Positions 1 through 64,000 of a DNA stretch of 64,000 nt are shown here, piece by piece. The DNA lies in contig NZ_SLXH01000001.1 of assembly GCF_004341365.1 (NCBI RefSeq), forward strand, positions 186,001 to 250,000, written 5' to 3'. The notes beneath the pieces were generated by a model that saw only the letters and a program-made list of their open reading frames with translations, was not told where the DNA came from and ran no database searches. Position numbers and translations under genes: made by a program. This DNA comes from Simplicispira metamorpha. Lineage in GTDB: Bacteria; Pseudomonadota; Gammaproteobacteria; Burkholderiales; Burkholderiaceae_C. Every line of letters starts with the position of its first letter. Position 1 is the first letter of the stretch.

Positions 1-134
1 CGCGTCGGCAGCGGCACGGGGCCCTTGACGATGGCGCCGGTGCGCTTGGCAGTGTCAACGATTTCAGCAGCGGACTGGTCGATCAGCTTGTAATCGAAAG
101 CCTTCAGGCGGATGCGAATTTTTTGCTTGGACAT
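1..134 (-). CDS. rpsJ: 30S ribosomal protein S10, 5' part only
   Basis: Partial gene: the first 44 codons are present and the 3' end lies beyond the left edge. The N-terminus [19 protein letters not shown] is the typical start of ribosomal protein S10, a small-subunit head protein that in NusB-S10 form also takes part in antitermination. It follows tuf by 21 bases on the same strand, the usual last place in a betaproteobacterial str operon before the S10 operon genes. The start is the ATG complementary to 132-134, with a purine-rich stretch (AAGGAAAC) just upstream. Confidence 0.95.
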
Positions 135-155
135 GGCAGTTTCCTTGGTCAGCGA

Positions 156-1346
<1,191 letters not shown>

Positions 1347-1450
1347 TTTCGATTCTCCAAAGAGCGATGCCTGTGTAGTGGTTTAACGTCTGCATCCGGT
1401 TGCTGATTCGCCCTGCACAGGCAACGGAGCGGCACCGGATCGCAGATTGC

Positions 1451-1515
1451 AAAATATTTGCTATTAAATCGATAGCTTCTAGCGCTTACTGCGTAAGGGC
1501 CAGAGGCTGTTTTGA
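1451..1515 (-). repeat. Dispersed palindromic repeat, copy 1
   Basis: Diverged copy of the family described at 27709-27758. It contains the hallmark GATAGCTTCTAGCGCTTAC and ends in AGAGGCTGTTTT. It lies between tuf and fusA, so it would be transcribed as part of the str operon message. Confidence 0.65.
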
Positions 1516-1540
1516 TCTAATTTACCTAGACAGAATCTGG

Positions 1541-1591
1541 TTGACCCCGATCTGGCTAGCGGGGTCAGAGCAGCAAAGCTGGTCTGACCCC
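1541..1591 (-). other. Nested GGGGTCA inverted repeats after fusA
   Basis: Three copies of the same heptamer, in alternating orientation, lie in the 57 bases after the fusA stop: TTGACCCC at 1541-1548, GGGGTCAGA at 1561-1569 and TCTGACCCC at 1583-1591. The middle copy can pair with either neighbour, giving two mutually exclusive hairpins of 7 to 9 bp. Neither is followed by a T-run on the minus strand, so simple rho-independent termination is unlikely. Attenuation, RNA processing or a REP-like element are all possible. Confidence 0.5.
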
Positions 1592-1597
1592 AAGGGC

Positions 1598-3700
1598 TTA
1601 TTTAGCCCGTGAAGCCATGATGGCTTCAGACACGTTGCGCGGTGCTTCGCTGTAGTGCTTGAATTCCATCGAGTAGGTAGCGCGACCTTGCGTGGCCGAG
1701 CGCAGCGTGGTCGAGTAACCGAACATTTCCGACAGCGGCACTTCAGCGCGAATGGCCTTGCCACCACCCGGGATGTCGTCCATGCCCTGCACCATACCGC
1801 GACGGCTGGACAGGTCGCCCATCACGTTGCCGGCGTAGTCTTCGGGGGTTTCGACTTCCACGGCCATCATGGGCTCCAGAATCACGGGGTTGGCTTTGCG
1901 GCAACCTTCCTTGAAACCGAAGATGGCAGCCATCTTGAACGCCAGCTCGTTCGAGTCCACATCGTGGTACGAACCGAAGTGCAGCGTGACCTTGACGTCC
2001 ACCACAGGGTAGTTGGCCAGCACGCCTTGCGTGACAGCTTCGTTGATACCCTTTTCCACCGCAGGAATGTATTCGCGCGGCACCACACCACCCTTGATGG
2101 CATCGATGAACTCAATGCCCTTGCCGGGTTCATTGGGTTCAATCTTGAGCACCACGTGACCGTACTGGCCCTTACCACCGGACTGGCGCACGAACTTGCC
2201 TTCGGCTTCTTCGATGGTCTTGCGGATGGTTTCGCGGTAGGCCACTTGGGGCTTGCCGACGTTGGCTTCCACACCGAACTCGCGCTTCATGCGGTCAACG
2301 ATGATTTCCAGGTGCAGTTCACCCATACCGGAAATGATGGTCTGGCCCGACTCTTCATCGGTCTTGACGCGGAAGGACGGATCTTCAGCAGCCAGGCGTT
2401 GCAGGGCGATGCCCATTTTTTCCTGGTCGGCCTTGGTCTTGGGCTCGACAGCCTGCGAGATCACAGGCTCGGGGAACACCATGCGTTCCAGCACGATGGG
2501 CGAACCAACATCGCACAGGGTTTCGCCTGTGGTCACTTCTTTCAGGCCCACGCAGGCAGCGATGTCACCGGCGCGGATTTCATCCACTTCGACGCGGTCG
2601 TTGGCCATCATTTGCACGATACGGCCGATACGCTCTTTCTTGCCCTTGACCGAGTTGAAGACGGTGTCGCCCTTGGTCAGCACGCCGGAGTACACGCGCA
2701 CGAAGGTCAGCTGACCGACGAAGGGATCGGTCATCAGCTTGAATGCCAGCGCAGAGAACTTCTCGCCATCATCGGCCTTGCGGCTGATGGGGGCTTCTTC
2801 GTCGTCCGTACCTGTCACATCCGGAATGTCGGTAGGTGCGGGCAGGTAGTCGATCACGGCGTCGAGCATGCGCTGCACACCCTTGTTCTTGAAGGCCGTA
2901 CCGCACAGCATGGGGTGGATTTCGGTGGCAATGGTGCGCTGACGCAGACCAGCCTTGATTTCCGCTTCGCTCAAGTCACCTTCTTCCAGGTACTTGTTCA
3001 TCAGCTCTTCCGTGGCTTCAGCAGCGGCTTCGACCATCTTTTCGCGCCATTCCTTGGCGGATTCGAGCAACTCAGCAGGGATCTCCTGGTACTCGAACTT
3101 CATGCCTTGCGATGCTTCATCCCAGATGATGGCTTTCATCTTGAGCAAATCGACCACGCCCTGGAACTTGTCCTCGGCGCCAATCGGGATCACCACGGGC
3201 ACAGGGTTGGCCTTCAGGCGCAGCTTCATCTGGTCATAGACCTTGAAGAAATTGGCACCGGTGCGGTCCATTTTGTTGACAAAGGCCAGACGAGGCACTT
3301 TGTACTTGTTGGCCTGACGCCACACGGTTTCCGACTGGGGCTGCACGCCACCCACAGCACAGTACACCATGCAGGCGCCGTCCAGCACGCGCATCGAGCG
3401 CTCGACTTCAATGGTGAAGTCCACGTGACCGGGGGTATCGATGATGTTGAAGCGGTGCTCGGGGTAGGACAGGTCCATGCCCTTCCAGAAGCAGGTCACG
3501 GCCGCCGAGGTGATGGTGATGCCACGCTCTTGCTCTTGCTCCATCCAGTCGGTGGTGGCAGCGCCGTCGTGCACTTCGCCCAGCTTGTGGGTCACGCCGG
3601 TGTAAAACAGGATACGTTCAGTGGTGGTGGTCTTGCCGGCGTCAATGTGGGCCGAGATACCGATATTGCGGTAGCGCTCAATGGGGGTCTTGCGAGCCAT
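1598..3700 (-). CDS. fusA: Elongation factor G
   Basis: Translocation GTPase EF-G, 700 residues, close to the usual 700-704. Visible are the N-terminal [18 protein letters not shown], the P-loop [10 protein letters not shown] near residue 17, DTPGHVDF near residue 88 and NKMDRTGA near residue 142, then domains II-V ending [13 protein letters not shown]. An in-frame upstream start at 3745 exists but is less likely. The chosen ATG (3698-3700) begins the conserved protein and has AAGGA 6 bases ahead. It lies downstream of rpsG with a 152-base gap containing a hairpin, and upstream of tuf. Confidence 0.98.
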
Positions 3701-3790
3701 GGTGAGTCCTTGATGGGTCGTGTTTACAGGGGGGTCAGGCCACACATGGTTGCATCGCAGCCCGAAAATTTTGTGACCGCCTCAACCAGA

Positions 3791-3824
3791 ACAAGGCTGC
3801 GGGCAAAAATGCCAGCAGCCTTGT
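3791..3824 (-). promoter_or_regulatory. Perfect 10-bp hairpin between rpsG and fusA
   Basis: ACAAGGCTGC (3791-3800) pairs exactly with GCAGCCTTGT (3815-3824). The 14-base loop holds a further 4-bp stem, GGCA with TGCC. On the transcribed minus strand no T-run follows at once, so it reads as an RNA processing or stability element or a pausing structure within the operon, not a terminator. It lies about 90 bases upstream of the fusA start. Confidence 0.5.
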
Positions 3825-3852
3825 GCGTTGACCGAGACTTCAGGTCAATCGC

Positions 3853-4326
3853 TTAGAAGCGGAAGTGGCTGAATGCCTTGTTGGCTTCGGCCATGCGGTG
3901 CACTTCGTCACGCTTTTTCATAGCACCGCCACGGCCTTCAGTGGCTTCCAGCAGCTCGTTGGCCAGGCGCTGGGCCATGGACTTCTCACCGCGCTTGCGA
4001 GCGGCTTCTTTCAACCAGCGCATGGACAGGGCCAGGCGACGCACAGGGCGCACTTCCACAGGCACTTGGTAGTTCGCACCACCAACGCGGCGCGACTTGA
4101 CTTCAACCATGGGCTTGACGTTGTTGATGGCAACAACGAAAGCTTCCAGCGGGTCTTTGTCAGGGTGCTTTTTCTCGATCAGTTCCAGCGCGCCATAAAT
4201 GATGCGCTCGGCCACTGCTTTTTTGCCGCCTTCCATGATCACGTTCATGAATTTGGACAGCTCTACGTTGCCGAATTTAGGGTCCGGCAGAATTTCACGT
4301 TTGGGGACTTCGCGACGACGTGGCAT
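3853..4326 (-). CDS. rpsG: 30S ribosomal protein S7
   Basis: Ribosomal protein S7, 157 residues, the normal size. It begins [19 protein letters not shown] and ends AFSHFRF. It nucleates assembly of the 30S head and contacts the 3' major domain of 16S rRNA; in E. coli it is the translational repressor of the str operon. It is second in the operon, 170 bases after rpsL. The start has AGAGG upstream. Confidence 0.98.
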
Positions 4327-4496
4327 TTTTTACCTCTATCTTTGCTTCAGTTGGCATCTTTTCAGACACCGCGAGAGCCAATCAGGACTCCCACTTACTC
4401 GACCCACGCAAGACATTTGCGCTTGGGGTCACTACGCCGAATTACCGCGCCACGCGGCAAAGCAGCACCGAAAATTTCTGTGCAAAAGCGCAGGGC

Positions 4497-4874
4497 TTAT
4501 TTGGCCTTGGGCTTCTTGGCACCGTACTTGGAACGCGACTGCTTGCGGTCTTTCACGCCTTGCAAGTCGAGCGAACCGCGCACGATGTGGTAACGCACAC
4601 CGGGCAAGTCCTTGACACGACCGCCGCGCACCAGCACCACGCTGTGCTCTTGCAGGTTGTGGCCTTCACCGCCGATGTAGGAAATGACCTCAAAACCGTT
4701 GGTCAGGCGCACCTTGGCAACCTTACGCAGAGCGGAGTTAGGCTTCTTGGGGGTGGTGGTGTACACACGGGTACACACACCACGGCGTTGCGGCGAGTTT
4801 TCCATCGCCGGGCTCTTGGATTTGGTCTTTTCGACCTCGCGCCCGTGGCGCACGAGCTGGTTAATCGTTGGCAT
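4497..4874 (-). CDS. rpsL: 30S ribosomal protein S12
   Basis: Ribosomal protein S12, 125 residues, part of the decoding centre. It begins [16 protein letters not shown]. An upstream in-frame extension (to 4970) is rejected because it precedes this conserved start. The residues where streptomycin-resistance changes arise are wild type: Lys43 in [10 protein letters not shown] and Lys88 in GGRVKDLPG. It is the first gene of the str operon here, with a candidate promoter at 4938-4966. Confidence 0.98.
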
Positions 4875-4937
4875 GAATGTCGTCCCTAAACGTAAAACGA
4901 AAACGTGAATCCCTTCGGAATTTCCGAAAAGCCTTCC

Positions 4938-4966
4938 AATGTAGCAGCGAGGCGCTTGCAAGGCAA
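4938..4966 (-). promoter_or_regulatory. Candidate promoter of the str operon
   Basis: On the minus strand TTGCCT (4961-4966), a 17-base spacer and TACATT (4938-4943) match the sigma-70 hexamers at 4 of 6 positions each. This places transcription start about 55-60 bases ahead of rpsL. It lies in the 102-base gap between the carboxypeptidase gene and rpsL, the only upstream non-coding space for the operon in this orientation. Confidence 0.45.
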
Positions 4967-4976
4967 GCAAAAACCT

Positions 4977-6149
4977 TTATCGGATCCACATGCGGATGGC
5001 ATCCCAGGCGCGGCCCAGCACACCGGCCTGCTCCACGCCATCGAGCGCGGTCAAAGGCACCTCGCGCAGCACTTCTTCGCCCAGCGTGACCTTGAGCGCG
5101 CCAATGGCCTGGCCCTTGGCAAAAGGTGCCACCAGCGGGTCTTGGTGGGACACCTGGGTAGTGATCTTGCCAGCACTGCCCGCAGGCACGGCCACCACGA
5201 TGGCCTCGGGGCGGCCCATCTTCACGCTGTTGCTCTGACCCTTCCAGACGGTGGGGGTGGCCACAGGCTGGGCCGCATCGAACAATTTGACGGCATCGAA
5301 CGCGGTGTAGCCCCAGTTGAGCAGTTTCTGGCTTTCATTGGCGCGGGCGTTTTCACTGGACGTGCCCAGCACGATGGATACCAGTCGGCGCGTGCCCACA
5401 TTGGGGAACTCACGCTTGGCCGTGGCCACCAGGCAGTAGCCTGCGGCGGCAGTGTGGCCCGTCTTCAGGCCATCGACCGTGGGATCACGAAACAGCAGCG
5501 CATTGCGGTTGTTGCCGTTGGAGGCAGGGGTGCCGGGGTAGCTGTACTGCTTGGTGGCGTAGTAGTGCATGTACTGCGGAAAGTCGTGCAGCAGCCGGGT
5601 GGCCAGGATGCTCAGATCACGCGCAGTGGTCAGGTGGCCAGGCTCGGTCAGGCCCTCGGGGTTTTTGTAGCTGGTGCCGGTCATGCCCAGGGCTTTGGCC
5701 TGTTCATTCATCAGCTTGACGAAGTTCTCAGCGGTGCCACCCACGCCTTCGGCCAGGGCCATGGTGGCGTCGTTGCCCGACTGCACGATCATGCCTTTGA
5801 GCAGATCGTCCACGGCCACCTGCATCTTGGGGTCGATGAACATGCGCGAGCCGGGCATCTTCCAGGCGCGCACGCTGACGGGGAGCTTTTGCTGCAAATC
5901 CACCTTCTTGGCGGTCAGGGCGTCGAACACCAGGTAGGCGGTCATCAGCTTGGTCAGCGATGCCTGCTCCACCGGCGCGTCGATGTTCTTGGCGGCCAGC
6001 ACCTGGTTGGCCGTCACGTCCACCAGCATGTAGGTATGGGCCGCGATTTCAGGCGGCTGGGGCGCCTGCTGGGCCTGTGCCGATAGGGCAACGGGCACCA
6101 GCGCCGCAGCCAGAAAAAGGGAGCGCAGGGTAGAAAAAATGCGTTTCAT
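4977..6149 (-). CDS. dacA: Serine-type D-Ala-D-Ala carboxypeptidase (PBP5/6 family)
   Basis: Low-molecular-weight penicillin-binding protein that trims the terminal D-Ala from peptidoglycan pentapeptides in the periplasm. 390 residues. An N-terminal signal peptide ends near AQA-QQ (residue 27). The active-site motifs are all present: Ser64-Leu-Thr-Lys67, SGN in VQSGNDATMA near residue 128, and KTG in GLKTGHTAAAG. A C-terminal beta domain ends in a likely amphipathic anchor (RAWDAIRMWIR). It is 102 bases ahead of rpsL on the same strand. Assignment to dacA versus dacC is not settled from the sequence. Confidence 0.92.
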   Translation of the reverse strand: MKRIFSTLRSLFLAAALVPVALSAQAQQAPQPPEIAAHTYMLVDVTANQVLAAKNIDAPVEQASLTKLMTAYLVFDALTAKKVDLQQKLPVSVRAWKMPGSRMFIDPKMQVAVDDLLKGMIVQSGNDATMALAEGVGGTAENFVKLMNEQAKALGMTGTSYKNPEGLTEPGHLTTARDLSILATRLLHDFPQYMHYYATKQYSYPGTPASNGNNRNALLFRDPTVDGLKTGHTAAAGYCLVATAKREFPNVGTRRLVSIVLGTSSENARANESQKLLNWGYTAFDAVKLFDAAQPVATPTVWKGQSNSVKMGRPEAIVVAVPAGSAGKITTQVSHQDPLVAPFAKGQAIGALKVTLGEEVLREVPLTALDGVEQAGVLGRAWDAIRMWIR

Positions 6150-6238
6150 GGGGTGGGCAAGCCATCAGTCAGAAAAAAAGAGCAGCGCACCAGCGCACAC
6201 AAAGGCAACGCTGGCGGCGGGACGAAAGGCAGGGCGGT

Positions 6239-6880
6239 TCAGGCGCCCGATTGCAGGTGGCGCACCACCAAGTTTTTCAGCAGTGTCAATTGTCCGTGAA
6301 AGAAATGACCGCCACCAGGTACGACGGTGACCGGCAACACCTGGGGCCGTGCCCAGTCGAGCACGGTGGACAGGGGCACGGTGTCGTCGTGCTCGCCGTG
6401 GATGACCAGGGTGCGCAGGTGGGCCTGCGGCGGCACCGGGGCGACGTTGAAGCGGCTGGTGGCGGTGCCAACCAACACTGCGTGTTCGATGGTGCGCGCG
6501 TCCCACAGGTCGGCCAGCGCGTGGCTGGCGACAAAAGAGCCGAACGAGAAGCCTGCCAACGCAATCGGCCCCTGGGGCGCGACCTGCTCGACCACGCGCA
6601 GAAAGTCCTGCGCCTCGCCGCGCCCCTCGTCGTGGGCACCGACGCTGGCGCCCACGCCGCGAAAGTTGAAGCGCACCGCCGTCCAGCCGCACTGCACAAA
6701 GGCACGCGCCAGCGTCTGCACCACCTTGTTGTCCATGGTGCCGCCAAACAGCGGGTGCGGGTGGGCGATGACGGCCACGCCGCGCGGCACGGCACCTTCG
6801 GGCACGTGGGCGGCATCGCGCACGGCCTCGATGGTGCCGGCGGCGCCGAAGAGGCTCAGGCGTTCAGTCTGGGCATTCAA
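6239..6880 (-). CDS. Alpha/beta hydrolase of the COG2945 type
   Basis: 213 residues, a compact alpha/beta hydrolase. HPHPLFGGTMDNKV near residue 41 is the family signature for the oxyanion region. The nucleophile elbow is GFSFGS, the acid lies in HGEHDDTVP and the histidine in GGGHFFHG. The substrate is unknown. The apparent start is a TTG at 6880. No in-frame ATG lies nearby, and AAAGGA 8 bases upstream comes from repeat copy 2. It is followed by the carboxypeptidase after 89 bases and preceded by the ferredoxin gene. Confidence 0.8.
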   Translation of the reverse strand: MNAQTERLSLFGAAGTIEAVRDAAHVPEGAVPRGVAVIAHPHPLFGGTMDNKVVQTLARAFVQCGWTAVRFNFRGVGASVGAHDEGRGEAQDFLRVVEQVAPQGPIALAGFSFGSFVASHALADLWDARTIEHAVLVGTATSRFNVAPVPPQAHLRTLVIHGEHDDTVPLSTVLDWARPQVLPVTVVPGGGHFFHGQLTLLKNLVVRHLQSGA

Positions 6881-6939
6881 ATTGCTATTCCTTTCATAGC
6901 TGCTGGCGCTTGACCAGAAAGCGCTGGAGGCCTAAAAGA
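6878..6939 (-). repeat. Dispersed palindromic repeat, copy 2
   Basis: Good copy: CATAGCTGCTGGCGCTTGAC, then AAAGCGCTGGAGGCCTAAAA. It fills most of the gap between the ferredoxin and hydrolase genes. Its downstream arm supplies the AAAGGA Shine-Dalgarno and probably the TTG start of the hydrolase. Confidence 0.8.
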
Positions 6940-6963
6940 CCATAAAACGGGTATGAGCTTGAA

Positions 6964-7317
6964 TCAGCGCCCAAGTTCCGCTGGCGTGAGCAACCGCTCT
7001 ACCACCTGGCCGTTTTTCAGGTGGGACTCGACGATCTCGTCGATGTCGGCGGTGTCCACATAGCTGTACCAGGTGCCCTCGGGATAGACCACGGCCACGG
7101 GGCCGCCAGCGCAGCGGTCCAGGCAACCGGCCTTGTTCACCCGCACCTGGCCGGGGCCCGCCAGACCGGCCTCTTTGACCAGGGCTTTGCAGTGCTCGAA
7201 CGCGGCCTTGGCGCCATGCTGGGCGCAGCAAGCCTCGCCATTGGGGCGCTCGTTGAGGCAAAAAAAGATGTGGCGTGCAAAGTAGCCGGGCGCGGTAGGG
7301 GTGGTGGTATCGGTCAT
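6964..7317 (-). CDS. Thioredoxin-like [2Fe-2S] ferredoxin
   Basis: 117 residues. The fold is suggested by RHIFFCLNERPNG at the N-terminus and NKAGCLDRCAGGPVAVVYP in the middle. The cysteines in FFC, EACC and GCLDRC match the four-cysteine pattern of thioredoxin-like ferredoxins (Aquifex Fd4 or NuoE-like). It is probably a cytoplasmic electron carrier; no partner enzyme is encoded beside it. It starts 9 bases after the VanZ-like gene stop, so the two are likely cotranscribed. Confidence 0.85.
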   Translation of the reverse strand: MTDTTTPTAPGYFARHIFFCLNERPNGEACCAQHGAKAAFEHCKALVKEAGLAGPGQVRVNKAGCLDRCAGGPVAVVYPEGTWYSYVDTADIDEIVESHLKNGQVVERLLTPAELGR

Positions 7318-7326
7318 GCGCGCATT

Positions 7327-8454
7327 TTAGGAAGCCACCTCGCGGCGCGACGCACGCAGCAGCACATAAACCAGTGCGGCATAAGGCCAGAGCCAACCCA
7401 GCCACTGGCCCATGCCAAAAAAGCGGATGAACCGCCCTTGCTCCCAGGCCTGCAAGGTTTGCGCAAAGTAGGCGCTGGTGGGCGCGTCATTGAGCAGCCC
7501 CAGGTGCACGGCCAGCACCAGCACCAGCAGCACCGCGCAGGCGCGCCGGGGCAGCCACAGCGTGGCCACCGCCAGCACCATGCCCATGCCAATGCCGGCA
7601 CGCACCGGCACGCTCAGCCACTCCCAGGCGTGCGCCGGGCCATAACTCAGGGCCGCCGACAAGGCCGTGGCGGCCACGCCCACCGCCACGCTGACCAGCG
7701 CCAGCGCCGCCCGCCGCCCCGTGTGCACCGCCACGCTGTAGGCCAGCAGACAGGGCACCAGCAGCCCCAGCGCCACGCACAGCATTTCGGCAGCGGGCGA
7801 AAGCGGCTGCAACGCCTGCGCCCGTTCGGGCAGCCAGACCAGAAAAGGCGTGCCATCGAGCACATCGGCCAACGCACTCTCCAGGCGTTCCAGCACCTGG
7901 CCCAGACCAAACGGCTCAGCCGCCGGAAACAACAGCGCCCAGGGCCACAGTGCCAGCAGCACCAGTGCGCCACGCGCCTGCGGCACAAACCAGCGGGCCC
8001 GAAACCGGCTCCAGCGGTCAATCGCCCCCAGGCGCTCCAGCAACGCAGCCAGCAAGGCCCCGCCCAGCGAGCCCCCCGCGTTGAGCACCAAATCCAGGTT
8101 GGAGGGCACGCGCTGGGGCAGGTAAATCTGCAAAAACTCCATCAGCAGCGACAGCAGTGCGCCCGCCAACGCCGCCAGCGGGATGGCACTGCGCGGCCAA
8201 CCCGTGCGCAACAGCGCCAGCGCCAGCAAAAAGCCCAGCGGCGCATAACCCACGACGTTGATGGCGATGTCAAACCCCGTCCAGTACGGCGGGGGAATGT
8301 GCGCCAGCAAAAACACCTGCGGGGCAATGCCCTGCGCCCGCCAGCCATCGAACGGGAACAGGCTGGCAAACACAATCAGCGCGGCATAGACCAGCGCCAG
8401 CGGCCAGGCCGAGGTTTGGTGGCGGGCGGGGGCCGATTCGGTCGGTGTGTCCAT
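7327..8454 (-). CDS. VanZ-family membrane protein
   Basis: 375 residues, strongly hydrophobic with about ten predicted transmembrane segments. The N-terminal half carries VanZ-like features: FASLFPFDGWR near residue 30, AINVVGYAPLGFLLALAL near residue 65, and SLLMEFLQIYLPQRVPSNLDL, where the E-Q-R-D pattern is typical of the family. Function is unknown for most members; VanZ itself gives low-level teicoplanin resistance. The gene is sandwiched between hemJ (19 bases) and the ferredoxin gene (9 bases). Confidence 0.8.
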   Translation of the reverse strand: MDTPTESAPARHQTSAWPLALVYAALIVFASLFPFDGWRAQGIAPQVFLLAHIPPPYWTGFDIAINVVGYAPLGFLLALALLRTGWPRSAIPLAALAGALLSLLMEFLQIYLPQRVPSNLDLVLNAGGSLGGALLAALLERLGAIDRWSRFRARWFVPQARGALVLLALWPWALLFPAAEPFGLGQVLERLESALADVLDGTPFLVWLPERAQALQPLSPAAEMLCVALGLLVPCLLAYSVAVHTGRRAALALVSVAVGVAATALSAALSYGPAHAWEWLSVPVRAGIGMGMVLAVATLWLPRRACAVLLVLVLAVHLGLLNDAPTSAYFAQTLQAWEQGRFIRFFGMGQWLGWLWPYAALVYVLLRASRREVAS

Positions 8455-8473
8455 GCAGCCGCGCGCCGCGCGC

Positions 8474-8902
8474 TCAGAAAGGCTTGACCACCACCAGCAC
8501 CACGGCCACCAGCAAGAGCAGCACCGGCACCTCGTTGAACCAGCGGAACCAGACGTGGCTGCGCTGGCTGGTGTCGGCCACCAGCTTGCGCAGGATCACG
8601 CCGCAGGCATGGTGGTAGCCCAGCACCAGGGCCACCACCGTCAGCTTGGCGTGCATCCAGCCATTGCCGGGGCCACGGCCCACGCCATAGCCCAGCCAGA
8701 GCCACAACCCCGTGGCCAGCGCGGGCACCGCCAGCAGCGTGGTAAAGCGCAGCAGCTTGCGCGCCATGAGCAGCAAGCGCTCGCGCTCGGCCACCGAGCC
8801 CGGCGCCACCATCGCCAGATTGACGAAGATGCGCGGCAAATAGAAAAGGCCAGCAAACCAGCTGGCCACGAAGATGATGTGAAAAGATTTGACCCAAAGC
8901 AT
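8474..8902 (-). CDS. hemJ: HemJ-type protoporphyrinogen IX oxidase
   Basis: 142 residues with four transmembrane segments. It begins MLWVKSFHIIFVASWFAG and contains FYLPRIFVN, GWMHAKLTVV and FRWFNEVPVLLLL. These match the HemJ family (UPF0093, sometimes labelled CopD-like). The conserved histidines near residues 8 and 84 and the Lys in HAKL are present. HemJ oxidises protoporphyrinogen IX in the membrane, late in haem synthesis. It is divergent from hemB, which supports a haem role. Confidence 0.85.
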   Translation of the reverse strand: MLWVKSFHIIFVASWFAGLFYLPRIFVNLAMVAPGSVAERERLLLMARKLLRFTTLLAVPALATGLWLWLGYGVGRGPGNGWMHAKLTVVALVLGYHHACGVILRKLVADTSQRSHVWFRWFNEVPVLLLLVAVVLVVVKPF

Positions 8903-8915
8903 GGGGGCAGTTTAA

Positions 8916-10044
<1,129 letters not shown>

Positions 10045-10053
10045 CCCTCAGTA

Positions 10054-11184
10054 ATGCGCATCTTTCACCTGCACAGCGGCGGCGTGCAAGAGCTTGGCGC
10101 CCTGCCCACCCAGGCGCCCGCGCAGGGCTTTGTCTGGATCGCCTGCACCCGCACGGCGCTGCAAGCGCAGCTGCCCGCCGTACAAAACGCCCTGCAAGCG
10201 CTGGCGGGTGTGCAGCTGGTGGACTTGCACGTCTCTGACCTGCTCAATGCGCAGCTGCCATCGCACTACGACTACACCTCGCAGTACGACCTGCTGGTGT
10301 TCCGGCGCCTGGCCAGCGCCGCGCCCGGCAGCGATGCCACCGGCGCCGACACCAATGGCAGCGCCCCGGCGCGCGGCGGCCCGCCCGTGCTGCGGCGCAT
10401 CGACACCAGCCCGGTCGGCTTTGCCGTGTTCGACCAGGTGCTGCTGACCGTACACCCCAGCGACTGCGCCGTGCGCGAGGCCTATGCCGCGCGCCTGCTG
10501 GCCGCCATCCCCGGCGGCGATGCGCGTGAAAGCCGCAACCACCCTGCGCCCAGCACACGCCAGCCCGCCAGTCCCGCCGACCTGATGCTGCGCCTGGTCA
10601 ACCTGATGGTGGACGGCTATCTCGACCTGCGCCGCACGCTCACGCGCCAACTGGACCACTGGCAAAGCGAGCTGCTCAAGCCGCGCGCGCGCTTTGTCAA
10701 CTGGAGCGCGCTGCTGGATGCACGGCTGTCGCTGCACCAGCTCGATGAAATCTGCGAAGACCAGCGCAGCGCCGTGCAGGACTGGATAGACGCGCTGGCC
10801 ACCTGGCCCGTGCCCGCCACCGCCGCCGGGCTGCGCGAGCACGATTTGCTGCAAGTGCGCAGCCGCGACGTGCTCGAGCACATCGAGCGCGTGGTACACC
10901 ACGTGCGCCGCCTGGAGCAAAGCACCGAAACCGCCGTGCAAATGCACTTTTCAGTGCAAAGCCACCGCACCAACGACATCATGCGCACGCTCACTGCGCT
11001 GACGGCCGTGTTTTTGCCGCTGAACCTGATCGCCGGCATCTTCGGCATGAACTTTGAGTTTGTGCCGCTGGTACACCAGCAAAACGGCTTCTGGTGGGCC
11101 ATGGGCACCATGGCGGCGATTGCGCTGGCCCTGCTGGCGCTGTTCTGGCGCAAGCGCTACCTGGCGCGCACCCTCGGGCGCTGA
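10054..11184 (+). CDS. CorA/ZntB-family divalent cation transporter
   Basis: 376 residues. It has a long cytoplasmic N-terminal funnel domain and two C-terminal transmembrane helices. The signature GMN is intact in GIFGMNFEFVP near residue 332. The second helix is followed by the basic tail WRKRYLARTLGR. It would move Mg, Co, Ni or Zn ions; which one cannot be told from sequence. An Ala/Gly/Thr-rich insertion lies around residues 88-110. It has its own space after hemB, which contains only repeat copy 3. Confidence 0.88.
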   Translation: MRIFHLHSGGVQELGALPTQAPAQGFVWIACTRTALQAQLPAVQNALQALAGVQLVDLHVSDLLNAQLPSHYDYTSQYDLLVFRRLASAAPGSDATGADTNGSAPARGGPPVLRRIDTSPVGFAVFDQVLLTVHPSDCAVREAYAARLLAAIPGGDARESRNHPAPSTRQPASPADLMLRLVNLMVDGYLDLRRTLTRQLDHWQSELLKPRARFVNWSALLDARLSLHQLDEICEDQRSAVQDWIDALATWPVPATAAGLREHDLLQVRSRDVLEHIERVVHHVRRLEQSTETAVQMHFSVQSHRTNDIMRTLTALTAVFLPLNLIAGIFGMNFEFVPLVHQQNGFWWAMGTMAAIALALLALFWRKRYLARTLGR

Positions 11185-11220
11185 GGCGCGCGCGGCCAGC
11201 GCCGGACGGGCGGCCCGCGC

Positions 11221-11248
11221 CCGTCGTCCGTCGTCCGTCGTCCGTCGC
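11221..11248. repeat. Four tandem 7-bp units between convergent genes
   Basis: CCGTCGT is repeated three times and followed by CCGTCGC, in the 92-base gap between the convergent corA-type and dienelactone hydrolase genes. No clear hairpin terminator is visible in this gap. Confidence 0.8.
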
Positions 11249-11276
11249 CCATTGCCAGCCACCAGGCCGCCCCGCA

Positions 11277-11969
11277 TCAGGCCAGGCAGTGGTCGAAAAA
11301 AGCCAGCGTGCGGTCGCGTGCGGCCATGGCGCTGGCCTCGTCGTAACTGGCGCGCTGGTCGCAGTTGAAACCGTGGTCGGCCTCATAGACATGTACCGCC
11401 ACGTCGGGGTGGGCGCGGGCAAATGCCTGCACGCTGTCGAGCGCAATCCAGTGGTCGTGCCGGCCAAAATGCGCCAGCACCGGGCAGCGCGGCTGGCGGG
11501 CCATTTCCGGCGCACTGGTCATGCCGCCACCGTAGTAGCAGGCCACGCCCGCCAGGCCCTGCAAGGTGCAGGCTGCGCGCCAGGCCAGCAGGCCGCCCCA
11601 GCAAAAACCCACGGCGACCACCTTGGTGCCGCTGCGCTCCTGGGCGTAGTCGATGGCGGCCTGGATGTCGGGGAGCACACCCGCACCGGGCAATTGCTCC
11701 ACCGCCGCCTTCAGGGCCATGCCCGCCTGCATGTCTTCGGCGCTGTAGCCCAGCTCCACCAGCGGCTGCACCCGCGTGAACAGGGCGGGCGCCACAGCCA
11801 GGTAGCCGCGTGCGGCAAAGCGCTCGGTCACGGCACGGATATGCGGGTTGACGCCAAAAATCTCTTGCAGCACCACGATGGCGCCGCGCGGCGGGCCTTC
11901 GGGCGCGGCCACCCAGGCCGGAAAGTGCTGGCCATCGGCGGCCTGGAGGTCAATGGATTGGCTGTGCAT
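11277..11969 (-). CDS. Dienelactone hydrolase family protein
   Basis: 230 residues from the ATG at 11967-11969. An upstream in-frame extension is rejected because the conserved protein begins near here. The family triad is visible: Cys in VGFCWGG, Asp in FGRHDHWI and His in YEADHGFNCD. The glutamate in VLQEIFGVN that primes the cysteine is also present. Members hydrolyse dienelactones of chlorocatechol breakdown or other esters. No aromatic degradation genes surround it, so the substrate is unknown. Confidence 0.85.
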   Translation of the reverse strand: MHSQSIDLQAADGQHFPAWVAAPEGPPRGAIVVLQEIFGVNPHIRAVTERFAARGYLAVAPALFTRVQPLVELGYSAEDMQAGMALKAAVEQLPGAGVLPDIQAAIDYAQERSGTKVVAVGFCWGGLLAWRAACTLQGLAGVACYYGGGMTSAPEMARQPRCPVLAHFGRHDHWIALDSVQAFARAHPDVAVHVYEADHGFNCDQRASYDEASAMAARDRTLAFFDHCLA

Positions 11970-12036
11970 GCGGGTGTGCTCCTTAAAACCGGCATTTTTG
12001 CAGGTGCGCCAACACGCCTGGTGGCAAGATGGCCGC

Positions 12037-12672
12037 ATGGATCTGAAACCCCTCATCACCTTGCTGGTCATCGTCAACCCGCTGGCCATCGTGCCTTTTT
12101 TCATCCACTACACCCAGGGTTTTTCGTCGCAGCAGCGCCAGCGCACCATCCAGGTGGCGGCCTTCAGCGCGTTTTGCGTGATAGCCACCTGCGCGCTGCT
12201 GGGGCTGCAAATTCTGGAGTTTTTCAACATCTCGCTGCAAAGCTTTCAGGTCGGTGGCGGCCTGCTGCTGTTGATCAGCGCCATGAACATGCTCAACGCC
12301 CAGCCCGCCGAGGCCAAGGCGCACACCAACGAGTTCGAGGAAGGCGCGGAGAAAGCCGCCGCCGGTGCCAGCATTGCCGTGGTGCCGCTGACCATTCCGC
12401 TGCTGACCGGCCCGGCGGCCATGTCCACCGTGGTGATCTACGCCGACCGGGCGCAAACCGTCTGGCAGCACACCGCGCTGGTGGGCTACGGCGTGGTGGT
12501 GGCGGTGGCCACCTACCTGTGCTTTTCGCTGGCCGAACCGATTGCGCGTGTGCTGGGCAAGACCGGCATCAATGTGATGACGCGGATCATGGGGCTGATT
12601 CTGGCGGCGCTGTCGGTGGAGGTGATGGCCGTGGGGCTGGGCAAAATCTTCCCGGTGCTGCTGGGGCGCTGA
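12037..12672 (+). CDS. MarC family integral membrane protein
   Basis: 211 residues, about six transmembrane segments. It begins MDLKPLITLLVIVNPLAIVP, the usual start of MarC/YchE proteins, and contains PLTIPLLTGPAAMSTV and GINVMTRIMGLILAALSVE. The function of the family is not established; the old link to multiple antibiotic resistance has not held up. It is divergent from the dienelactone hydrolase (67 bases between starts) and convergent with rsmA. Confidence 0.88.
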   Translation: MDLKPLITLLVIVNPLAIVPFFIHYTQGFSSQQRQRTIQVAAFSAFCVIATCALLGLQILEFFNISLQSFQVGGGLLLLISAMNMLNAQPAEAKAHTNEFEEGAEKAAAGASIAVVPLTIPLLTGPAAMSTVVIYADRAQTVWQHTALVGYGVVVAVATYLCFSLAEPIARVLGKTGINVMTRIMGLILAALSVEVMAVGLGKIFPVLLGR

Positions 12673-12701
12673 AGGCGGGTGCTGGCACCCTACTTTTCAT
12701 G

Positions 12702-12757
12702 TCAAAACAGCCTGCAACGCCCGCCGATAAAGCGCGAGCAGCTATCAAAAACAAAGC
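12702..12757 (+). repeat. Dispersed palindromic repeat, copy 4
   Basis: CAAAACAGCCTGCAACGC, then AAAGCGCGAGCAGCTATC and an A-run, between the convergent marC-like gene and rsmA. Confidence 0.75.
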
Positions 12758-12813
12758 AAATTACGCGGCACGGGCGGCGCCGTACCACCTGCGCGGGGCG
12801 CCTGCCAACGGGC

Positions 12814-13581
12814 CTACACCGCCTGCAAGCTGGCCGCCAGCGCCAGGTACTCGGCCACGGGCACTTCTTCGGCGCGGCGCTGCACGTTGAATTCGCCCGC
12901 AAAGCCGCGCGCCTCCAGCCAGCGGCCCAGGGTGTGGCGCAAAAGCTTGCGCCGCTGGCTGAAGGCCACCTGTACCAGTTCTTCCAGCAGTTTGGGCGCC
13001 AGCGCCACGGGCTGGTCGCGCGGCACCATGCGCACGATGGCGCTATCGACGCGCGGGGGCGGATCAAAGCTCTCGGGCGGCACAAACAGCACGTTCTCCA
13101 TGGCGTAGCGCCATTGCAGCATCACCGACAGGCGGCCATAGTCGCCCGTGGAGGGCGAGGCCACCATGCGGTCTATCACCTCTTTTTGCAGCATGAAGTG
13201 CTGGTCGGCAATCACGTCCACAAACTTCAGCAAATGGAACAGGATGGGCGTGGAGATGTTGTAGGGCAGGTTACCCACCACTCTGATTTTGGGAGCACCC
13301 AGCGCTTGTGCCACCTGGGCAAAGTCCACTTTGAGCACATCAGATTCGATCACGTCGAGCTGGCCGTGCAGGCGCAGGCGCAGGGCCAGATCACGGTCGA
13401 GTTCGATCACCGTCAGGCGGCCCAGGCGCTCGACCAGCGGCTGGGTGAGCGCGGCCAGGCCGGGGCCGATCTCGACCATGGGCTCGCCCGGCTGGGGCGC
13501 GATGGCGTCCACGATGGCGTCGATGATGCCGTGGTCGGACAGGAAGTGCTGGCCAAAGCGTTTGCGGGGAATGTGTTTCAT
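12814..13581 (-). CDS. rsmA: 16S rRNA (adenine1518/1519-N6)-dimethyltransferase
   Basis: KsgA/RsmA, 255 residues, dimethylates A1518 and A1519 of 16S rRNA late in 30S assembly. [14 protein letters not shown] is at the N-terminus, the SAM loop [12 protein letters not shown] near residue 37, IELDRDLA near residue 59 and the catalytic motif NLPYNIS near residue 113. It is 38 bases after surA on the same strand. In enterobacteria pdxA lies between surA and rsmA; here it is absent. Confidence 0.97.
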
Positions 13582-13619
13582 GCAGCAGGGGGTGGTGGAG
13601 GGGGTGCCGTGGGGGGCCG

Positions 13620-15053
13620 TTATTGCGGTGGCTCGCGGTATTCAACGTAGGCGCGCGCGCGCAGCTCCTGGCCCCACTGGGTGTAGGCCTCATCGAGCTT
13701 TTTGGCGCGCACGGCGTCGCGCGCCATGTCGCGCTGCTCGCGCGCGGAGGGGCGCACCTGGCGGCGCTCCATCAGCTGGATCAGGTGAACGCCAAAGCGC
13801 GACACCAGCGGCTCGCTGATGTCGCCGGGCTGCAGTGCGTCCATGGCGGCTTCAAACTCGGGCACGTAGCGGCCTGGGGTAGACCAGCCCAGATCGCCGC
13901 CTTGTTTGGCGCTGCCGTCTTTGGAATGCTCACGCGCCAGGGCGGCAAAGTCGGCCTGACCGGCCAGGATGCGGCGGCGGTAGTCGGCCAGGCGGGTGGC
14001 GGCAGCGGCTTCCGTGAGCTGCGCATTGGGCAGCAGCAGGATGTGGCGTGCGTGGCTTTGCGTGACCAGGGCGGCGGTGCTGATGCTGTCTTTTTCCACC
14101 ACCTTCAGCACGTGAAAACCCGCGCCCGAACGCAGTGGCCCGGCCACGGCGCCCACGGGCAGTGCGGCGGTGGCGGCCACAAACAGCTCGGGGTAACGCT
14201 CGGCGGGGCGCATGCCCAGCAGACCGCCGCTGGCGCGCTCGGGCGCGTCAGAAAACTCCCGCGCCAGGGCGGCAAAGTCCTGGCCCGCGCGGGCCTGCTC
14301 GGCCACGGCCTGGGCACGGGCCTGGCGCTCGGCCACGGTGGCGGCATCGGCGTTTTCCGGCACGGCCACCAGCACATGGCCCAGGTTCAGCTCCAGCGCC
14401 GCCACATCGCCCGTGCCAGACTGCGCTTGGCGCAGGTAGATGTCCACGTCTTGCTCACTGACGCGCACGCGCGCTTCGACTTCGCGCTCGCGCAGGCGTT
14501 GCAGCGTCAGTTGGCGACGCAGGTCTTCACGGAGCTGCGCCGGGGTGATGCCGTCGGCGTTCAGACGCTGGTGCATCTCGGCCACGCTGACGCTGTTCTG
14601 GCGCGCCACGGCCAGCTCGGCCTGCGTGATGGCGTAGTCGTCCACGCGGATGCCGCCTTCGGTGGCTTGCTGCAGCTGGATTTTTTCCAGGATCAGGCGC
14701 TCCAGTACCTCGCGCAGCAGCAGCTCGCGCGGCGGCGGGTTGCCTTGGGCGGCCAGTTGCTCGGTGGCGCGGGCCAGGCGGGCCTGCACCTCGTTGTTGG
14801 TGACGGGGTCGGCGTTGACCACGGCGACGATGTAGTCGGCCTGGCGCGTGGCCGGTGCGCTGGCGGCAGTGGCCGCCGCAGCGGTGGCGGCAGCGGCGGT
14901 GGCCGTGCGCGCAGGCGCTTTGGCGCTGGCCGCTGGAGCGCGCGCGACGCCAGGTTTGGCAGCGCCCGGCGCGCGCAACCCCTGCGCGCTGGCGCCCGCA
15001 GAGACGAAGGTGGTCAGGCAGGCAAGGCCCAGGGCAAGGACACGGTGGTTCAT
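13620..15053 (-). CDS. surA: Periplasmic chaperone and peptidyl-prolyl isomerase SurA
   Basis: 477 residues from the ATG at 15051-15053. A signal peptide ends at ASA-QG near residue 24, followed by an Ala/Pro/Thr-rich linker (residues 28-70). The SurA N-domain begins around [17 protein letters not shown]. Two parvulin-type domains follow, the second clearer ([11 protein letters not shown] through [11 protein letters not shown]). It escorts outer-membrane proteins, LptD included, across the periplasm. It is 11 bases downstream of lptD, so translation is likely coupled. The reading frame stays open upstream into lptD, but that part is antisense-frame noise. Confidence 0.95.
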
Positions 15054-15064
15054 AGCGTTCAAAA

Positions 15065-17677
15065 TCAGTCGTAGTTGCTGAAGCGGCTGGGCGTGCTGAC
15101 CTGCTCGCGCAGGTATTGGTAGCGCGGGATATTTTGTTTCAGGCTGGCCAGCGGGCTGGCGCCCAGGCTCAGGCGCGAGAAACCGACAAATTCGAGCTGG
15201 AACAGCAGCCGCGTGTTGGAAGTGGTGACGCTGCTTTGCAGGCGTTCGAGCACCACGCGGCCAATCCAGCAGCAACCGTCGTATTCGAGGCCGACCACGG
15301 TATCGACCAGTTTGCGGTCTTGCAGGCTGTAGTTCAGGCGGCCCACGCTGTACCAGCGGCCACCGCCCTGGCCCCGGCCTGCGCCCAGCTCCTGGCCCTT
15401 GTCGCCCCACAGGTCGTTGAGGGGCCACTGCCAGCCGATGTCGATTTGCTCGCTGGTGCCGCGCTGCAAGCGGTAGGCGGCATTGACGGTGCGGTAGTTG
15501 CCGGGGCTGTAGCGCGCGCCAATGGTGGAGCGGATGGAGCGCCCGGTTTTGGGGTTGTACTGCACCGTCGAGTCCAGCCCCCACTGCGGCGTCCACTGCA
15601 AGCCCGCGCCCAGCAGCAGGTCGGACAGGCGCTCATCCAGCGGCGCGCTGCCGGGCAGGGTCACGTCCTGGTCAGAAAAGCGCAGGCGCTGGGCCACGCC
15701 AAAGCGCGCGGCCTCGGCGCCGGTGGTGGGGTCGAGCAGCCGCGAGGTCACGCCCAGCGTGAGCAGGTTGTTGTCGGCCAGGCGGTCGTGGCCACCAAAG
15801 GCGTTCTCGGTATAGATGGTGGTGAAGTTGAAGTCGTTGGCTGCGGTGTCGTACAGCGGCAGCAGGCGCTGGTCACGGAACGGCGTGTAGGTGTAGAAGG
15901 CGCGCGGCTCCAGCGTTTGCACAAAGCTGCGACCCAGGTAGCTGGCCTCGCGCTCAAAGACCAGGCCGCTGTCGAGGCTGAAGGTGGGCAGCACGCGGCT
16001 GGCCGAGCGCTGGCCATTGGCCAGCGGGCCGTCAAACTGGTATTGCGTGGCGTGCAGTTGCAAGCGCGGCGTGATGAAGCCTGCGGGAGCCAGATAGGGG
16101 CGGCTGATCTGCGCCAGGGCATAGCTGCGCGTGGCGTTGGGCTGGCCCGTCAGGCTGCGCTGGGCGCGAAAGCGCGTGGTGTCGGCCTCCAGGCGCGTCT
16201 CCAGCCCCCCGCCCAGGCTCTGGGTGGGCGTGTAGCGCCAATGCAATTGGGGCAGGCGGTCGTAGGGCGGCACGATGGGCGCGCTGGTGTCTTGCAGGGT
16301 TTGCCACTTCAGCGTGCGCAGTTGCAAGGCCATATCGCCCTGGCCCCACGACAGCGTGGCGTCCCCGGGCAGCAGGCGCTGGGTGAGCTGCTGGCCAGCG
16401 CGGGAAAAGTCGCGCCAGTAGTTGTCGTCGCTCACACGGTTCAGGTTGAGGTTGAGCCCCAGGCCGCCCACGCCGGTCTGCACCGTGGCCTGGTGCTGCA
16501 CCGCGTAGCTCCAGCGGTCATGGCCGCGCAGGCGGTCGGAGGGCATGACATCGGCGCTCAGCTGGCCCCGGTAGGTGGGCTCCAGGTAGCGGAACTCGCC
16601 GCCCGCGCTCACGCCGCGCTTGGCCCGGATGGCAGCGCGCAGCGTGGCATCGCGGTTGGGCGCAATGTTCCAGTAGTACGGCTGGGCGTATTCCAGCCCG
16701 TTGAGGCTGTCCACCCCGATGGTCGGGGGCAGCAGGCCGGACTTGCGTTTTTCCGACAGCGGAAAGCTGATGTACGGAAACGGCAGCAGCGGCACGCCCT
16801 TGAACTCCAGCACCGCGCCCTCGGCGGTGCCCACTTCTTCGGCCATGTCCAGGTGGATGGTCTTGGCGCGCAACACCCAGTCGGGCTGCCAGCTGGCCTC
16901 GTCGGTGCGCTGGCAGGTGGTGTAGGTGGCGTTGTGGACCACGGCACGGTCGCGGTCGATGAAGTCCACGCGTGTGGAATCACCGTGTGCGGCGTTGCGC
17001 AAGAACTGGTACTGGACGTCGGTAAAAAAGCCCTCGAAGGCGTTGACGCGCAGCTCCAGCTCTTTGCCTTCATAGACGTTGCCCGCGCGGTTGATGCGCA
17101 CCTGGCCCTGTGCCTTGGCCAGGTCGCCCTCCACCAGGTATTCCATGCGCTGTGCGCGGATCACGGTGTCGGCGCGGCGCAGCTCGGCGTTGCCCTCGAT
17201 CACGGTGCGCACATCGGCCTGGCCCTCGATGCGGTCGCCAAAAACGAATGTGGGCATTTGCGCACGCTGGGCATCCGGAATGGTTTCTTGCAACAGGCCC
17301 GTGGCACGCAGCGGCGCAAGCGCGGGTGCGGGTGCGGGTGCGGGTGCGGGTGCGGGTGCGGGTGCGGGTGCGGCAGACGGGGCAGACGGGGCAGACGCCG
17401 ACGGTGCCGGTGGCGATGGCGGCGGTGCATCGGTGGTGTTCTGCGCCAGGGCCGCCAGCGGCAGGGCGCACAACGCGCCAGCCACCCAAGGCGCCAGCGC
17501 CGTGCGGGCAGGGGTGCCAGCGCTGCGCGGGCGGGGCCACACGGACGGCGAAAGTGGGCGGGGCAGCAAGTCGTCGGGCAAGGGATTGAGTCCATCAAAT
17601 GGGCGAGCCACCAGCGCCCATGCGCCTGCCCGCCACCCGCGCCAGGCAGGCCGGGTTTGTAAAATCCGATTATCCAT
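15065..17677 (-). CDS. lptD: LPS-assembly protein LptD
   Basis: 870 residues from the ATG complementary to 17675-17677. LptD is the outer-membrane barrel that inserts lipopolysaccharide with LptE. A signal-like hydrophobic stretch (VAGALCALPLAALAQ) sits unusually deep, near residue 75, after a basic leader. A Pro-Ala run follows, then the LptA-like jelly roll (GDRIEGQADVRTVIEG) and the beta barrel from about residue 240, closing with RYQYLREQV. The deep signal peptide suggests the true start could be further in. The first codon overlaps the start of divergent amgK by two bases. Confidence 0.94.
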   Translation of the reverse strand: MDNRILQTRPAWRGWRAGAWALVARPFDGLNPLPDDLLPRPLSPSVWPRPRSAGTPARTALAPWVAGALCALPLAALAQNTTDAPPPSPPAPSASAPSAPSAAPAPAPAPAPAPAPAPALAPLRATGLLQETIPDAQRAQMPTFVFGDRIEGQADVRTVIEGNAELRRADTVIRAQRMEYLVEGDLAKAQGQVRINRAGNVYEGKELELRVNAFEGFFTDVQYQFLRNAAHGDSTRVDFIDRDRAVVHNATYTTCQRTDEASWQPDWVLRAKTIHLDMAEEVGTAEGAVLEFKGVPLLPFPYISFPLSEKRKSGLLPPTIGVDSLNGLEYAQPYYWNIAPNRDATLRAAIRAKRGVSAGGEFRYLEPTYRGQLSADVMPSDRLRGHDRWSYAVQHQATVQTGVGGLGLNLNLNRVSDDNYWRDFSRAGQQLTQRLLPGDATLSWGQGDMALQLRTLKWQTLQDTSAPIVPPYDRLPQLHWRYTPTQSLGGGLETRLEADTTRFRAQRSLTGQPNATRSYALAQISRPYLAPAGFITPRLQLHATQYQFDGPLANGQRSASRVLPTFSLDSGLVFEREASYLGRSFVQTLEPRAFYTYTPFRDQRLLPLYDTAANDFNFTTIYTENAFGGHDRLADNNLLTLGVTSRLLDPTTGAEAARFGVAQRLRFSDQDVTLPGSAPLDERLSDLLLGAGLQWTPQWGLDSTVQYNPKTGRSIRSTIGARYSPGNYRTVNAAYRLQRGTSEQIDIGWQWPLNDLWGDKGQELGAGRGQGGGRWYSVGRLNYSLQDRKLVDTVVGLEYDGCCWIGRVVLERLQSSVTTSNTRLLFQLEFVGFSRLSLGASPLASLKQNIPRYQYLREQVSTPSRFSNYD
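17322..17373. repeat. Hexanucleotide microsatellite inside lptD
   Basis: Eight exact copies of GCGGGT (17322-17369) plus a partial ninth, followed by two and a half copies of a 9-base GCAGACGGG unit. On the minus strand it encodes a Pro-Ala run and then Ala-Pro-Ser repeats in the linker between signal sequence and jelly roll. Gain or loss of a hexamer keeps the frame and adds or removes one Pro-Ala pair. Confidence 0.95.
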
Positions 17678-18821
17678 GAGCCACCCTGCCCCCCTCTCTC
17701 CCAGCGCTGCGCCTGCCACCGCACCCACCGCCCCCACCACCGCTCCCAGCGTGGACTGGCCCAGCCCCCAGCGCCGCGCCGCTTTCGAAGCCTGGCTGGC
17801 GCCGCTGATCGCCCCGCACCAGTTGCAAGCGGCCAGCCTGCGCCCGGCCTCTGCTGACGCGAGTTTTCGGCGCTACCTGCGCCTGGACACCGCCACGCCC
17901 GGCGCCAGCTGCATCGTGATGGACGCGCCGCCCGACAAAGAAAACTGCCGCCCCTTCGTGCAGGTGCAAGCGCTGCTGGCGCAGGCTGGGCTGAGCGTGC
18001 CGCAGATCCTGGCCTGGGACGAGGCCCAAGGCTTCATGCTGCTGTCCGACCTGGGCACGCAGACGGTGATCGAGAAACTCGATCCCGAGCGCCCCCAAGA
18101 CGCGTTTGCCTGGTACCAGCAGGCCACCGATACGCTGCTGCAATGGCAGCTGGCCTCGCGCCCCGGTGTGCTGCCGGTGTACGACGAAGCCCTGCTGCGC
18201 CGCGAGCTGGCACTGTTTCCGGACTGGTACATCGCCCAGCACCGGGGCACGGTGCTGGACGACGCGCAGCAGGCCGTGCTCAGCCACGCCTTCAACCGGA
18301 TCGTGGCGCACAACCTGGCCGCGCCCAGCGTGTTCGTGCACCGCGACTTCATGATGCGCAACCTGATGGTGCCCCAGCAACCCGGCGGCCCGCTGGGCGT
18401 GCTGGACTTCCAGGACGCGGTGTACGGCCCCATCACCTACGACATCGCCAGCCTGCTGCGCGATGCCTTCATCAGCTGGGATGAGAATTTCGTCATCGAC
18501 ATTACCGTGCGTTACTGGGAAAAAGCCCGCAAAGCGGGGCTGGTGGGCGCCAACAGCCACAGCGGCTGGGGCGCCGACTTTGGCGAGTTCTACCGCAGCG
18601 TGGAGTGGATGGGCTTGCAGCGCCACCTGAAAGTGGCTGGCATTTTTGCCCGCCTGACGCTGCGCGACGGCAAGCCCAAATACCTGGCAGATGCGCCGCG
18701 CTTTCTGCACTACATCCGCGCCACCACCGACCGCTACCGCGAGCTGGGCCCGCTGCGCAAGCTCATCGACCAGATCGAGGGCACCGAAGCGGCCATGGGC
18801 TACGCTTTTGGCCGGATGTAG
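17676..18821 (+). CDS. amgK: Anomeric MurNAc/GlcNAc kinase (AmgK-like phosphotransferase)
   Basis: 381 residues, aminoglycoside-phosphotransferase fold. The catalytic loop VFVHRDFMMRNLMV and the metal loop GVLDFQDAVYGP are intact, as is ASFRRYLRLD near residue 68. In Pseudomonas AmgK phosphorylates MurNAc at C1 for cell-wall recycling and is followed by murU next to lptD-surA. The lptD neighbourhood is the same here, but the next gene is rsmE and murU is absent. The first 25 residues are Ala/Pro/Thr-rich, so a later start is possible. Confidence 0.85.
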   Translation: MSHPAPLSPSAAPATAPTAPTTAPSVDWPSPQRRAAFEAWLAPLIAPHQLQAASLRPASADASFRRYLRLDTATPGASCIVMDAPPDKENCRPFVQVQALLAQAGLSVPQILAWDEAQGFMLLSDLGTQTVIEKLDPERPQDAFAWYQQATDTLLQWQLASRPGVLPVYDEALLRRELALFPDWYIAQHRGTVLDDAQQAVLSHAFNRIVAHNLAAPSVFVHRDFMMRNLMVPQQPGGPLGVLDFQDAVYGPITYDIASLLRDAFISWDENFVIDITVRYWEKARKAGLVGANSHSGWGADFGEFYRSVEWMGLQRHLKVAGIFARLTLRDGKPKYLADAPRFLHYIRATTDRYRELGPLRKLIDQIEGTEAAMGYAFGRM

Positions 18822-18840
18822 GCCGCGCACAGAATTTAAG

Positions 18841-18893
18841 CAAAATCAGCCTCCAGCCCTTGCACAGTGGGCGCGAGCAGCTATCAAAAAAGG
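18841..18893 (+). repeat. Dispersed palindromic repeat, copy 5
   Basis: CAAAATCAGCCTCCAGCCCT, then GGGCGCGAGCAGCTATC and an A-run ending AAGGA. The A-rich 3' arm gives rsmE its Shine-Dalgarno sequence, 4 bases ahead of the ATG. Confidence 0.8.
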
Positions 18894-18898
18894 ACTGA

Positions 18899-19645
18899 AT
18901 GCCCCGTTTTCACTGCCCCGTTGACCTGGCCACCGGCGTTGACATCGAACTGCCCGCAGGCGCCGCGCGCCATGTGCAGGTGCTGCGCCTGCAACCGGGT
19001 GACGCCATCACGCTGTTTGGCGACCGCGCCGGTGGCGAGTGGAGCGCCAGCGTCACCCACATGGGCCGCAGCAACGTGCGCGTGCAAATCGGCGTCCACC
19101 ACGCCATCGAGCGCGAGGCGCCGCGCGCCATCCACCTGCTGGCGGGCATCACCGCCAACGAGCGCATGGACTGGCTGGTAGAAAAAGCCACCGAACTGGG
19201 CGTGGCCAGCATCACGCCGCTGCTGGCCGAGCGCAGCGTGCTCAAGTTGAAGGGCGAGCGCGCCGACAAAAAACTCGCCCACTGGCAGGCCGTGGCCGTG
19301 GCCGCCTGCGAGCAGTGCGGACGCAACCGCGTGCCGCCCGTTCACCCGGCGCGCAGCCTGGCCGACTGGCTGGCAGCGCAGTCCACAGGCGCTGCGGAGG
19401 ACGCGGCGACCACGGCCATCGCCACACGCCTGCTGCTGTCGCTGCGCCCGGGCACACAGCCACTGCACGCCGCCGCCCCGGGCAGCGGCCCGGTGCTGTT
19501 CCTCTCCGGCCCGGAAGGCGGCCTCAGCAACGCCGAGGAAGACCTGGCCCTGCAACACGGCTTTGCCCCCGCCACGCTGGGTGCGCGCGTGCTGCGCGCC
19601 GAAACCGCGCCGCTGGCTGCGCTGGCCGCCCTGACGCTGGGTTGA
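18899..19645 (+). CDS. rsmE: 16S rRNA (uracil1498-N3)-methyltransferase
   Basis: 248 residues, SPOUT-class enzyme that methylates U1498 in the 30S decoding region. MPRFHCPVDL opens an OB-like N-domain. GITANERMDWLVEKATELGV, FLSGPEGGLSNAEEDLA and ARVLRAETAPLAALAAL are the knot-forming cofactor motifs. It follows amgK across repeat copy 5. Confidence 0.96.
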   Translation: MPRFHCPVDLATGVDIELPAGAARHVQVLRLQPGDAITLFGDRAGGEWSASVTHMGRSNVRVQIGVHHAIEREAPRAIHLLAGITANERMDWLVEKATELGVASITPLLAERSVLKLKGERADKKLAHWQAVAVAACEQCGRNRVPPVHPARSLADWLAAQSTGAAEDAATTAIATRLLLSLRPGTQPLHAAAPGSGPVLFLSGPEGGLSNAEEDLALQHGFAPATLGARVLRAETAPLAALAALTLG

Positions 19646-19803
19646 TCCGCCTGACGGCGCGCCAGCGTCGCCGCCCACCCGTTTCGGTTGCGCCCGCCTG
19701 CGCGGACACCGTGCCAGCCCCCCTCCACCAGCCCATAAAGAGGTCGGTATTTTCACAACTTGCCTATATCCTTGGCCGTGCAATTTCCCATGCACCAGAA
19801 ACC

Positions 19804-19818
19804 AAGGAGACAGCATTG
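19804..19818 (+). promoter_or_regulatory. Ribosome site and TTG start of the luxE-like gene
   Basis: AAGGAGA (19804-19810) is a near-perfect Shine-Dalgarno, 5 bases before TTG at 19816-19818. The first in-frame ATG is at 19855 with no comparable site, which decides for the TTG start. Confidence 0.7.
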
Positions 19819-20985
19819 CGTATTCCCTCTGACCTGCCTGATTCCCGGTCATCAATGCCGCCTGCTGGCGTGGTTGACTACTGCGCCCAGCGCACACCCT
19901 ACCTGCCAGAGGCTGACACCGATGCCCGCTTTGTCGCCGCCATGGCCGACATCACGCGCTGGCACCAGGAGCGCTCCCCCTGGTACCGCGCCTTTCTGGC
20001 CGCCAGTGGGATCGAGCCATCGGCACTGCGCACGGTGCAGGACGTGATGGCGCTGCCGCCCGTGCATGCCAACTTCTTCAAGGCCCATGAAGTGCTGTCG
20101 GTGCCCGAAAGCGCCATCGAAACACACCTGACCTCTTCGGGCACCACGGGTCAGAAATCACAAATGTTCTTCGACGCCTTCACCCTCGGCGGCGCACGGC
20201 GCATGGTGGACGACGTGATGGCCGCACGCGGCGTGGTCAGTGACGCTCCGGCCAATTACCTGGTCAACGCCTACGAGCCCTACGAGGGCCTGCGCGTAGG
20301 CACCTCCAACACCAACCAGTACCTGATGCGCTACGCACCGCCCGCCCGTACCTTCTGGTCACTGCGGGCGCTGGGGCCAGGCCAGCACGAGTTCGATGCC
20401 TTCGGCGTTCTGGCCACGCTGGCCGACTACGCCCAGGACAGCGTGCCCACGCGCATCATCGGCTTCCCGGCCTTTTTGCACTTCGCGCTGCGGCGCATGG
20501 CACAAACCGGTGCCCCGCCACTGCGCCTGCCACCGGGCAGCTGCGTCATCTTTGGTGGGGGCTGGAAAGGGCATGCCGACCAGGCCATTTCGCGCGAAGC
20601 CCTGCACCGCGATATCACCCACTGGCTGGGTATCCCGTCCGAGCGCATCGTCGAGACCTTCGGGGCGGTCGAGCACAGCATCCCTTACGTGGATTGCCAC
20701 CAGCACCACCTGCATGTGCCCACCTGGTCGCGCGTGGTGGTGCGCGACGTGCGCACCCTGGCGCCGGTGCCCGACGGTACACCCGGCTTCCTGTCTTTTC
20801 TCTCGCCCTATATCACCTCGGTGCCCGCCCACAGCGTCGTCATGGGCGACTTGGCCGTGCGCCACCCCGGCGGCAGTTGCACCTGCGGCCTGCCATCGCC
20901 CTGGTTTGAAGTGCTGGGCCGCGCTGGCACCTCTTCCAACAAGAGCTGCGCCGCTGCCGCCGCCGAGCTGCTGCCCACCGCCTGA
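19816..20985 (+). CDS. LuxE-like acyl-protein synthetase
   Basis: 389 residues from a TTG start. Member of the LuxE/PaaK adenylating family. The phosphate-binding loop is SSGTTGQKSQMFFD near residue 112, with IFGGGWKGH and the ETFGAVEHSIPY region further on. LuxE activates fatty acids as acyl-AMP and passes the acyl group to a cysteine near its own C-terminus. Here Cys378 lies 12 residues from the end (SSNKSCAAAAA), a comparable place. First gene of a four-gene operon, 23 bases before the LuxC fusion. No luxA, luxB or luxD is present. Confidence 0.75.
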   Translation: MRIPSDLPDSRSSMPPAGVVDYCAQRTPYLPEADTDARFVAAMADITRWHQERSPWYRAFLAASGIEPSALRTVQDVMALPPVHANFFKAHEVLSVPESAIETHLTSSGTTGQKSQMFFDAFTLGGARRMVDDVMAARGVVSDAPANYLVNAYEPYEGLRVGTSNTNQYLMRYAPPARTFWSLRALGPGQHEFDAFGVLATLADYAQDSVPTRIIGFPAFLHFALRRMAQTGAPPLRLPPGSCVIFGGGWKGHADQAISREALHRDITHWLGIPSERIVETFGAVEHSIPYVDCHQHHLHVPTWSRVVVRDVRTLAPVPDGTPGFLSFLSPYITSVPAHSVVMGDLAVRHPGGSCTCGLPSPWFEVLGRAGTSSNKSCAAAAAELLPTA

Positions 20986-21008
20986 GCCGCCCCCACCCAA
21001 GGAAACCC

Positions 21009-23543
21009 ATGGACATTTCAAGCTCCCCTGCCGCGATCGCACCGCATTTCTGGTTTGGCCGCTGGGTGGACGATGCCGCACTGCCCCACGCCCTGGAGCA
21101 CCTGGCCGCGCATCTGGACGCCACCCTGGCCCGCGCCTTCCCCTTCGATGACCTGTTGAGCGCCTGCGCCGCCCTGGCAGAAGACCTGCGCCACGCGCGC
21201 GGCGCTTTCCAGGCACTGCATGCCCAGGCCTGCCGCAGCGCCACCCCGGAGGATGCGCGCGCAATGCTCGCAGCCATCGCCGCAATGCTGCAACGCGATG
21301 CGCTCCAAGAAAAACTGCGCTCCGAACTGGGCACCCAGCGCCCCGGTGTGCTGGAGCGCCGCTACCCTGGCCGCCAGTACGAGGCCTGGATGCCTGCGGG
21401 CTGCGTGGTGCATGTGGCCCCCTCCAATGTGTTCACCGTGGCCGCGATGGGCATGGTCGAAGGTTTGCTGGCAGGCAACCTCAACGTGGTCAAGGCCAGT
21501 GCGCGCGATGGCGACTTCGCGCCGCTGTTTGCCCAGGCCCTGGCTGCACACGATCCGGGCGGGCGACTGGCCGACTACATGGCAGTGCTGCGCCTGCCAT
21601 CGAGCGACCAGGCACTGCTGCAACGGCTGTTTGCCCACGCTGACGTGATTTCTGCCTGGGGCGGCGAAAAGGCCGTGGCCGCCGTGCGCGCCAGCGCCCC
21701 GGCCCACACCCGCGTCGTCGCTTGGGGGCACAAGGTGTCTTTCGGCTATCTGGCGGCCGAATGCCTGGACGACCCCGAGGCCCTGGACGGCTTCGCGCGC
21801 GATATCTGCCGGCTCGACCAGCAAGCCTGCTCCAGCCCCCAAACGCTGCTGGCAGAAACCGATGGCCCGGGGCTGGACGCGCTGGCTCAGCGCCTGGCAC
21901 AGGCCCTGGCCCGCATCGCCCCGACCATTGCCGGGCACCACCCGGACACCGCCGAACAAGCGGAAATCACCACGGCAGTGAGCGTGGCGCGGGCCGAGGA
22001 GGCCCTGCAACTGACCCGGGTCATCGAAGCAGCAGACGGCGGCTGGCGCATCCTGCTCGACCGCCGCCCGGGCCTGCGGCCTTCGCCGCTGTACCGCACC
22101 ATCTGGCTCAAGAGCGTGCAGCGTGAGCACCTGGGCGCGGCCCTGCGCCCCATGCGCCCCTGGCTGCAAACCTGCGGCCTGGCCACGGGCCTGGCCAGCG
22201 CGGCGTCCTTGGCGCGCAGCCTGCTGTCAGCCGGTGTCAGTCGCATCACCCGCCCCGGCGAGATGATCGACAGCTACCTGGGTGCGCCGCACGACGGCGT
22301 ATATGCATTGCAGCACCTGGCCCGGAGGGTCTCGGTGGATGGCCCGCCCGCCCTGGCCTGTGTGGGCAGTCTGGATGCGCTGGAGCCGCCAGCGGCGCTG
22401 CGACCACCCGCTGTGCCGGTGATGGACAAAGCCGCCTTCCAAGCCCTGTCCCTGGCGCATGACGATCCCTTGACTGGCCTGGTGGTGCGCAGCGGCGGCT
22501 CCAGCGGCCAGGTGGCCTACTCCACCTTCCGCTGGGCCGACTACCACGAACAAATGGCCGTCACCGCCCATGGTTTGGTGGCTGCGGGCCTGGAGCCCGC
22601 ACGCGACCGGGTGATGAATCTGTTCGCGGCAGGGTATCTGTACGGCAGCTTCATCAGTTTCTGGACAATCCTGGAGCATCTGCGGGTGCGCCAATACCCC
22701 ATGGCGATGGTGCCCGAGTACGAGCAGATCGCCGAGCAAATCCTGGCACACCGCACCAACGTGCTGATCGGCATGACGCCGCACCTGCTGGGTCTTTTCA
22801 GATCCCAGGGGCAGCAGATCAAGGCGGCGGGCTGCGTGGAAAAGGTGTTTTACGGCGGCGAAGCCCTGTCGCCCGCACAGGTGCGATTTCTGCGCGAGGA
22901 GTGCGGTGTGCCGGTGGTGCGCTCAGTGGCCTATGGCTCCAACGATGCAGGCCCCATGGGTTACCAGTGCGAGCACAGCCAAGGCGGCGTACACCACCTG
23001 TTCACCCGTTTGCAGACGCTGGAGATCGCGCGCCTGGACGAAGACGCGCCCGTGCAAGGCACCGAGATCGGTCGCTTGCTGCTGACCTCGCGCGCACGCA
23101 GCGCTCCCACCATCGCGCGCTATGAAATCGGCGACACCGGCCGCTGGGTGCCGGGCCCCTGCCCCTGCGCACGCCAGGAGCCGCGCTTTGAACTCACTGG
23201 TCGGCTGGGCGACGTTTTCAAGGCCGGCGGCCCCTTGCTGAACTACAGCCGTTTTGTGGATTTTCTGAGCCAGCAGCTGGACTACGCCGGGCCGGTACAG
23301 CTGCACATCGACAGCGAGCCTGCCGCTACCGTGCTGCGCATCTGGGTGGACGACACCTTGCAGGCACCCACCACAGAGGCAGCAGAGCAACTGTGCGCCT
23401 GGTACGACGAATTGGGCGTGATCCGCACCTACCAGCTGCCGCTGATCGTGCGCCTGGAAATCCATCCCCACAGCGATTTCGTGCGTGTCAAGGCCAGCGG
23501 CAAATTGCGCCATGTGTGCGACCACCGCCTGGACGCCACCTGA
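21009..23543 (+). CDS. Fusion: LuxC-type acyl-CoA reductase plus PaaK/CapK-like adenylating domain
   Basis: 844 residues. Residues about 10-440 are a LuxC-family reductase: CVVHVAPSNVF near 132, GNLNVVKAS near 156, HKVSFGYLA near 241, and the catalytic Cys274 in RLDQQACSSPQ. LuxC reduces an acyl-enzyme or acyl-CoA to aldehyde with NADPH. Residues about 465-840 are an adenylate-forming domain of the phenylacetate-CoA ligase type: VRSGGSSGQVAYS at 493-505, FYGGEALSP, YGSNDAGPMGYQC and ARYEIGDTGRW. Separate LuxC proteins are about 480 residues, so this is a real fusion. It could couple acid activation with reduction in one chain. Confidence 0.82.
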   Translation: MDISSSPAAIAPHFWFGRWVDDAALPHALEHLAAHLDATLARAFPFDDLLSACAALAEDLRHARGAFQALHAQACRSATPEDARAMLAAIAAMLQRDALQEKLRSELGTQRPGVLERRYPGRQYEAWMPAGCVVHVAPSNVFTVAAMGMVEGLLAGNLNVVKASARDGDFAPLFAQALAAHDPGGRLADYMAVLRLPSSDQALLQRLFAHADVISAWGGEKAVAAVRASAPAHTRVVAWGHKVSFGYLAAECLDDPEALDGFARDICRLDQQACSSPQTLLAETDGPGLDALAQRLAQALARIAPTIAGHHPDTAEQAEITTAVSVARAEEALQLTRVIEAADGGWRILLDRRPGLRPSPLYRTIWLKSVQREHLGAALRPMRPWLQTCGLATGLASAASLARSLLSAGVSRITRPGEMIDSYLGAPHDGVYALQHLARRVSVDGPPALACVGSLDALEPPAALRPPAVPVMDKAAFQALSLAHDDPLTGLVVRSGGSSGQVAYSTFRWADYHEQMAVTAHGLVAAGLEPARDRVMNLFAAGYLYGSFISFWTILEHLRVRQYPMAMVPEYEQIAEQILAHRTNVLIGMTPHLLGLFRSQGQQIKAAGCVEKVFYGGEALSPAQVRFLREECGVPVVRSVAYGSNDAGPMGYQCEHSQGGVHHLFTRLQTLEIARLDEDAPVQGTEIGRLLLTSRARSAPTIARYEIGDTGRWVPGPCPCARQEPRFELTGRLGDVFKAGGPLLNYSRFVDFLSQQLDYAGPVQLHIDSEPAATVLRIWVDDTLQAPTTEAAEQLCAWYDELGVIRTYQLPLIVRLEIHPHSDFVRVKASGKLRHVCDHRLDAT

Positions 23544-23573
23544 CCCTTCCACCTATTTCCCCTCGCATCCACC

Positions 23574-24875
23574 ATGACCGACCTCTCCGCTGCCGCACCG
23601 CCGACCCAGGCCCAGCGCCTGGCCGCGCTGCTGTCCTTTGCACGCACCCACTCGCCTTTTTATCGCGACTTCTACGCCGCCGTGCCACCGGGCGAGTCCC
23701 GCCTGGACGCCTACCCGGTGCTCGACCACAAGGCCTTCTGGGCCGCCAACACGGTGCATGACAACCGCGTATTCACCGCCCCACTCACGGAAGGCATCAC
23801 TTTCAAGAGCGGCGGCACCACTGGCCAGCCCAAATACTCCGTATTCACCCACGCCGAATGGCGCGCATTCACCCAGGCATTCGGGGGCGGTATGCGCCGT
23901 GCTGGTCTGCGCGAAGGTGAGCGCATTGGCAACCTGTTCTATGCGGGCAAGCTGTATGCCTCATTCCTGTTCATTGGCCGCAGCATCGAAGCCGCTGGCG
24001 CAGGCATCTGCTACCCCATCGGAGGGGACGATGCCGAGGAAATCCTGGCCACTTGGCGCCAGTTCAGTCTGACCACCCTGGCGGGTGTGCCCACCACGCT
24101 GATGGCGCTGCTGGAGCGCCTCACGCCTGCCGACCGCGCAACGCTGCGCCTGGAAACCTTTCTGTATGGCGGTGAACCCATGTTTGCCGACCAGATCGCT
24201 GCGCTGCAGCAGGTGTTTCCCGGCTGCCAGGTGCGCTCGATCGGCGTGGCCGGTGTGGACTACGGCGAGCTGGGCTGGGTGCCCGCAGGCGCCGAACCCG
24301 GGGTGCACAGCGTGTTCGACGACAGCACCGTGCTGGAAATTCTGGAGGACGACAGCGACCAGCCGGTGCAAGGCACTGGCCAGGCAGGCCGGCTGGTGCT
24401 GACCAACCTGGAGCGGCGTCTGGTGCCCATCATTCGCTACCCGGTGGGGGACCGGGGCGCCTGGATGGATCCCCCGGGCACGCCCCAGCGGCGCTTTCGC
24501 CTGCTCGGGCGCACCGAGGAAGGCGCACGCATCGGCCCGATGACGCTGTATGTGGACGACATCCTGGCGCTGTTGGCCAGCCTGCAACGCCAGGGTACGG
24601 ACTGCACGGTGCAGTCTTTCCAACTGTGCATAGACCATGCCGAACGCCGCGACCGGCTGCGCCTGCGCTTGGCCGTCACCACACCACAAGCGCGCAGTGA
24701 GGCCGATGGCACCCGCGTGCGCGAGGCCCTGTATGCCCAGCGCCCCATGTTTGCAGACCTGATCGATGCAGGGGTGGTGCATCCGCTGGAAGTGGAATGG
24801 ACTACCCCCGCTGCCCTGCTCACCAACCCCCGTACCGGCAAGCTGCTGCGCGTGGTGGATCGCCGCCATGGCTGA
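23574..24875 (+). CDS. PaaK-like adenylate-forming ligase
   Basis: 433 residues, the size of phenylacetate-CoA ligases. HSPFYRDFYAAV near residue 26 is the usual N-terminal signature. FKSGGTTGQPKYSVFTH near 77 is the P-loop; FLYGGEPMF, VAGVDYGELGW and PIIRYPVGDRG are the later adenylation motifs. The acid it activates is unknown. It starts 30 bases after the LuxC fusion, and its last 8 bases overlap the next gene. It resembles the C-terminal half of the preceding fusion, so the two may be related by duplication. Confidence 0.78.
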   Translation: MTDLSAAAPPTQAQRLAALLSFARTHSPFYRDFYAAVPPGESRLDAYPVLDHKAFWAANTVHDNRVFTAPLTEGITFKSGGTTGQPKYSVFTHAEWRAFTQAFGGGMRRAGLREGERIGNLFYAGKLYASFLFIGRSIEAAGAGICYPIGGDDAEEILATWRQFSLTTLAGVPTTLMALLERLTPADRATLRLETFLYGGEPMFADQIAALQQVFPGCQVRSIGVAGVDYGELGWVPAGAEPGVHSVFDDSTVLEILEDDSDQPVQGTGQAGRLVLTNLERRLVPIIRYPVGDRGAWMDPPGTPQRRFRLLGRTEEGARIGPMTLYVDDILALLASLQRQGTDCTVQSFQLCIDHAERRDRLRLRLAVTTPQARSEADGTRVREALYAQRPMFADLIDAGVVHPLEVEWTTPAALLTNPRTGKLLRVVDRRHG

Positions 24876-26442
24876 CTGCTCCATGCCCACCCAGACCCCG
24901 ACGCCACAACCACCCGACCCCCGCCACGACTGGCTGCGCCTGAGCGTGCCTGCGCACCCACGCGCCATTGCCATCGTCCAGGCACTGCTGTCGGCCCAGG
25001 CCAGCACGCAGGGCTTCACACCCGCGCAACGCATGCGCATGCAAACCGCTGCCGAGGAAGCCCTGCTCACGGTGCTGCGCTGCGCCCATGACGACGAACC
25101 GGATGCCGATGCAGCCAGTGTGCTCGACATCCTGGTAGCGGTACTGCCCCCGGTGCTGCAATTGCGCATCACCGACCACGGACTGCCCTACGACCTGAGC
25201 CTGGTGCCGCAGTACGACCCAGCGCAGCCCGACAGCGCGGTACAGGACGATGCCGGTCTGTCCGCCTTCCTGATGCACCAATTGGTTGATCGCTCGCGGG
25301 TGCTCAACCTGGGTGCGCAAGGCCAGCATGTCGAACTCGAATGGTGGTTGCCCCAGCAAGGCGCCCTGACCACGCCAGTGGCCAACCACGCTGCGTCCGA
25401 TCACGCGGGCCCGACCCCGGTGGAGCCCGCTCCAGCGCCGACCACCCTGCGCCCGCTGGAGGCTGGCGATGCCATCCATCTGGCCCGCCTGATGTACCGC
25501 AGCTATGGCTACTCGTACGTCAACCCCGACATGTACATCGCCGAACGCATCCTCGCGCGCGGCCAAGATGGCCGCCTGACCTCCTGGGTGGCGCAGGCGC
25601 AGGACGCCGCTGGCGCCCCCATCGTCGGCCACATCGCACTCATGAAAGACCACCGCGATGACCCGGCCCTCGAAGTCGGCGCCGCCGTGGTGGCACCCGA
25701 CCAGCGCGGTGGCGGCCTGCTGGGCCAACTGCTGCAAACCGTGACCCAAGCCCTGGAGCAGCGCCCCGAGGCAGCGGCCTTCGTGCATGCCGTCACGCGC
25801 CATCCCTACACGCAAAAGACCTTTGGCCGACTGGGCTACCTGCCCACCGCACTGTTGCTGGCCTACACCCCGGCCAGCCTGCAATTTCGCAGCATTCCGG
25901 GCCAGGCATCGACCCAGCGGGGCAGCGTGTTCTATGCCTGCCGTCTGCTGCGCCCCGCCCCGCCAGTGGATGTCCACCTGCCACCCGATCTGGCCAGCCT
26001 GGTGCTGCCGCGCGCCGCCGACATCGGCATGGAGCTGCGGCCCCAGCCGCTGCGCCGGGATGCGCTGCAAGGTGCCACGCAGTTGCAGGTGCGCGTCGAG
26101 CCAGCACTCAACGCGGCCTTCGTGGTGGTGCGCCATGCCGGTGCTGACCTGGGCGAGGTGCTGCAACGCGCCCTGCGCCAGTGGTGTCGTCAGCAGGTCG
26201 ATGCGATTTACCTCAGCCTTGACCTGTGCGACCCCGGTACACCCGCAGCGTGGGAGTGTGCAGCCCCTTTGGGTTTTCTGCCCGCAGGGCTGACGCCCTA
26301 CATGCCCTGGCCCGCCACGCTGGCGCTGCAATACCTCAACAACCAATGGCTACAGGCCGACGCCATCGCCACCGTGGGCCCCGCAGCACAGGCACTGCGC
26401 GACCAAGTATTTGCCGCTTACCGGCAGCGTGAATGCCTTTGA
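24868..26442 (+). CDS. Fusion: degenerate RsbW-like ATPase domain plus GNAT acetyltransferase
   Basis: 524 residues. Residues about 20-160 look like an RsbW/SpoIIAB-type Bergerat domain: the AAEEALLTVLRCAH helix, then RITDHGLPYDLS near 100, then DDAGLSAFLMHQLVDRSR. The N-box Asn, a magnesium ligand in active kinases, appears to be Thr68. A Pro/Ala linker leads to a GNAT domain (about 193-335) with VVAPDQRGGGLLGQLL as the acetyl-CoA loop. Residues 340-524 are not assigned. Start ATG overlaps the preceding stop, so translation is coupled. It may sense a ligand or regulate the lux-like enzymes by acetylation; this is inference. Confidence 0.65.
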   Translation: MADCSMPTQTPTPQPPDPRHDWLRLSVPAHPRAIAIVQALLSAQASTQGFTPAQRMRMQTAAEEALLTVLRCAHDDEPDADAASVLDILVAVLPPVLQLRITDHGLPYDLSLVPQYDPAQPDSAVQDDAGLSAFLMHQLVDRSRVLNLGAQGQHVELEWWLPQQGALTTPVANHAASDHAGPTPVEPAPAPTTLRPLEAGDAIHLARLMYRSYGYSYVNPDMYIAERILARGQDGRLTSWVAQAQDAAGAPIVGHIALMKDHRDDPALEVGAAVVAPDQRGGGLLGQLLQTVTQALEQRPEAAAFVHAVTRHPYTQKTFGRLGYLPTALLLAYTPASLQFRSIPGQASTQRGSVFYACRLLRPAPPVDVHLPPDLASLVLPRAADIGMELRPQPLRRDALQGATQLQVRVEPALNAAFVVVRHAGADLGEVLQRALRQWCRQQVDAIYLSLDLCDPGTPAAWECAAPLGFLPAGLTPYMPWPATLALQYLNNQWLQADAIATVGPAAQALRDQVFAAYRQRECL

Positions 26443-26456
26443 GCCCACACAGCAAA

Positions 26457-26484
26457 AAGGCCGAACCCTTGCGGGTTCGGCCTT
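26457..26484 (-). terminator. Strong rho-independent terminator of the phasin gene
   Basis: A perfect 12-bp stem, AAGGCCGAACCC and GGGTTCGGCCTT, with loop TTGC. On the minus strand it is followed by TTTTT, so it terminates the phasin transcript. It lies between convergent genes; the plus side has no T-run but could still slow readthrough from the lux-like operon. Confidence 0.92.
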
Positions 26485-26520
26485 GGTGACTCTGGTGCGC
26501 AGGCCAGTGGCCTGCCGGGC

Positions 26521-27066
26521 TCAGACCTTGGCGGCGGGCTTGGCCGTCTTGACCGTCTTGGCCACCACGTCGGTCACGTGGTTTTGGGCTTGTGCCATGG
26601 CTTGCTGGGCAGCGGCCTGTGCCTGTGCAAAGGCTTGCTGGCCGGTGGTGGCAGCGTTCTTGAAGGCGGAAACAAAAGCTTCGCTGCCAGCAGGAACGTT
26701 TTGGGTCATGGACTCCACGGCGCTGCCCCAGGTCTTTTGCGCATCGGCCAGCTTGTCTTTGGACACCTTGGACAGCTCAGCGCCGGTTTGCGAGGTGATT
26801 TCGTAGACGCTGCGGCCATAGGCAGCGGCTTTTTCAGCCATGGGCTGGGCCATTTTGGTCTGGGCAGCCAGCACGTCTTCGGGGGTGGTGGCCGAGGCCA
26901 CTGCCTGGATCGAACCCAGGGAGTTTTCCAGCACCGACTTGGCGGTGGCCATGTTCAGTTCGGCCAGCTTTTCAAAGCCAGCGAAAGCGGTGGTGGCCAG
27001 GGCGGTCAGGTCAGCGGCGGCGTTTTTGCCAGCAGCGGCGAAGGCTTGGGTGTCGATTTTTTGCAT
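26521..27066 (-). CDS. phaP: Phasin family protein (PHA granule surface)
   Basis: 181 residues from the ATG at 27064-27066, chosen for GGAG 6 bases upstream and the MQKIDTQAFAAAGKNAAA start. Amphipathic, Ala/Gln/Lys-rich helices with the phasin pattern ALATTAFAGFEKLAELNMAT and the end AKTVKTAKPAAKV. Phasins coat polyhydroxyalkanoate granules and limit their size. It has its own promoter region with palindromes and a strong terminator, so it is probably a well-expressed single gene. Confidence 0.9.
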   Translation of the reverse strand: MQKIDTQAFAAAGKNAAADLTALATTAFAGFEKLAELNMATAKSVLENSLGSIQAVASATTPEDVLAAQTKMAQPMAEKAAAYGRSVYEITSQTGAELSKVSKDKLADAQKTWGSAVESMTQNVPAGSEAFVSAFKNAATTGQQAFAQAQAAAQQAMAQAQNHVTDVVAKTVKTAKPAAKV

Positions 27067-27121
27067 GAGAAGCTCCATCAGGTGGTGTTGAAAAAGCGCC
27101 GACTCCAGGCCTTCCCGGAAA

Positions 27122-27196
27122 AATGCTGCGGCGCAACATGACGCTATGGTAAGTGAGTTTGGCGCATTTGCAAGACATTTTTGTTGCAGTGCAACA
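27122..27196 (-). promoter_or_regulatory. Candidate phasin promoter with TGC palindromes
   Basis: On the minus strand TTGCAA (27168-27173), a 16-base spacer and TACCAT (27146-27151) form a plausible promoter. A perfect 15-bp palindrome, TGTTGCAGTGCAACA (27182-27196), sits just upstream of the -35. A related site, TGCTGCGGCGCAACA, lies downstream of the -10. PhaR repressors of betaproteobacterial phasin genes bind TGC/GCA-rich sites, so this is a candidate PhaR operator. Confidence 0.45.
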
Positions 27197-27312
27197 TTTT
27201 TCACTGCGCAGTGGAGAGTGCGGTGTTTACCGGGTGCGAGCAAACCGGGTTTTGACGGCGCGCTGCACCCAGCGCACCAGATTGGCGCCGTGGCGCGCCC
27301 AGCAGGGGCACA

Positions 27313-27684
27313 TCAGGCCGACGCCGGTGCGGCGGCTGCGGCAGCGGCGCTGAATTCATCGAACGCCGCAGAGGTTTTGGCCGCATACATCAGCGATGGC
27401 CCGCCGCCCATGTACACGGCCATGGCCAGCGCCTCGGCCAACTCGGCGCGCGTGGCGCCCAGCTTGACCAGCGCCTGGGTGTGAAAGCCCACGCACGGAT
27501 CACAGCGCGCGGCCACCGACAGCGCCACGGCAATCAGCTCCTTGGTCTTTTTGTCCAGCGCGCCCGCCGCGCTGGCCGCCTTGCCCAGCGCATGGAAGGC
27601 TTGCAGGGTGTCGGGGATTTCGCTGCGCAGCTGGCCCAGCTCGGCGGAAATGCCACGGGTGAGATCGGTGTAAGAAATGTCCAT
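27313..27684 (-). CDS. AhpD-like carboxymuconolactone decarboxylase family protein
   Basis: 123 residues. The AhpD core motif is complete: LDKKTKELIAVALSVAARCDPCVGFHTQALVKLG, described here by its key residues Glu48, Cys60, Cys63 and His67. The CxxC pair with nearby His suggests a peroxidase or thiol-disulfide activity. An Ala-rich tail follows. AGGAG lies 6 bases ahead of the ATG. It lies 247 bases upstream of phaP, in the same orientation, but separated by the phaP promoter region. Confidence 0.85.
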   Translation of the reverse strand: MDISYTDLTRGISAELGQLRSEIPDTLQAFHALGKAASAAGALDKKTKELIAVALSVAARCDPCVGFHTQALVKLGATRAELAEALAMAVYMGGGPSLMYAAKTSAAFDEFSAAAAAAAPASA

Positions 27685-27708
27685 TGCTTGCTCCTGAAAG
27701 GTTAGGGT

Positions 27709-27758
27709 AAAAATCGGCTCCAGCCCTTGCGCAGCAAGCGCAAGCAGCTATCATTTTT
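27709..27758 (+). repeat. Dispersed palindromic repeat, copy 6 (reference copy)
   Basis: Best-preserved copy: AAAATCGGCTCCAGCCCTTG, CGCAGCAAGCGCAAGCAG, CTATCATTTTT. The family consensus is about 50 bp, with an A/T-rich GGCCTCCAGCGCTTGC arm and a GCAAGCGCNAGCAGCTATCA arm that pair into a hairpin. It abuts the end of the RND permease gene, whose TAA stop overlaps its edge. No transposase accompanies any copy in this window. Confidence 0.88.
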
Positions 27759-30700
27759 AAGTCATTGCATCGGCCACGGGCGCGCCGCGCAGTGCGTCCA
27801 GGCGGTGGCGGTAGGCCGCGTAGTACAGGGTGGGAATGACCACCAGCGTGAGCACGGTGGACACCGAGATGCCGAAGATCAGCGAGATCGCCAGCCCGTT
27901 GAAGATCGGGTCGTCGAGGATGAAGAAGGCGCCGAGCATGGCCGCCAGCCCGGTCAGCACGATGGGCTGGGCGCGCGTGATGGCCGACTGCACGATGGCG
28001 CGCTCGAACGGCACCCCGGCGCGCACTTGCAGGTTGATGAAGTCCACCAGCAGGATGGAGTTGCGCACGATGATCCCGGCCAGCGCGATCATGCCGATCA
28101 TGCTGGTGGCGGTGTACTGCGCGCCCAGCAGTGCGTGGCCCGGCATGACGCCGATGATGGTCAGCGGAATGGGCGCCATGATGATCAGCGGCGTCAGGTA
28201 GCTGCCAAACTGCGCCACCACCAGCAGGTAGATCAGGATCAGCCCCACGCCGTAGGCGGCGCCCATGTCGCGGAAGGTCTCGTAGGTGATTTGCCACTCG
28301 CCGTCCCATTTGAGGGCGTAGCCGCGCCAGGCGTCCTGCGGCGGGCGGATGAAGTACTCCTGCATCTGGCCGCCGTCGGGCATGGGCAGTTGGGCGATGT
28401 CGCCGCGCATCTGGAACATGCCGTAGAGCGGGCTGTCCACGTGGCCCGCCATGTCGGCGACGACGTAGTTCACCGGCAGCAAATCCTTGTGGTGGATGGG
28501 CTGCTCGCGCACGGTGTCGCTCACCGTCACCAGCTCACGGATCGGCACCAGGGCGCCGCTGGCGGCGCGCACCGTCAGTTGCAGCAGGGCAGCCAAATCG
28601 CCGTGCTGCTGCGGCGGCAGTTGCAGCAGGGCGGGCGCGGGGTATTTGCTCTGGTCGTGCAGGTACGTGGCGGCCTCGCCCGCCAGCCCGGCGCGCAGCG
28701 TGCCCACGATGGCCTGCTGCGGCACGCCCAGCATGGCGGCCTTGCGCCTATCGACCAACAGCAAGGTGCGCGGCGCGCTGGCAATGCTGCTGTCGTCCAC
28801 ATCGACCACGCCAGGGGTTTTGTCGAACACCGCGCGCACGGCCTTGGCGACCTGCTGGCGGCCCTCGGCCTCGGGGCCATAAATCTCGGCCACGATGGGC
28901 GCCAGCACCGGCGGGCCGGGCGGCACTTCGACCACTTTCACGTTGGCGCCCAGGTTCCGGCCAATGGCTTGCAACGCCGGGCGCACGCGCGTGGCAATGG
29001 CGTGGCTCTGGTCTTTGCGCTGCGATTTGTCCACCAGGTTGACCTGGATGTCGCCCACCTCGCCACCGGCGCGCAGGTCGTACTGGCGCACCAGGCCGTT
29101 GAAGTTGATGGGCGCGGCGGTGCCGGCGTAGGCTTGGTAGTCGGTCACTTCGGGCACGGTGGCCAGGTGCGCGCCCAGGGCGTGCAACACGGCGGCGGTC
29201 TGCTCCACCGGGGTGCCTGCGGGCATGTCCACCACCACCTGGAACTCGGACTTGTTGTCGAACGGCAGCATCTTCAGCAGCACCAGCCCGGCCGCAGGCA
29301 GCGCCACCGACAGCGCAATCAGCCCGGCAATGCCCAGGCCCAGCAGGCGGCGGTTGCGCGTGCCGCGTTTTTCGTCGAGCAGCGGCGTGAAGATGCGCGT
29401 GAACAGCGGCGTGATCTTGCCTGCCATGCCGTGCTGCGCCGGGGCGTGGCTGTCGGCGTGCGACGGGTCGGCGCCGCCTGCGCTGGCGTGGCTGGCCGAC
29501 ACGTCCCGCATCCACAGCCGCGCCAGCCAGGGCGTGACGACGAAGGCAATCGCCAGGGAGAGCACCATGCCCATGCTGGCGTTGATGGGGATGGGCGCCA
29601 TGTACGGCCCCATCAGCCCCGAGACAAAAGCCATGGGCAGCAGCGCGGCAATCACCGTCAGCGTGGCCAGGATGGTCGGCCCGCCGACCTCATCGACCGC
29701 GCCGGGGATGATCTGCGCCAGCGTTTTGCCGGGGTACAGCTGCTGGTGGCGGTGGATGTTCTCGACCACCACGATGGCATCGTCCACCAGAATGCCGATG
29801 GAAAAAATCAGCGCAAACAGCGACACCCGGTTGAGCGTGAAGCCCCAGGCCCACGAGGCAAACAGCGTGGCCGTGAGCGTCAGCACCACCGCCGTGCCGA
29901 CGATGGCCGCCTCGCGCCGCCCCAGCGCGATGAACACCAGCGCCACCACCGAGGCGGTGGCAAACAGCAGTTTCTGGATCAGCTTTTGCGCCTTGTCGTT
30001 GGCCGTGGCGCCGTAGTTGCGCGTTTCGGCCACCTGCATGTCCGCCGGGATGACGGTGTTTTTGAGCGCCTCGACCCACGCCATCACGGCGTTGGCCACG
30101 TCGATGGCGTTTTCGCCGGGCTTCTTGGTGATGGCCAGGGTGACGGCGGGGTATTCCGCCGCCTTGTCGCCCGCCGTGCCGTGCCAGACGTAGCGGCTGG
30201 GTGGCGGTGCGCCATCGCGCACGCTGGCCACGTCCGACAGGAACACCGGCTTGCCCGCGCGCACGCCCACCACCAGCTCGGCCACCTCGGCGGCGTTGGC
30301 CAGGAACGGCCCGGACTCGATGGCCACGGCGCGGTTGCCGCCCAGCAGCTCGCCCACGGGCAGACCGAGGTTGGCCGATTGCAGCGCGCGGCGCAGGTCG
30401 TCCACGGTGACGCCCGCGCCCGCCATGCGCGCGGCGTCCATCTCGACCATGACGGCGCGGCCCGGGCCGCCGATGGTGTGGACGGTGCGGGTGCCGGGCA
30501 CGCGCTTCAAGTCCACCTCGACGCTGTGGGCCACGCGCTCCAGATCAAAAGCGCCGGTCTGCGGATTCGGGCTGAACAGCGTCAGCGAGACGATGGGCAC
30601 GTCGTCGATGCCCTTGGGCTTGACCAGCGGCGGCTGCACGCCCAGGCCCTGGGGCAGCCAGTCGGCATTGGAGTTGACCGTGTCGTACAGCCGCACCAGC

Positions 30701-31047
30701 GCCTCGGTGCGCGGCACACCCACCTTGAACTGCACCGTGAGCACGGCCACGCCGGGGCGCGACAGCGACATCACATGCTCGGTGCCGGTGATTTGCGACA
30801 GCACCTGCTCGGCGGGGATGGCCACCATCTGCTCCACGTCGCGCACGCTGGCGCCGGGGAACGGGATGATGACGTTGGCCATGGTGACGTTGATCTGCGG
30901 CTCTTCTTCGCGCGGCGTGACCAGCACGGCAAAGGCGCCCAACAGCAGCGCCAGCAGCGCCAGCAACGGCGTGATCTGCGCCCCCTGAAAAAACGCCGCG
31001 ATGCGGCCCGAAACGCCCAAGGTCTGGCGGGGTGGAATGGAACTCAT
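27757..31047 (-). CDS. RND efflux permease (AcrB/HAE-type)
   Basis: 1096 residues from the ATG at 31045-31047, slightly longer than the usual 1030-1060. Inner-membrane proton-drug antiporter subunit. The first helix near residue 25 is followed by the pore domain. The proton-relay pair sits in TM4, FSIGILVDDAIVVVENIHRH near residue 400. A His/Ala/Ser-rich cytoplasmic insertion (HASAGGADPSHADSHAP) precedes the second half. GIIVRNSILLVDFINLQ marks the late repeat. It follows its adaptor by 10 bases. No outer-membrane channel is encoded nearby. Confidence 0.95.
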   Translation of the reverse strand: MSSIPPRQTLGVSGRIAAFFQGAQITPLLALLALLLGAFAVLVTPREEEPQINVTMANVIIPFPGASVRDVEQMVAIPAEQVLSQITGTEHVMSLSRPGVAVLTVQFKVGVPRTEALVRLYDTVNSNADWLPQGLGVQPPLVKPKGIDDVPIVSLTLFSPNPQTGAFDLERVAHSVEVDLKRVPGTRTVHTIGGPGRAVMVEMDAARMAGAGVTVDDLRRALQSANLGLPVGELLGGNRAVAIESGPFLANAAEVAELVVGVRAGKPVFLSDVASVRDGAPPPSRYVWHGTAGDKAAEYPAVTLAITKKPGENAIDVANAVMAWVEALKNTVIPADMQVAETRNYGATANDKAQKLIQKLLFATASVVALVFIALGRREAAIVGTAVVLTLTATLFASWAWGFTLNRVSLFALIFSIGILVDDAIVVVENIHRHQQLYPGKTLAQIIPGAVDEVGGPTILATLTVIAALLPMAFVSGLMGPYMAPIPINASMGMVLSLAIAFVVTPWLARLWMRDVSASHASAGGADPSHADSHAPAQHGMAGKITPLFTRIFTPLLDEKRGTRNRRLLGLGIAGLIALSVALPAAGLVLLKMLPFDNKSEFQVVVDMPAGTPVEQTAAVLHALGAHLATVPEVTDYQAYAGTAAPINFNGLVRQYDLRAGGEVGDIQVNLVDKSQRKDQSHAIATRVRPALQAIGRNLGANVKVVEVPPGPPVLAPIVAEIYGPEAEGRQQVAKAVRAVFDKTPGVVDVDDSSIASAPRTLLLVDRRKAAMLGVPQQAIVGTLRAGLAGEAATYLHDQSKYPAPALLQLPPQQHGDLAALLQLTVRAASGALVPIRELVTVSDTVREQPIHHKDLLPVNYVVADMAGHVDSPLYGMFQMRGDIAQLPMPDGGQMQEYFIRPPQDAWRGYALKWDGEWQITYETFRDMGAAYGVGLILIYLLVVAQFGSYLTPLIIMAPIPLTIIGVMPGHALLGAQYTATSMIGMIALAGIIVRNSILLVDFINLQVRAGVPFERAIVQSAITRAQPIVLTGLAAMLGAFFILDDPIFNGLAISLIFGISVSTVLTLVVIPTLYYAAYRHRLDALRGAPVADAMT

Positions 31048-31057
31048 GGCCGGGCCC

Positions 31058-32179
31058 TTATTGCGCGCGCGTGGCCGCTTGCGGATCGGCAATCACCTGT
31101 TCGCCCGGCGCCACGCCGGTCAGCACCTCGACGCGGTCGCCATCGACGCGGCCCAGGCGCACCTGGCGCAGCAGGGGCTTGCCGCCTTCGCCCTGCACGT
31201 ACACGCCGGTCATCTCGGCGCGGCGCACGATGGACTGGAGCGGCACCGTCACGCGCTGGCCCGCCGCGCTGGCGCCCGTGCCCGCCACCGGCAGCCACAG
31301 GCGGGCAAACATGCCGGGCGCTGCGCCGCTCAGGCCCGCAGGCAGGTCGGCACGCACTTGCTGGGTGTGCGTGGCCGCGTCCACCGTGGGCAGGCGCTGC
31401 ACGCGTGTGGGCTGGGGCCACTGCTGCGCGGCGGGTAGGCCCGGCAGCTCGACGCGCACGACCTCACTGCTGGCACTGTGGCCAGCCTTGCCACTGTCGC
31501 CTGCCACGCCCGTGGCCTGCGCCGCGCTGGCTGCGCCCAGCCACACCGACTGCGCCACCGACTGTGGCACCGCCGCCGTCACGCGCAGCGCGCTGGGGTC
31601 GTACAAGGTGAGCAGCGCGCGCCCGGGCAGGGCCATGTCGCCCAGTTGCACCGGCACCTCGGCCACCACACCCGCATACGGAGCGCGCACCGTGTGCAGG
31701 CCCGTCTGTGTGCGCGCCGCGCCCGCCTGCGCCACCTGCGCGGCCACCTGGGCGCGTGTGGCCTTGAACTCGGACTCGGCCCGCTCCAGCGCGGCCTGGC
31801 TGATGTATTTTTGCTGGTAGAGCTGCTGCTGGCGGCCGTACTCGCGCGTGGCCACCTCCAGCGCAGCGCGGGCGGCCAGCACCTGGGCGTCGCTGGCGGC
31901 AGCACTTTGGTCGGCAGTGCGCGCATCAATGCGCAGCAGCAACTGGCCCGCCTGCACCCGGTCGCCCGCCTTCACGGCCAGCTCGACCACGGCGCCGCTG
32001 ACCTGGGCGGCGACCACGGTCTGGCGCACGGCCTCGACCACGCCGTCAAAGCCCGCGCGGCCTTGCGAGGCGGCGGCCTGTGCAGGCACCACGGCCAGCT
32101 CGGCAGGCGCTGCGGCGGCAGCCAGCGAGACCGGCAGCGCAACGGCCAAGGCGATGGCAAAAGGACGAAGGAGAAACAT
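31058..32179 (-). CDS. RND efflux periplasmic adaptor (membrane fusion protein)
   Basis: 373 residues from the ATG at 32177-32179, which has GGAG close upstream and opens a signal peptide (FAIALAVALPVSLAAAAAP). The lipoyl halves are at VVAAQVSGAVVELAVKAGDRV and TVRAPYAGVVAEVPVQLGD, separated by an alpha-helical hairpin (RAALEVATREYGRQQQLYQQ). The C-terminal beta-barrel and membrane-proximal domains follow. It links the permease to an outer-membrane channel. First gene of the two-gene operon. Confidence 0.93.
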   Translation of the reverse strand: MFLLRPFAIALAVALPVSLAAAAAPAELAVVPAQAAASQGRAGFDGVVEAVRQTVVAAQVSGAVVELAVKAGDRVQAGQLLLRIDARTADQSAAASDAQVLAARAALEVATREYGRQQQLYQQKYISQAALERAESEFKATRAQVAAQVAQAGAARTQTGLHTVRAPYAGVVAEVPVQLGDMALPGRALLTLYDPSALRVTAAVPQSVAQSVWLGAASAAQATGVAGDSGKAGHSASSEVVRVELPGLPAAQQWPQPTRVQRLPTVDAATHTQQVRADLPAGLSGAAPGMFARLWLPVAGTGASAAGQRVTVPLQSIVRRAEMTGVYVQGEGGKPLLRQVRLGRVDGDRVEVLTGVAPGEQVIADPQAATRAQ

Positions 32180-32257
32180 GGGCAGTCTTTCAAAACAGGC
32201 GCGTGCCACCGGCAACGGCGTGTTCACGGTCTTGCGGGGTGGCAGGGCATGGCGGGT

Positions 32258-32286
32258 ATTATTTGCATGAATAGTTAAATAGTCAA
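32258..32286 (-). promoter_or_regulatory. Near-consensus promoter of the RND operon
   Basis: On the minus strand TTGACT (32281-32286), exactly 17 bases and AATAAT (32258-32263) match the sigma-70 hexamers at 5 of 6 positions each. The surrounding 50 bases are strikingly AT-rich for this genome. The leader to the adaptor ATG would be about 70 bases. Confidence 0.7.
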
Positions 32287-32289
32287 TTA

Positions 32290-32303
32290 GTTGATTTATC
32301 AAC
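32290..32303. promoter_or_regulatory. 14-bp operator-like palindrome beside the RND promoter
   Basis: GTTGATTTATCAAC is a perfect palindrome ending 3 bases before the -35 box. An extra TCAA half-site at 32283-32286 overlaps the -35. The half-site spacing fits a TetR or MarR repressor better than FNR, which needs TTGAT-N4-ATCAA. No regulator gene is adjacent; the site lies between the efflux operon and the divergent MFS gene and could serve both. Confidence 0.5.
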
Positions 32304-32412
32304 ATCGCCCTGATGGCGGTAGGCTCTCGGGCATATCGCTACAGTGCCAGGGCCCTTGGCTGGCGGGCTGTGCCTGCGGCCCTCCTCCACACCCTTCATT
32401 TTTTTGCTGCCC

Positions 32413-33591
32413 ATGAACCGCAATCTCTGGCTACTGGCCTTGTGCCAAGGTCTGTTTCTGACCAACAACGTGGTGTTCATCGCCATCAACGGGCTGGTGG
32501 GCCTGCAACTGGCGCCCTATGGCTGGATGGCCACGCTGCCGGTGATGGGCTACGTGGTGGGCGGCGCGCTGTCCACGCCGCTGGTGGCACAAACGCAGCG
32601 GCGCTGGGGGCGCCAGGTGTCGTTCCAGATCGGGCTGGTGGTGGCGCTGCTCTCGGCGCTGCTGTGCGCGTGGGCGGCTTTTCAGGGCAACTTCTGGCTG
32701 CTGTGCCTGGCTACGCTGGTGGCGGGCTACTACAGCGCCAACGGCCAGCTCTACCGCTTTGCCGCCGCCGAACTGACCAGCGCCGCCCACCGCGAAAAAG
32801 CCGTCTCGCTGGTGCTGGCCGGGGGCCTGCTGGGCGCCGTGGCCGGGCCCAATCTGGCCAGCCAGGCGCGCGACCTGTTCAGTGTGCCGTTTGCCGGGGC
32901 CTATCTGGCGCTGGTGGTGGTGGCGTTGCTGTCCATGGCCTGCATGGCGGCCATCCGTTTTGAGGCGCTGCCTGCCAGCACCACGGGCAGCGCCGGGCAG
33001 GGCCGGTCGTTGGCCGAGCTGATGCGCGAGCCGGTGTTTCTGGTGGCGGTGCTGGGCGCAGCGCTGGGCTATGGGGTGATGAACCTGCTCATGGCCGCCA
33101 CGCCGCTGGCCATGCAGGTGTGCGGCTACGCCTTCAGCGATGCCGCCTTCGTGTTGCAGTGGCACGTGATCGGCATGTTTGCACCAGGCTTTTTTACCGG
33201 CCACCTGATCAAGCGCTTTGGCGTGCTGCCGGTGATGGGCGTGGGCGTGGTGCTGAACCTGGCCTGCGTGGTGGTGGCGTTGTCGGGGCAAGACCTGCAC
33301 CAGTTCACGATTGCGCTGTTTTTGCTGGGTGTGGGCTGGAATTTTCTGTTCACCGGCAGCACCACGCTGGCGCTCTCCGCATACCGCCCCGAAGAAAAAG
33401 ACCGCGCCCAGGCGGCCATCAACTTCTGCGTGTTTGCCACCATGGCCCTGACCTCATTTGCCTCGGGCGCGCTGATCACCACGCAGGGTTGGTCGCTGCT
33501 CAATGCGGGCTCGCTGTTGCCGATTGCGGTGACGGGTGCAGCGCTGCTGTGGCTGGCCGCACGCCAGCGGCGGGCGCGGGTGCCGGGCTGA
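32413..33591 (+). CDS. MFS transporter
   Basis: 392 residues, twelve predicted transmembrane helices. The start at 32413 (MNRNLWLLALCQGLFLTNNV) is preferred to an in-frame codon at 32344 because it opens directly into helix 1. The motif-A-like loop after helix 2 reads PLVAQTQRRWGRQVSF. RPEEKDRAQAAINFC is typical of the YfiS/UMF-like subgroup seen in proteobacteria. Substrate unknown. It is divergent from the RND efflux operon, sharing 233 bases of upstream DNA. Confidence 0.85.
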   Translation: MNRNLWLLALCQGLFLTNNVVFIAINGLVGLQLAPYGWMATLPVMGYVVGGALSTPLVAQTQRRWGRQVSFQIGLVVALLSALLCAWAAFQGNFWLLCLATLVAGYYSANGQLYRFAAAELTSAAHREKAVSLVLAGGLLGAVAGPNLASQARDLFSVPFAGAYLALVVVALLSMACMAAIRFEALPASTTGSAGQGRSLAELMREPVFLVAVLGAALGYGVMNLLMAATPLAMQVCGYAFSDAAFVLQWHVIGMFAPGFFTGHLIKRFGVLPVMGVGVVLNLACVVVALSGQDLHQFTIALFLLGVGWNFLFTGSTTLALSAYRPEEKDRAQAAINFCVFATMALTSFASGALITTQGWSLLNAGSLLPIAVTGAALLWLAARQRRARVPG

Positions 33592-33671
33592 TGCAGCGCT
33601 GTGGCGCGGCCTGCGCCCAGCAAAACCTGCTACAGCCGGGGGCGCACGATGAACCCATGGCGGGGCGGCTT

Positions 33672-34034
33672 TCAGGGCGGGTTAGGGCCGGGCGGCAGCG
33701 GCACATCGGGCCGGTCCATGCCCTGCATGGGGTAGGCGTCGGCCACGTAGGCCGGGCCTTTCATCACCATGACGATGAAGGCGCCGATGGCGACGGTGAA
33801 CACCACCGTCCAGTGCAGCACCAGCAGGCTGATGGCGTAAATCTCCAGCGTGCTCAGGGGGGCGGCCAGCGTCTGCGCGGACTCTGCCGCCTGCCACCAG
33901 CGCGCGGCCAGCGCGGGCAGGCACAGCAACGCGCTGCCGACCAGCCAGATTTTGGGCAGGGCGCGCAGTATCTGGCGCTCCTGACCAGCGGGGGTCTGCT
34001 GAAAACCGGGCAATCGTTTGAACAGATCGGACAT
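33672..34034 (-). CDS. Small two-helix membrane protein, unknown function
   Basis: 120 residues; not recognised. It begins MSDLFKRLPGFQQTPAGQE and has two hydrophobic stretches, IWLVGSALLCLPALAAR (about residues 29-45) and ISLLVLHWTVVFTVAIGAF (about 68-86), with a Pro-rich tail. The longer reading frame upstream is antisense-frame noise over the peptidase gene. The composition (periodic hydrophobic helices, acidic and basic loops) supports a real gene. It is convergent with the MFS gene. Confidence 0.6.
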   Translation of the reverse strand: MSDLFKRLPGFQQTPAGQERQILRALPKIWLVGSALLCLPALAARWWQAAESAQTLAAPLSTLEIYAISLLVLHWTVVFTVAIGAFIVMVMKGPAYVADAYPMQGMDRPDVPLPPGPNPP

Positions 34035-34184
34035 GGCCACCTCCACACCATCAGGGGCAAAAATCTTACTACCCGGGCTGGCCGGGGCGCCGCCCGGAGC
34101 GGGGGCGGCACCGGGCACCACCCCGGGCGCAGCACAGGCCCTGCGGCCTGCGGGGCGCTGGGCCAGCCAGCCAGCCAGCCATGT

Positions 34185-34238
34185 TTTAAATTTGATAGCT
34201 GCTCGCGCCCACCACATCAGGCTTACAGCCCGATTTGA
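34185..34238 (-). repeat. Dispersed palindromic repeat, copy 7
   Basis: TTTGATAGCTGCTCGCGCCC, then AGGCTTACAGCCCGATTT. It follows the end of the M20 peptidase gene. Just beside it, four GCCA units occur in tandem (about 34162-34180). Confidence 0.8.
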
Positions 34239-34246
34239 CGCATAAC

Positions 34247-35719
34247 TTAAGCCACCGGCAGGCTGGCAATCACCTGGGCCACAGCAGCGGTGAGTTTTTT
34301 GGCGTAGGGCACGTGCAAAAACTCGTTGGGGCCGTGGGCGTTGCTCTTGGGGCCGAGCACGCCACAAACCATCATCTGCGCTTTCGGAAACCCCTGGCTG
34401 AGCAGGCCCATGAGCGGAATCGTGCCGCCCTGGCCGATGTAGCCGCAGGGCGCGCCAAAGTGCGCCAAGCTGGCGGCGTTGAGCGCACCCTCCAGCCAGG
34501 GCGCGGTGTCGGGGGCGTTCCAGCCATCGGCAGCGCTGGCGCCTTCCCAGGTCACTTTGGCCTGGTAGGGGGCGTTGTCTTCCAGCAGCGCCTTCATCTC
34601 TTGCACGCAACTGGCTGCGTCCACCAGCGGCGGCAGGCGCAGGCTGAGTTTGAAGGCGGTGTAGGGCCGCAGCACGTTGCCCGCGTCTTGCAGGGCGGGC
34701 AGGCCCTCGGCGCCGGTCACGCTCAGCGTGGGCTCCCAGGTGCGTTTGAGCAGGGCCTGCACCGGGTCGTGCGTGGTGGGCAGGGTAAAGGTGGTGGCGC
34801 CGCCGCAGTCGTAGTGCGCCCACGGAAAGCGCTGGAACAGCTCTTCGCCCAGGATGGCTGCTGTGGCGCGCGCCTGCGCCAGCCGCTCGGGCGGCACTTG
34901 GCAGTGGAAGCGGGCGGGCAGCAGACGGCCCGTGGCGCTGTCTTCCAGGCGATCGAGCACCTGGCGCATGATCCGAAAACTCGACGGCACCAGCCCCGAG
35001 GCGTCGCCCGAGTGGATGCCCTCGGTCAGGATTTCCACCTTCAGCGTGCCGCTGGCCATGCCGCGCAGGCTGGTGGTGAGCCACAGCTGGTCGTAGTTGC
35101 CCGCGCCCGAGTCCAGACACACCACCAGGGCCACGTCACCCAGGCGCTCTTTCAGGGCGTCGATGTAGGGCAGCAAATCGCGCGAGCCGCTTTCTTCGCT
35201 GGTTTCGATCAGGCCGACGATGCGCGGGTGCGGCACGCCCTGGCGTTGCAGCTCCTGCACGGCGGCGATGCTGGCGTACACGGCATAGCCGTCATCGGCG
35301 CCGCCCCGGCCATAGAGCTTGCCGTCCTCCAGCTGGGGCGTCCAGGGGCCCAGGTCGCTGCGCCAGCCAGAAAACTCGGGCTGCTTGTCCAGGTGGCCGT
35401 ACATCAGCACCGTCTGGCGGCTGGCGCTCTGCGTAGCGGCAATCTCGAAGAACAGCACCGGTGTGCGCCCCGGCAGGCGCACCACCTCCACGGTGAGCCC
35501 GGCCAGCTGCTGCGCCTCGACCCAGGCGGCGGCGTTGCGCACCACGGTGTCCAGCAGGCCCTGCTGCTCCCAGTCGGGGGCAAACAGGGGCGACTTGGCT
35601 GGAATGCGGATGTAGTCGGTCAGCGGGGGCAGGATGTGCTCGTCCCAGACTTGGCTGATGCGCGCCAGGGCGCTGGCAGGTTGCAGGGCGGCAGGGTGAT
35701 CGGGGATGCGGGCGTTCAT
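34247..35719 (-). CDS. M20-family zinc metallopeptidase (dipeptidase-like)
   Basis: 490 residues. The metal-binding residues appear in VLMYGHLDKQPEF (His, Asp) near residue 107, GRGGADDGYAVYAS near 138, ETSEESGSRDLL (catalytic Glu) near 172 and LVVCLDSGAG near 198; NAHGPNEFLHVPY near 467 gives the last ligand. It probably cleaves di- or tripeptides in the cytoplasm, like the CNDP/ArgE group. Stand-alone gene, 58 bases downstream of the diguanylate cyclase gene. Confidence 0.88.
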   Translation of the reverse strand: MNARIPDHPAALQPASALARISQVWDEHILPPLTDYIRIPAKSPLFAPDWEQQGLLDTVVRNAAAWVEAQQLAGLTVEVVRLPGRTPVLFFEIAATQSASRQTVLMYGHLDKQPEFSGWRSDLGPWTPQLEDGKLYGRGGADDGYAVYASIAAVQELQRQGVPHPRIVGLIETSEESGSRDLLPYIDALKERLGDVALVVCLDSGAGNYDQLWLTTSLRGMASGTLKVEILTEGIHSGDASGLVPSSFRIMRQVLDRLEDSATGRLLPARFHCQVPPERLAQARATAAILGEELFQRFPWAHYDCGGATTFTLPTTHDPVQALLKRTWEPTLSVTGAEGLPALQDAGNVLRPYTAFKLSLRLPPLVDAASCVQEMKALLEDNAPYQAKVTWEGASAADGWNAPDTAPWLEGALNAASLAHFGAPCGYIGQGGTIPLMGLLSQGFPKAQMMVCGVLGPKSNAHGPNEFLHVPYAKKLTAAVAQVIASLPVA

Positions 35720-35777
35720 GGCGGGCTCCTGAAAGAATCAAACTGCGCCATTGCATCACAAGGCCGGTGCAGGCCCA

Positions 35778-36989
35778 TCAGCTCAGCGGCGTGGGGCAGG
35801 TGCCGGACAGGGCGCTGCCGGGGCGGGTGAAGGGGCCTTGCGCCTGCGCCAGCTCCACCCGGTTGCGCCCCGCTGCTTTGGCGCAGTAGAGGGCGCTGTC
35901 GGCGGCGTGGATAAGCAAATCCCAGGCGTCCTGCGGGGCCAGCACACCGCCGTACACGCCAATGCTGAGGGTGACCGGAATATGCCCGCCCTCCCAGGCG
36001 CAGGGCGTGGCCTGCACAACGTCGCACAGCTGCTGGGCCAGGGCGCGGGCGCCTTGCAGTGTGGTGTCGGGCAGCACCACCAGAAACTCTTCGCCCCCAT
36101 AGCGCCCCACCATGTCCTGGGCGCGGATGCGCTGCTGGATCAGCGCCACCACATGGCGCAGCACCTGGTCGCCCGCCAGGTGGCCGTAGCGGTCGTTGAC
36201 GTGCTTGAAATGGTCAATGTCCACCATCATCAGCGCCATGAACTGGCGCTGGCGCAGGGCGCTGGCCACAGCGCGCTCCAGCGCGGCAATGATGGAGCGG
36301 CGGTTGGCCACGCCGGTCAGTGCGTCTTGCCCGGCCAGGCGGCGGTTGGTTTCATCGGCGCGGTCTTTGGCCATGAAGACAAAGCCCATCGAAGTGACCA
36401 GCAGCGCGATGAAGGCCACCATGAAGGTGAGGGTCTGCACCGTGTTGCCGTGCAGGATGGAGCTGCCCTCCATGGCCGAGGCCAGTGCCGAAGAGCCCCG
36501 CGCCAGCAGCATGGCGGCCTCCACGGCCAGGCCCGCCGCCAGCAGCCAGGCACCGCGCCCCGGGGAGCTTTGGCGCCGGGCGTGCAGCGTCCACCATACC
36601 CACAGCGTCTGGCAGGCCAGCAAATAGGACGCGCAGGCCACGCGCAGGCCGTAGTTGGCCATGAAGTGCTGCATCAGCGCCGCCATGAACAGCGGCGGCA
36701 CCAGCATCACCGGCCACTGCATGGGCTGCCCCTGAAAATTGCGCACCGCCGCCAACAGCCCGGCAAACATGACCGACATCAGTGTGTTGCCCCACACCAC
36801 CGACCACGCATCAGCGATCTGCCCGCGCAGCAAAAACAACACATAGCCCGCTGCACCGACCAGCAACGACATGGCCCAGTAGTGCAGACCGTCGCGCCAG
36901 TTGCCCCAGCCCAGCACCAGCAAGGCCGCCGCCATGGCCACCGAGGAGACGACGATCATCAGCATCAAGGTCGGGACATCGGCGGTCAT
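35778..36989 (-). CDS. Membrane-bound diguanylate cyclase (GGDEF)
   Basis: 403 residues from the ATG at 36987-36989. Six to seven hydrophobic segments fill residues 8-210, like other MASE-type sensor regions, but the exact type is not recognised. The GGDEF domain (about 235-395) starts at GQDALTGVANRRS, with VDIDHFKHVNDRYGH and the active signature GGEEF. The inhibitory I-site RAQD lies exactly five residues before the signature, so product inhibition is expected. It makes cyclic di-GMP, which favours attachment over motility. A chemoreceptor gene lies downstream. Confidence 0.93.
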   Translation of the reverse strand: MTADVPTLMLMIVVSSVAMAAALLVLGWGNWRDGLHYWAMSLLVGAAGYVLFLLRGQIADAWSVVWGNTLMSVMFAGLLAAVRNFQGQPMQWPVMLVPPLFMAALMQHFMANYGLRVACASYLLACQTLWVWWTLHARRQSSPGRGAWLLAAGLAVEAAMLLARGSSALASAMEGSSILHGNTVQTLTFMVAFIALLVTSMGFVFMAKDRADETNRRLAGQDALTGVANRRSIIAALERAVASALRQRQFMALMMVDIDHFKHVNDRYGHLAGDQVLRHVVALIQQRIRAQDMVGRYGGEEFLVVLPDTTLQGARALAQQLCDVVQATPCAWEGGHIPVTLSIGVYGGVLAPQDAWDLLIHAADSALYCAKAAGRNRVELAQAQGPFTRPGSALSGTCPTPLS

Positions 36990-37102
36990 GGGCAAATCCG
37001 GGGGAAGGCAGTAGCGGGCAGAAGCAAACAATAGCATCGGAGAGCGCCCACCAGGCGCGCGCCGCCTGGGGGGGCCAGGGCGCAGCACAGAACTCAGGCA
37101 TG

Positions 37103-37152
37103 AAATATGCCACCAGCCCCCGTGCAGAAAGCGCTAGCAGCTATCATTTTTG
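37103..37152 (+). repeat. Dispersed palindromic repeat, copy 8
   Basis: GAAATATGCCACCAGCCCC, then GAAAGCGCTAGCAGCTATCA, between the diguanylate cyclase and chemoreceptor genes. Confidence 0.8.
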
Positions 37153-37202
37153 CCATACTGCACTGCGGGCCTGTGGCTGCAGCGCAGCGCTGCACACGGG
37201 CC

Positions 37203-39200
37203 TTACTGCAACTGGCGCAGCCGCGCCGCAGCCTGCTGGGCGGGCAGCACTGCGGGCACATGGCCCGTGCCCGGCGCCGTCAGCCGGAACACCTGCACCG
37301 CGCTGCCCAGGCGCTGGGCCTGCTCGCGCAGGCTGTGTGCGGCGGCGGCCGACTGCTCGACCAGCGCGGCGTTTTGCTGCGTCATCTGGTCAAGCTGGTT
37401 AACGGCGGTGTTGACCTGGCCTATGCCCTGGGCCTGCTCGGAGGCCGCCGCCGTGATCTCGCCAATGATGTCGCCCACGCGCTGCACCGAACCCACGATC
37501 TCGTCCATGGTGGTGCCTGCGCTTTGCACCAGGCGCGCGCCCGAAGCCACCTTCTCTACCGATGCGCCAATGAGCTGCTTGATCTCTTTGGCCGCATCGG
37601 CGCTGCGCCCGGCCAGGCTGCGCACTTCACTGGCCACCACGGCAAAGCCCCGGCCTTGTTCACCGGCACGGGCGGCCTCTACCGCCGCGTTCAGCGCCAG
37701 GATGTTGGTCTGGAAGGCAATGCCATCAATGACGCTGATGATGTCGGCAATCTTGCGCGAGCTGTGGTTGATGTCGTCCATGGTGGTGACCACCTCGCCC
37801 ACCACACGGCCACCGCGTGCGGCCACCTCGGCGGCCGAACTGGCCAGCGCGTTGGCCTGGTGCGCCGCATCGGCCGACTGGCGCACCGTGGCGGTGAGCT
37901 GCTCCATGCTTTGCGCGGTTTGCTGCAAGCTGCTGGCGGTTTGCTCGGTGCGGTCCGACAAGTCCTGGTTGCCGGTGGCAATCTCGGCACTGGCCGTGGA
38001 GATGCTGTCGGCGGCCTGGCGCACCTGTTGCAGCAGGTGCAGATAACGCTGGCGCATGCCCTCCACCTCTTGCACCAGGGCGCCGATCTCATCGCGCCGC
38101 GTGGTGCGAAACGCCTGCGTCAAATCGCCCTGGGCCACCAGCGTGATGGCCTGCGTCAGGCCGCGCAGCGGCTCGCTCACACCCCGGCGCAGCAGCACAA
38201 ACAAGGCCAGTGCCAGCAAACCAATGGCCAGCAGCAGCATGCCCCACACGGTCAGCATCACCTGGCGCTGGCTGGCCATGGCCTCGCCATCGGGCACCTC
38301 GGCCACCACCCACCAGCCGTCGGCCTGGGTCTTGCGCACCAGGGCCCAGGGGTCATCGGCGCCAGCCAGCACCGGGGTGGCGTGGCGCACAAAACCGTCC
38401 TCGGCGCTGCCCAGCGCCGCCAGAAACTCCTGGGCCTGCGGGTAGGCCTGCAACACCTTTTGGCCCCGGGCCGTGGGGTGGGCCACCAGCACCGCGTCGG
38501 CCAGCGACTGGCGCGGGTCAATCACGTACACACCGCCGTGCTCAAAAAAGTGCGTCTGCGCCACCTGCTTTTCCAGCATGCTCTCGAAGATGCTGATGTC
38601 GTTGCCGATGAACAGCAGCGCCACCACCTGGCCACTGCTGCCCTTGACCGGCAGGTAGTGGCCCATGTAGGGCTTGCCGCCCACCACGGTGCGGCCGGTG
38701 TAGGGCTCGCCAGTTTTGACGCGCGCGTAGGCCGGGTTGCTGCGCTCCAGCAGCATGCCTTGCTGGCGCTCGCCCTTGTCGTTTTTGATGGAGGTGGTGA
38801 TGGCGATGAAGTCCTCGCCCTTTTTGGCAAACACCGTGGCGATGCCGCCGCTTTCGGTGGCGAACTTGTCCACCGAGCCATAGTCGTCGTTGACCAGGGC
38901 GCCGTAGCTGCGCAACTCGCCCGTGGCCTCGTCCAGATGCATAGCCGAGTCAAAGTAGCGCTGGAAGCCCTTCATCGTCAGCTGCACCAGCTCGCGGTTG
39001 GCGCCCGCCGCAGCATCGAGCGACTGGGCCACGCTCTGGGCGGTGTAGCCCACGCTGCGCACCACCTGCGCGCGGGTGCTGCGCTCGGTCAGCACCATGA
39101 TGGCCAGCCCCACCACCACCAACACCAGCGCCACCAGGGCAATCGCCAGCGCAGTGGTGCGCCGGGCCACGGATTGGTTGTTGGTAATGGACTCGGCCAT
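37203..39200 (-). CDS. Methyl-accepting chemotaxis protein with Cache sensor
   Basis: 665 residues from the ATG at 39198-39200 (GGGGGAG upstream). TM1 is residues 15-36. The periplasmic region (about 40-320) looks like a Cache_3-Cache_2 fusion: [20 protein letters not shown], then [17 protein letters not shown] and [11 protein letters not shown]2 is near 325-347, HAMP about 348-400. The signalling hairpin tip is [20 protein letters not shown] near 540. It ends RLRQLQ without a CheR-docking pentapeptide. Its ligand is likely a small carboxylate, as for other Cache receptors, but this is inference. Confidence 0.93.
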
Positions 39201-39296
39201 GGCATGCTCCCCCTGCAAAAACACATCGACCGGAACACAGCCGGCCACGGGAACACTCTACGGCAGCGAAGTCGTTACATCTGATAACGCATTCCC

Positions 39297-40112
39297 TTAC
39301 GCAGTCTTGCGTACCGGCCGCCAGCCCAGACCGGCGCGGGTGCCTGCGGCGGGGCGGTATTCGCAGCCCACCCAGCCGCTGTAGCCGCAGGCGTCGATCA
39401 GGTCGAACAGGTAGGGGTAGTGCAGTTCGCCCCGGTCGGGCTCGTGGCGTTCGGGCACACCGGCGATCTGGAGATGCGCCACGCGGCCCGTGGGCAGGTA
39501 CTGGCGCAGCTTGGTGGCCACGTCGCCCTCGACGATCTGGCAGTGGTACAAGTCCATCTGCACCTTCAGGTGGGGCGAATCGACGGCGTCCAGCAGGGCG
39601 TGGGCGTGGTCTTGGCGGTTGAGAAAGTAGCCCGGCATGTCGCGCAGGTTGATGGGTTCGATCAGCACCTGGCAGCCCTGGGCACCGGCCTGTGCGGCGG
39701 CCCAGCGCAGGTTGGCCACCAGCAGCGGCTCCAGCGCCTGGCGCGTGCTGCCTGCGGGCAGCAACCCGGCCATGAGGTGGATGCGCGGGCAATCCAGCGC
39801 CTGGGCGTAGCGCAGGGCTTCAAGCACCCCGGCGCGGAACTCCGCCTCGCGCCCCGGCAGGGCGGCGGTGCCGCGCGCGCCCTGCTCCCAGGCGCTGGCC
39901 ATGGCGGTGCGCTCCAGCCCGGCGGGCGGCGCGTTGAACAGCACCTGGCGCAGGCCGTTGGCGCGCAGGCGGGCGGCCAGCTCGGCAGGCGCGAAGGCGT
40001 AGGGAAACAAATACTCCACCGCGCTGAAGCCATCGCTGGCAGCGGCGGCAAAGCGCTCCAGAAACGGCAGCTCGGTGTACATCAGGCTCAGGTTGGCGGC
40101 AAACTGGGGCAT
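39297..40112 (-). CDS. hyi: Hydroxypyruvate isomerase family protein
   Basis: 271 residues, xylose-isomerase-like TIM barrel. It begins [40 protein letters not shown] near residue 151 and [14 protein letters not shown] near 183 match Hyi; [20 protein letters not shown] and [13 protein letters not shown] supply the final metal ligands. Hyi interconverts hydroxypyruvate and tartronate semialdehyde in glyoxylate metabolism. The usual partners gcl and glxR are not adjacent, but glycolate oxidase genes lie near the right end of the window. Confidence 0.88.
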
Positions 40113-40207
40113 GGCGGGGTCACTCCATCAATCAACGGCGCGCAGCTTATCGCGGGCCCTGCGGGGGCGGGTAACGGCGCTGGCGCCTGCGGGGCAAAAT
40201 ACACGCC

Positions 40208-40262
40208 CAAAGTGCCTCCAGCGCCCATGCAGAAAGCGCTAGCAGCTCCTCTTTTGATAGTA
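40208..40262 (+). repeat. Dispersed palindromic repeat, copy 9
   Basis: CAAAGTGCCTCCAGCGCCC, then GAAAGCGCTAGCAGCTCC and an A/T-rich end, in the divergent gap between hyi and the merR-type gene. Confidence 0.75.
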
Positions 40263-40320
40263 TCAAACCACCCTATCGTCCCACCCGGCAGCCCCTGCCC
40301 GCTTCCCCAGGAACCTCCCC

Positions 40321-40692
40321 ATGCGCATCGGAGAACTTGCCCGCCGCACCGGCACCACGCCCAAAGCCCTGCGCCTGTACGAGGCGCGCGGCCTGCTGGG
40401 CACAGTGGCCCGCGCTGGCAGCTACCGGCAGTACGGCGAGCAGGACGTGGTGCAGGTGCAGCTGATTCGCCAGGCGCAGGCGCTGGGTTTTCGGCTCTCG
40501 CAGCTCGATGGCCTGAACGCCCTGCACACCCCCGCAGGCTGGACGCACATTGCCACGCTGGTGGCCACGCGGCGCGCCGCCGTGGCGCGTGAGCTGGAGC
40601 GCCTGCAAGCCCTGGCGCACGAACTGGCCACGCTGGAGGCGCAATTGCACACCTGCGACAGCCATCCCCTTCACCTGCCTTGCGCCGCTTGA
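40321..40692 (+). CDS. MerR-family transcriptional regulator
   Basis: 123 residues. The N-terminal winged helix reads MRIGELARRTGTTPKALRLY, then YRQYGEQDVVQVQ; a long dimerisation helix occupies about 75-110. Cys112 and Cys121 in HTCDSHPLHLPCAA occupy the place of the metal-binding loop of CueR (Cys112, Cys120), so it may sense a metal or thiol-reactive compound. MerR proteins untwist promoters with overlong spacers; such a promoter sits over its own stop codon, ahead of the oxidoreductase gene. Confidence 0.88.
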   Translation: MRIGELARRTGTTPKALRLYEARGLLGTVARAGSYRQYGEQDVVQVQLIRQAQALGFRLSQLDGLNALHTPAGWTHIATLVATRRAAVARELERLQALAHELATLEAQLHTCDSHPLHLPCAA

Positions 40693-40719
40693 CTCTGCCC
40701 CATGGGGCAAGGTGAGGAT
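40689..40719 (+). promoter_or_regulatory. MerR-type operator-promoter with 19-bp spacer
   Basis: TTGACT (40689-40694), overlapping the merR stop, is followed by a 19-base spacer and GAGGAT. The spacer holds the dyad ACTCTGCCCC and GGGGCAAGGT, with a perfect 14-bp core TGCCCCATGGGGCA. The long spacer and centred dyad are hallmarks of MerR-activated promoters. It would drive the oxidoreductase gene at 40751. Confidence 0.65.
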
Positions 40720-40750
40720 GGCGCCATCGTGATTGGAAAAAGGGATTTTC

Positions 40751-41371
40751 ATGGCGCAACGCATTCTCATCATCCAGGGCCACCCGGCGTCCGACAGCCT
40801 GTGCGCGGGCCTGGCCAGCGCCTACGCCGAAGGCGCCCATGCAGCGGGCGCTGAAGTGCGCTGGCTGCGCCTGGGCGAGATGGACTTTGACCCGCTGCTG
40901 CACGCAGGCTACCGGGACGCGCAGCCCCTGGAGCCCGACCTGGTGGCCGCCCAGGCCGCCATGGTCTGGGCCGAACACCTGGTGTGGGTGTACCCCGTGT
41001 GGTGGGGCGCCATGCCCGCGCTGCTCAAGGGCTTCATCGACCGGGTGTTCCTGCCCGGTTTTGCCTTTCGCTACCGCAGCGGCTCATCGCTGTGGGACAA
41101 GCTGCTGGCAGGCCGCTCAGCCGAGCTGCTGGTGACGATGGACTCGCCGCCCTGGTACTACCGCTGGGTGCAGGGCATGCCAGGCCACCGGCAAATGAAG
41201 CACACGATTCTGGAGTTCAGCGGCATCCGGCCTGTGCGCGTGCGCAGCATCGGCCCGGTGCGCAGTGCCGATGCCACGCGCCGGGCGCAATGGCTGCAAC
41301 AAGCCCGGCAGTGGGGAACGCAGCAAGGGCGCCGGGCCCCCGTTTCAAGCAAAAACCGCCTCCAAGGCTGA
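40751..41371 (+). CDS. Flavodoxin-fold NAD(P)H oxidoreductase (KefF/MdaB-like)
   Basis: 206 residues from the ATG at 40751. The FMN loop is ILIIQGHPASDSLC near residue 5. VWVYPVWWGAMPALLKGFIDRVFLPGFAF near 80 is the classical quinone-reductase core (key residues WWG, LKGFIDR). GMPGHRQMKHTILEFSGI follows. Likely a cytosolic quinone or electrophile reductase. The final residues (SSKNRLQG) are encoded by repeat copy 10, so the C-terminus has been set by the repeat. It is probably activated by the preceding MerR protein. Confidence 0.87.
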   Translation: MAQRILIIQGHPASDSLCAGLASAYAEGAHAAGAEVRWLRLGEMDFDPLLHAGYRDAQPLEPDLVAAQAAMVWAEHLVWVYPVWWGAMPALLKGFIDRVFLPGFAFRYRSGSSLWDKLLAGRSAELLVTMDSPPWYYRWVQGMPGHRQMKHTILEFSGIRPVRVRSIGPVRSADATRRAQWLQQARQWGTQQGRRAPVSSKNRLQG

Positions 41372-41411
41372 TGTAGCGGGCGCCAGCAGCTATCACATCA
41401 ATAGCAAATAG
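41349..41411 (+). repeat. Dispersed palindromic repeat, copy 10
   Basis: CAAAAACCGCCTCCAAGGCT, then GGGCGCCAGCAGCTATCACA. It overlaps the last codons of the oxidoreductase gene and fills the gap before the convergent binding-protein gene. Confidence 0.8.
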
Positions 41412-41430
41412 CGCCCGCTGTGGCGGCGCC

Positions 41431-43011
41431 TCAGTTCACCTTCAGCAAGCGCCAGTCGATGCGGTTGTCGGCGCGGTGGGGCAGTTGCACCTTTTTGGTG
41501 GCCGCCCACGGAATCACTTGGTTGTACAGCGGGATGTGCGAGATCAGCTGGTGCTCGGCCAGCAGCGCTTTCTCGATCAGGGCGTTGCGCGTGGCGTGGT
41601 CGGTTTCTTTTTTGATGCGCTCGATCAGTGCGTCCTGCTGCGGGTCAGAAAAGCGCCCCAGGTTGAAGTTGCCGTCGCCGCCCGCGCCCGGCGAGCGGAC
41701 CAGCGATTGCAGCGAGTAGAGGGCATCAAACGTGGGCACGCCCCAGCCCAGCAGGTAGATGCTGGCCTCGTTGCGCTGGATCATCGGGAAGTAGGTAGCA
41801 AACGGCTGCGTGCGCAGCTTGGCCTTGATGCCCACCTTGGCCCACTGCGCAGTGATGGCCTGGCACAGCTGCTCGTCGTTGATGTAGCGGCCTGCGCTGC
41901 ACGCAAAGTCCACCTCAAAGCCCTGCGGGTAGCCTGCCTCGGCCAGCAGCTTTTGTGCGGCAGCGGCGTCATAGGGCCAGCGCACATCGGCCTTGGCCGT
42001 CCAGCCGTTGACCTGGCGCGCCACCAGCGCGCCCGTGGGCTGGGCCAGGCCGCGCAGCACCACGCGCTGGATGGTGTTGATGTCGATCGCCTGGTACAGC
42101 GCCTTGCGCACGCGCACGTCCTTGAGCGGGTTTTTGCCTTTCACGCTGGCACCGGGCAGCTCGTCGCGGAACTGGTCCATACCCAAAAAGATGGTGCGGT
42201 ACTCGGCGCCTTCGAGCACTTGCAGGTTGGGCGTCTGGCGCACGCGGGCCAGGTCTTGCAGGCTGGGGTCAATCACAAAATCCACCTCGCCCGAGAGCAG
42301 CGCTGCCGTGCGCGTGGCGTCCGATTTGATGGGCGTCTGGATCACTTCGGTGACGTTGGTGGGGAACTTGCCCTTGCCCCACCAGTGCGGGTTGGCCTGC
42401 AACACGGCGCGCTGGTCGGGCGTCCAGGACTTGAGCACAAACGGCCCGGTGCCCAGCGCGTTGCGGTGGGCAAAGTTCTCGTCCTTGGACTTGATGTCTT
42501 TGGGCTCGGTGGATTTGTTGGCCTCGGCCCAGGCGCGGCTCATCATGCGCAGCTCGGTCAGCTGGTTCAGCAGCACCGGGTTGGGCAGGTTGGAGACGAT
42601 GTCGATGGTGTGGCTATCGACCTTCACCACCTTGTCGATGCCCTGGGTATAGACGGCGTAGTTGGAGGTTTTGGCCTTGGCGCGCTCCAGCGAGAACACG
42701 GCATCGTCGGCGGTGAAGTCGCTGCCGTCGCTGAACTTGACGCCCTTGCGCAGGCTCAATCGCAATTGCGTGGGGCTGGTCTGTTTCCACTCGGTGGCCA
42801 GGGCGGCTTCGGGCTTGAAGGTTTTGCTGTTGTATTCGAGCAGCGTGTCGTACACAGCCGAGTGCAGGGTGTTGTTGGGGCCCAGGTTGTGCGCATGCAC
42901 ATCCCAGGTGGTCACATCGCCCGAGCGGGCAAAGCGCAAGGTGTTGGCGTTGGCCGCCAGGGGCAGGGTGGCGACCAGGGCCGCCGCCAGAACCAGGGGT
43001 TTGAAGTGCAT
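41431..43011 (-). CDS. ABC-type peptide-binding periplasmic protein (family 5)
   Basis: 526 residues from the ATG at 43009-43011. The signal peptide ends at LAANA-NT (residue 23). FARSGDVTTWDVHAHN, EWKQTSPTQLRLSLRKGVKFSDGS (described by key residues W, L, KGVKF, DG) and GTGPFVLKSW are typical of DppA/OppA-type receptors. It would deliver peptides, nickel or similar ligands to an inner-membrane transporter. No permease or ATPase gene is adjacent, so it is an orphan receptor. Confidence 0.9.
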   Translation of the reverse strand: MHFKPLVLAAALVATLPLAANANTLRFARSGDVTTWDVHAHNLGPNNTLHSAVYDTLLEYNSKTFKPEAALATEWKQTSPTQLRLSLRKGVKFSDGSDFTADDAVFSLERAKAKTSNYAVYTQGIDKVVKVDSHTIDIVSNLPNPVLLNQLTELRMMSRAWAEANKSTEPKDIKSKDENFAHRNALGTGPFVLKSWTPDQRAVLQANPHWWGKGKFPTNVTEVIQTPIKSDATRTAALLSGEVDFVIDPSLQDLARVRQTPNLQVLEGAEYRTIFLGMDQFRDELPGASVKGKNPLKDVRVRKALYQAIDINTIQRVVLRGLAQPTGALVARQVNGWTAKADVRWPYDAAAAQKLLAEAGYPQGFEVDFACSAGRYINDEQLCQAITAQWAKVGIKAKLRTQPFATYFPMIQRNEASIYLLGWGVPTFDALYSLQSLVRSPGAGGDGNFNLGRFSDPQQDALIERIKKETDHATRNALIEKALLAEHQLISHIPLYNQVIPWAATKKVQLPHRADNRIDWRLLKVN

Positions 43012-43113
43012 GGCGTTTCGTCCTTCAGACAATACAAAACGCCACTGTGACCCAGCCACGCGGCAAAAGGAACTACTTTTTTAGGGTATCCATATGCCGC
43101 GCGGGGGCGCTGC

Positions 43114-44130
43114 TCACTCGAACGGCTGGGGGCGGCGGGTCTGGTCGCTCGATGGCGGCAGGATGGGCAGCACCATCTTGGGCTGGTCGCCCGTCAGCGT
43201 CTTGAGGAAAGCGACGATGTCGGCGTTTTCTTGCGGCGTGAACTTCTTGCCCAGCTGCAATCGGCCCATGGTGTCCACGGCCTCTGGCAGGGTGTCGGCG
43301 GCGCCGTCGTGGAAGTAGGGGTAGGTCAGCGCCACGTTGCGCAGCGAAGGCACCTTGAAGTTGAAGCGGTCGGCATCCTTGCCCGTGACGGCCGAGCGCC
43401 CCTCGGCAGGGTTGTCGGTCTGGTAGGCCTCGACCACGCCCATTTTCTGGAACGAGTTGCCGCCTACGTTGGGGCCGTTGTGGCAGGCCACGCAGCCACT
43501 GGCCTTGAAGGTCTGGTAGCCGCGCAGCTCCTGGGCGGTGATGGCTTTTTTGTCGCCCTTGAGCCATTGGTCAAAGCGCGCGTTCGGCGTGACCAGCGTT
43601 TCTTCAAAGGCGGCAATGGCCAGCGTGACCTCGTCGATGCTGAGCTTGTCATTGCCAAACACGCGCTTGAACTCGGCCACGTATTCGGGAATGGAGCGCA
43701 GCATGTCCACGGCCAGGTCGTGGGTGAAGGCCATTTCGCCGGGGTTGGCGATGGGGCCACCGGCCTGCTCGCGCAGGTCTTTGGCGCGGCCATCCCAGAA
43801 CTGGGCCAGGTTCAGGCTGGAGTTGAGCACTGTGGGCGAGTTGATCGGGCCTTTTTGCCACTTGTCGCCAATGGAGGTCTTGAGGTTGTCGGAGCCGCCC
43901 ATGCTCAGGTTGTGGCACGAGTTGCAGGAGATGAAGCCCGACTTGGACAACCGGGGATCGAACCAGAGCTTTTTGCCCAACTCCACCTTGGCCGGGTGGG
44001 TGACACGGTGCGGCTTGATCGGCTCAATGGGCTCTGGGGAGGGGCCTTTGGCATACACAGCGCCGGTGGCCAGCAAGGCGGCGGTGGCGAGTACACCGAG
44101 TCGGGCCCGCAAGATCCGGTAAGAGGTCAT
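43114..44130 (-). CDS. Di-heme cytochrome c peroxidase
   Basis: 338 residues from the ATG at 44128-44130. A signal peptide ends near residue 27 (VYA-KG). Two haem c sites are visible, CNSCH near residue 68 and CVACH near residue 214, with FWDGRAKDLREQAGGPI and NPAEGRSAVTGKD as further family motifs. The enzyme reduces hydrogen peroxide in the periplasm using cytochrome c. In many proteobacteria ccp genes are turned on by FNR/Anr at low oxygen; a matching promoter lies upstream. Confidence 0.95.
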   Translation of the reverse strand: MTSYRILRARLGVLATAALLATGAVYAKGPSPEPIEPIKPHRVTHPAKVELGKKLWFDPRLSKSGFISCNSCHNLSMGGSDNLKTSIGDKWQKGPINSPTVLNSSLNLAQFWDGRAKDLREQAGGPIANPGEMAFTHDLAVDMLRSIPEYVAEFKRVFGNDKLSIDEVTLAIAAFEETLVTPNARFDQWLKGDKKAITAQELRGYQTFKASGCVACHNGPNVGGNSFQKMGVVEAYQTDNPAEGRSAVTGKDADRFNFKVPSLRNVALTYPYFHDGAADTLPEAVDTMGRLQLGKKFTPQENADIVAFLKTLTGDQPKMVLPILPPSSDQTRRPQPFE

Positions 44131-44227
44131 GGCGACGTCCTTTCTTGCAGCAGGAGCGCCCTGTGCGCCGTGCAATCCCGAACAACCCTGCGTCCTTCGG
44201 GCACTGCGAGCCCCCCACTGTGGAGGG

Positions 44228-44269
44228 ATTGTTGAAGTGCCCCGCCCCCCTGCGCTTGACCTATCTCAA
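44228..44269 (-). promoter_or_regulatory. Class II FNR/Anr-type promoter of the peroxidase gene
   Basis: On the minus strand TTGAGATAGGTCAA (44256-44269) matches the FNR/Anr form TTGAN-N4-NTCAA. A -10 box AACAAT lies at 44228-44233. The dyad centre would then be about 41.5 bases before the expected start, the standard place for FNR-activated promoters. The leader to the ATG is about 90 bases. Confidence 0.6.
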
Positions 44270-44317
44270 GCCAAAACGCTTTCCGCAGCCGGCTGATTGC
44301 CGCCGGGCGCGCGCCCG

Positions 44318-45430
44318 TCAGTCAGCCACGGCCACGGGCACACGCGGCGCCAGTGCGCACATCAGCTCGTAGCCCACAGTGCCTGCGGCGTGGGCCACAT
44401 CGTCGATGGGCAACACGGCGCCGGTGCTGCTGCGGCCCCACAGCGTCACTTCGCTGCCCCAGCCGGGCTGCAGGCCCGCAGCCAGCACGGGGTTGAGGTC
44501 TACGGCCAGCATGTCCATGCTCACGCGCCCGAGCAGCCGGGTGCGCACGCCATCGACCAGCACGGGCGCGCCGGTGCCCGCATGGCGCGGGTAGCCATCG
44601 GCATAACCGCAGGCGGCAATGCCCACCAGGGTGGGGCCGTCTGCGGTAAAGCACGAGCCGTAGCCCACGGTGTCGCCCGCCTGCAATTGCTGCGTGCCGA
44701 TCAGGCGCGTGGCCAGCGTCATGGTGGGCTGCAAGCCCCAGTGCGCTGCCGTGTGCTCGGGGTGGTCGGGGGCACTGCCGTACAGGGCGATGCCCGCGCG
44801 CACCCAGTCGGCGTACACCGCTGGGGTGCCAGGGCGCTGGCGCAGCGTGGCGGCGCTGTTGCACAGGCTGCGCTCGCCGGGCAGGTCTTGCGCGGCGGCG
44901 TTGAAGGCCGCCACCTGGTGGGCAATGCCGCGCGCGCCGTCGGCATCGCTGAAGTGCGTCATGAAAGAGATTTCATCGACCTGCGGCAGCGCGTTCAGCC
45001 GCGCCCAGGCGCTGCGAAAGCGCTGGGGCGTAAAGCCCAGGCGGTTCATGCCGGTGTTCATTTTCAGGAACACGCGGTGCGCCACCTGCGTTTTGTGCGC
45101 GGCCAGCATGTCGATTTGCTCGTCGCAGTGGATGGTGTGCCACAGGGACAGGCGCGAGCACAGCTCCAGGTCGCGCGGCTCGAACACGCCTTCGAGCAGC
45201 AAGATGGGGCCGCGCCAGCCCAGTTGGCGCACACGCTGGGCCTCGCTCAAGTCCAGCAGGGCAAAGCCGTCGGCGCCGCGCAGCCCCTCAAAAACATGTT
45301 CGATGCCGTGACCATAGGCGTTGGCCTTGACCACGGCCCAGACCTTGGCGTCAGCGGCAGCAGCGCGTGCGCGCGCCAGGTTGTGTTGCAAGGCAGGGGT
45401 GTGGATACAGGCGTGGATGGGGCGCGGCAT
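44318..45430 (-). CDS. alr: Alanine racemase
   Basis: 370 residues. PLP lysine Lys35 in [12 protein letters not shown]; the fold-type III barrel follows, with [10 protein letters not shown] near residue 132. The catalytic Tyr lies in [14 protein letters not shown] and the conserved [10 protein letters not shown] is present. It supplies D-Ala for peptidoglycan. Whether it is the constitutive alr or catabolic dadX cannot be told; no D-amino acid dehydrogenase gene is adjacent. Divergent from lplT with 138 bases between. Confidence 0.95.
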
Positions 45431-45568
45431 GGCGGCAGACTCAGGGAAGATGCCGGGGATTCTGGCACCGTTGCACCGGCAGGCGCGTGATATAACCGCG
45501 CTTCCCTTGCTCCGGCCCCCTCTTTGTCCTGGGCACCAGCCCTGCGGCCCCCTCTCCAGCCCCTTGCC

Positions 45569-46873
45569 ATGAAGCGCGGTTTCTACACCATCATGTCAGC
45601 GCAGTTTTTCAGCTCGCTGGCAGACAACGCCTTGTTCGTGGCCGCCGTCGAGTTGCTGCGCGCCAGCGGCGGTGCCGAATGGCAACGCGCCGCGCTGGTA
45701 CCCATGTTCGCGCTGTTCTACGTCGTCCTGGCGCCGTTTGTCGGCGCCTTTGCCGACGCCCAGCCCAAGGGCCGGGTGATGTTCATCAGCAACGCCATCA
45801 AGGTGGTGGGCTGCCTGATGATGCTGTTTGGCTCGCACCCGCTGATGGCGTACGCCGTGGTGGGGCTGGGCGCGGCGGCCTACTCGCCCGCCAAGTACGG
45901 CATCCTGACCGAGCTGCTGCCCGCCTCGCAACTGGTCAAGGCCAATGGCTGGATCGAGGGGCTGACCATTGCGTCCATCATTTTGGGCGTGCTGCTGGGC
46001 GGGCAGCTGGTGGGGCCGGTGGTGGCGCCGCTGCTGCTGGGCATTGACCTGCCCGGGGTGGACACCGGCATCGACACCGCCCCCGAAGCAGGCATTGCCG
46101 CGCTGATCGTGCTCTACCTGATTGCCGCCTGGTTCAACACGCGCATCCCGCACACCGGCGTGGAAATGCGCCCCCTGCGCCAAGACCCCGATCGCAGCGT
46201 GCTGGCCAACGCGCTGGCCCTGCTGCCCGACTTCCAGCGCTGCAACCGCCGCCTGTGGCACGACAAGCTGGGGCAGATTTCGCTGGCCACGACCACGCTG
46301 TTCTGGGGCGTCTCGGGCAACCTGCGCTACATCGTGCTGGCCTGGGCCGCCGTGGCGCTGGGCTACAGCACCACGCAGGCCTCGGCGCTGGTGGGTGTGG
46401 TGGCCATCGGCACGGCAGCGGGCGCCATGCTGGCCTCCATGCGCATGAGCCTGGAAGGCGCCACCCGCGTCATTCCGCTGGGTGTGGGCATGGGCCTGCT
46501 GGTGATTTTGATGAACTTCATCGACAACATCTGGCTGGCCGTGCCGTTTCTGATCGTGCTGGGGGGGCTGGGCGGTTTTCTGGTGGTGCCCATGAATGCG
46601 CTGCTACAGCACCGGGGCCACAACCTGATGGGCGCGGGCCGCTCCATTGCCGTGCAAAACTTCAACGAGCAGGCCTGCATCCTGGGCCTGGGCGCGCTGT
46701 ATGCGCTGTCCACCAAGTTCGGCCTGTCGGCCTTTGGCGCCATCTCGGTGTTTGGCGTGGTGGTGGCAGGCGCGATGTGGCTGATCCGGCGCTGGCACCT
46801 GCACAACTGCACCCACCACCCGCAAGAGGTGGAACACCTGCTGCGCATCGCGCGCCACGACGCCCACCATTGA
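45569..46873 (+). CDS. lplT: Lysophospholipid transporter LplT (MFS)
   Basis: 434 residues from the ATG at 45569. It begins [20 protein letters not shown], the characteristic LplT start, and contains [19 protein letters not shown] (motif A), [14 protein letters not shown] and [15 protein letters not shown]. LplT flips lysophosphatidylethanolamine inward for re-acylation by Aas; in enterobacteria the genes are adjacent, but aas is not seen here. Repeat copy 11 follows its stop. Confidence 0.92.
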
Positions 46874-46876
46874 CTT

Positions 46877-46927
46877 CCATTTTGATAGCTGCTCGCGCTT
46901 ACCCTGCGGGCGCTACAGGCCGATTTG
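46877..46927 (-). repeat. Dispersed palindromic repeat, copy 11
   Basis: CATTTTGATAGCTGCTCGCG, then GGGCGCTACAGGCCGATTTG, starting 4 bases after the lplT stop. Confidence 0.85.
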
Positions 46928-46966
46928 GCTCACAATGGACACCCCCCAGTTTCAGGAGCCACTGCC

Positions 46967-47452
46967 ATGCACCCACTGGAAGACTTCAACGCCCACAGCA
47001 CCGACGGCCACAGCGTGCCGCTGCGCCAATACGCGGGCCAGGTGCTGCTCATCGTCAACACCGCCAGCGCCTGCGGGTTCACGCCGCAGTTGGCCGGGTT
47101 GCAGGCGCTGCACCAGCAGTACGCGGCCCAAGGGCTGGTGGTGCTGGGGTTTCCGTGCAACCAGTTTGGCACCCAAGAGCCGGGCAGCAACGCCGAGATT
47201 GCGCAGTTTTGCCAGCGCAATTACGGCGTGGATTTTCCGGTGCTGGCCAAGGTGGAGGTCAACGGCGCGGGCGCCCACCCGCTGTTCCAGTGGCTCAAGG
47301 CCCAGGCGCCGGGGCTGCTGGGCACCCAGGCCATCAAGTGGAACTTCACCAAGTTTCTGGTGGGCCGCGATGGCCGGGTGATTCGCCGCTACGCGCCGCA
47401 AACGGCACCGCACGAGCTGGCTGCCGACATCGAGGCCGCCCTGGCCGCCTGA
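46967..47452 (+). CDS. Glutathione peroxidase family (thiol peroxidase)
   Basis: 161 residues from the ATG at 46967, with AGGAG 9 bases upstream. Catalytic Cys36 in NTASACGFTPQ, Gln in FPCNQFGTQEPG, and Trp-Asn in IKWNFTKFLV complete the Cys-type active site. It reduces hydroperoxides, probably with thioredoxin as donor, as for most bacterial Cys forms. Convergent with the large surface-protein gene, 91 bases apart. Confidence 0.94.
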   Translation: MHPLEDFNAHSTDGHSVPLRQYAGQVLLIVNTASACGFTPQLAGLQALHQQYAAQGLVVLGFPCNQFGTQEPGSNAEIAQFCQRNYGVDFPVLAKVEVNGAGAHPLFQWLKAQAPGLLGTQAIKWNFTKFLVGRDGRVIRRYAPQTAPHELAADIEAALAA

Positions 47453-47543
47453 GCCACACCCGCCCGGGGAGGGGCAGGGCGTGGTGCAGCGGTGCAGCCC
47501 ATCGCGCCGCTGGTGGCGGCGCACTCCCACCACATGGCGCAAA

Positions 47544-50500
47544 TCACCCCAGCGCTTCAGGCACGGGCATGGGTGCCAGCCCCACCAGACCGGCGGGGCC
47601 GCCGTCGCTGGGCAGGAAGCGGTCGTGGTACTCCTGGGACTGTACGAATGCGTCAATGGCCCCCAGCACATCGCCCTGGTTGTTGAGCACATGGAGCCAG
47701 TGTTCATACCCGCTCTGGTCTGGCGTGCGCCCCAGCAGGCCTACGTAGAACAGTGTCACGCTGACTTCCTCGCGCATCAGTTCCTGGTATTCGCTCGATT
47801 GGGCAAACCCGGCCAATGCCTCGCCGCGCGTGGTGCCGCCAGCCAGCTGGCCCAGCCAGTAGGCCTTGCCGGGAGCGTCAGGCAACCGGCCCAGCACGTT
47901 CTGGTACAGCGTGTCGAGGAAGCCCGCGTTGTCCAGCGCCCCGTACTGGCGCTGGAATTCGCTGCTGTCGGCAAAGCCTTGGGCCACTTGCTCCAGGCTC
48001 TGGCCTTGGTTGAGCATTTGCTCCATCCAGTGGGTCATGCCCGCTTCGTCCGGGATGCGCTCAAAGGCGGCAAAGTACAGGCGGGCCAGTGCGCCAGCAT
48101 GGGTCTGGAACTCGGACGAGCCGAGAAAAGCGTTGGCCACTTCAGCGCGGCTTTGCGCGCCACTGTCGAGAATCTCTCGCCAGTGCGTCAGCCCGGTCTC
48201 TTCAGCCTCGCGGAACAGCGTGTCGCGGTACAGCTGCATGGCGTAGAGCTTGGTGCTGCCAAAGACGTCGTTGTCCTTGACGCCTACGGTCAGGCCATGG
48301 GCTGCCTCCAGGGCGTCGGGGAACTGGTCATGGTCGCTATCGACTGGTGGGGGCACGAGCGCCATTTTTCCGGGGGCGCCGGGGTCGGTGATGACGCCGT
48401 CGGCTTTGCCGTCCAGGTCGAACTGGCCACCGTCCTGGATGACAAAGTCCAAGCGGGTTTTGCCATGCTCGGTGACCACGCGCCCGCCGTTGGCCGCACT
48501 GGCCAGGTTGACCCAGGTGCCACTGGCGTCTTGTTTGTAGTAGCCGTCAATGTCCAGGGCACCGTCCAGGTAGAGGCTGAAGGTTTCGGTAGCCCCTGCC
48601 GTATCGGCTTTGGCCGTGAAACTGAGCAGGCCCAGCGGCGTGCTCAAGCCCTCGGGCAGGTCTGCGGGCGCGTCTTTCTGGCCGATGCTGGTGATCTTGG
48701 CGTTGCCCGCCTGGGCACTGACTTTGCCATCCTGGCTGCCAACCACCAGGGTCACTGGCGTCTGAGGCGCTTGCGGGTTGCTGCTGACGCGGTCGGTCTG
48801 GCGCAAGTTCAGCGACGTTACCTGCGATTGCTCACTGTCTTTGATGCCGTCGCCATTGCCGTCCCCAGCGACCACTGGGCCACCGGGGCGCGAGGGAATG
48901 CCCGGGACGCTGCCCTCTTCTTCAGCAGAAACACCATCCCCATCATCGGGTGGCGATGCGGCAGCCACCGAGATACGGAAGGTGTCTGTCACCGTGCCGC
49001 CGTTACCGTCGCTGGCGATGACATCAACGCTGACAGCGCCGACGTTGCTGTGAGCCGGTGTGCCGCTGAAAGTGCGGGTGGCCGCGTTGAAGTGGAGCCA
49101 GTTGGGCAGCGTACCGCCCCCAGCCAGTTGCGCGCTGTAGGTGAGCGTGTCGCCGTCCACGTCAGCAAAGCTGTTGGCCGCAAACTGGAAGTTGAAGGCC
49201 GCATCTTGCTTGGCGTTCTGGTCAGGCACTGCGTTGACCACTGTGGGCGCATCGTTTACCGCCGTGATGTTCACCGTGGTGCTGCCCGCCGCAGTCAAGG
49301 CCCCGCCGCTGCCCTGGCTGCCGGTGTTGCCGTCGCTGAAGCTCCAGCCGATCTGCACGCTGGCCGGGGGGGCGTTGGACGTGTTGGCGTAGCCGATGCT
49401 CGACAGCACTTCATTGACCCGCGCCTGGGTGGCGCTGGCGTTGAAGGTGATGGTCAGCCTGCCGCCGGTGTTAGTCACGGTGCCCACCGTGGTGCTCGAG
49501 AGCACCGCGTTGCCGCCGGTGAAGGCCAGGTTGCCCAGCGCGCTGAACACGTCTTCTGCGGCGCGGCCCCCTGAGCGCGCCAGCGTGACGCTGGCGCCGC
49601 TGTAGTTGCCCAGGCCGCCGTTCAGGGCAGCCAACTCGGCATCGAACACCGCTACCGAGGCGTCCAGCGCAATGGCGCTGGCATTCTCGGTGTAGCTAGG
49701 TGCGCCGTCGAGGTTGCTGAAGGCTGGGGCGTTGTTGACCCCAGCAGCAGCGCTCAGGTGGTAAGTCCCCGTCACCGCCGCCGCTACGCCGTCGCTCACG
49801 CTGACGCCGATGCTGGCCGCACCAGCGGCGCTGGCGGTAAAGGTGGCACCAGCGATGGCGGCATTGAGGGTGGCAGCGGTGCCGCTCAGTTGGATGCCCG
49901 CCGTGGTGGTGTCTGCATCTGTCAGCCCGTTGAGGGTGCCGTTGGTGGCCGTCAGCGTGACATTCAAGACGACACCCGCGCCATCGGCATCGCTCACGGC
50001 AAAGTCTGCAAGCGCTGCAGCCGTCCCTGCGGTTACCGCTTGCGCGGTGCCCGGCAGACCACTGATGGTGGGCGCATCGTTCACCGCCGTGATATTCACC
50101 GTGGTGCTGCCCGCCGCTGCCAAGGCCCCGCCGCTGCCCTGGCTGCCGGTGTTGCCGTCGCTGAAGCGCCAGTCCACCTGCACGCTGGTGGGCGGGTTGT
50201 GGCTGGTGTTCTGGTAGGTCAGCGATTGCAGCGCACCGTTGACGATGGCTTGGGTGGCGGCATGGTTGAAGGTGATGGCCAGGGTGCCGCCCGTCTGGGT
50301 GAATGTGCCGATGGTCGTGCCGCTCCACACCACGTTGCTGCCGCTGAACGTGAGGCTGCCGCTGGCGCCAAACAGGTCGTCGGTGCTGGCGCCGCCGCTG
50401 CGGCCCAGGGTCAGGCTGGCGCCATCGTAGTGGCCCTGGGCGGCCAGGTCAGCGTCCAGCACATGGGCACCGGGCTCCAGCAGCACGGCGCTGGCGTCTT

Positions 50501-53500
50501 CGGTGTAGCTGGCGGTATGGCCCAGGCTGGGGGTGCTGGCAAAGCTGGTGTCCAGCGAGCCGTCGGTGTTCAGCCGCACCACGCTGAAGTCATTGTTGCT
50601 GCCGTTCGAGCTATAGCCCACCAGCACGATCTTGCCGTCGGCTTGCAGGGTGACGCGGTAGGCCACGTCCTCGCTGCTGCCCACGGGAAGAAGGAGCTTG
50701 CCGTCGCCGCTAAAGCTGGTGTCCAGCGTGCCATCGGTGTTCAGGCGCACCACGCTGAAGTCAACGTCGCTGCCGTTGTTGCTCAAGCCCGCGATCACGA
50801 TCTTGTCGTCGGCTTGCAGGGTGACGCTGTAGGCCAAGTCACTGCTGCTGCCCACAGGCAGGAGGAGCTTGCCGTCGCCGTCAAAGTCGGTGTCCAGCGT
50901 GCCATCGGTGTTCAGGCGCACCACGCTGAAGTCATAGTTGCTGCCGTTGTGGCTACTGCCCGCCAGCACGATCTTGCCGTCGGCTTGCAGGGTGACGCTG
51001 TAAGCCAGGTCGTTGCCGCTGTCCACGGGCAGGAGGAGCTTGCCCGTGCCGTCGGTGCCAAAGTCGGTGTCCAGTGAGCCATTGGCGTTCAGGCGCACCA
51101 CGCTGAAGTCATTGTTGTTGCCGTTGTGGCTACTGCCCGCCAGCACGATCTTGCCGTCGGCTTGCAGGGCGAGGCTGTAGACCTGGTCGTAGCCGCCCAC
51201 GGGCATGAGGACTTTGCCGTCGGTGCCAAAGTCGGTATCCAGCGTGCCATCGGTGTTCAGGCGCACTACGCTGAAGTCGTAGTCGCCGCCGTTATTGCTA
51301 TAGCCCGCCAGCACGATCTTGCCGTCGGTCTGTAGGGTGACGCTGCGGGCCACGTCGTCGCTGCTGCCCACGGGCACGAGAACCTTGCCGCCTCCGCCAA
51401 AGTCGGTATCGAGCGTGCCGTCACCGTTCAGGCGTACCACGCTGAAGTCATCGTTGCTGCCGTTGTGGCTAGTGCCCGCCAGCACGATCTTGCCGTCGGC
51501 TTGCAGGGTGACGCTGTAGGCCTTGTCTTGGCCGCTGCCCACGGGCACGAAGACCTTGCCGCCGGTGCCAAAGCTGGTATCGAGCGTACCGTCGGCGTGC
51601 AGGCGCACCACGCTGAAGTCATCGTTGCTGCCGTTGTGGCTAGTGCCCGCCAGCACGATCTTGCCGTCGGTTTGCACGGTGACGCTCCAGGCCTGGTCGT
51701 GGCCGCTGCCCACGGGCACGAGGAGCTTGCCGCCGTCGGGCAGGGTGAACCGGGGGGCGGTGTTGACGACCGGGGCGCTCAGGATGAAGTCATTGCCCGT
51801 TGCCCCTGTGTAGCTGGCAGTCAACACCGTGTTGTTGCCGCCCGCCGTCAGCGTACCGCCTTCAGCCAGGCCGCTGAAGGTTCCGGTTACGGGGTCGGTC
51901 ATGTCATTGGCGATCAAGGTATAGCGGTCGCCCGAGCCCGGCGTGTAACCGTGGGTGGCCGAGAGCGATCCCGCAACATGCACCGTTCCCTTGACGACCA
52001 CCTGGTCATACCCCGTTCCCGCCGTGGTGCCGTTGATCTGCACAGCCAGTGTGCTGCCCGCTTGCATGTCCAGGTTGCCGTTGATGGTCAGCACGCCCGT
52101 GCCCGCGCCGCTGCCGGGAGACAAGGTGGCGCCACTGGTGAGGGTGGCGCTGCCCCCGATGCTGCCGCTACCGCCCAGGGTGGCGCCAGCACTCACGGTG
52201 ACAAGGCCAGTGCCCAGCGCGCCATTGACGAGCACGGCGCCAGCGTTGACTGAAGTCGCTCCGCTGTGGGTGGCGCTGGAGCCCGACAGCGTCAACGTGC
52301 CCGCACCGCTCTTGGTCAGCCCGCCCGCACCGGCCAGCGCGGTCGCGAAGGTGGCGGTGTCGCCCGCGCCGTTGACGACAGTGAGGGAGGCGCCCCCATC
52401 GATCGTCAGCGTGCCGCCAGTCAGCGTCACGCCGCTGGCAGCGCTCAGATCCAGTGTCAGGCTTTCGCTGATCGCCACGCTGCCCAGCACCAAGGTCTGG
52501 CCCGCCAGAGTGGAGGCGAGCACGATGGTCTGGCTGCCGGTGGCATCGGCGGCGGCCATGGCGATGGCTTCGCTGAAGCTCACGCCGTTGCTGGGGTCGA
52601 TGGTGGCGGTGTCCGTGGCGCTGGTGACGTAGATGGTGTCGCTGGTCACCGCCACATCGGCGGTAGTGCTGGCCGCGCCGTCGCTTAGCGTGAAGCGCAG
52701 GGTGGCATCGCCAGCAGGCGTGTCATTGCTGTAAGTGATGTGCCGCACCACGTCATTGACCAACGCGGTGGTGGCTGGCGTACCGCTGCTGGTGAAGTGG
52801 ATGGTCAGCACGCCGCCGGTATGGGTGTAGGTGGCGAAAGTCTGCCCGCCTGGCACCGATTGCAGGCTTCCGCTGGCACCCGTGTCGCTGGCGGTAAAGA
52901 GGCTTGATGCACCGAAGCCGAAGGTGTCGCTGGTCACCGCTGTGCCAGGGCGCTGTACGGTCAGGCTGGCGCCGTTCCAGTCTCCATGGCCGCTGTTGAG
53001 CGCACCCAGTTCGGTATCCGTCAGTGATGCGTCACCGCCCGCGTCGAGTGTCACCGTATTGCCCACGCCGGCCCAGGCCACGCTGTTGCCGTCCAGGCTG
53101 GCGATGGTGGGTGGGTTGTAGGTCCAGGTGCTGTCGGCGGTGCCAGCAATGTTGGCGGTGGATGCACCGGAAGTGCCGTGAGGGCCCAGGCCCGACGCAC
53201 CACCGGCGCCACCCATCCCGGTATTGCTGCTGATGTCAACGCTGTCGGCTTCATAGCGGAAAGTGCCATCGCTCGACACCTGCACACCGCCCGTGCCATA
53301 TCCACCGTTGCCGGCGTAAATACCAGTACCCCCGTTGCCGCCCGTGCCGGTGTTGCCAGTCAGCGAGGATGCTGCCATATGCACGGTGGAAAGGGCGCCT
53401 ATGTACAGCCCCCCAACGGCCTTGCCACCCAACTCTAGATCATCGGAGCCGCTCCAACCGTTTGCAACGTTGTTGGTAATGAAGGAGTTGACGATGGTGG

Positions 53501-54404
53501 CCAGGGTATTTGTGCCGGTGACGGCAATGCCTGCGCCCAGGGCGTCTTTGCCGGAGAGGTTGCCTTGAAGCTTGCCGTTGGAGACAGTCAGCCCGTCCAG
53601 CACCACCGTGCCAGCAGTGATGTTCAGCACACGGCTGGCTGCGTTGCCGTTGATGGTGATGTCTGGCGTGCCGTTGCCGTCGATGTCGCCCTTGATCTGG
53701 AGGTCAGAGGTGATGCTCAGTTCCCCCGAGCTGAGGGTGATGGTGGAGCCACTCAGACCTGGCGCGAACGCGATGGTGTCGGCACCGGGTGCGGTGTTGG
53801 CATTGACAATGGCCTGGCGCAATGACCCGGCGCCGCTGTCTAAATTATTGGTGACGGTCAAAGTTGCCAGCGCATGGCCATAGGCAGCCAGGGTGTCGTG
53901 CGACAGGGCCACCGGGGCCGCGATGTGGCCGGTGGCAATTTCCAGCGCCCAGTCGCCCTGGGCGCCCGTGCGGTTGTCGCTGGCGGCCACATCAGCGCCC
54001 GTCAAGGCCGCCAGATTCGACACCAACTGCGCGCCCTGTGCGCCGCGCCCCAGGTCGCAGGCATAGAGCAGCAGGTCGCCGTCGGCCGTCAGCCCGCGCC
54101 CCAGCACCGCCAGGGCATCGGCCTGGCCCGCCAGGGTGCTGTTGTCCAAAAAGGTGCCGCCCAGCCACAACTGGCCTTCGCTGCCATGGGCCAGCACATG
54201 CACGGTGGCCACGTCACCGCGTTGGCCCAGTGCGGCCGCCATTTGCGCCAGGCCGTCTGCACCCGCTTTCAGGTAAACCACCTCCACGCCGGGCGCCAAG
54301 CCCTTGAGCAAGGTGGCCACGTCTTGGACGCGGCTGTCCACAAAGACGACTTCACGCGGGGCCGCGCCGGTGGTGTCAAGGGTGCTGGTACTGGCAATGG
54401 TCAT
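47544..54404 (-). CDS. Giant repeat-rich surface or secreted protein (DUF4347, delta-60, DUF4214)
   Basis: 2286 residues, no Sec signal. Residues about 17-165 are a DUF4347 domain (VVFVDSRVQDVATLL, VHVLAHGSEGQLWL, LLYACDLGRG). About 180-880 is a Gly/Thr/Ser-rich beta-helix-like part with an autotransporter-type strand repeat near 695 (GGLTKSGAGTLTLSG). About 888-1290 holds seven delta-60 repeats. Two similar cadherin-like units start near 1298 and 1568, a He_PIG-type Ig domain spans about 1718-1815, and two to three DUF4214 units fill 2050-2270. DUF4347/DUF4214 proteins are often type I secretion substrates and adhesins. No secretion genes are adjacent and no RTX GGxGxD repeats are seen. Confidence 0.85.
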   Translation of the reverse strand: MTIASTSTLDTTGAAPREVVFVDSRVQDVATLLKGLAPGVEVVYLKAGADGLAQMAAALGQRGDVATVHVLAHGSEGQLWLGGTFLDNSTLAGQADALAVLGRGLTADGDLLLYACDLGRGAQGAQLVSNLAALTGADVAASDNRTGAQGDWALEIATGHIAAPVALSHDTLAAYGHALATLTVTNNLDSGAGSLRQAIVNANTAPGADTIAFAPGLSGSTITLSSGELSITSDLQIKGDIDGNGTPDITINGNAASRVLNITAGTVVLDGLTVSNGKLQGNLSGKDALGAGIAVTGTNTLATIVNSFITNNVANGWSGSDDLELGGKAVGGLYIGALSTVHMAASSLTGNTGTGGNGGTGIYAGNGGYGTGGVQVSSDGTFRYEADSVDISSNTGMGGAGGASGLGPHGTSGASTANIAGTADSTWTYNPPTIASLDGNSVAWAGVGNTVTLDAGGDASLTDTELGALNSGHGDWNGASLTVQRPGTAVTSDTFGFGASSLFTASDTGASGSLQSVPGGQTFATYTHTGGVLTIHFTSSGTPATTALVNDVVRHITYSNDTPAGDATLRFTLSDGAASTTADVAVTSDTIYVTSATDTATIDPSNGVSFSEAIAMAAADATGSQTIVLASTLAGQTLVLGSVAISESLTLDLSAASGVTLTGGTLTIDGGASLTVVNGAGDTATFATALAGAGGLTKSGAGTLTLSGSSATHSGATSVNAGAVLVNGALGTGLVTVSAGATLGGSGSIGGSATLTSGATLSPGSGAGTGVLTINGNLDMQAGSTLAVQINGTTAGTGYDQVVVKGTVHVAGSLSATHGYTPGSGDRYTLIANDMTDPVTGTFSGLAEGGTLTAGGNNTVLTASYTGATGNDFILSAPVVNTAPRFTLPDGGKLLVPVGSGHDQAWSVTVQTDGKIVLAGTSHNGSNDDFSVVRLHADGTLDTSFGTGGKVFVPVGSGQDKAYSVTLQADGKIVLAGTSHNGSNDDFSVVRLNGDGTLDTDFGGGGKVLVPVGSSDDVARSVTLQTDGKIVLAGYSNNGGDYDFSVVRLNTDGTLDTDFGTDGKVLMPVGGYDQVYSLALQADGKIVLAGSSHNGNNNDFSVVRLNANGSLDTDFGTDGTGKLLLPVDSGNDLAYSVTLQADGKIVLAGSSHNGSNYDFSVVRLNTDGTLDTDFDGDGKLLLPVGSSSDLAYSVTLQADDKIVIAGLSNNGSDVDFSVVRLNTDGTLDTSFSGDGKLLLPVGSSEDVAYRVTLQADGKIVLVGYSSNGSNNDFSVVRLNTDGSLDTSFASTPSLGHTASYTEDASAVLLEPGAHVLDADLAAQGHYDGASLTLGRSGGASTDDLFGASGSLTFSGSNVVWSGTTIGTFTQTGGTLAITFNHAATQAIVNGALQSLTYQNTSHNPPTSVQVDWRFSDGNTGSQGSGGALAAAGSTTVNITAVNDAPTISGLPGTAQAVTAGTAAALADFAVSDADGAGVVLNVTLTATNGTLNGLTDADTTTAGIQLSGTAATLNAAIAGATFTASAAGAASIGVSVSDGVAAAVTGTYHLSAAAGVNNAPAFSNLDGAPSYTENASAIALDASVAVFDAELAALNGGLGNYSGASVTLARSGGRAAEDVFSALGNLAFTGGNAVLSSTTVGTVTNTGGRLTITFNASATQARVNEVLSSIGYANTSNAPPASVQIGWSFSDGNTGSQGSGGALTAAGSTTVNITAVNDAPTVVNAVPDQNAKQDAAFNFQFAANSFADVDGDTLTYSAQLAGGGTLPNWLHFNAATRTFSGTPAHSNVGAVSVDVIASDGNGGTVTDTFRISVAAASPPDDGDGVSAEEEGSVPGIPSRPGGPVVAGDGNGDGIKDSEQSQVTSLNLRQTDRVSSNPQAPQTPVTLVVGSQDGKVSAQAGNAKITSIGQKDAPADLPEGLSTPLGLLSFTAKADTAGATETFSLYLDGALDIDGYYKQDASGTWVNLASAANGGRVVTEHGKTRLDFVIQDGGQFDLDGKADGVITDPGAPGKMALVPPPVDSDHDQFPDALEAAHGLTVGVKDNDVFGSTKLYAMQLYRDTLFREAEETGLTHWREILDSGAQSRAEVANAFLGSSEFQTHAGALARLYFAAFERIPDEAGMTHWMEQMLNQGQSLEQVAQGFADSSEFQRQYGALDNAGFLDTLYQNVLGRLPDAPGKAYWLGQLAGGTTRGEALAGFAQSSEYQELMREEVSVTLFYVGLLGRTPDQSGYEHWLHVLNNQGDVLGAIDAFVQSQEYHDRFLPSDGGPAGLVGLAPMPVPEALG
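50545..51735 (-). repeat. Seven tandem ~171-bp units coding delta-60 repeats
   Basis: The spacing of the recurring CTTGCCGTCGGCTTGCAG segment is 171, 171, 177, 168, 171 and 171 bases. Each unit encodes 56-59 residues with DGKIVLAG, DFSVVRLN and GTLDT. Seven blades of this length fit a single closed beta-propeller. The 177-base unit has an extra Thr-Gly. Nucleotide identity between units is high, so recombination could change the copy number. Confidence 0.93.
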
Positions 54405-54424
54405 GGTCTGCTTTCTTGACGTGT

Positions 54425-54475
54425 TTTTGGCCTCTGGCGCTTATGCAGCAAGCGCTGGTAGCTATTAATTTTGAT
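54425..54475 (+). repeat. Dispersed palindromic repeat, copy 12
   Basis: TTGGCCTCTGGCGCTTATGC, then CAAGCGCTGGTAGCTATTAA, 20 bases upstream of the surface-protein start and at the 3' edge of the P-loop remnant. Confidence 0.8.
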
Positions 54476-54479
54476 GATT

Positions 54480-54576
54480 CTTGGTGGTGATGGCGTTGGC
54501 GCGGCGGCAGGGTGGTTTTGCCTGCACCGGGCAGGCCGGTGGGCCACCAGGTGGTGGCCGTGCCTTGGCGGGTCAT
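54480..54576 (-). pseudogene. Remnant resembling the N-terminus of an APS kinase
   Basis: Reads MTRQGTATTWWPTGLPGAGK then TTLPP, about 25 residues that match the W-x-T-G-L-x-G-A-G-K-T-T-L P-loop opening of CysC-type adenylylsulfate kinases. After that the frame loses similarity and runs into repeat copy 12. Too short for a working enzyme; most likely a decayed fragment. A chance match is possible given the short length. Confidence 0.4.
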
Positions 54577-54691
54577 GAAGAGAAGGTCGGCTTGCGTACC
54601 ACGCCTTGGCGCTGGTACCCGGCGCCGCAGATGCTGCGCCGGGTGGCGCTGACGGGAAAGGAAATGCGCATGTCTTGTTCTTTTCTACTCT

Positions 54692-54742
54692 TGTTTTAAT
54701 AGCTGCAAGCGCCCTGTGCATCAGCGCTGGAGGCAAAAATCA
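54692..54742 (-). repeat. Dispersed palindromic repeat, copy 13
   Basis: TTTTAATAGCTGCAAGCGCC, then CAGCGCTGGAGGCAAAAATC. In inverted orientation to copy 12, which lies 216 bases away. Confidence 0.85.
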
Positions 54743-54795
54743 ATCCACTTCTTTGGCGAGACAATGGACTGTAGGCATTTGTGGCTTTTTGCAAC

Positions 54796-54852
54796 ATCCC
54801 TGAAATTGGGTAATTTGCAGCCCCCTCTTGCAAAATCCCCAATCTCAGGGAT
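54796..54852. promoter_or_regulatory. Long inverted repeat upstream of the response regulator
   Basis: ATCCCTGAAATTGGG (54796-54810) and CCCAATCTCAGGGAT (54838-54852) are complementary at 14 of 15 positions, with a 27-base spacer that has its own weak TTTGCA/TGCAAAA symmetry. It ends 66 bases before the regulator ATG. It could be an operator for the regulator itself or a hairpin in its leader. Confidence 0.55.
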
Positions 54853-54918
54853 AGGCGGGGCAGGGCGCCTGGCCTAGGATGGCCCATTCGTTTTTTTACG
54901 TGCCCATGGCGCCCCAGC

Positions 54919-55620
54919 ATGTCCGATCCCTCGTTTTTTTCTGCCGATTCGACGCTGCCCGTCCCGGTGCTGGTGGTAGAGGATGAGCCGCTGTTGCAGC
55001 AGCGCCTGCGCGGCGTATTGCTACAACTGGGCTATGCGCCCGATGCACTGGTGTTTGCCGCTTCGCTGGCCGAGGCGCGGGTGTGCCTTGCGGCGCAACC
55101 GATGGCCCTGGCGCTGGTGGACTTGGCGCTGCCCGATGGCAACGGCATGGCGCTGATCGAGCAGATGCGCCTGGAAGACCCGGGGCTGGGCATTCTGGTG
55201 GTGTCGGCCTGGAGTTCCGAGGACGCCATCCTGGGGGCGCTGCGTGCGGGCGCGACGGGCTATGTGCTCAAGGAGCGCGACGATCTGGAGGTGATGCTGT
55301 CGATCCGCAGCGTGCTGCGCGGGGGCGCGCCGATTGATCCGTTCATTGCGCGGCGCATTTTGCAGCTGCTGCCCCAGCCTGCGCCGGTGTCATCAGTGGC
55401 CGCCGCTGACATCGCCCCCCTGGAAGAGGCGCTGAGCGCACGCGAGTCGCAGATTTTGCGGCTGGTGGCCGATGGGATGAGCAACCGCGAGATTGCCGAG
55501 CAGTTGTTTTTGTCGCGCCACACGGTGGAGTGCCACATCAAACGCATTTACCGCAAGCTGGCCGTGCCCTCACGCACCCGCGCCGTGCATGAGGCGCGGG
55601 CCCGGGGGTTGCTGGCGTGA
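54919..55620 (+). CDS. LuxR/NarL-type response regulator
   Basis: 233 residues. Receiver domain (15-135): acidic pair Glu21-Asp22 in VVEDEP, phospho-acceptor Asp68 in ALVDLALPDG, Ser96 and Lys118 in GYVLKERD. C-terminal LuxR helix-turn-helix (about 170-230): LSARESQILRLVADGMSNRE, then HTVECHIKRIYRKL. Partner of the kinase that follows with a 4-base overlap. Divergent from the giant surface-protein gene, which is a candidate target. Confidence 0.93.
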   Translation: MSDPSFFSADSTLPVPVLVVEDEPLLQQRLRGVLLQLGYAPDALVFAASLAEARVCLAAQPMALALVDLALPDGNGMALIEQMRLEDPGLGILVVSAWSSEDAILGALRAGATGYVLKERDDLEVMLSIRSVLRGGAPIDPFIARRILQLLPQPAPVSSVAAADIAPLEEALSARESQILRLVADGMSNREIAEQLFLSRHTVECHIKRIYRKLAVPSRTRAVHEARARGLLA

Positions 55621-57587
55621 CGGGGTGCCTGGGGTGGCTGCGCGACAGGCCCGAGGGCGTGCTGGCGGTATGGGCGAGGTGGGTGGTAACGCTGGTGCTG
55701 GCGGTGGGCGGGCCGGTCTGGGCGCAAGCGGATGCCCCACCGGGCGGTTCGGCATGTGCGCCGCGCGTGCTCTCGGTCATGGCCGTACGGGCCCTGGACG
55801 GTGTCGATGCAGCACCCCGGGGCGGTATGGCCGACCGGCCTGCGCAAGGCTGGGAGCCGGTGCAGCTGCCCGATGTGTGGACGCGCCGCTGGCCGAATCA
55901 CGATGGCGCGGTGTGGTATCGCATCGATTGGGAGCGCCGCTGCGCAGGTGGTGCAGCAGAGGCTGCGCCAGTGGCCCTGGGGTTGAGCGGCATGAGCATG
56001 GCGGGCGAGGTGTTCATCCACCGCGATCTGCTGTGGCGCGATGCCTCGCTGGTGGAGCCGCTGTCGCGCAGCTGGAACAAGCCGCGCTGGTGGCTGCTGC
56101 CCGAATCAGCCCTCAACGCCGGTGTGAACACGGTGTGGGTGCGCGTGGTGGGGTTGTCGGTGCTGTCGCCTGGGTTGGGGACGCTGCAGCTGGGGTCTGC
56201 CCCAGAGGTAGCGCTGCAACACGAGCGCAGCCACTGGCAGCAGCAGACGGTTTATTTCATCAATGCCGTGATGTCGGCCATGGCGGGGGCGATGTTTTTG
56301 CTGGTGTGGTGCCTGCGGCGGCAAGAACATGCCTATGGCTGGTTTGGCCTGATGTCGCTGGGCTGGTTGGTGTACCTGACCACATTTTTGGCCGACACGC
56401 CCTGGCCCTGGCCCGACACGCTGACCAAGTCGCGTGTCAGCATGGTGGCACTGGTGTGGTATGTGCTGTGCGCATGCCTGTTCACCTTCCGCTTTGGTGC
56501 ACAGCGCTTTGCGCGTGTGGAGCGGGCGCTGTGGGTGCTGGCAGCTGTGGGCGCTGCTGCAGCGCTGCTGGCGCCGCAGGCGATGGCGCGGCAGGTTTTC
56601 ATGGCGGTATGGCTGAGTGCGGTGGCGGTTTTCTTGGCCAACTGCATTCAGTTCCAATGGCACGCTTGGCGCCCCCGCGCCGCAGGGCGCCAGTGGGGGC
56701 ACATTCTGTTGGCGCTGTGCTGGCTGGTGTTTGTGGTGGTGGCTTTGCACGATCTGTTGATCGTGGTGGGCACGTGGGAGGTAGCACGCAGTTGGGCGGC
56801 CCTGAGCGGGCCACTGATCGTGACGCTCATGATGCTGCTGCTGGGCGGTCAACTGGCCCAGCAGATGGGCAGCGTGGAGCGCTTCAACCGCGAGCTGGAG
56901 CAGGGGGTGGCCCGCGCCCGCGCCGATCTGGCCCAGGCCCTGGAGCGCGAGCACGCCCAAGCGCTGGAGCACACCAAGCTGCAAGAGCGCATGCAGATCG
57001 CACACGATCTGCACGACGGCCTGGGCGGTAGCCTGATGCGCAGCATGGCGCTGGTGGAGCTGGCACCGCAGCCACTGGCCAACCAGCGCGTGCTGTCGCT
57101 CTTGAAGGTGCTGCGCGACGATTTGCGCCAGGTAATCGACCATGGTTCCAGTGCCGGTGCGCAGGTGCCCGATACACCGGTGCAGTGGGCTGCGCCGCTG
57201 CGCCACCGTTTCACGCTCCTCTTTGACGAAATGGGCGTGGCCTCGCAGTGGCGCATTGCCCCGCAGTGGCAGGGTCGGCCCAGCGCGCTGCAATGCCTGG
57301 GCCTGACACGGTTGGTGGAAGAGGCGCTGTCGAACGCCCTCAAGCACAGCCGGGCACGGCATGTGTGCGTGCAGTGCATGCAGCCGCAGCCAGACACCTT
57401 GCAGCTGCGCATTGCAGACGATGGCGTGGGCTTTGACGTGGAGGCCGTGCGCAATGCAGGCCTGAGCGTGGGGATGCGCAGCATGACCGCGCGCGCCGAG
57501 CGCATCGGCGCCACGCTCACGGTCGAATCGGGCGAAGGGGGCACGGTTCTGACGGTGGCGGTGGCGCTGGCACCACTACCGGCCTGA
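55617..57587 (+). CDS. HisKA_3 sensor histidine kinase with 7TM sensor region
   Basis: 656 residues, starting with GTG in a GTGA overlap with the regulator stop, so the pair is translationally coupled. A signal-like helix (residues 17-36) precedes a periplasmic beta-rich domain (about 45-215: WEPVQLPDVWTRRWPNHDGA, VWYRIDWER) like 7TMR-DISM kinases. Seven hydrophobic helices span about 222-430, then a coiled coil. The phospho-acceptor lies in IAHDLHDGLGGSL near residue 465. ATP-binding motifs: EEALSNALKHS and DDGVGFD. The stimulus is unknown. Confidence 0.9.
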   Translation: MTGCLGWLRDRPEGVLAVWARWVVTLVLAVGGPVWAQADAPPGGSACAPRVLSVMAVRALDGVDAAPRGGMADRPAQGWEPVQLPDVWTRRWPNHDGAVWYRIDWERRCAGGAAEAAPVALGLSGMSMAGEVFIHRDLLWRDASLVEPLSRSWNKPRWWLLPESALNAGVNTVWVRVVGLSVLSPGLGTLQLGSAPEVALQHERSHWQQQTVYFINAVMSAMAGAMFLLVWCLRRQEHAYGWFGLMSLGWLVYLTTFLADTPWPWPDTLTKSRVSMVALVWYVLCACLFTFRFGAQRFARVERALWVLAAVGAAAALLAPQAMARQVFMAVWLSAVAVFLANCIQFQWHAWRPRAAGRQWGHILLALCWLVFVVVALHDLLIVVGTWEVARSWAALSGPLIVTLMMLLLGGQLAQQMGSVERFNRELEQGVARARADLAQALEREHAQALEHTKLQERMQIAHDLHDGLGGSLMRSMALVELAPQPLANQRVLSLLKVLRDDLRQVIDHGSSAGAQVPDTPVQWAAPLRHRFTLLFDEMGVASQWRIAPQWQGRPSALQCLGLTRLVEEALSNALKHSRARHVCVQCMQPQPDTLQLRIADDGVGFDVEAVRNAGLSVGMRSMTARAERIGATLTVESGEGGTVLTVAVALAPLPA

Positions 57588-57611
57588 TATTTGCTATGGA
57601 CAAAAGACTGG

Positions 57612-57651
57612 CCACCCAATGGGTGGGAGCGCCAGAGCAGCGCCGCTCTGG
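57612..57651. terminator. Twin hairpins between convergent genes
   Basis: CCACCC/GGGTGG (57612-57626) and CCAGAGC/GCTCTGG (57632-57651) form adjacent 6-bp and 7-bp stems in the 100-base gap between the kinase and polyphosphate phosphotransferase genes. No T-run follows on either strand, so termination is only suggested by location. Confidence 0.3.
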
Positions 57652-57687
57652 AACGAGAGGCCGCCTTGCTCTACAGGCCCACCGGGC

Positions 57688-59244
57688 TTACTTTTTCTTG
57701 CCCCGCTTCTTCTCGGAGGGGCGCTGACCACCGGGGCGCTCGGCATCAGCCCAGTGCTTGGGGCTGCGGGCCAGCTCAGTTTCCAGGCGCTCGCACAGGG
57801 TGCGCAGGATTTTGATGCGGGCATAGCGCTTGTCGTTGGCCTCTACCAGCGTCCAGGGGGCGGTGCCGGTGCTGGTGCGCTCGACCATGTCGCACACGGC
57901 CTGCTGGTAGGCGTCCCATTTGTCGCGGTTGCGCCAGTCTTCCTCGGTGATCTTGGAGCGCTTGAACTCCACCCGCTGGCGCTCCTGGAAGCGCCGCAGC
58001 TGCTCTTCCTGGCTGATCTGCAACCAGAACTTGACCAGAATCAGGCCCGCCTCGGCCATCTCGTGCTCGAAGTCGTTGATCTCGGTGTAGGCGCGCAGCC
58101 AGTCGGCATCGGTGCAAAAGCCCTCGATGCGCTCGACCAGCACCCGGCCATACCAGGTGCGGTCAAACAGCGTGATGTGGCCGTGGCGGGGCAGGTGGCG
58201 CCAAAAGCGCCACAGGTAGGGCTGGGCGCGCTCTTCGTCGGTGGGCGCAGCCACGGGCACGATGCGGTACTGGCGCGCATCCAGCGCCCCGGCAATGCGG
58301 CGGATGGAGCCGCCCTTGCCCGCTGCGTCCGCCCCCTCGAAGGCGCAGACCAGCGCCCGGTGCTGCAAGCGCGGGTCGCGGGCCAGCTCGGCCAGGCGGC
58401 CCTGCCAGTGCGCCAGCTCGTTCTGGTAGTGCTTGTCGGTGAGCGACAGGCCCAAGTCCAGCGCAGACAGCACGTTGCGCCCGTCGGTGTCCACGCGCAC
58501 CATGGGCGCCACGGGCGATGTCGGGTGGCTGGTGTTGGCCAGCTTGGCGCGCAGGGCATCGCGCAGCACCTTGCCCACGGTCAAGGCGCGGTAGTTGTCG
58601 TTGGAGCCGTCGATCACCACCCAGGGCGCCCAGGGCGTGTTGGTCATGCGCAGCAAGTGGCCAGCGGTGGCTTGCAGCTGGTCGTAGGTTTCCAGCCGGT
58701 CCCAGTTCCACTGCGTCACGCGCCAGGCGGTGCGCGGGTCGCTGGCCAGGGCCTTGAGGCGTTTTTTCTGGGCCTCGCGCGTGAGGTGGAACCAGAACTT
58801 GAGCACCAGCGCGCCTTCGTTGACCAGCATGGCCTCGAAGCGGTTGATCTGGTCGGCCCGCGCGTCCAGCTCTTTGCGCGAGATGTCGCCATCGATGTGT
58901 TCGCGGATAGGGTCGGAGTACCACGAGCCGGCAAACATGCCGATGCGCCCCTTGGGCGGCAGCGCCTGCCAGTAGCGCCACATGCTGGGGCGTTCGCGCT
59001 CTTCGGTGGTGGGCCGGGCAAAGGCCAGGGTGCTGAGAAAACGGGCATCCATCCACTCGTAGAGCAGGTTGATGGTTTCTCCCTTGCCCGCGCCGTCCTG
59101 GCCGCTGATGAGCAGCACGACCGGAATCTTGCCCTGCGCATACAGCTCGGCCTGCGCGCCGAGCAGGTCGGCCCGCAGCGCAGGGACGGCTTTTTTGTAA
59201 TCGGCCTTGGAAATCTTGTGGCCGATTTCGGCGGTTTCGAACAT
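57688..59244 (-). CDS. pap: Polyphosphate:AMP phosphotransferase (two-domain PPK2)
   Basis: 518 residues with two PPK2-type P-loop domains in tandem: GQDGAGKGETINLLYEW near residue 48 and EGADAAGKGGSIRRIAGA near 305. Each has a downstream WYSDP or WYGRVLVERIEGF lid and an R/FWFHLT or FWLQIS strand. This layout matches PPK2 class II (Acinetobacter/Pseudomonas PAP), which phosphorylates AMP to ADP with polyphosphate. The tail is Lys/Arg-rich (SEKKRGKKK). Single gene, 68 bases downstream of proQ. Confidence 0.93.
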   Translation of the reverse strand: MFETAEIGHKISKADYKKAVPALRADLLGAQAELYAQGKIPVVLLISGQDGAGKGETINLLYEWMDARFLSTLAFARPTTEERERPSMWRYWQALPPKGRIGMFAGSWYSDPIREHIDGDISRKELDARADQINRFEAMLVNEGALVLKFWFHLTREAQKKRLKALASDPRTAWRVTQWNWDRLETYDQLQATAGHLLRMTNTPWAPWVVIDGSNDNYRALTVGKVLRDALRAKLANTSHPTSPVAPMVRVDTDGRNVLSALDLGLSLTDKHYQNELAHWQGRLAELARDPRLQHRALVCAFEGADAAGKGGSIRRIAGALDARQYRIVPVAAPTDEERAQPYLWRFWRHLPRHGHITLFDRTWYGRVLVERIEGFCTDADWLRAYTEINDFEHEMAEAGLILVKFWLQISQEEQLRRFQERQRVEFKRSKITEEDWRNRDKWDAYQQAVCDMVERTSTGTAPWTLVEANDKRYARIKILRTLCERLETELARSPKHWADAERPGGQRPSEKKRGKKK

Positions 59245-59312
59245 GGTGGCTCTCCGGGGGAGTGGGGGAGAGCCACTGTAGCGCCGTGGGCGCAGCGCCG
59301 AAACCGGCCGGT

Positions 59313-60233
59313 TTATGCGGCGTCGGGGGCCGCCTCGGGGGCGGCAGGCTCGACCACCGGCGCCGCCGCACGGGTGCGGGCGCTGTGCAGGGTGCGGGTC
59401 ACGGTGCGCGCGTCCATGCCGTACATGTCGGCAAACTCTTCCACCGTTTTGCCGCTGGCCTCGAAGGTGCGCAGCAGGGCTTCTTCGCGGGCGGTTTTGG
59501 CGGCCAGTTCGGCCAGGGCTTCATCGAGCAGGGCGTTGGCCGCTTCGTCGCGGTTGCGCACGCGCTCGGCGTAGTCCTCGCGCGTGAGGCCGCTGGCCTC
59601 GATGTTGGCCACGATGCGCGCGCGCAGCTTGGGCAACAGGTCTTCGCTGCTGCGGCCCTGGCGGCGGCGGTACACCTCCACCAGCGCCTGGTGGATGTGC
59701 TCGGGCGCCATCGCTTCGACGGGCTGGCCTTGCAGGTCGTGGCGCTGCTGGCCCGCCGCCACGCATTGCAGGTAGCGCGTGGAGCGGGTGTGGATGCCCA
59801 GCGCCAGCTTCAGCGCCTCGCGCTCAAACAGGTCGGGATGGGCGGCCTGCAGGTCTTGAAAAATCCCACGCTTGAGCGGCAAAAACACCGCACCAAACAG
59901 CTGCGGGTACAGCTCGGCAAGCTTTTCGAGGGTGGGCGGAATGGGGCGCGGCGCGCGGCGCGCGGTAGCGGCGCCATCGGCGGCAGCGGGCGCATCGCCC
60001 TCGGTGGCTGCTGCGGCGGCGGAAGAGGAGTTTGCGGGCTTGCGGCCCCGGCCACCGCGTCCGCCCCGGCCACCCCGGCGCGAAGCGCCAGCGGGGCGGG
60101 AGTCGGCCTGGGCCGCTGCGGGGGCGCCCTCGCCGGGCGCAATGGTGGCGACGGCTGCAGCCGCAGCGGGCGCCGCGGCATCAGGGGCAGCGGGCGCGGC
60201 GGTCTGTTCTGGGTGTGGCACGGAGTCGGTCAT
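59313..60233 (-). CDS. proQ: ProQ/FinO-domain RNA-binding protein with RGG-rich tail
   Basis: 306 residues from the ATG at 60231-60233. Residues 1-105 are disordered Ala/Pro-rich with an RGG-type box near 52-65 (RRGGRGGRGGRGRK). The ProQ/FinO domain spans about 108-220: LYPQLFGAVFLPLKRGIFQD, then LKLALGIHTRSTRYLQCVAA. A helical C-terminal part (ASGLTREDYAERVRNRDEAA) and an Ala/Pro tail follow. ProQ proteins bind structured small RNAs and mRNA 3' ends. The N-terminal RGG box is an addition to the enterobacterial form. Confidence 0.88.
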   Translation of the reverse strand: MTDSVPHPEQTAAPAAPDAAAPAAAAAVATIAPGEGAPAAAQADSRPAGASRRGGRGGRGGRGRKPANSSSAAAAATEGDAPAAADGAATARRAPRPIPPTLEKLAELYPQLFGAVFLPLKRGIFQDLQAAHPDLFEREALKLALGIHTRSTRYLQCVAAGQQRHDLQGQPVEAMAPEHIHQALVEVYRRRQGRSSEDLLPKLRARIVANIEASGLTREDYAERVRNRDEAANALLDEALAELAAKTAREEALLRTFEASGKTVEEFADMYGMDARTVTRTLHSARTRAAAPVVEPAAPEAAPDAA

Positions 60234-60410
60234 GGGCGTAGCGGTAGAGGGCAACAAAACCCTCAATCATGCCAGCCTTGGCGCAAAGGGTGCGCAGTCC
60301 GGGCAGCGGCGCCGGAGCCGAAGCGGGCAAGATCTGCCCTTAGCGGACAAAGAACAACGGCAGAAACGCAGCGCAGCACCCACCGCCACAGCCCCATGCG
60401 CGCTACCTGC

Positions 60411-61637
60411 CTACCCCGCCAGCGCCTCGTCCAGCACCTGTACCCAGTGGCGCACGGGTGTGTCGGTGCCGCTTTGCAGGTGGGTGATGCAGCCAATGTT
60501 GGCGCTGGCGATCACGCTCGGCCCCAGCGCTTGCAGGTGGCCCAGCTTGCGCGTGCGTAGGGCCTGCGACAGCTGCGGCTGCAACACCGAATACGTGCCC
60601 GCCGAGCCGCAGCACAGGTGCGCCTCCTGCGCCACGCGCACGTCAAAACCCAGCGCGCGCAGGTGCTGCTCGATGCCGCCGCGCAGCCGCTGGCCGTGTT
60701 GCAGCGTACAGGGCGATTGCAGCGCCACCACCCCCTGCGGCACGTTGCGCAATTGGCCTTGCAATGAGGCGGCAATGTCGGGCAGCAGCTCCGAAAGGTC
60801 GCGCGCCAGGGCGCTGATGCGTGCGGCTTTGGCGGCGTACTGTGCATCGTGCTGCAAGTGGTGGCCGTACTCTTTGACCATGGCGCCGCAGCCCGAGGCG
60901 TTGAGCACGATGCACTCGACAGCATCGCTGCCCACCCGGGGCCACCAGGCGTCGATGTTGGCGCGCATCTGCGCCAGGGCGCCTTGCTGGTCGTTCAGGT
61001 GGAACTTGACGGCGCCGCAGCAGCCCGCCTCGGGGGCGATCACGGCCTGTATGCCCACGGCGTCCAGCACGCGCACGGTGGCGGCGTTGATGCCCGGCGC
61101 CATGCTGGGCTGCACGCAGCCCTCCAGCAGCAGCACCTTGCGCGCGTGCTGGCGCCGGGGCCAGTGGCCCGCCGCCGTGGGCACAGGCACCTTGGCGCGC
61201 ACGCTGGCGGGCAGCACACCGCGCAGGGCCTGGCCCGCCTGCATGGCCGAGTCAAACAGCGGCGAGGTCAGGCCCTCTTTGAGCGCCCAGCGCACGGCGC
61301 GTTCGCCCAGCGGGCGCGGCACTTTGGCATCGACGATCTTGCGGCCCATGTCCACCAGATGGCCGTATTGCACGCCGCTGGGGCAGGTGGTTTCGCAGTT
61401 GCGGCAGGTCAGGCAGCGGTCCAGGTGCAGTTGCGTGCTGCGCGTGGGCGGCGCCCCCTCCAACACCTGCTTGATGAGGTAGATGCGCCCGCGCGGGCCG
61501 TCCAGCTCATCGCCCAGCAGCTGGTAGGTGGGGCAGGTGGCGGTACAAAAGCCGCAGTGCACGCATTTGCGCAGGATGGCTTCAGCGGCCAGGCCCTCGG
61601 GCGTGGCGGCAAATTCGGGGGCGAGCTGGGTTTGCAT
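60411..61637 (-). CDS. glcF: Glycolate oxidase iron-sulfur subunit
   Basis: 408 residues. Two [4Fe-4S] sites: CVHCGFCTATCPTY near residue 25 and CLTCRNCETTCPSG near 75. CCG motifs typical of the family are in EAGCCGAVKFHL and HLCCGSAGTYS. GlcF passes electrons from GlcDE to the quinone pool, oxidising glycolate to glyoxylate. It lies 30 bases after the DUF1275 gene and 51 residues or so downstream of glcE in the same transcription unit; glcD is not within the window. Confidence 0.95.
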   Translation of the reverse strand: MQTQLAPEFAATPEGLAAEAILRKCVHCGFCTATCPTYQLLGDELDGPRGRIYLIKQVLEGAPPTRSTQLHLDRCLTCRNCETTCPSGVQYGHLVDMGRKIVDAKVPRPLGERAVRWALKEGLTSPLFDSAMQAGQALRGVLPASVRAKVPVPTAAGHWPRRQHARKVLLLEGCVQPSMAPGINAATVRVLDAVGIQAVIAPEAGCCGAVKFHLNDQQGALAQMRANIDAWWPRVGSDAVECIVLNASGCGAMVKEYGHHLQHDAQYAAKAARISALARDLSELLPDIAASLQGQLRNVPQGVVALQSPCTLQHGQRLRGGIEQHLRALGFDVRVAQEAHLCCGSAGTYSVLQPQLSQALRTRKLGHLQALGPSVIASANIGCITHLQSGTDTPVRHWVQVLDEALAG

Positions 61638-61667
61638 GGGCGGTGGCGGCGAAGCTCAAAAAAATGG

Positions 61668-62525
61668 TCAAGGGGGCGGCGCGGGCGGGGCAGCGCGCGC
61701 CGCAGCGGACGGGGCAGGCGGCGCAGCAGGCGCCGGTGCGGCAGACACGGGCGCGCCCGCCGCACTGCGCAGGCGGCGCGAAGCGCCCAGCAGCCGGGCG
61801 CGGTCTATCCACAGCGGGGGCAGTGCCAGCGCCAGCAGCACCAGCGCCAGCGGCACCACAAACACAAAGCCCACGTACTTGAAGCCCGCCGCCCCGGCCA
61901 CGCCGCCCACCAGAAACATGGCCAGCAGCCCGGCCAACAGGCCCAGGCGCTGGTGGTTGGCGCGCACCTGCTGCTCGGGGCGGGCGCTGCTGCGGTTCCA
62001 GTACAAGAGCTTGCCCAGCTCGATGCCCAGGTCGGTGATGACGCCGGTCATGTGCGTGGTGCGGATCTGCGCCGACGACATTTTGGTGACCACGGCGTTT
62101 TGCAGCCCCATGATGAAAGACAGCAGCAGCACCGTGACCGGCACGGCAAACGGCGTACGCCAGTCCAGTGTGACGGCGCCCACCAGGCCAAACACCAGCA
62201 TCAGCAGCGCCTCGATCAGCAACACCAGCGCGTAGCTGCTGTGCAGGCGCTGCTGCAACGCCCAGTTGACCAAAATCGCCGTCACCGCCGCACCGCTGAC
62301 AAAGGCCAGCAGCGCGCCCAGGGCACTGAGCACCAGCACCATGTTGCCCAGCACCAGGTTGTCGGCCAGCAGCGAGACAAAGCCCGTCATGTGCGAGGTG
62401 TAGAGCCTGACCACCAGAAAGCCCCCCGCATTCACCGCGCCCGCATTGAACGCCAGCAGCAAGCCCAGGCGGCGGTTGCTGGCCACCGTGCGGTGCTGGC
62501 CGGTCAGGCGGCGAAAGCGGCGCAT
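61668..62525 (-). CDS. DUF1275 (YoaK-type) membrane protein
   Basis: 285 residues with about six helices. LLAFNAGAVNAGGFLVVRLY near residue 24 and TSHMTGFVSLLADN, then LSFIMGLQNAVVTK and RTTHMTGVITDLGIELG (the repeated H-M-T-G), are the family signatures. A Pro/Ala-rich tail ends the protein. Function unknown. It sits between glcE and glcF with gaps of 21 and 30 bases, so it is cotranscribed with glycolate oxidase genes. Confidence 0.9.
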   Translation of the reverse strand: MRRFRRLTGQHRTVASNRRLGLLLAFNAGAVNAGGFLVVRLYTSHMTGFVSLLADNLVLGNMVLVLSALGALLAFVSGAAVTAILVNWALQQRLHSSYALVLLIEALLMLVFGLVGAVTLDWRTPFAVPVTVLLLSFIMGLQNAVVTKMSSAQIRTTHMTGVITDLGIELGKLLYWNRSSARPEQQVRANHQRLGLLAGLLAMFLVGGVAGAAGFKYVGFVFVVPLALVLLALALPPLWIDRARLLGASRRLRSAAGAPVSAAPAPAAPPAPSAAARAAPPAPPP

Positions 62526-62546
62526 GGCTGAACCCCCAGCGTGCGT

Positions 62547-63683
62547 TTACCGCTGCCAGGCCATGCGGCCCGGGTTGAAGATGCCAGCGGGATCAAAGCT
62601 GTGCGCCAGCCGTTCGTGGATGCGCCGCTGTGCCGCAGAAATGGGGTCAAAATGGCCTCCAGCGCTTGCAGGGCCTGCGCCACCAGCTATGAAAAGAGAA
62701 GCGCTTCCACCCACCTGCGTGGCCGCAGCGTGCAGCGCCGCCGCGTGCTCGCGCCCGGCCTGCACCCAGCGCAGGGCGCCGTGCCATTCGATCAGCGGCG
62801 GCGCCACGCCCGCAGGCAGCGCCAGCACGGGCGCCGTGGCGGGCAGCGACAGGCGCCATACGTCCAGCCCCGGCTGCTGCGCGCGCGCGGCAAACCAGGG
62901 CAGCTGCTGCTCGCGGCAGGCGGCCCAGTGGGCAGCGGCAGCGGCGTTGTCCAGGCGCTCACCGCCCAGGGTGCGGCAGGCCGCTTCTACCGCCGCCACC
63001 GCGCCGCGCAGGCGCACATACAGCGTGCCCGCGCCTGCGGCCCCGGCCCCTGTGGCGTCTGGCACCCAGCAACTGGCGTTGAGCGGCAGCGGCTGAGCGC
63101 CCCAGGTGTGCAGGTGGCGCAGCGCCTGCGCCTGGTCGCAGCCAAAGCGCAGCGTGGCCTCGGCGGGCGCCACGGGCAGCACCTTGAGGCTGACCTCGGC
63201 GATCAAGCCCAGCGTGCCCCAGGCGCCCACCATGAGGCGCGATACGTCGTACCCGGCCACGTTCTTGATCACCTGCCCGCCAAAGGTGAGCCGCTCGGCG
63301 CGGCCATTGACCAGCACCACGCCCAGCACGTAGTCGCGCACCGCCCCCACGCTGGCGCGCGCCGGGCCCGACAGCCCCGCCGCCACCATGCCGCCCACCG
63401 TGGCGCCGGGGCCAAAGTGCGGCGGCTCAAAGGGCAGGCACTGGTGCTGCTGGGCCAGCGCGGCCTCCAGCGCGTGCAGCGGCGTACCGGCGCGCACCGT
63501 GACCACCAGCTCGCTGGGCTCGTAGCTGAGGATGCCGGTGTAGGCGCGCGTATCGAGCACCTCGCCGTGCAGCGGCGCACCACCGTGGAAGTCTTTGCTG
63601 GCGCCGCCGCGAATGCGCAGCGGCGCCCGGTGCGCAGCGGCATCGCGCACGCGCTCGATCATCTGGGAGAGAACGGTGTCCAT
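62547..63683 (-). CDS. glcE: Glycolate oxidase FAD-binding subunit
   Basis: 378 residues from the ATG at 63681-63683; an upstream extension is rejected. FAD-binding PCMH motifs: RIRGGASKDFHGG near residue 21, GPGATVGGMVAAGLSGPAR near 89 and RLMVGAWGTLGLIAEVSL near 146. The C-terminus FDPAGIFNPGRMAWQR is conserved. A stretch near residue 330 (SLFIAGGAGPASAGGHFDP) is encoded by repeat copy 14, in frame. Length remains normal, so the protein is probably functional. Confidence 0.93.
   Translation of the reverse strand: MDTVLSQMIERVRDAAAHRAPLRIRGGASKDFHGGAPLHGEVLDTRAYTGILSYEPSELVVTVRAGTPLHALEAALAQQHQCLPFEPPHFGPGATVGGMVAAGLSGPARASVGAVRDYVLGVVLVNGRAERLTFGGQVIKNVAGYDVSRLMVGAWGTLGLIAEVSLKVLPVAPAEATLRFGCDQAQALRHLHTWGAQPLPLNASCWVPDATGAGAAGAGTLYVRLRGAVAAVEAACRTLGGERLDNAAAAAHWAACREQQLPWFAARAQQPGLDVWRLSLPATAPVLALPAGVAPPLIEWHGALRWVQAGREHAAALHAAATQVGGSASLFIAGGAGPASAGGHFDPISAAQRRIHERLAHSFDPAGIFNPGRMAWQR
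62648..62696 (+). repeat. Dispersed palindromic repeat, copy 14, inside glcE
   Basis: CAAAATGGCCTCCAGCGCTT, then GCGCCACCAGCTATGAAAA. The only copy wholly within a coding region. On the coding strand the usual TGATAG reads TTCATAGC, removing the stop codons other copies would bring in this frame. Confidence 0.85.
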
Positions 63684-63795
63684 GGCCGGGCATGGTAAGC
63701 CCATGCCCGGTGCACGCGCCATGCGGGCAGCGTGAATTTTCTGCACAGCGGGCGTGAACAAACCGGTGCGTCGGCCCGCGCGCGGTGTGCGCGGT

Positions 63796-64000
63796 TTATG
63801 CGGGGGGTTCGTCTGCGCACAGCGCCGCGCTGATCTGGGCGGCGTCCAGCACGGCAAAGCAGCGGTTGTGCTGGGCCGTCAATGGCCCGCCACCGGGCAC
63901 CAGGGCGGCGCCTTCGTAGCCCATGGCCTTGAACTTCCAGGTACCGCTGATCCGTTTGAGGTGGCCCACCGGCGCGCCGCCGGGCAGAAAAACCGCCACC
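63796..64000 (-). CDS. Unrecognised gene, 3' part only
   Basis: The last 68 codons of a gene that continues beyond the right edge, or a short gene starting at a GTG near 63999. It ends AQHNRCFAVLDAAQISAALC then ADEPPA and contains GTWKFKAMGYEGAALVPGGG. It lacks the conserved FDP...NPG ending of GlcD, so it is not the expected third glycolate oxidase subunit. Not recognised. It lies 112 bases upstream of glcE on the same strand. Confidence 0.55.
   Translation of the reverse strand, partial: VAVFLPGGAPVGHLKRISGTWKFKAMGYEGAALVPGGGPLTAQHNRCFAVLDAAQISAALCADEPPA

Follow-up and report, generated by a model that had tools for sequence, protein, structure and literature searches.

A recurring LuxE, LuxC::PaaK, PaaK, and GNAT gene set in Simplicispira metamorpha and other bacteria as a possible leupeptin-type pathway

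What role could homologs of the enzymes that make the aldehyde in bacterial luminescence play in an operon with no luciferase among its identified neighbors? This question is raised by four co-directional genes on the + strand of a Simplicispira metamorpha contig (19816-26442 of the window, i.e., of the whole 64,000-nucleotide stretch analyzed here), which encode a LuxE-type enzyme, a LuxC::PaaK fusion, a stand-alone PaaK-like ligase, and a HATPase_c_2-GNAT fusion in this order.

Operon layout and catalytic residues

A sequence-only reading of this DNA had proposed that the four genes form a single operon, and the ORF coordinates exactly reproduce the spacing that it gave: the first three genes lie 23 and 30 bases apart, and the PaaK gene overlaps the HATPase-GNAT gene by 8 bases. 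The four-gene operon as observed is confirmed, and what had been made of it is supported in part. The identified flanking genes (APH family and RsmE upstream; phasin, CMD, and RND pump downstream) are neither luciferase nor LuxD, in line with the absence of luxA, luxB, and luxD that had been pointed out, and the combination of luxA/luxB with luxCDE expected of a bacterial lux operon is not found among these neighbors. The LuxE gene has a TTG start codon with an AAGGAG stretch ending 6 bases 5' of it, and a scan of 19500-26700 yielded no sigma-70-like promoter. A hairpin of 12 pairs (26457-26484) separates the operon from the convergent phasin gene; its T tail lies on the - strand, opposite to the operon, which makes it a candidate terminator of the phasin gene rather than an established end of the operon (this search found 4 hairpin-type terminator sites, with 3.2 expected). 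Base composition does not mark the operon as foreign, as its GC3 of 0.79-0.82 differs too little from that of other genes to count (0.84-0.92 in 5 of the 6 non-operon genes measured; 0.725 in the phasin gene). None of the four operon proteins matched a defence-system library at a threshold of 0.001.

The first two genes belong to the families that had been suggested for them. The LuxE-type acyl-protein synthetase (389 aa; 19816..20985, + strand) matches Pfam PF04443 over residues 41-383 (6.5e-33; 114.6 bits, cut-off 24.9), and its acyl-accepting Cys378 (codon 20947-20949) aligns with the C-terminal cysteine of LuxE in PDB 7xc6, the LuxC-LuxE fatty acid reductase from luminous bacteria. The second gene (844 aa; 21009..23543, + strand) encodes an acyl reductase with a PaaK-like adenylation domain on its C-terminal side. 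Its LuxC domain (residues 79-440; 21243..22328) matches Pfam PF05893 (1.1e-90; 304.9 bits, cut-off 21) and carries the predicted acyl site Cys274 in LDQQACSSPQ (codon 21828-21830), correctly picked out beforehand, which aligns with DQQACFSTQ of 7xc6. In passages of PMC8301110, the acylation sites of the luminescence enzymes are given as Cys364 of LuxE and Cys286 in YDQQACFSTQ of LuxC. The window proteins are thus of the same families as the luminescence LuxC-LuxE pair, with both acyl-cysteines aligned, but differ in the fusion of LuxC to PaaK.

The PaaK family is known chiefly for its CoA ligases, and the operon encodes two units of this type as previously claimed, one recognized directly by Pfam and the other by a profile match and models that stay below their cut-offs. 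The latter is the second domain of LuxC::PaaK (around residues 470-842; 22416..23534), with the motifs A3 SGGSSG and A7 GDTGRW and with Lys832 in a C-terminal SGK (codon 23502-23504). It scores 2.1e-4 with Pfam AMP-binding (residues 532-652; 20.6 bits, under the cut-off of 29.9) and 5.9e-17, again below cut-off, with the NCBIfam model of DVU_1553-family ligases, and its profile matches a solved phenylacetate-CoA ligase at 9.3e-17. The stand-alone ATP-dependent ligase (433 aa; 23574..24875, + strand) matches Pfam AMP-binding at 3.3e-9 and has its terminal lysine at Lys423 (codon 24840-24842). Both units combine homology to phenylacetate-CoA ligase with A3, A7, and A8 motifs and the terminal lysine.

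Recurrence of the gene set in Pseudomonadota and Actinomycetota

The four-gene set is not peculiar to the Simplicispira metamorpha genome. Its core of LuxE, LuxC::PaaK, PaaK, and GNAT is present at 14 loci from Pseudomonadota and Actinomycetota, so that the neighborhood survey proposed as a way to refute the sequence-only reading turned out in its favor. These loci are spread patchily over Comamonadaceae, other families of the same order, two enterobacteria-like genomes, conjugative plasmids of Salmonella, and plasmids of Streptomyces. LuxE and PaaK lie beside LuxC::PaaK at all 14 loci and the GNAT at 13, the exception being a contig end. An intact MFS exporter gene accompanies the cassette at 7 of 14 loci, and no relative of this kind of MFS protein was found in window positions 10000-36000. 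None of the identified flanking genes is common to different lineages. Trees of LuxE, LuxC::PaaK, and PaaK from 11 of the 14 loci agree in their main groups, which together with the rarity of carriers indicates that the core moves as a cassette; a rooted tree gave no clear branching order for the three cassette lineages, since both its outgroups and the S. europaeiscabiei row have long branches.

The catalytic residues are kept along with the genes. In all 13 cassettes inspected, the LuxE acyl-cysteine, the QQACSS motif of LuxC, and the terminal lysine of both PaaK units are conserved, predicting three separate ATP-dependent activations; the acid activation and acyl reduction that had been claimed are supported as predicted chemistry. 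LuxC is present as a full-length domain, with the motifs WGG, WGH(K/R).SF, acyl-Cys, and PHDG kept in the 11 aligned cassette rows; the two enterobacteria-like copies, inspected in addition to these rows, have WGHRISI.

Other searches delimit this distribution. Complete E. coli genomes contained nothing close to the Salmonella cassette, none of 59 pattern matches on viral contigs is a relative of the cassette, and a plasmid search with the HATPase-GNAT protein (P0004) gave no match at 1e-5. A phage-collection match to P0001 on a single gut scaffold is a LuxE-LuxC-YhhN arrangement without PaaK fusion that we judged to be a different cluster. Structure predictions, each made from an alignment with the Giesbergeria homolog only, reached mean pLDDT values of 34.4 (P0004) and 30.9 (P0002) and were set aside. 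We found no description of the gene set in the open full-text literature.

The HATPase_c_2-GNAT fusion

The fourth gene (524 aa; 24868..26442, + strand) encodes the ATPase-GNAT fusion that had been called unfamiliar, with matches to Pfam HATPase_c_2 (2.2e-9) and Acetyltransf_1 (1e-5) in one protein. Its GNAT region (around residues 186-477; 25423..26298) is homologous to the GNATs of other proteobacterial cassettes by profile-profile comparison (E 2.1e-14), is diverged at 24-26% identity to the proteins of three other cassettes, and shows a weak profile match to the Streptomyces GNATs (probability 38%). The Salmonella cassette GNAT has weak, sub-cut-off matches to RimI (1e-7) and ArgA-type (6.7e-5) models and the Streptomyces GNAT to the beta-lysine model AblB (5.3e-6), which weakly links these proteins to acetyltransferases of amino acids or N-terminal amines.

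The HATPase domain (residues 27-159; 24946..25344) was also identified by alignment to the anti-sigma kinase RsbW (6m36). It shares HATPase_c_2, the N-box glutamate, and G1- and G2-like stretches with RsbW and SpoIIAB, but is fused to a GNAT and has Thr68 (codon 25069-25071) in place of the N-box asparagine, as seen in alignments with 6m36 and with another RsbW-like protein of the same genome. The N-box asparagine of RsbW-type HATPases binds Mg. With this box not intact and a score of 29.3 bits against an NCBIfam cut-off of 155, the domain does not qualify as an RsbW anti-sigma kinase.

Could gene 4 nevertheless be primarily a regulator, with its RsbW-like domain binding an anti-sigma-type partner or being switched by SpoIIE and thereby controlling the acyltransferase or transcription? 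The match to RsbW (5e-7), the additional RsbW-like protein and SpoIIE proteins encoded elsewhere in the genome, and, in one other genome (G196), a Cache-HAMP-SpoIIE phosphatase gene that has the same orientation as the operon and lies 107 bases ahead of it all favor this idea. However, that SpoIIE protein has no tblastn match in the window, and the HATPase domain is present in 3 of 13 cassette GNATs, all three of which have lost the asparagine that the genome's other RsbW-like protein keeps. The HATPase part had no tblastn match (E 0.01) in any of 11 further cassette loci, G231 among them, and Pfam found no HATPase in five cassette GNATs scanned from other loci. A protein that had looked like a further fusion (L078 of G1049) counts as a GNAT relative only: tblastn joined residues 16-492, but phmmer supports only 178-491, with a score of 0.13 for the N-terminal half, and Pfam names no domain in it. 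A primarily regulatory gene 4 therefore seems unlikely, and the "built-in control" that had been ascribed to the operon is not supported. Because 10 of 13 cassette GNATs lack the HATPase domain, the most plausible view is that the GNAT is an enzyme of the pathway and that the HATPase part is a lineage-specific addition to it.

A possible leupeptin-type pathway and its rivals

Leupeptin is acetyl-Leu-Leu-argininal, and making it requires enzymes for N-acylation, for two ATP-dependent ligations, and for acid reduction, besides an exporter. Old work on Streptomyces reportedly described an enzyme that forms acetyl-leucine, a synthetase for leupeptin acid, and a reductase for this acid, and Li et al. 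(Angew. Chem. 2020) are said to have traced leupeptins of Photorhabdus, Xenorhabdus, and Klebsiella to discretely expressed ligases and accessory enzymes. The enzyme roles required for acetyl-Leu-Leu-argininal match the cassette gene set one for one, and the domains and kept motifs of the latter should enable N-acylation, two ligations, and acid reduction. With a probability of roughly 50%, we therefore read the operon as a small NRPS-free pathway in which the terminal carboxylate of an N-acylated short peptide acid is reduced to an aldehyde, as in leupeptin. The "unknown acid" of the sequence-only reading stands as an acid substrate and is refined to most likely an N-acyl peptide acid, based on gene content and one related cluster. 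The window copy differs from the leupeptin pathway in the HATPase domain on its GNAT and in the lack of an MFS gene in the operon. The occurrence of the cassette in enterobacteria-like genomes, on Salmonella plasmids, and in Streptomyces is a point of agreement with that pathway.

In such a pathway, the GNAT part of gene 4 would N-acylate an amino acid from acyl-CoA, and the stand-alone PaaK would adenylate the N-acyl amino acid and join a second amino acid to it. The PaaK domain of LuxC::PaaK would then adenylate this product and attach the terminal residue, which would probably be arginine or a different basic amino acid; we infer here that the PaaK units act as peptide ligases. By homology, LuxE would adenylate the peptide acid and load it onto Cys378, from where the acyl group would move to Cys274 of LuxC for reduction by NAD(P)H to the aldehyde. 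The aldehyde would be exported, presumably by the MFS pump where the cassette encodes one, and would act as an inhibitor of serine or cysteine proteases, either the cell's own or those of neighboring cells.

Alternatively, the operon might activate an aryl or other non-peptide acid and reduce it, giving an aldehyde as building block, with the PaaK units and the GNAT then making an ester or amide. Passages of PMC10179220 describe such a two-protein system of ATP-dependent activation and carboxylic acid reduction outside luminescence, GriC and GriD, which act on the aromatic 3-amino-4-hydroxybenzoate in grixazone biosynthesis; the cassette resembles it by this description but has extra ligases and a GNAT. 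The PaaK domain of gene 2 also weakly matches the synthetase model BagE/FevW (1e-9, below cut-off). However, the recurring genes include no supplier of aromatic precursors and the identified flanking genes are not shared between lineages, so that the substrate should be a common metabolite, and we consider an aryl acid improbable.

Even less likely, LuxE and LuxC would make a fatty aldehyde or load a fatty acyl group onto another acceptor, as proposed for flagellin glycosylation islands. In the passages of PMC4875605 and PMC7874193, these islands of Enterobacteriaceae and Aeromonas, like the window, have luxC and luxE homologs without luciferase, but next to ACP, FabG, ligase, and sugar genes. 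The recurring set has no ACP, FabG, or glycosyltransferase, and the two window Lux proteins score far under the NCBIfam luminescence cut-offs (82.7 vs 550 and 88.3 vs 750 bits). Finally, LuxC might not reduce at all and instead pass its thioester by a cysteine relay to a PaaK-bound or amine acceptor, giving an amide or ester; the PaaK domain directly after LuxC in 14 of 14 cassettes would suit such a hand-over, but LuxC is full length and keeps its motifs, as would be expected of a working enzyme, and this reading is very doubtful.

If a peptide aldehyde is indeed the product, leupeptin-type protease inhibitors would be the products of a small, horizontally transferred gene cassette in which the aldehyde is formed by enzymes borrowed from bacterial luminescence. 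The range of this cassette would extend to Comamonadaceae, to plasmids of Streptomyces, and to conjugative plasmids of Salmonella. A LuxC::PaaK fusion beside LuxE, PaaK, and GNAT would be the sequence signature for finding such clusters; the IOC beta-lactone cluster called ioc/leu (PMC9177418) is something else. As a long shot, the Comamonadaceae version could make a new peptide aldehyde with its acyltransferase, the first committed step, gated directly by a domain that derives from RsbW, works without ATP, and binds a protein of the partner-switching type. It would then be a biosynthetic enzyme under an anti-sigma-type switch without sigma factor.

The related cluster is found in Streptomyces (S. 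europaeiscabiei), where a LuxE-LuxC pair with 45% and 44% identity to the window LuxE and LuxC lies together with MNIO and YcaO genes. Its LuxC has no PaaK domain, making it a relative of the cassette only. A full-text search not dedicated to this topic found no paper on ribosomally made peptide aldehydes by title, and an MNIO survey (PMC12452194) gave no match for aldehyde. Directly after the LuxE-LuxC pair follows a 53-aa ORF with four (D/N)(E/D)FPFR repeats, which suggests arginine-ended peptide acids and hints at ribosomally made peptide aldehydes.

Gene content and relationships of the cassette

The sequence-only reading described four open reading frames with their spacing and domains, all of which are present in the window (19816-26442, + strand): genes for LuxE, a LuxC::PaaK fusion, a stand-alone PaaK, and a HATPase_c_2-GNAT fusion. 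The TTG start of the window's LuxE lies 6 bases past AAGGAG and is shared with its closest relative from a Giesbergeria metagenome-assembled genome. We compared 14 fusion loci, counting each strain once: the window, the Giesbergeria record L008, five further genomes (L019/G196, L015/G275, L016/G231, L017/G220, and L018/G472), three Streptomyces-type plasmids (L020, L021, and L022), two Salmonella plasmids (L023 and L024), and two enterobacteria-like genomes (L116/G1143 and L117/G1466). LuxE and the stand-alone PaaK cluster with LuxC::PaaK at all of them, and the GNAT gene is found at 13, the exception being G231, whose contig ends just past PaaK. The order in Pseudomonadota is LuxE, LuxC::PaaK, PaaK, GNAT, and in the three Streptomyces it is PaaK, MFS, GNAT, LuxE, LuxC::PaaK.

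Half of the loci (7/14; G275, G231, G220, G472, and the three Streptomyces) include an intact MFS gene in the cluster, and the proteins of one Burkholderiales and one Streptomyces locus match different NCBIfam groups (MdfA type and 2A0121, respectively; both below cut-off). A search for both MFS types revealed no relative in window positions 10000-36000, L116, or L117; G196 has a single 28% match 2.5 kb past the operon on the opposite strand, and L008 starts 53 bases upstream of LuxE and is therefore uninformative on this point. The Salmonella plasmids show cassette decay, with a 121-aa MFS piece upstream of LuxE in both (L023:8257-8622 and L024:8257-8622) and a GNAT frame split into two pieces in strain 94-0093 (L024:13536-14419).

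Local identities to the window's LuxE/LuxC::PaaK/PaaK are 82/81/78% for Giesbergeria, 71/63/70% for G196, 53-55/43-46/45-46% for Streptomyces, 48-49/39-41/35-39% for four other genomes of the order, 48/41/39% for G1143 and G1466, and 46/38/35% for Salmonella. Trees of the three proteins, built from 11 of the 14 loci (omitting 94-0093 as a near copy and the later-found G1143 and G1466) and read without a root, recover the same three groups: the window clade (100/100 for each protein), the Streptomyces loci (94/96 for LuxE, 100/100 for LuxC::PaaK, and 100/99 for PaaK), and Salmonella joined by those four genomes of the order (again 100/100 for each), within which branching varies by tree with modest support.

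Catalytic residues and a proposed peptide aldehyde product

In alignments, LuxC Cys274 and LuxE Cys378 coincide with the Cys residues that are acylated in the luminescence enzymes, as described in PMC8301110. Both residues are kept in all 13 inspected cassettes (a set without 94-0093) and also in three LuxE-LuxC pairs that lack PaaK. Similarly, a P-loop-like A3 motif and the A7 Asp are kept in all three adenylation units across 11 aligned rows, and the terminal SGK/TGK Lys is kept in both PaaK units of these rows plus G1143 and G1466. Given these conserved motifs and residues, the cassette is expected to carry out three ATP-dependent activations and one reduction.

Leupeptin is the archetype of N-acyl peptidyl aldehydes; a study of its biosynthetic genes is among the references of PMC9177418. 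One N-acyltransferase, two ligases, and an acid reductase with its own activating enzyme, often accompanied by an exporter, could yield an N-acyl dipeptidyl or tripeptidyl aldehyde from common amino acids, and the gene set fits such a product because of these gene roles and the lack of recurring precursor genes. A relative in Streptomyces europaeiscabiei lends support to the peptide aldehyde reading. Its RiPP-like cluster on plasmid NZ_CP109155.1 (L079:6065-10716) encodes an MNIO/DUF692 protein followed by LuxE (45% identical to the window's), a LuxC without PaaK (44%), and a 53-aa open reading frame with four (D/N)(E/D)FPFR units spaced 36-39 bases apart; YcaO and MFS genes lie close by on the other strand, with an MBL-fold gene nearby. 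Cleavage after each Arg would release peptides with C-terminal Arg, on which we infer LuxE-LuxC to act as a reductase; this cluster possibly makes ribosomal peptide argininals.

Two other loci were noted. A LuxE-LuxC-YhhN trio (L074:9917-13064) lies on a human faecal scaffold deposited as "Bacteriophage sp." (MT835565.1), an unverified record that is probably bacterial DNA. Another PaaK-based cluster, on a plasmid of Streptomyces sp. NBC_01343 (L081:4788-9399), encodes a 721-aa protein whose C-terminal part is 29% identical to the fusion's PaaK part, followed by an MFS gene and with methylaspartate mutase and aspartate kinase genes near.

The GNAT protein and its HATPase part

Profile comparison links the proteobacterial GNAT type with both the window type (E 2.1e-14) and the Streptomyces type (E 1.7e-8), but the window and Streptomyces types match each other only weakly (38% probability). 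All 12 GNAT proteins compared begin with a YG..Y motif. The HATPase part is found in 3 of 13 GNATs, each from the window clade, and all three copies have Thr in place of Asn in the RsbW N-box while keeping the Glu. Built-in control, as proposed from sequence alone, seems unlikely to be exerted directly by this part. In G196, a Cache-HAMP-SpoIIE phosphatase gene (L019:3212-5209) ends 107 bases upstream of LuxE on the same strand; the window has no match to this protein, and the SpoIIE proteins of its genome are encoded elsewhere. A 476-aa GNAT relative with a long N-terminal part (L078:8039-9469, genome G1049) shows no significant similarity to the HATPase domain in that part (phmmer 0.13), and the fetched 17 kb around it contain no LuxE or LuxC match.

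Distribution, mobility, and surroundings

At 1e-50, three of the 60 relatives searched carry LuxC::PaaK, two of these three being among the 26 genomes of the window's genus. One genome of the genus, G863, has the cassette on a 9010-base contig, with the same matches as Giesbergeria L008. Wider searches found it in 5/300 genomes of the order at 1e-30 (the window's own included), 1/369 of the class at 1e-80 (the window's own), 2/10 of the family of carrier G220, and 2/394 of the order sampled around G629 at 1e-60, while gene 4 occurs in 3/200 genomes of the family, one being a weak GNAT-only match. Among 72,556 PLSDB plasmid records, 46 contain some match to the fusion protein, and in 6 the match covers 80% or more of its length (two Streptomyces, two Salmonella enterica, and two of one Streptantibioticus cattleyicolor strain).

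The operon is missing from all eight congeners for which the RsmE region was retrieved. In these regions, RsmE adjoins the same APH gene in seven (the eighth piece ends before), and the CMD gene is also in view in three, with other genes between RsmE and CMD that in one case are a methylase-restriction pair. The genes that lie downstream of the operon in the window are missing beside the Giesbergeria copy, the Salmonella cassettes reside on plasmids classed as conjugative, where the retrieved sequence also holds transposase and recombinase genes, and in G1143 and G1466 the cassette has 47% GC compared to 41-44% in the surrounding stretches. Based on these observations, we interpret the cassette as subject to gain and loss. 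At its end, the G1143 stretch carries a gene that shares ~79% identity with E. coli DNA and is named pckA in two other matching records, and we regard G1143 and its congener G1466 as enterobacteria. Fragments also occur: ~495 bases of early luxE at 90% identity in two further plasmid records from Salmonella, and a 176-base piece of the cassette tail (93% identity) on a plasmid from Serratia.

The window's genome comprises 3.78 Mb in 68 contigs. Downstream of the operon, a 12-pair hairpin with a T tail on the - strand (26457-26484) is a candidate terminator of the phasin gene, followed by genes for an RND efflux pump and a membrane-fusion protein (27757-32305, - strand). Farther along, a 2286-aa protein with DUF4347, DUF5122 beta-propeller, putative Ig, and DUF4214 domains (47544-54404, - strand) resembles large surface-located or secreted proteins.
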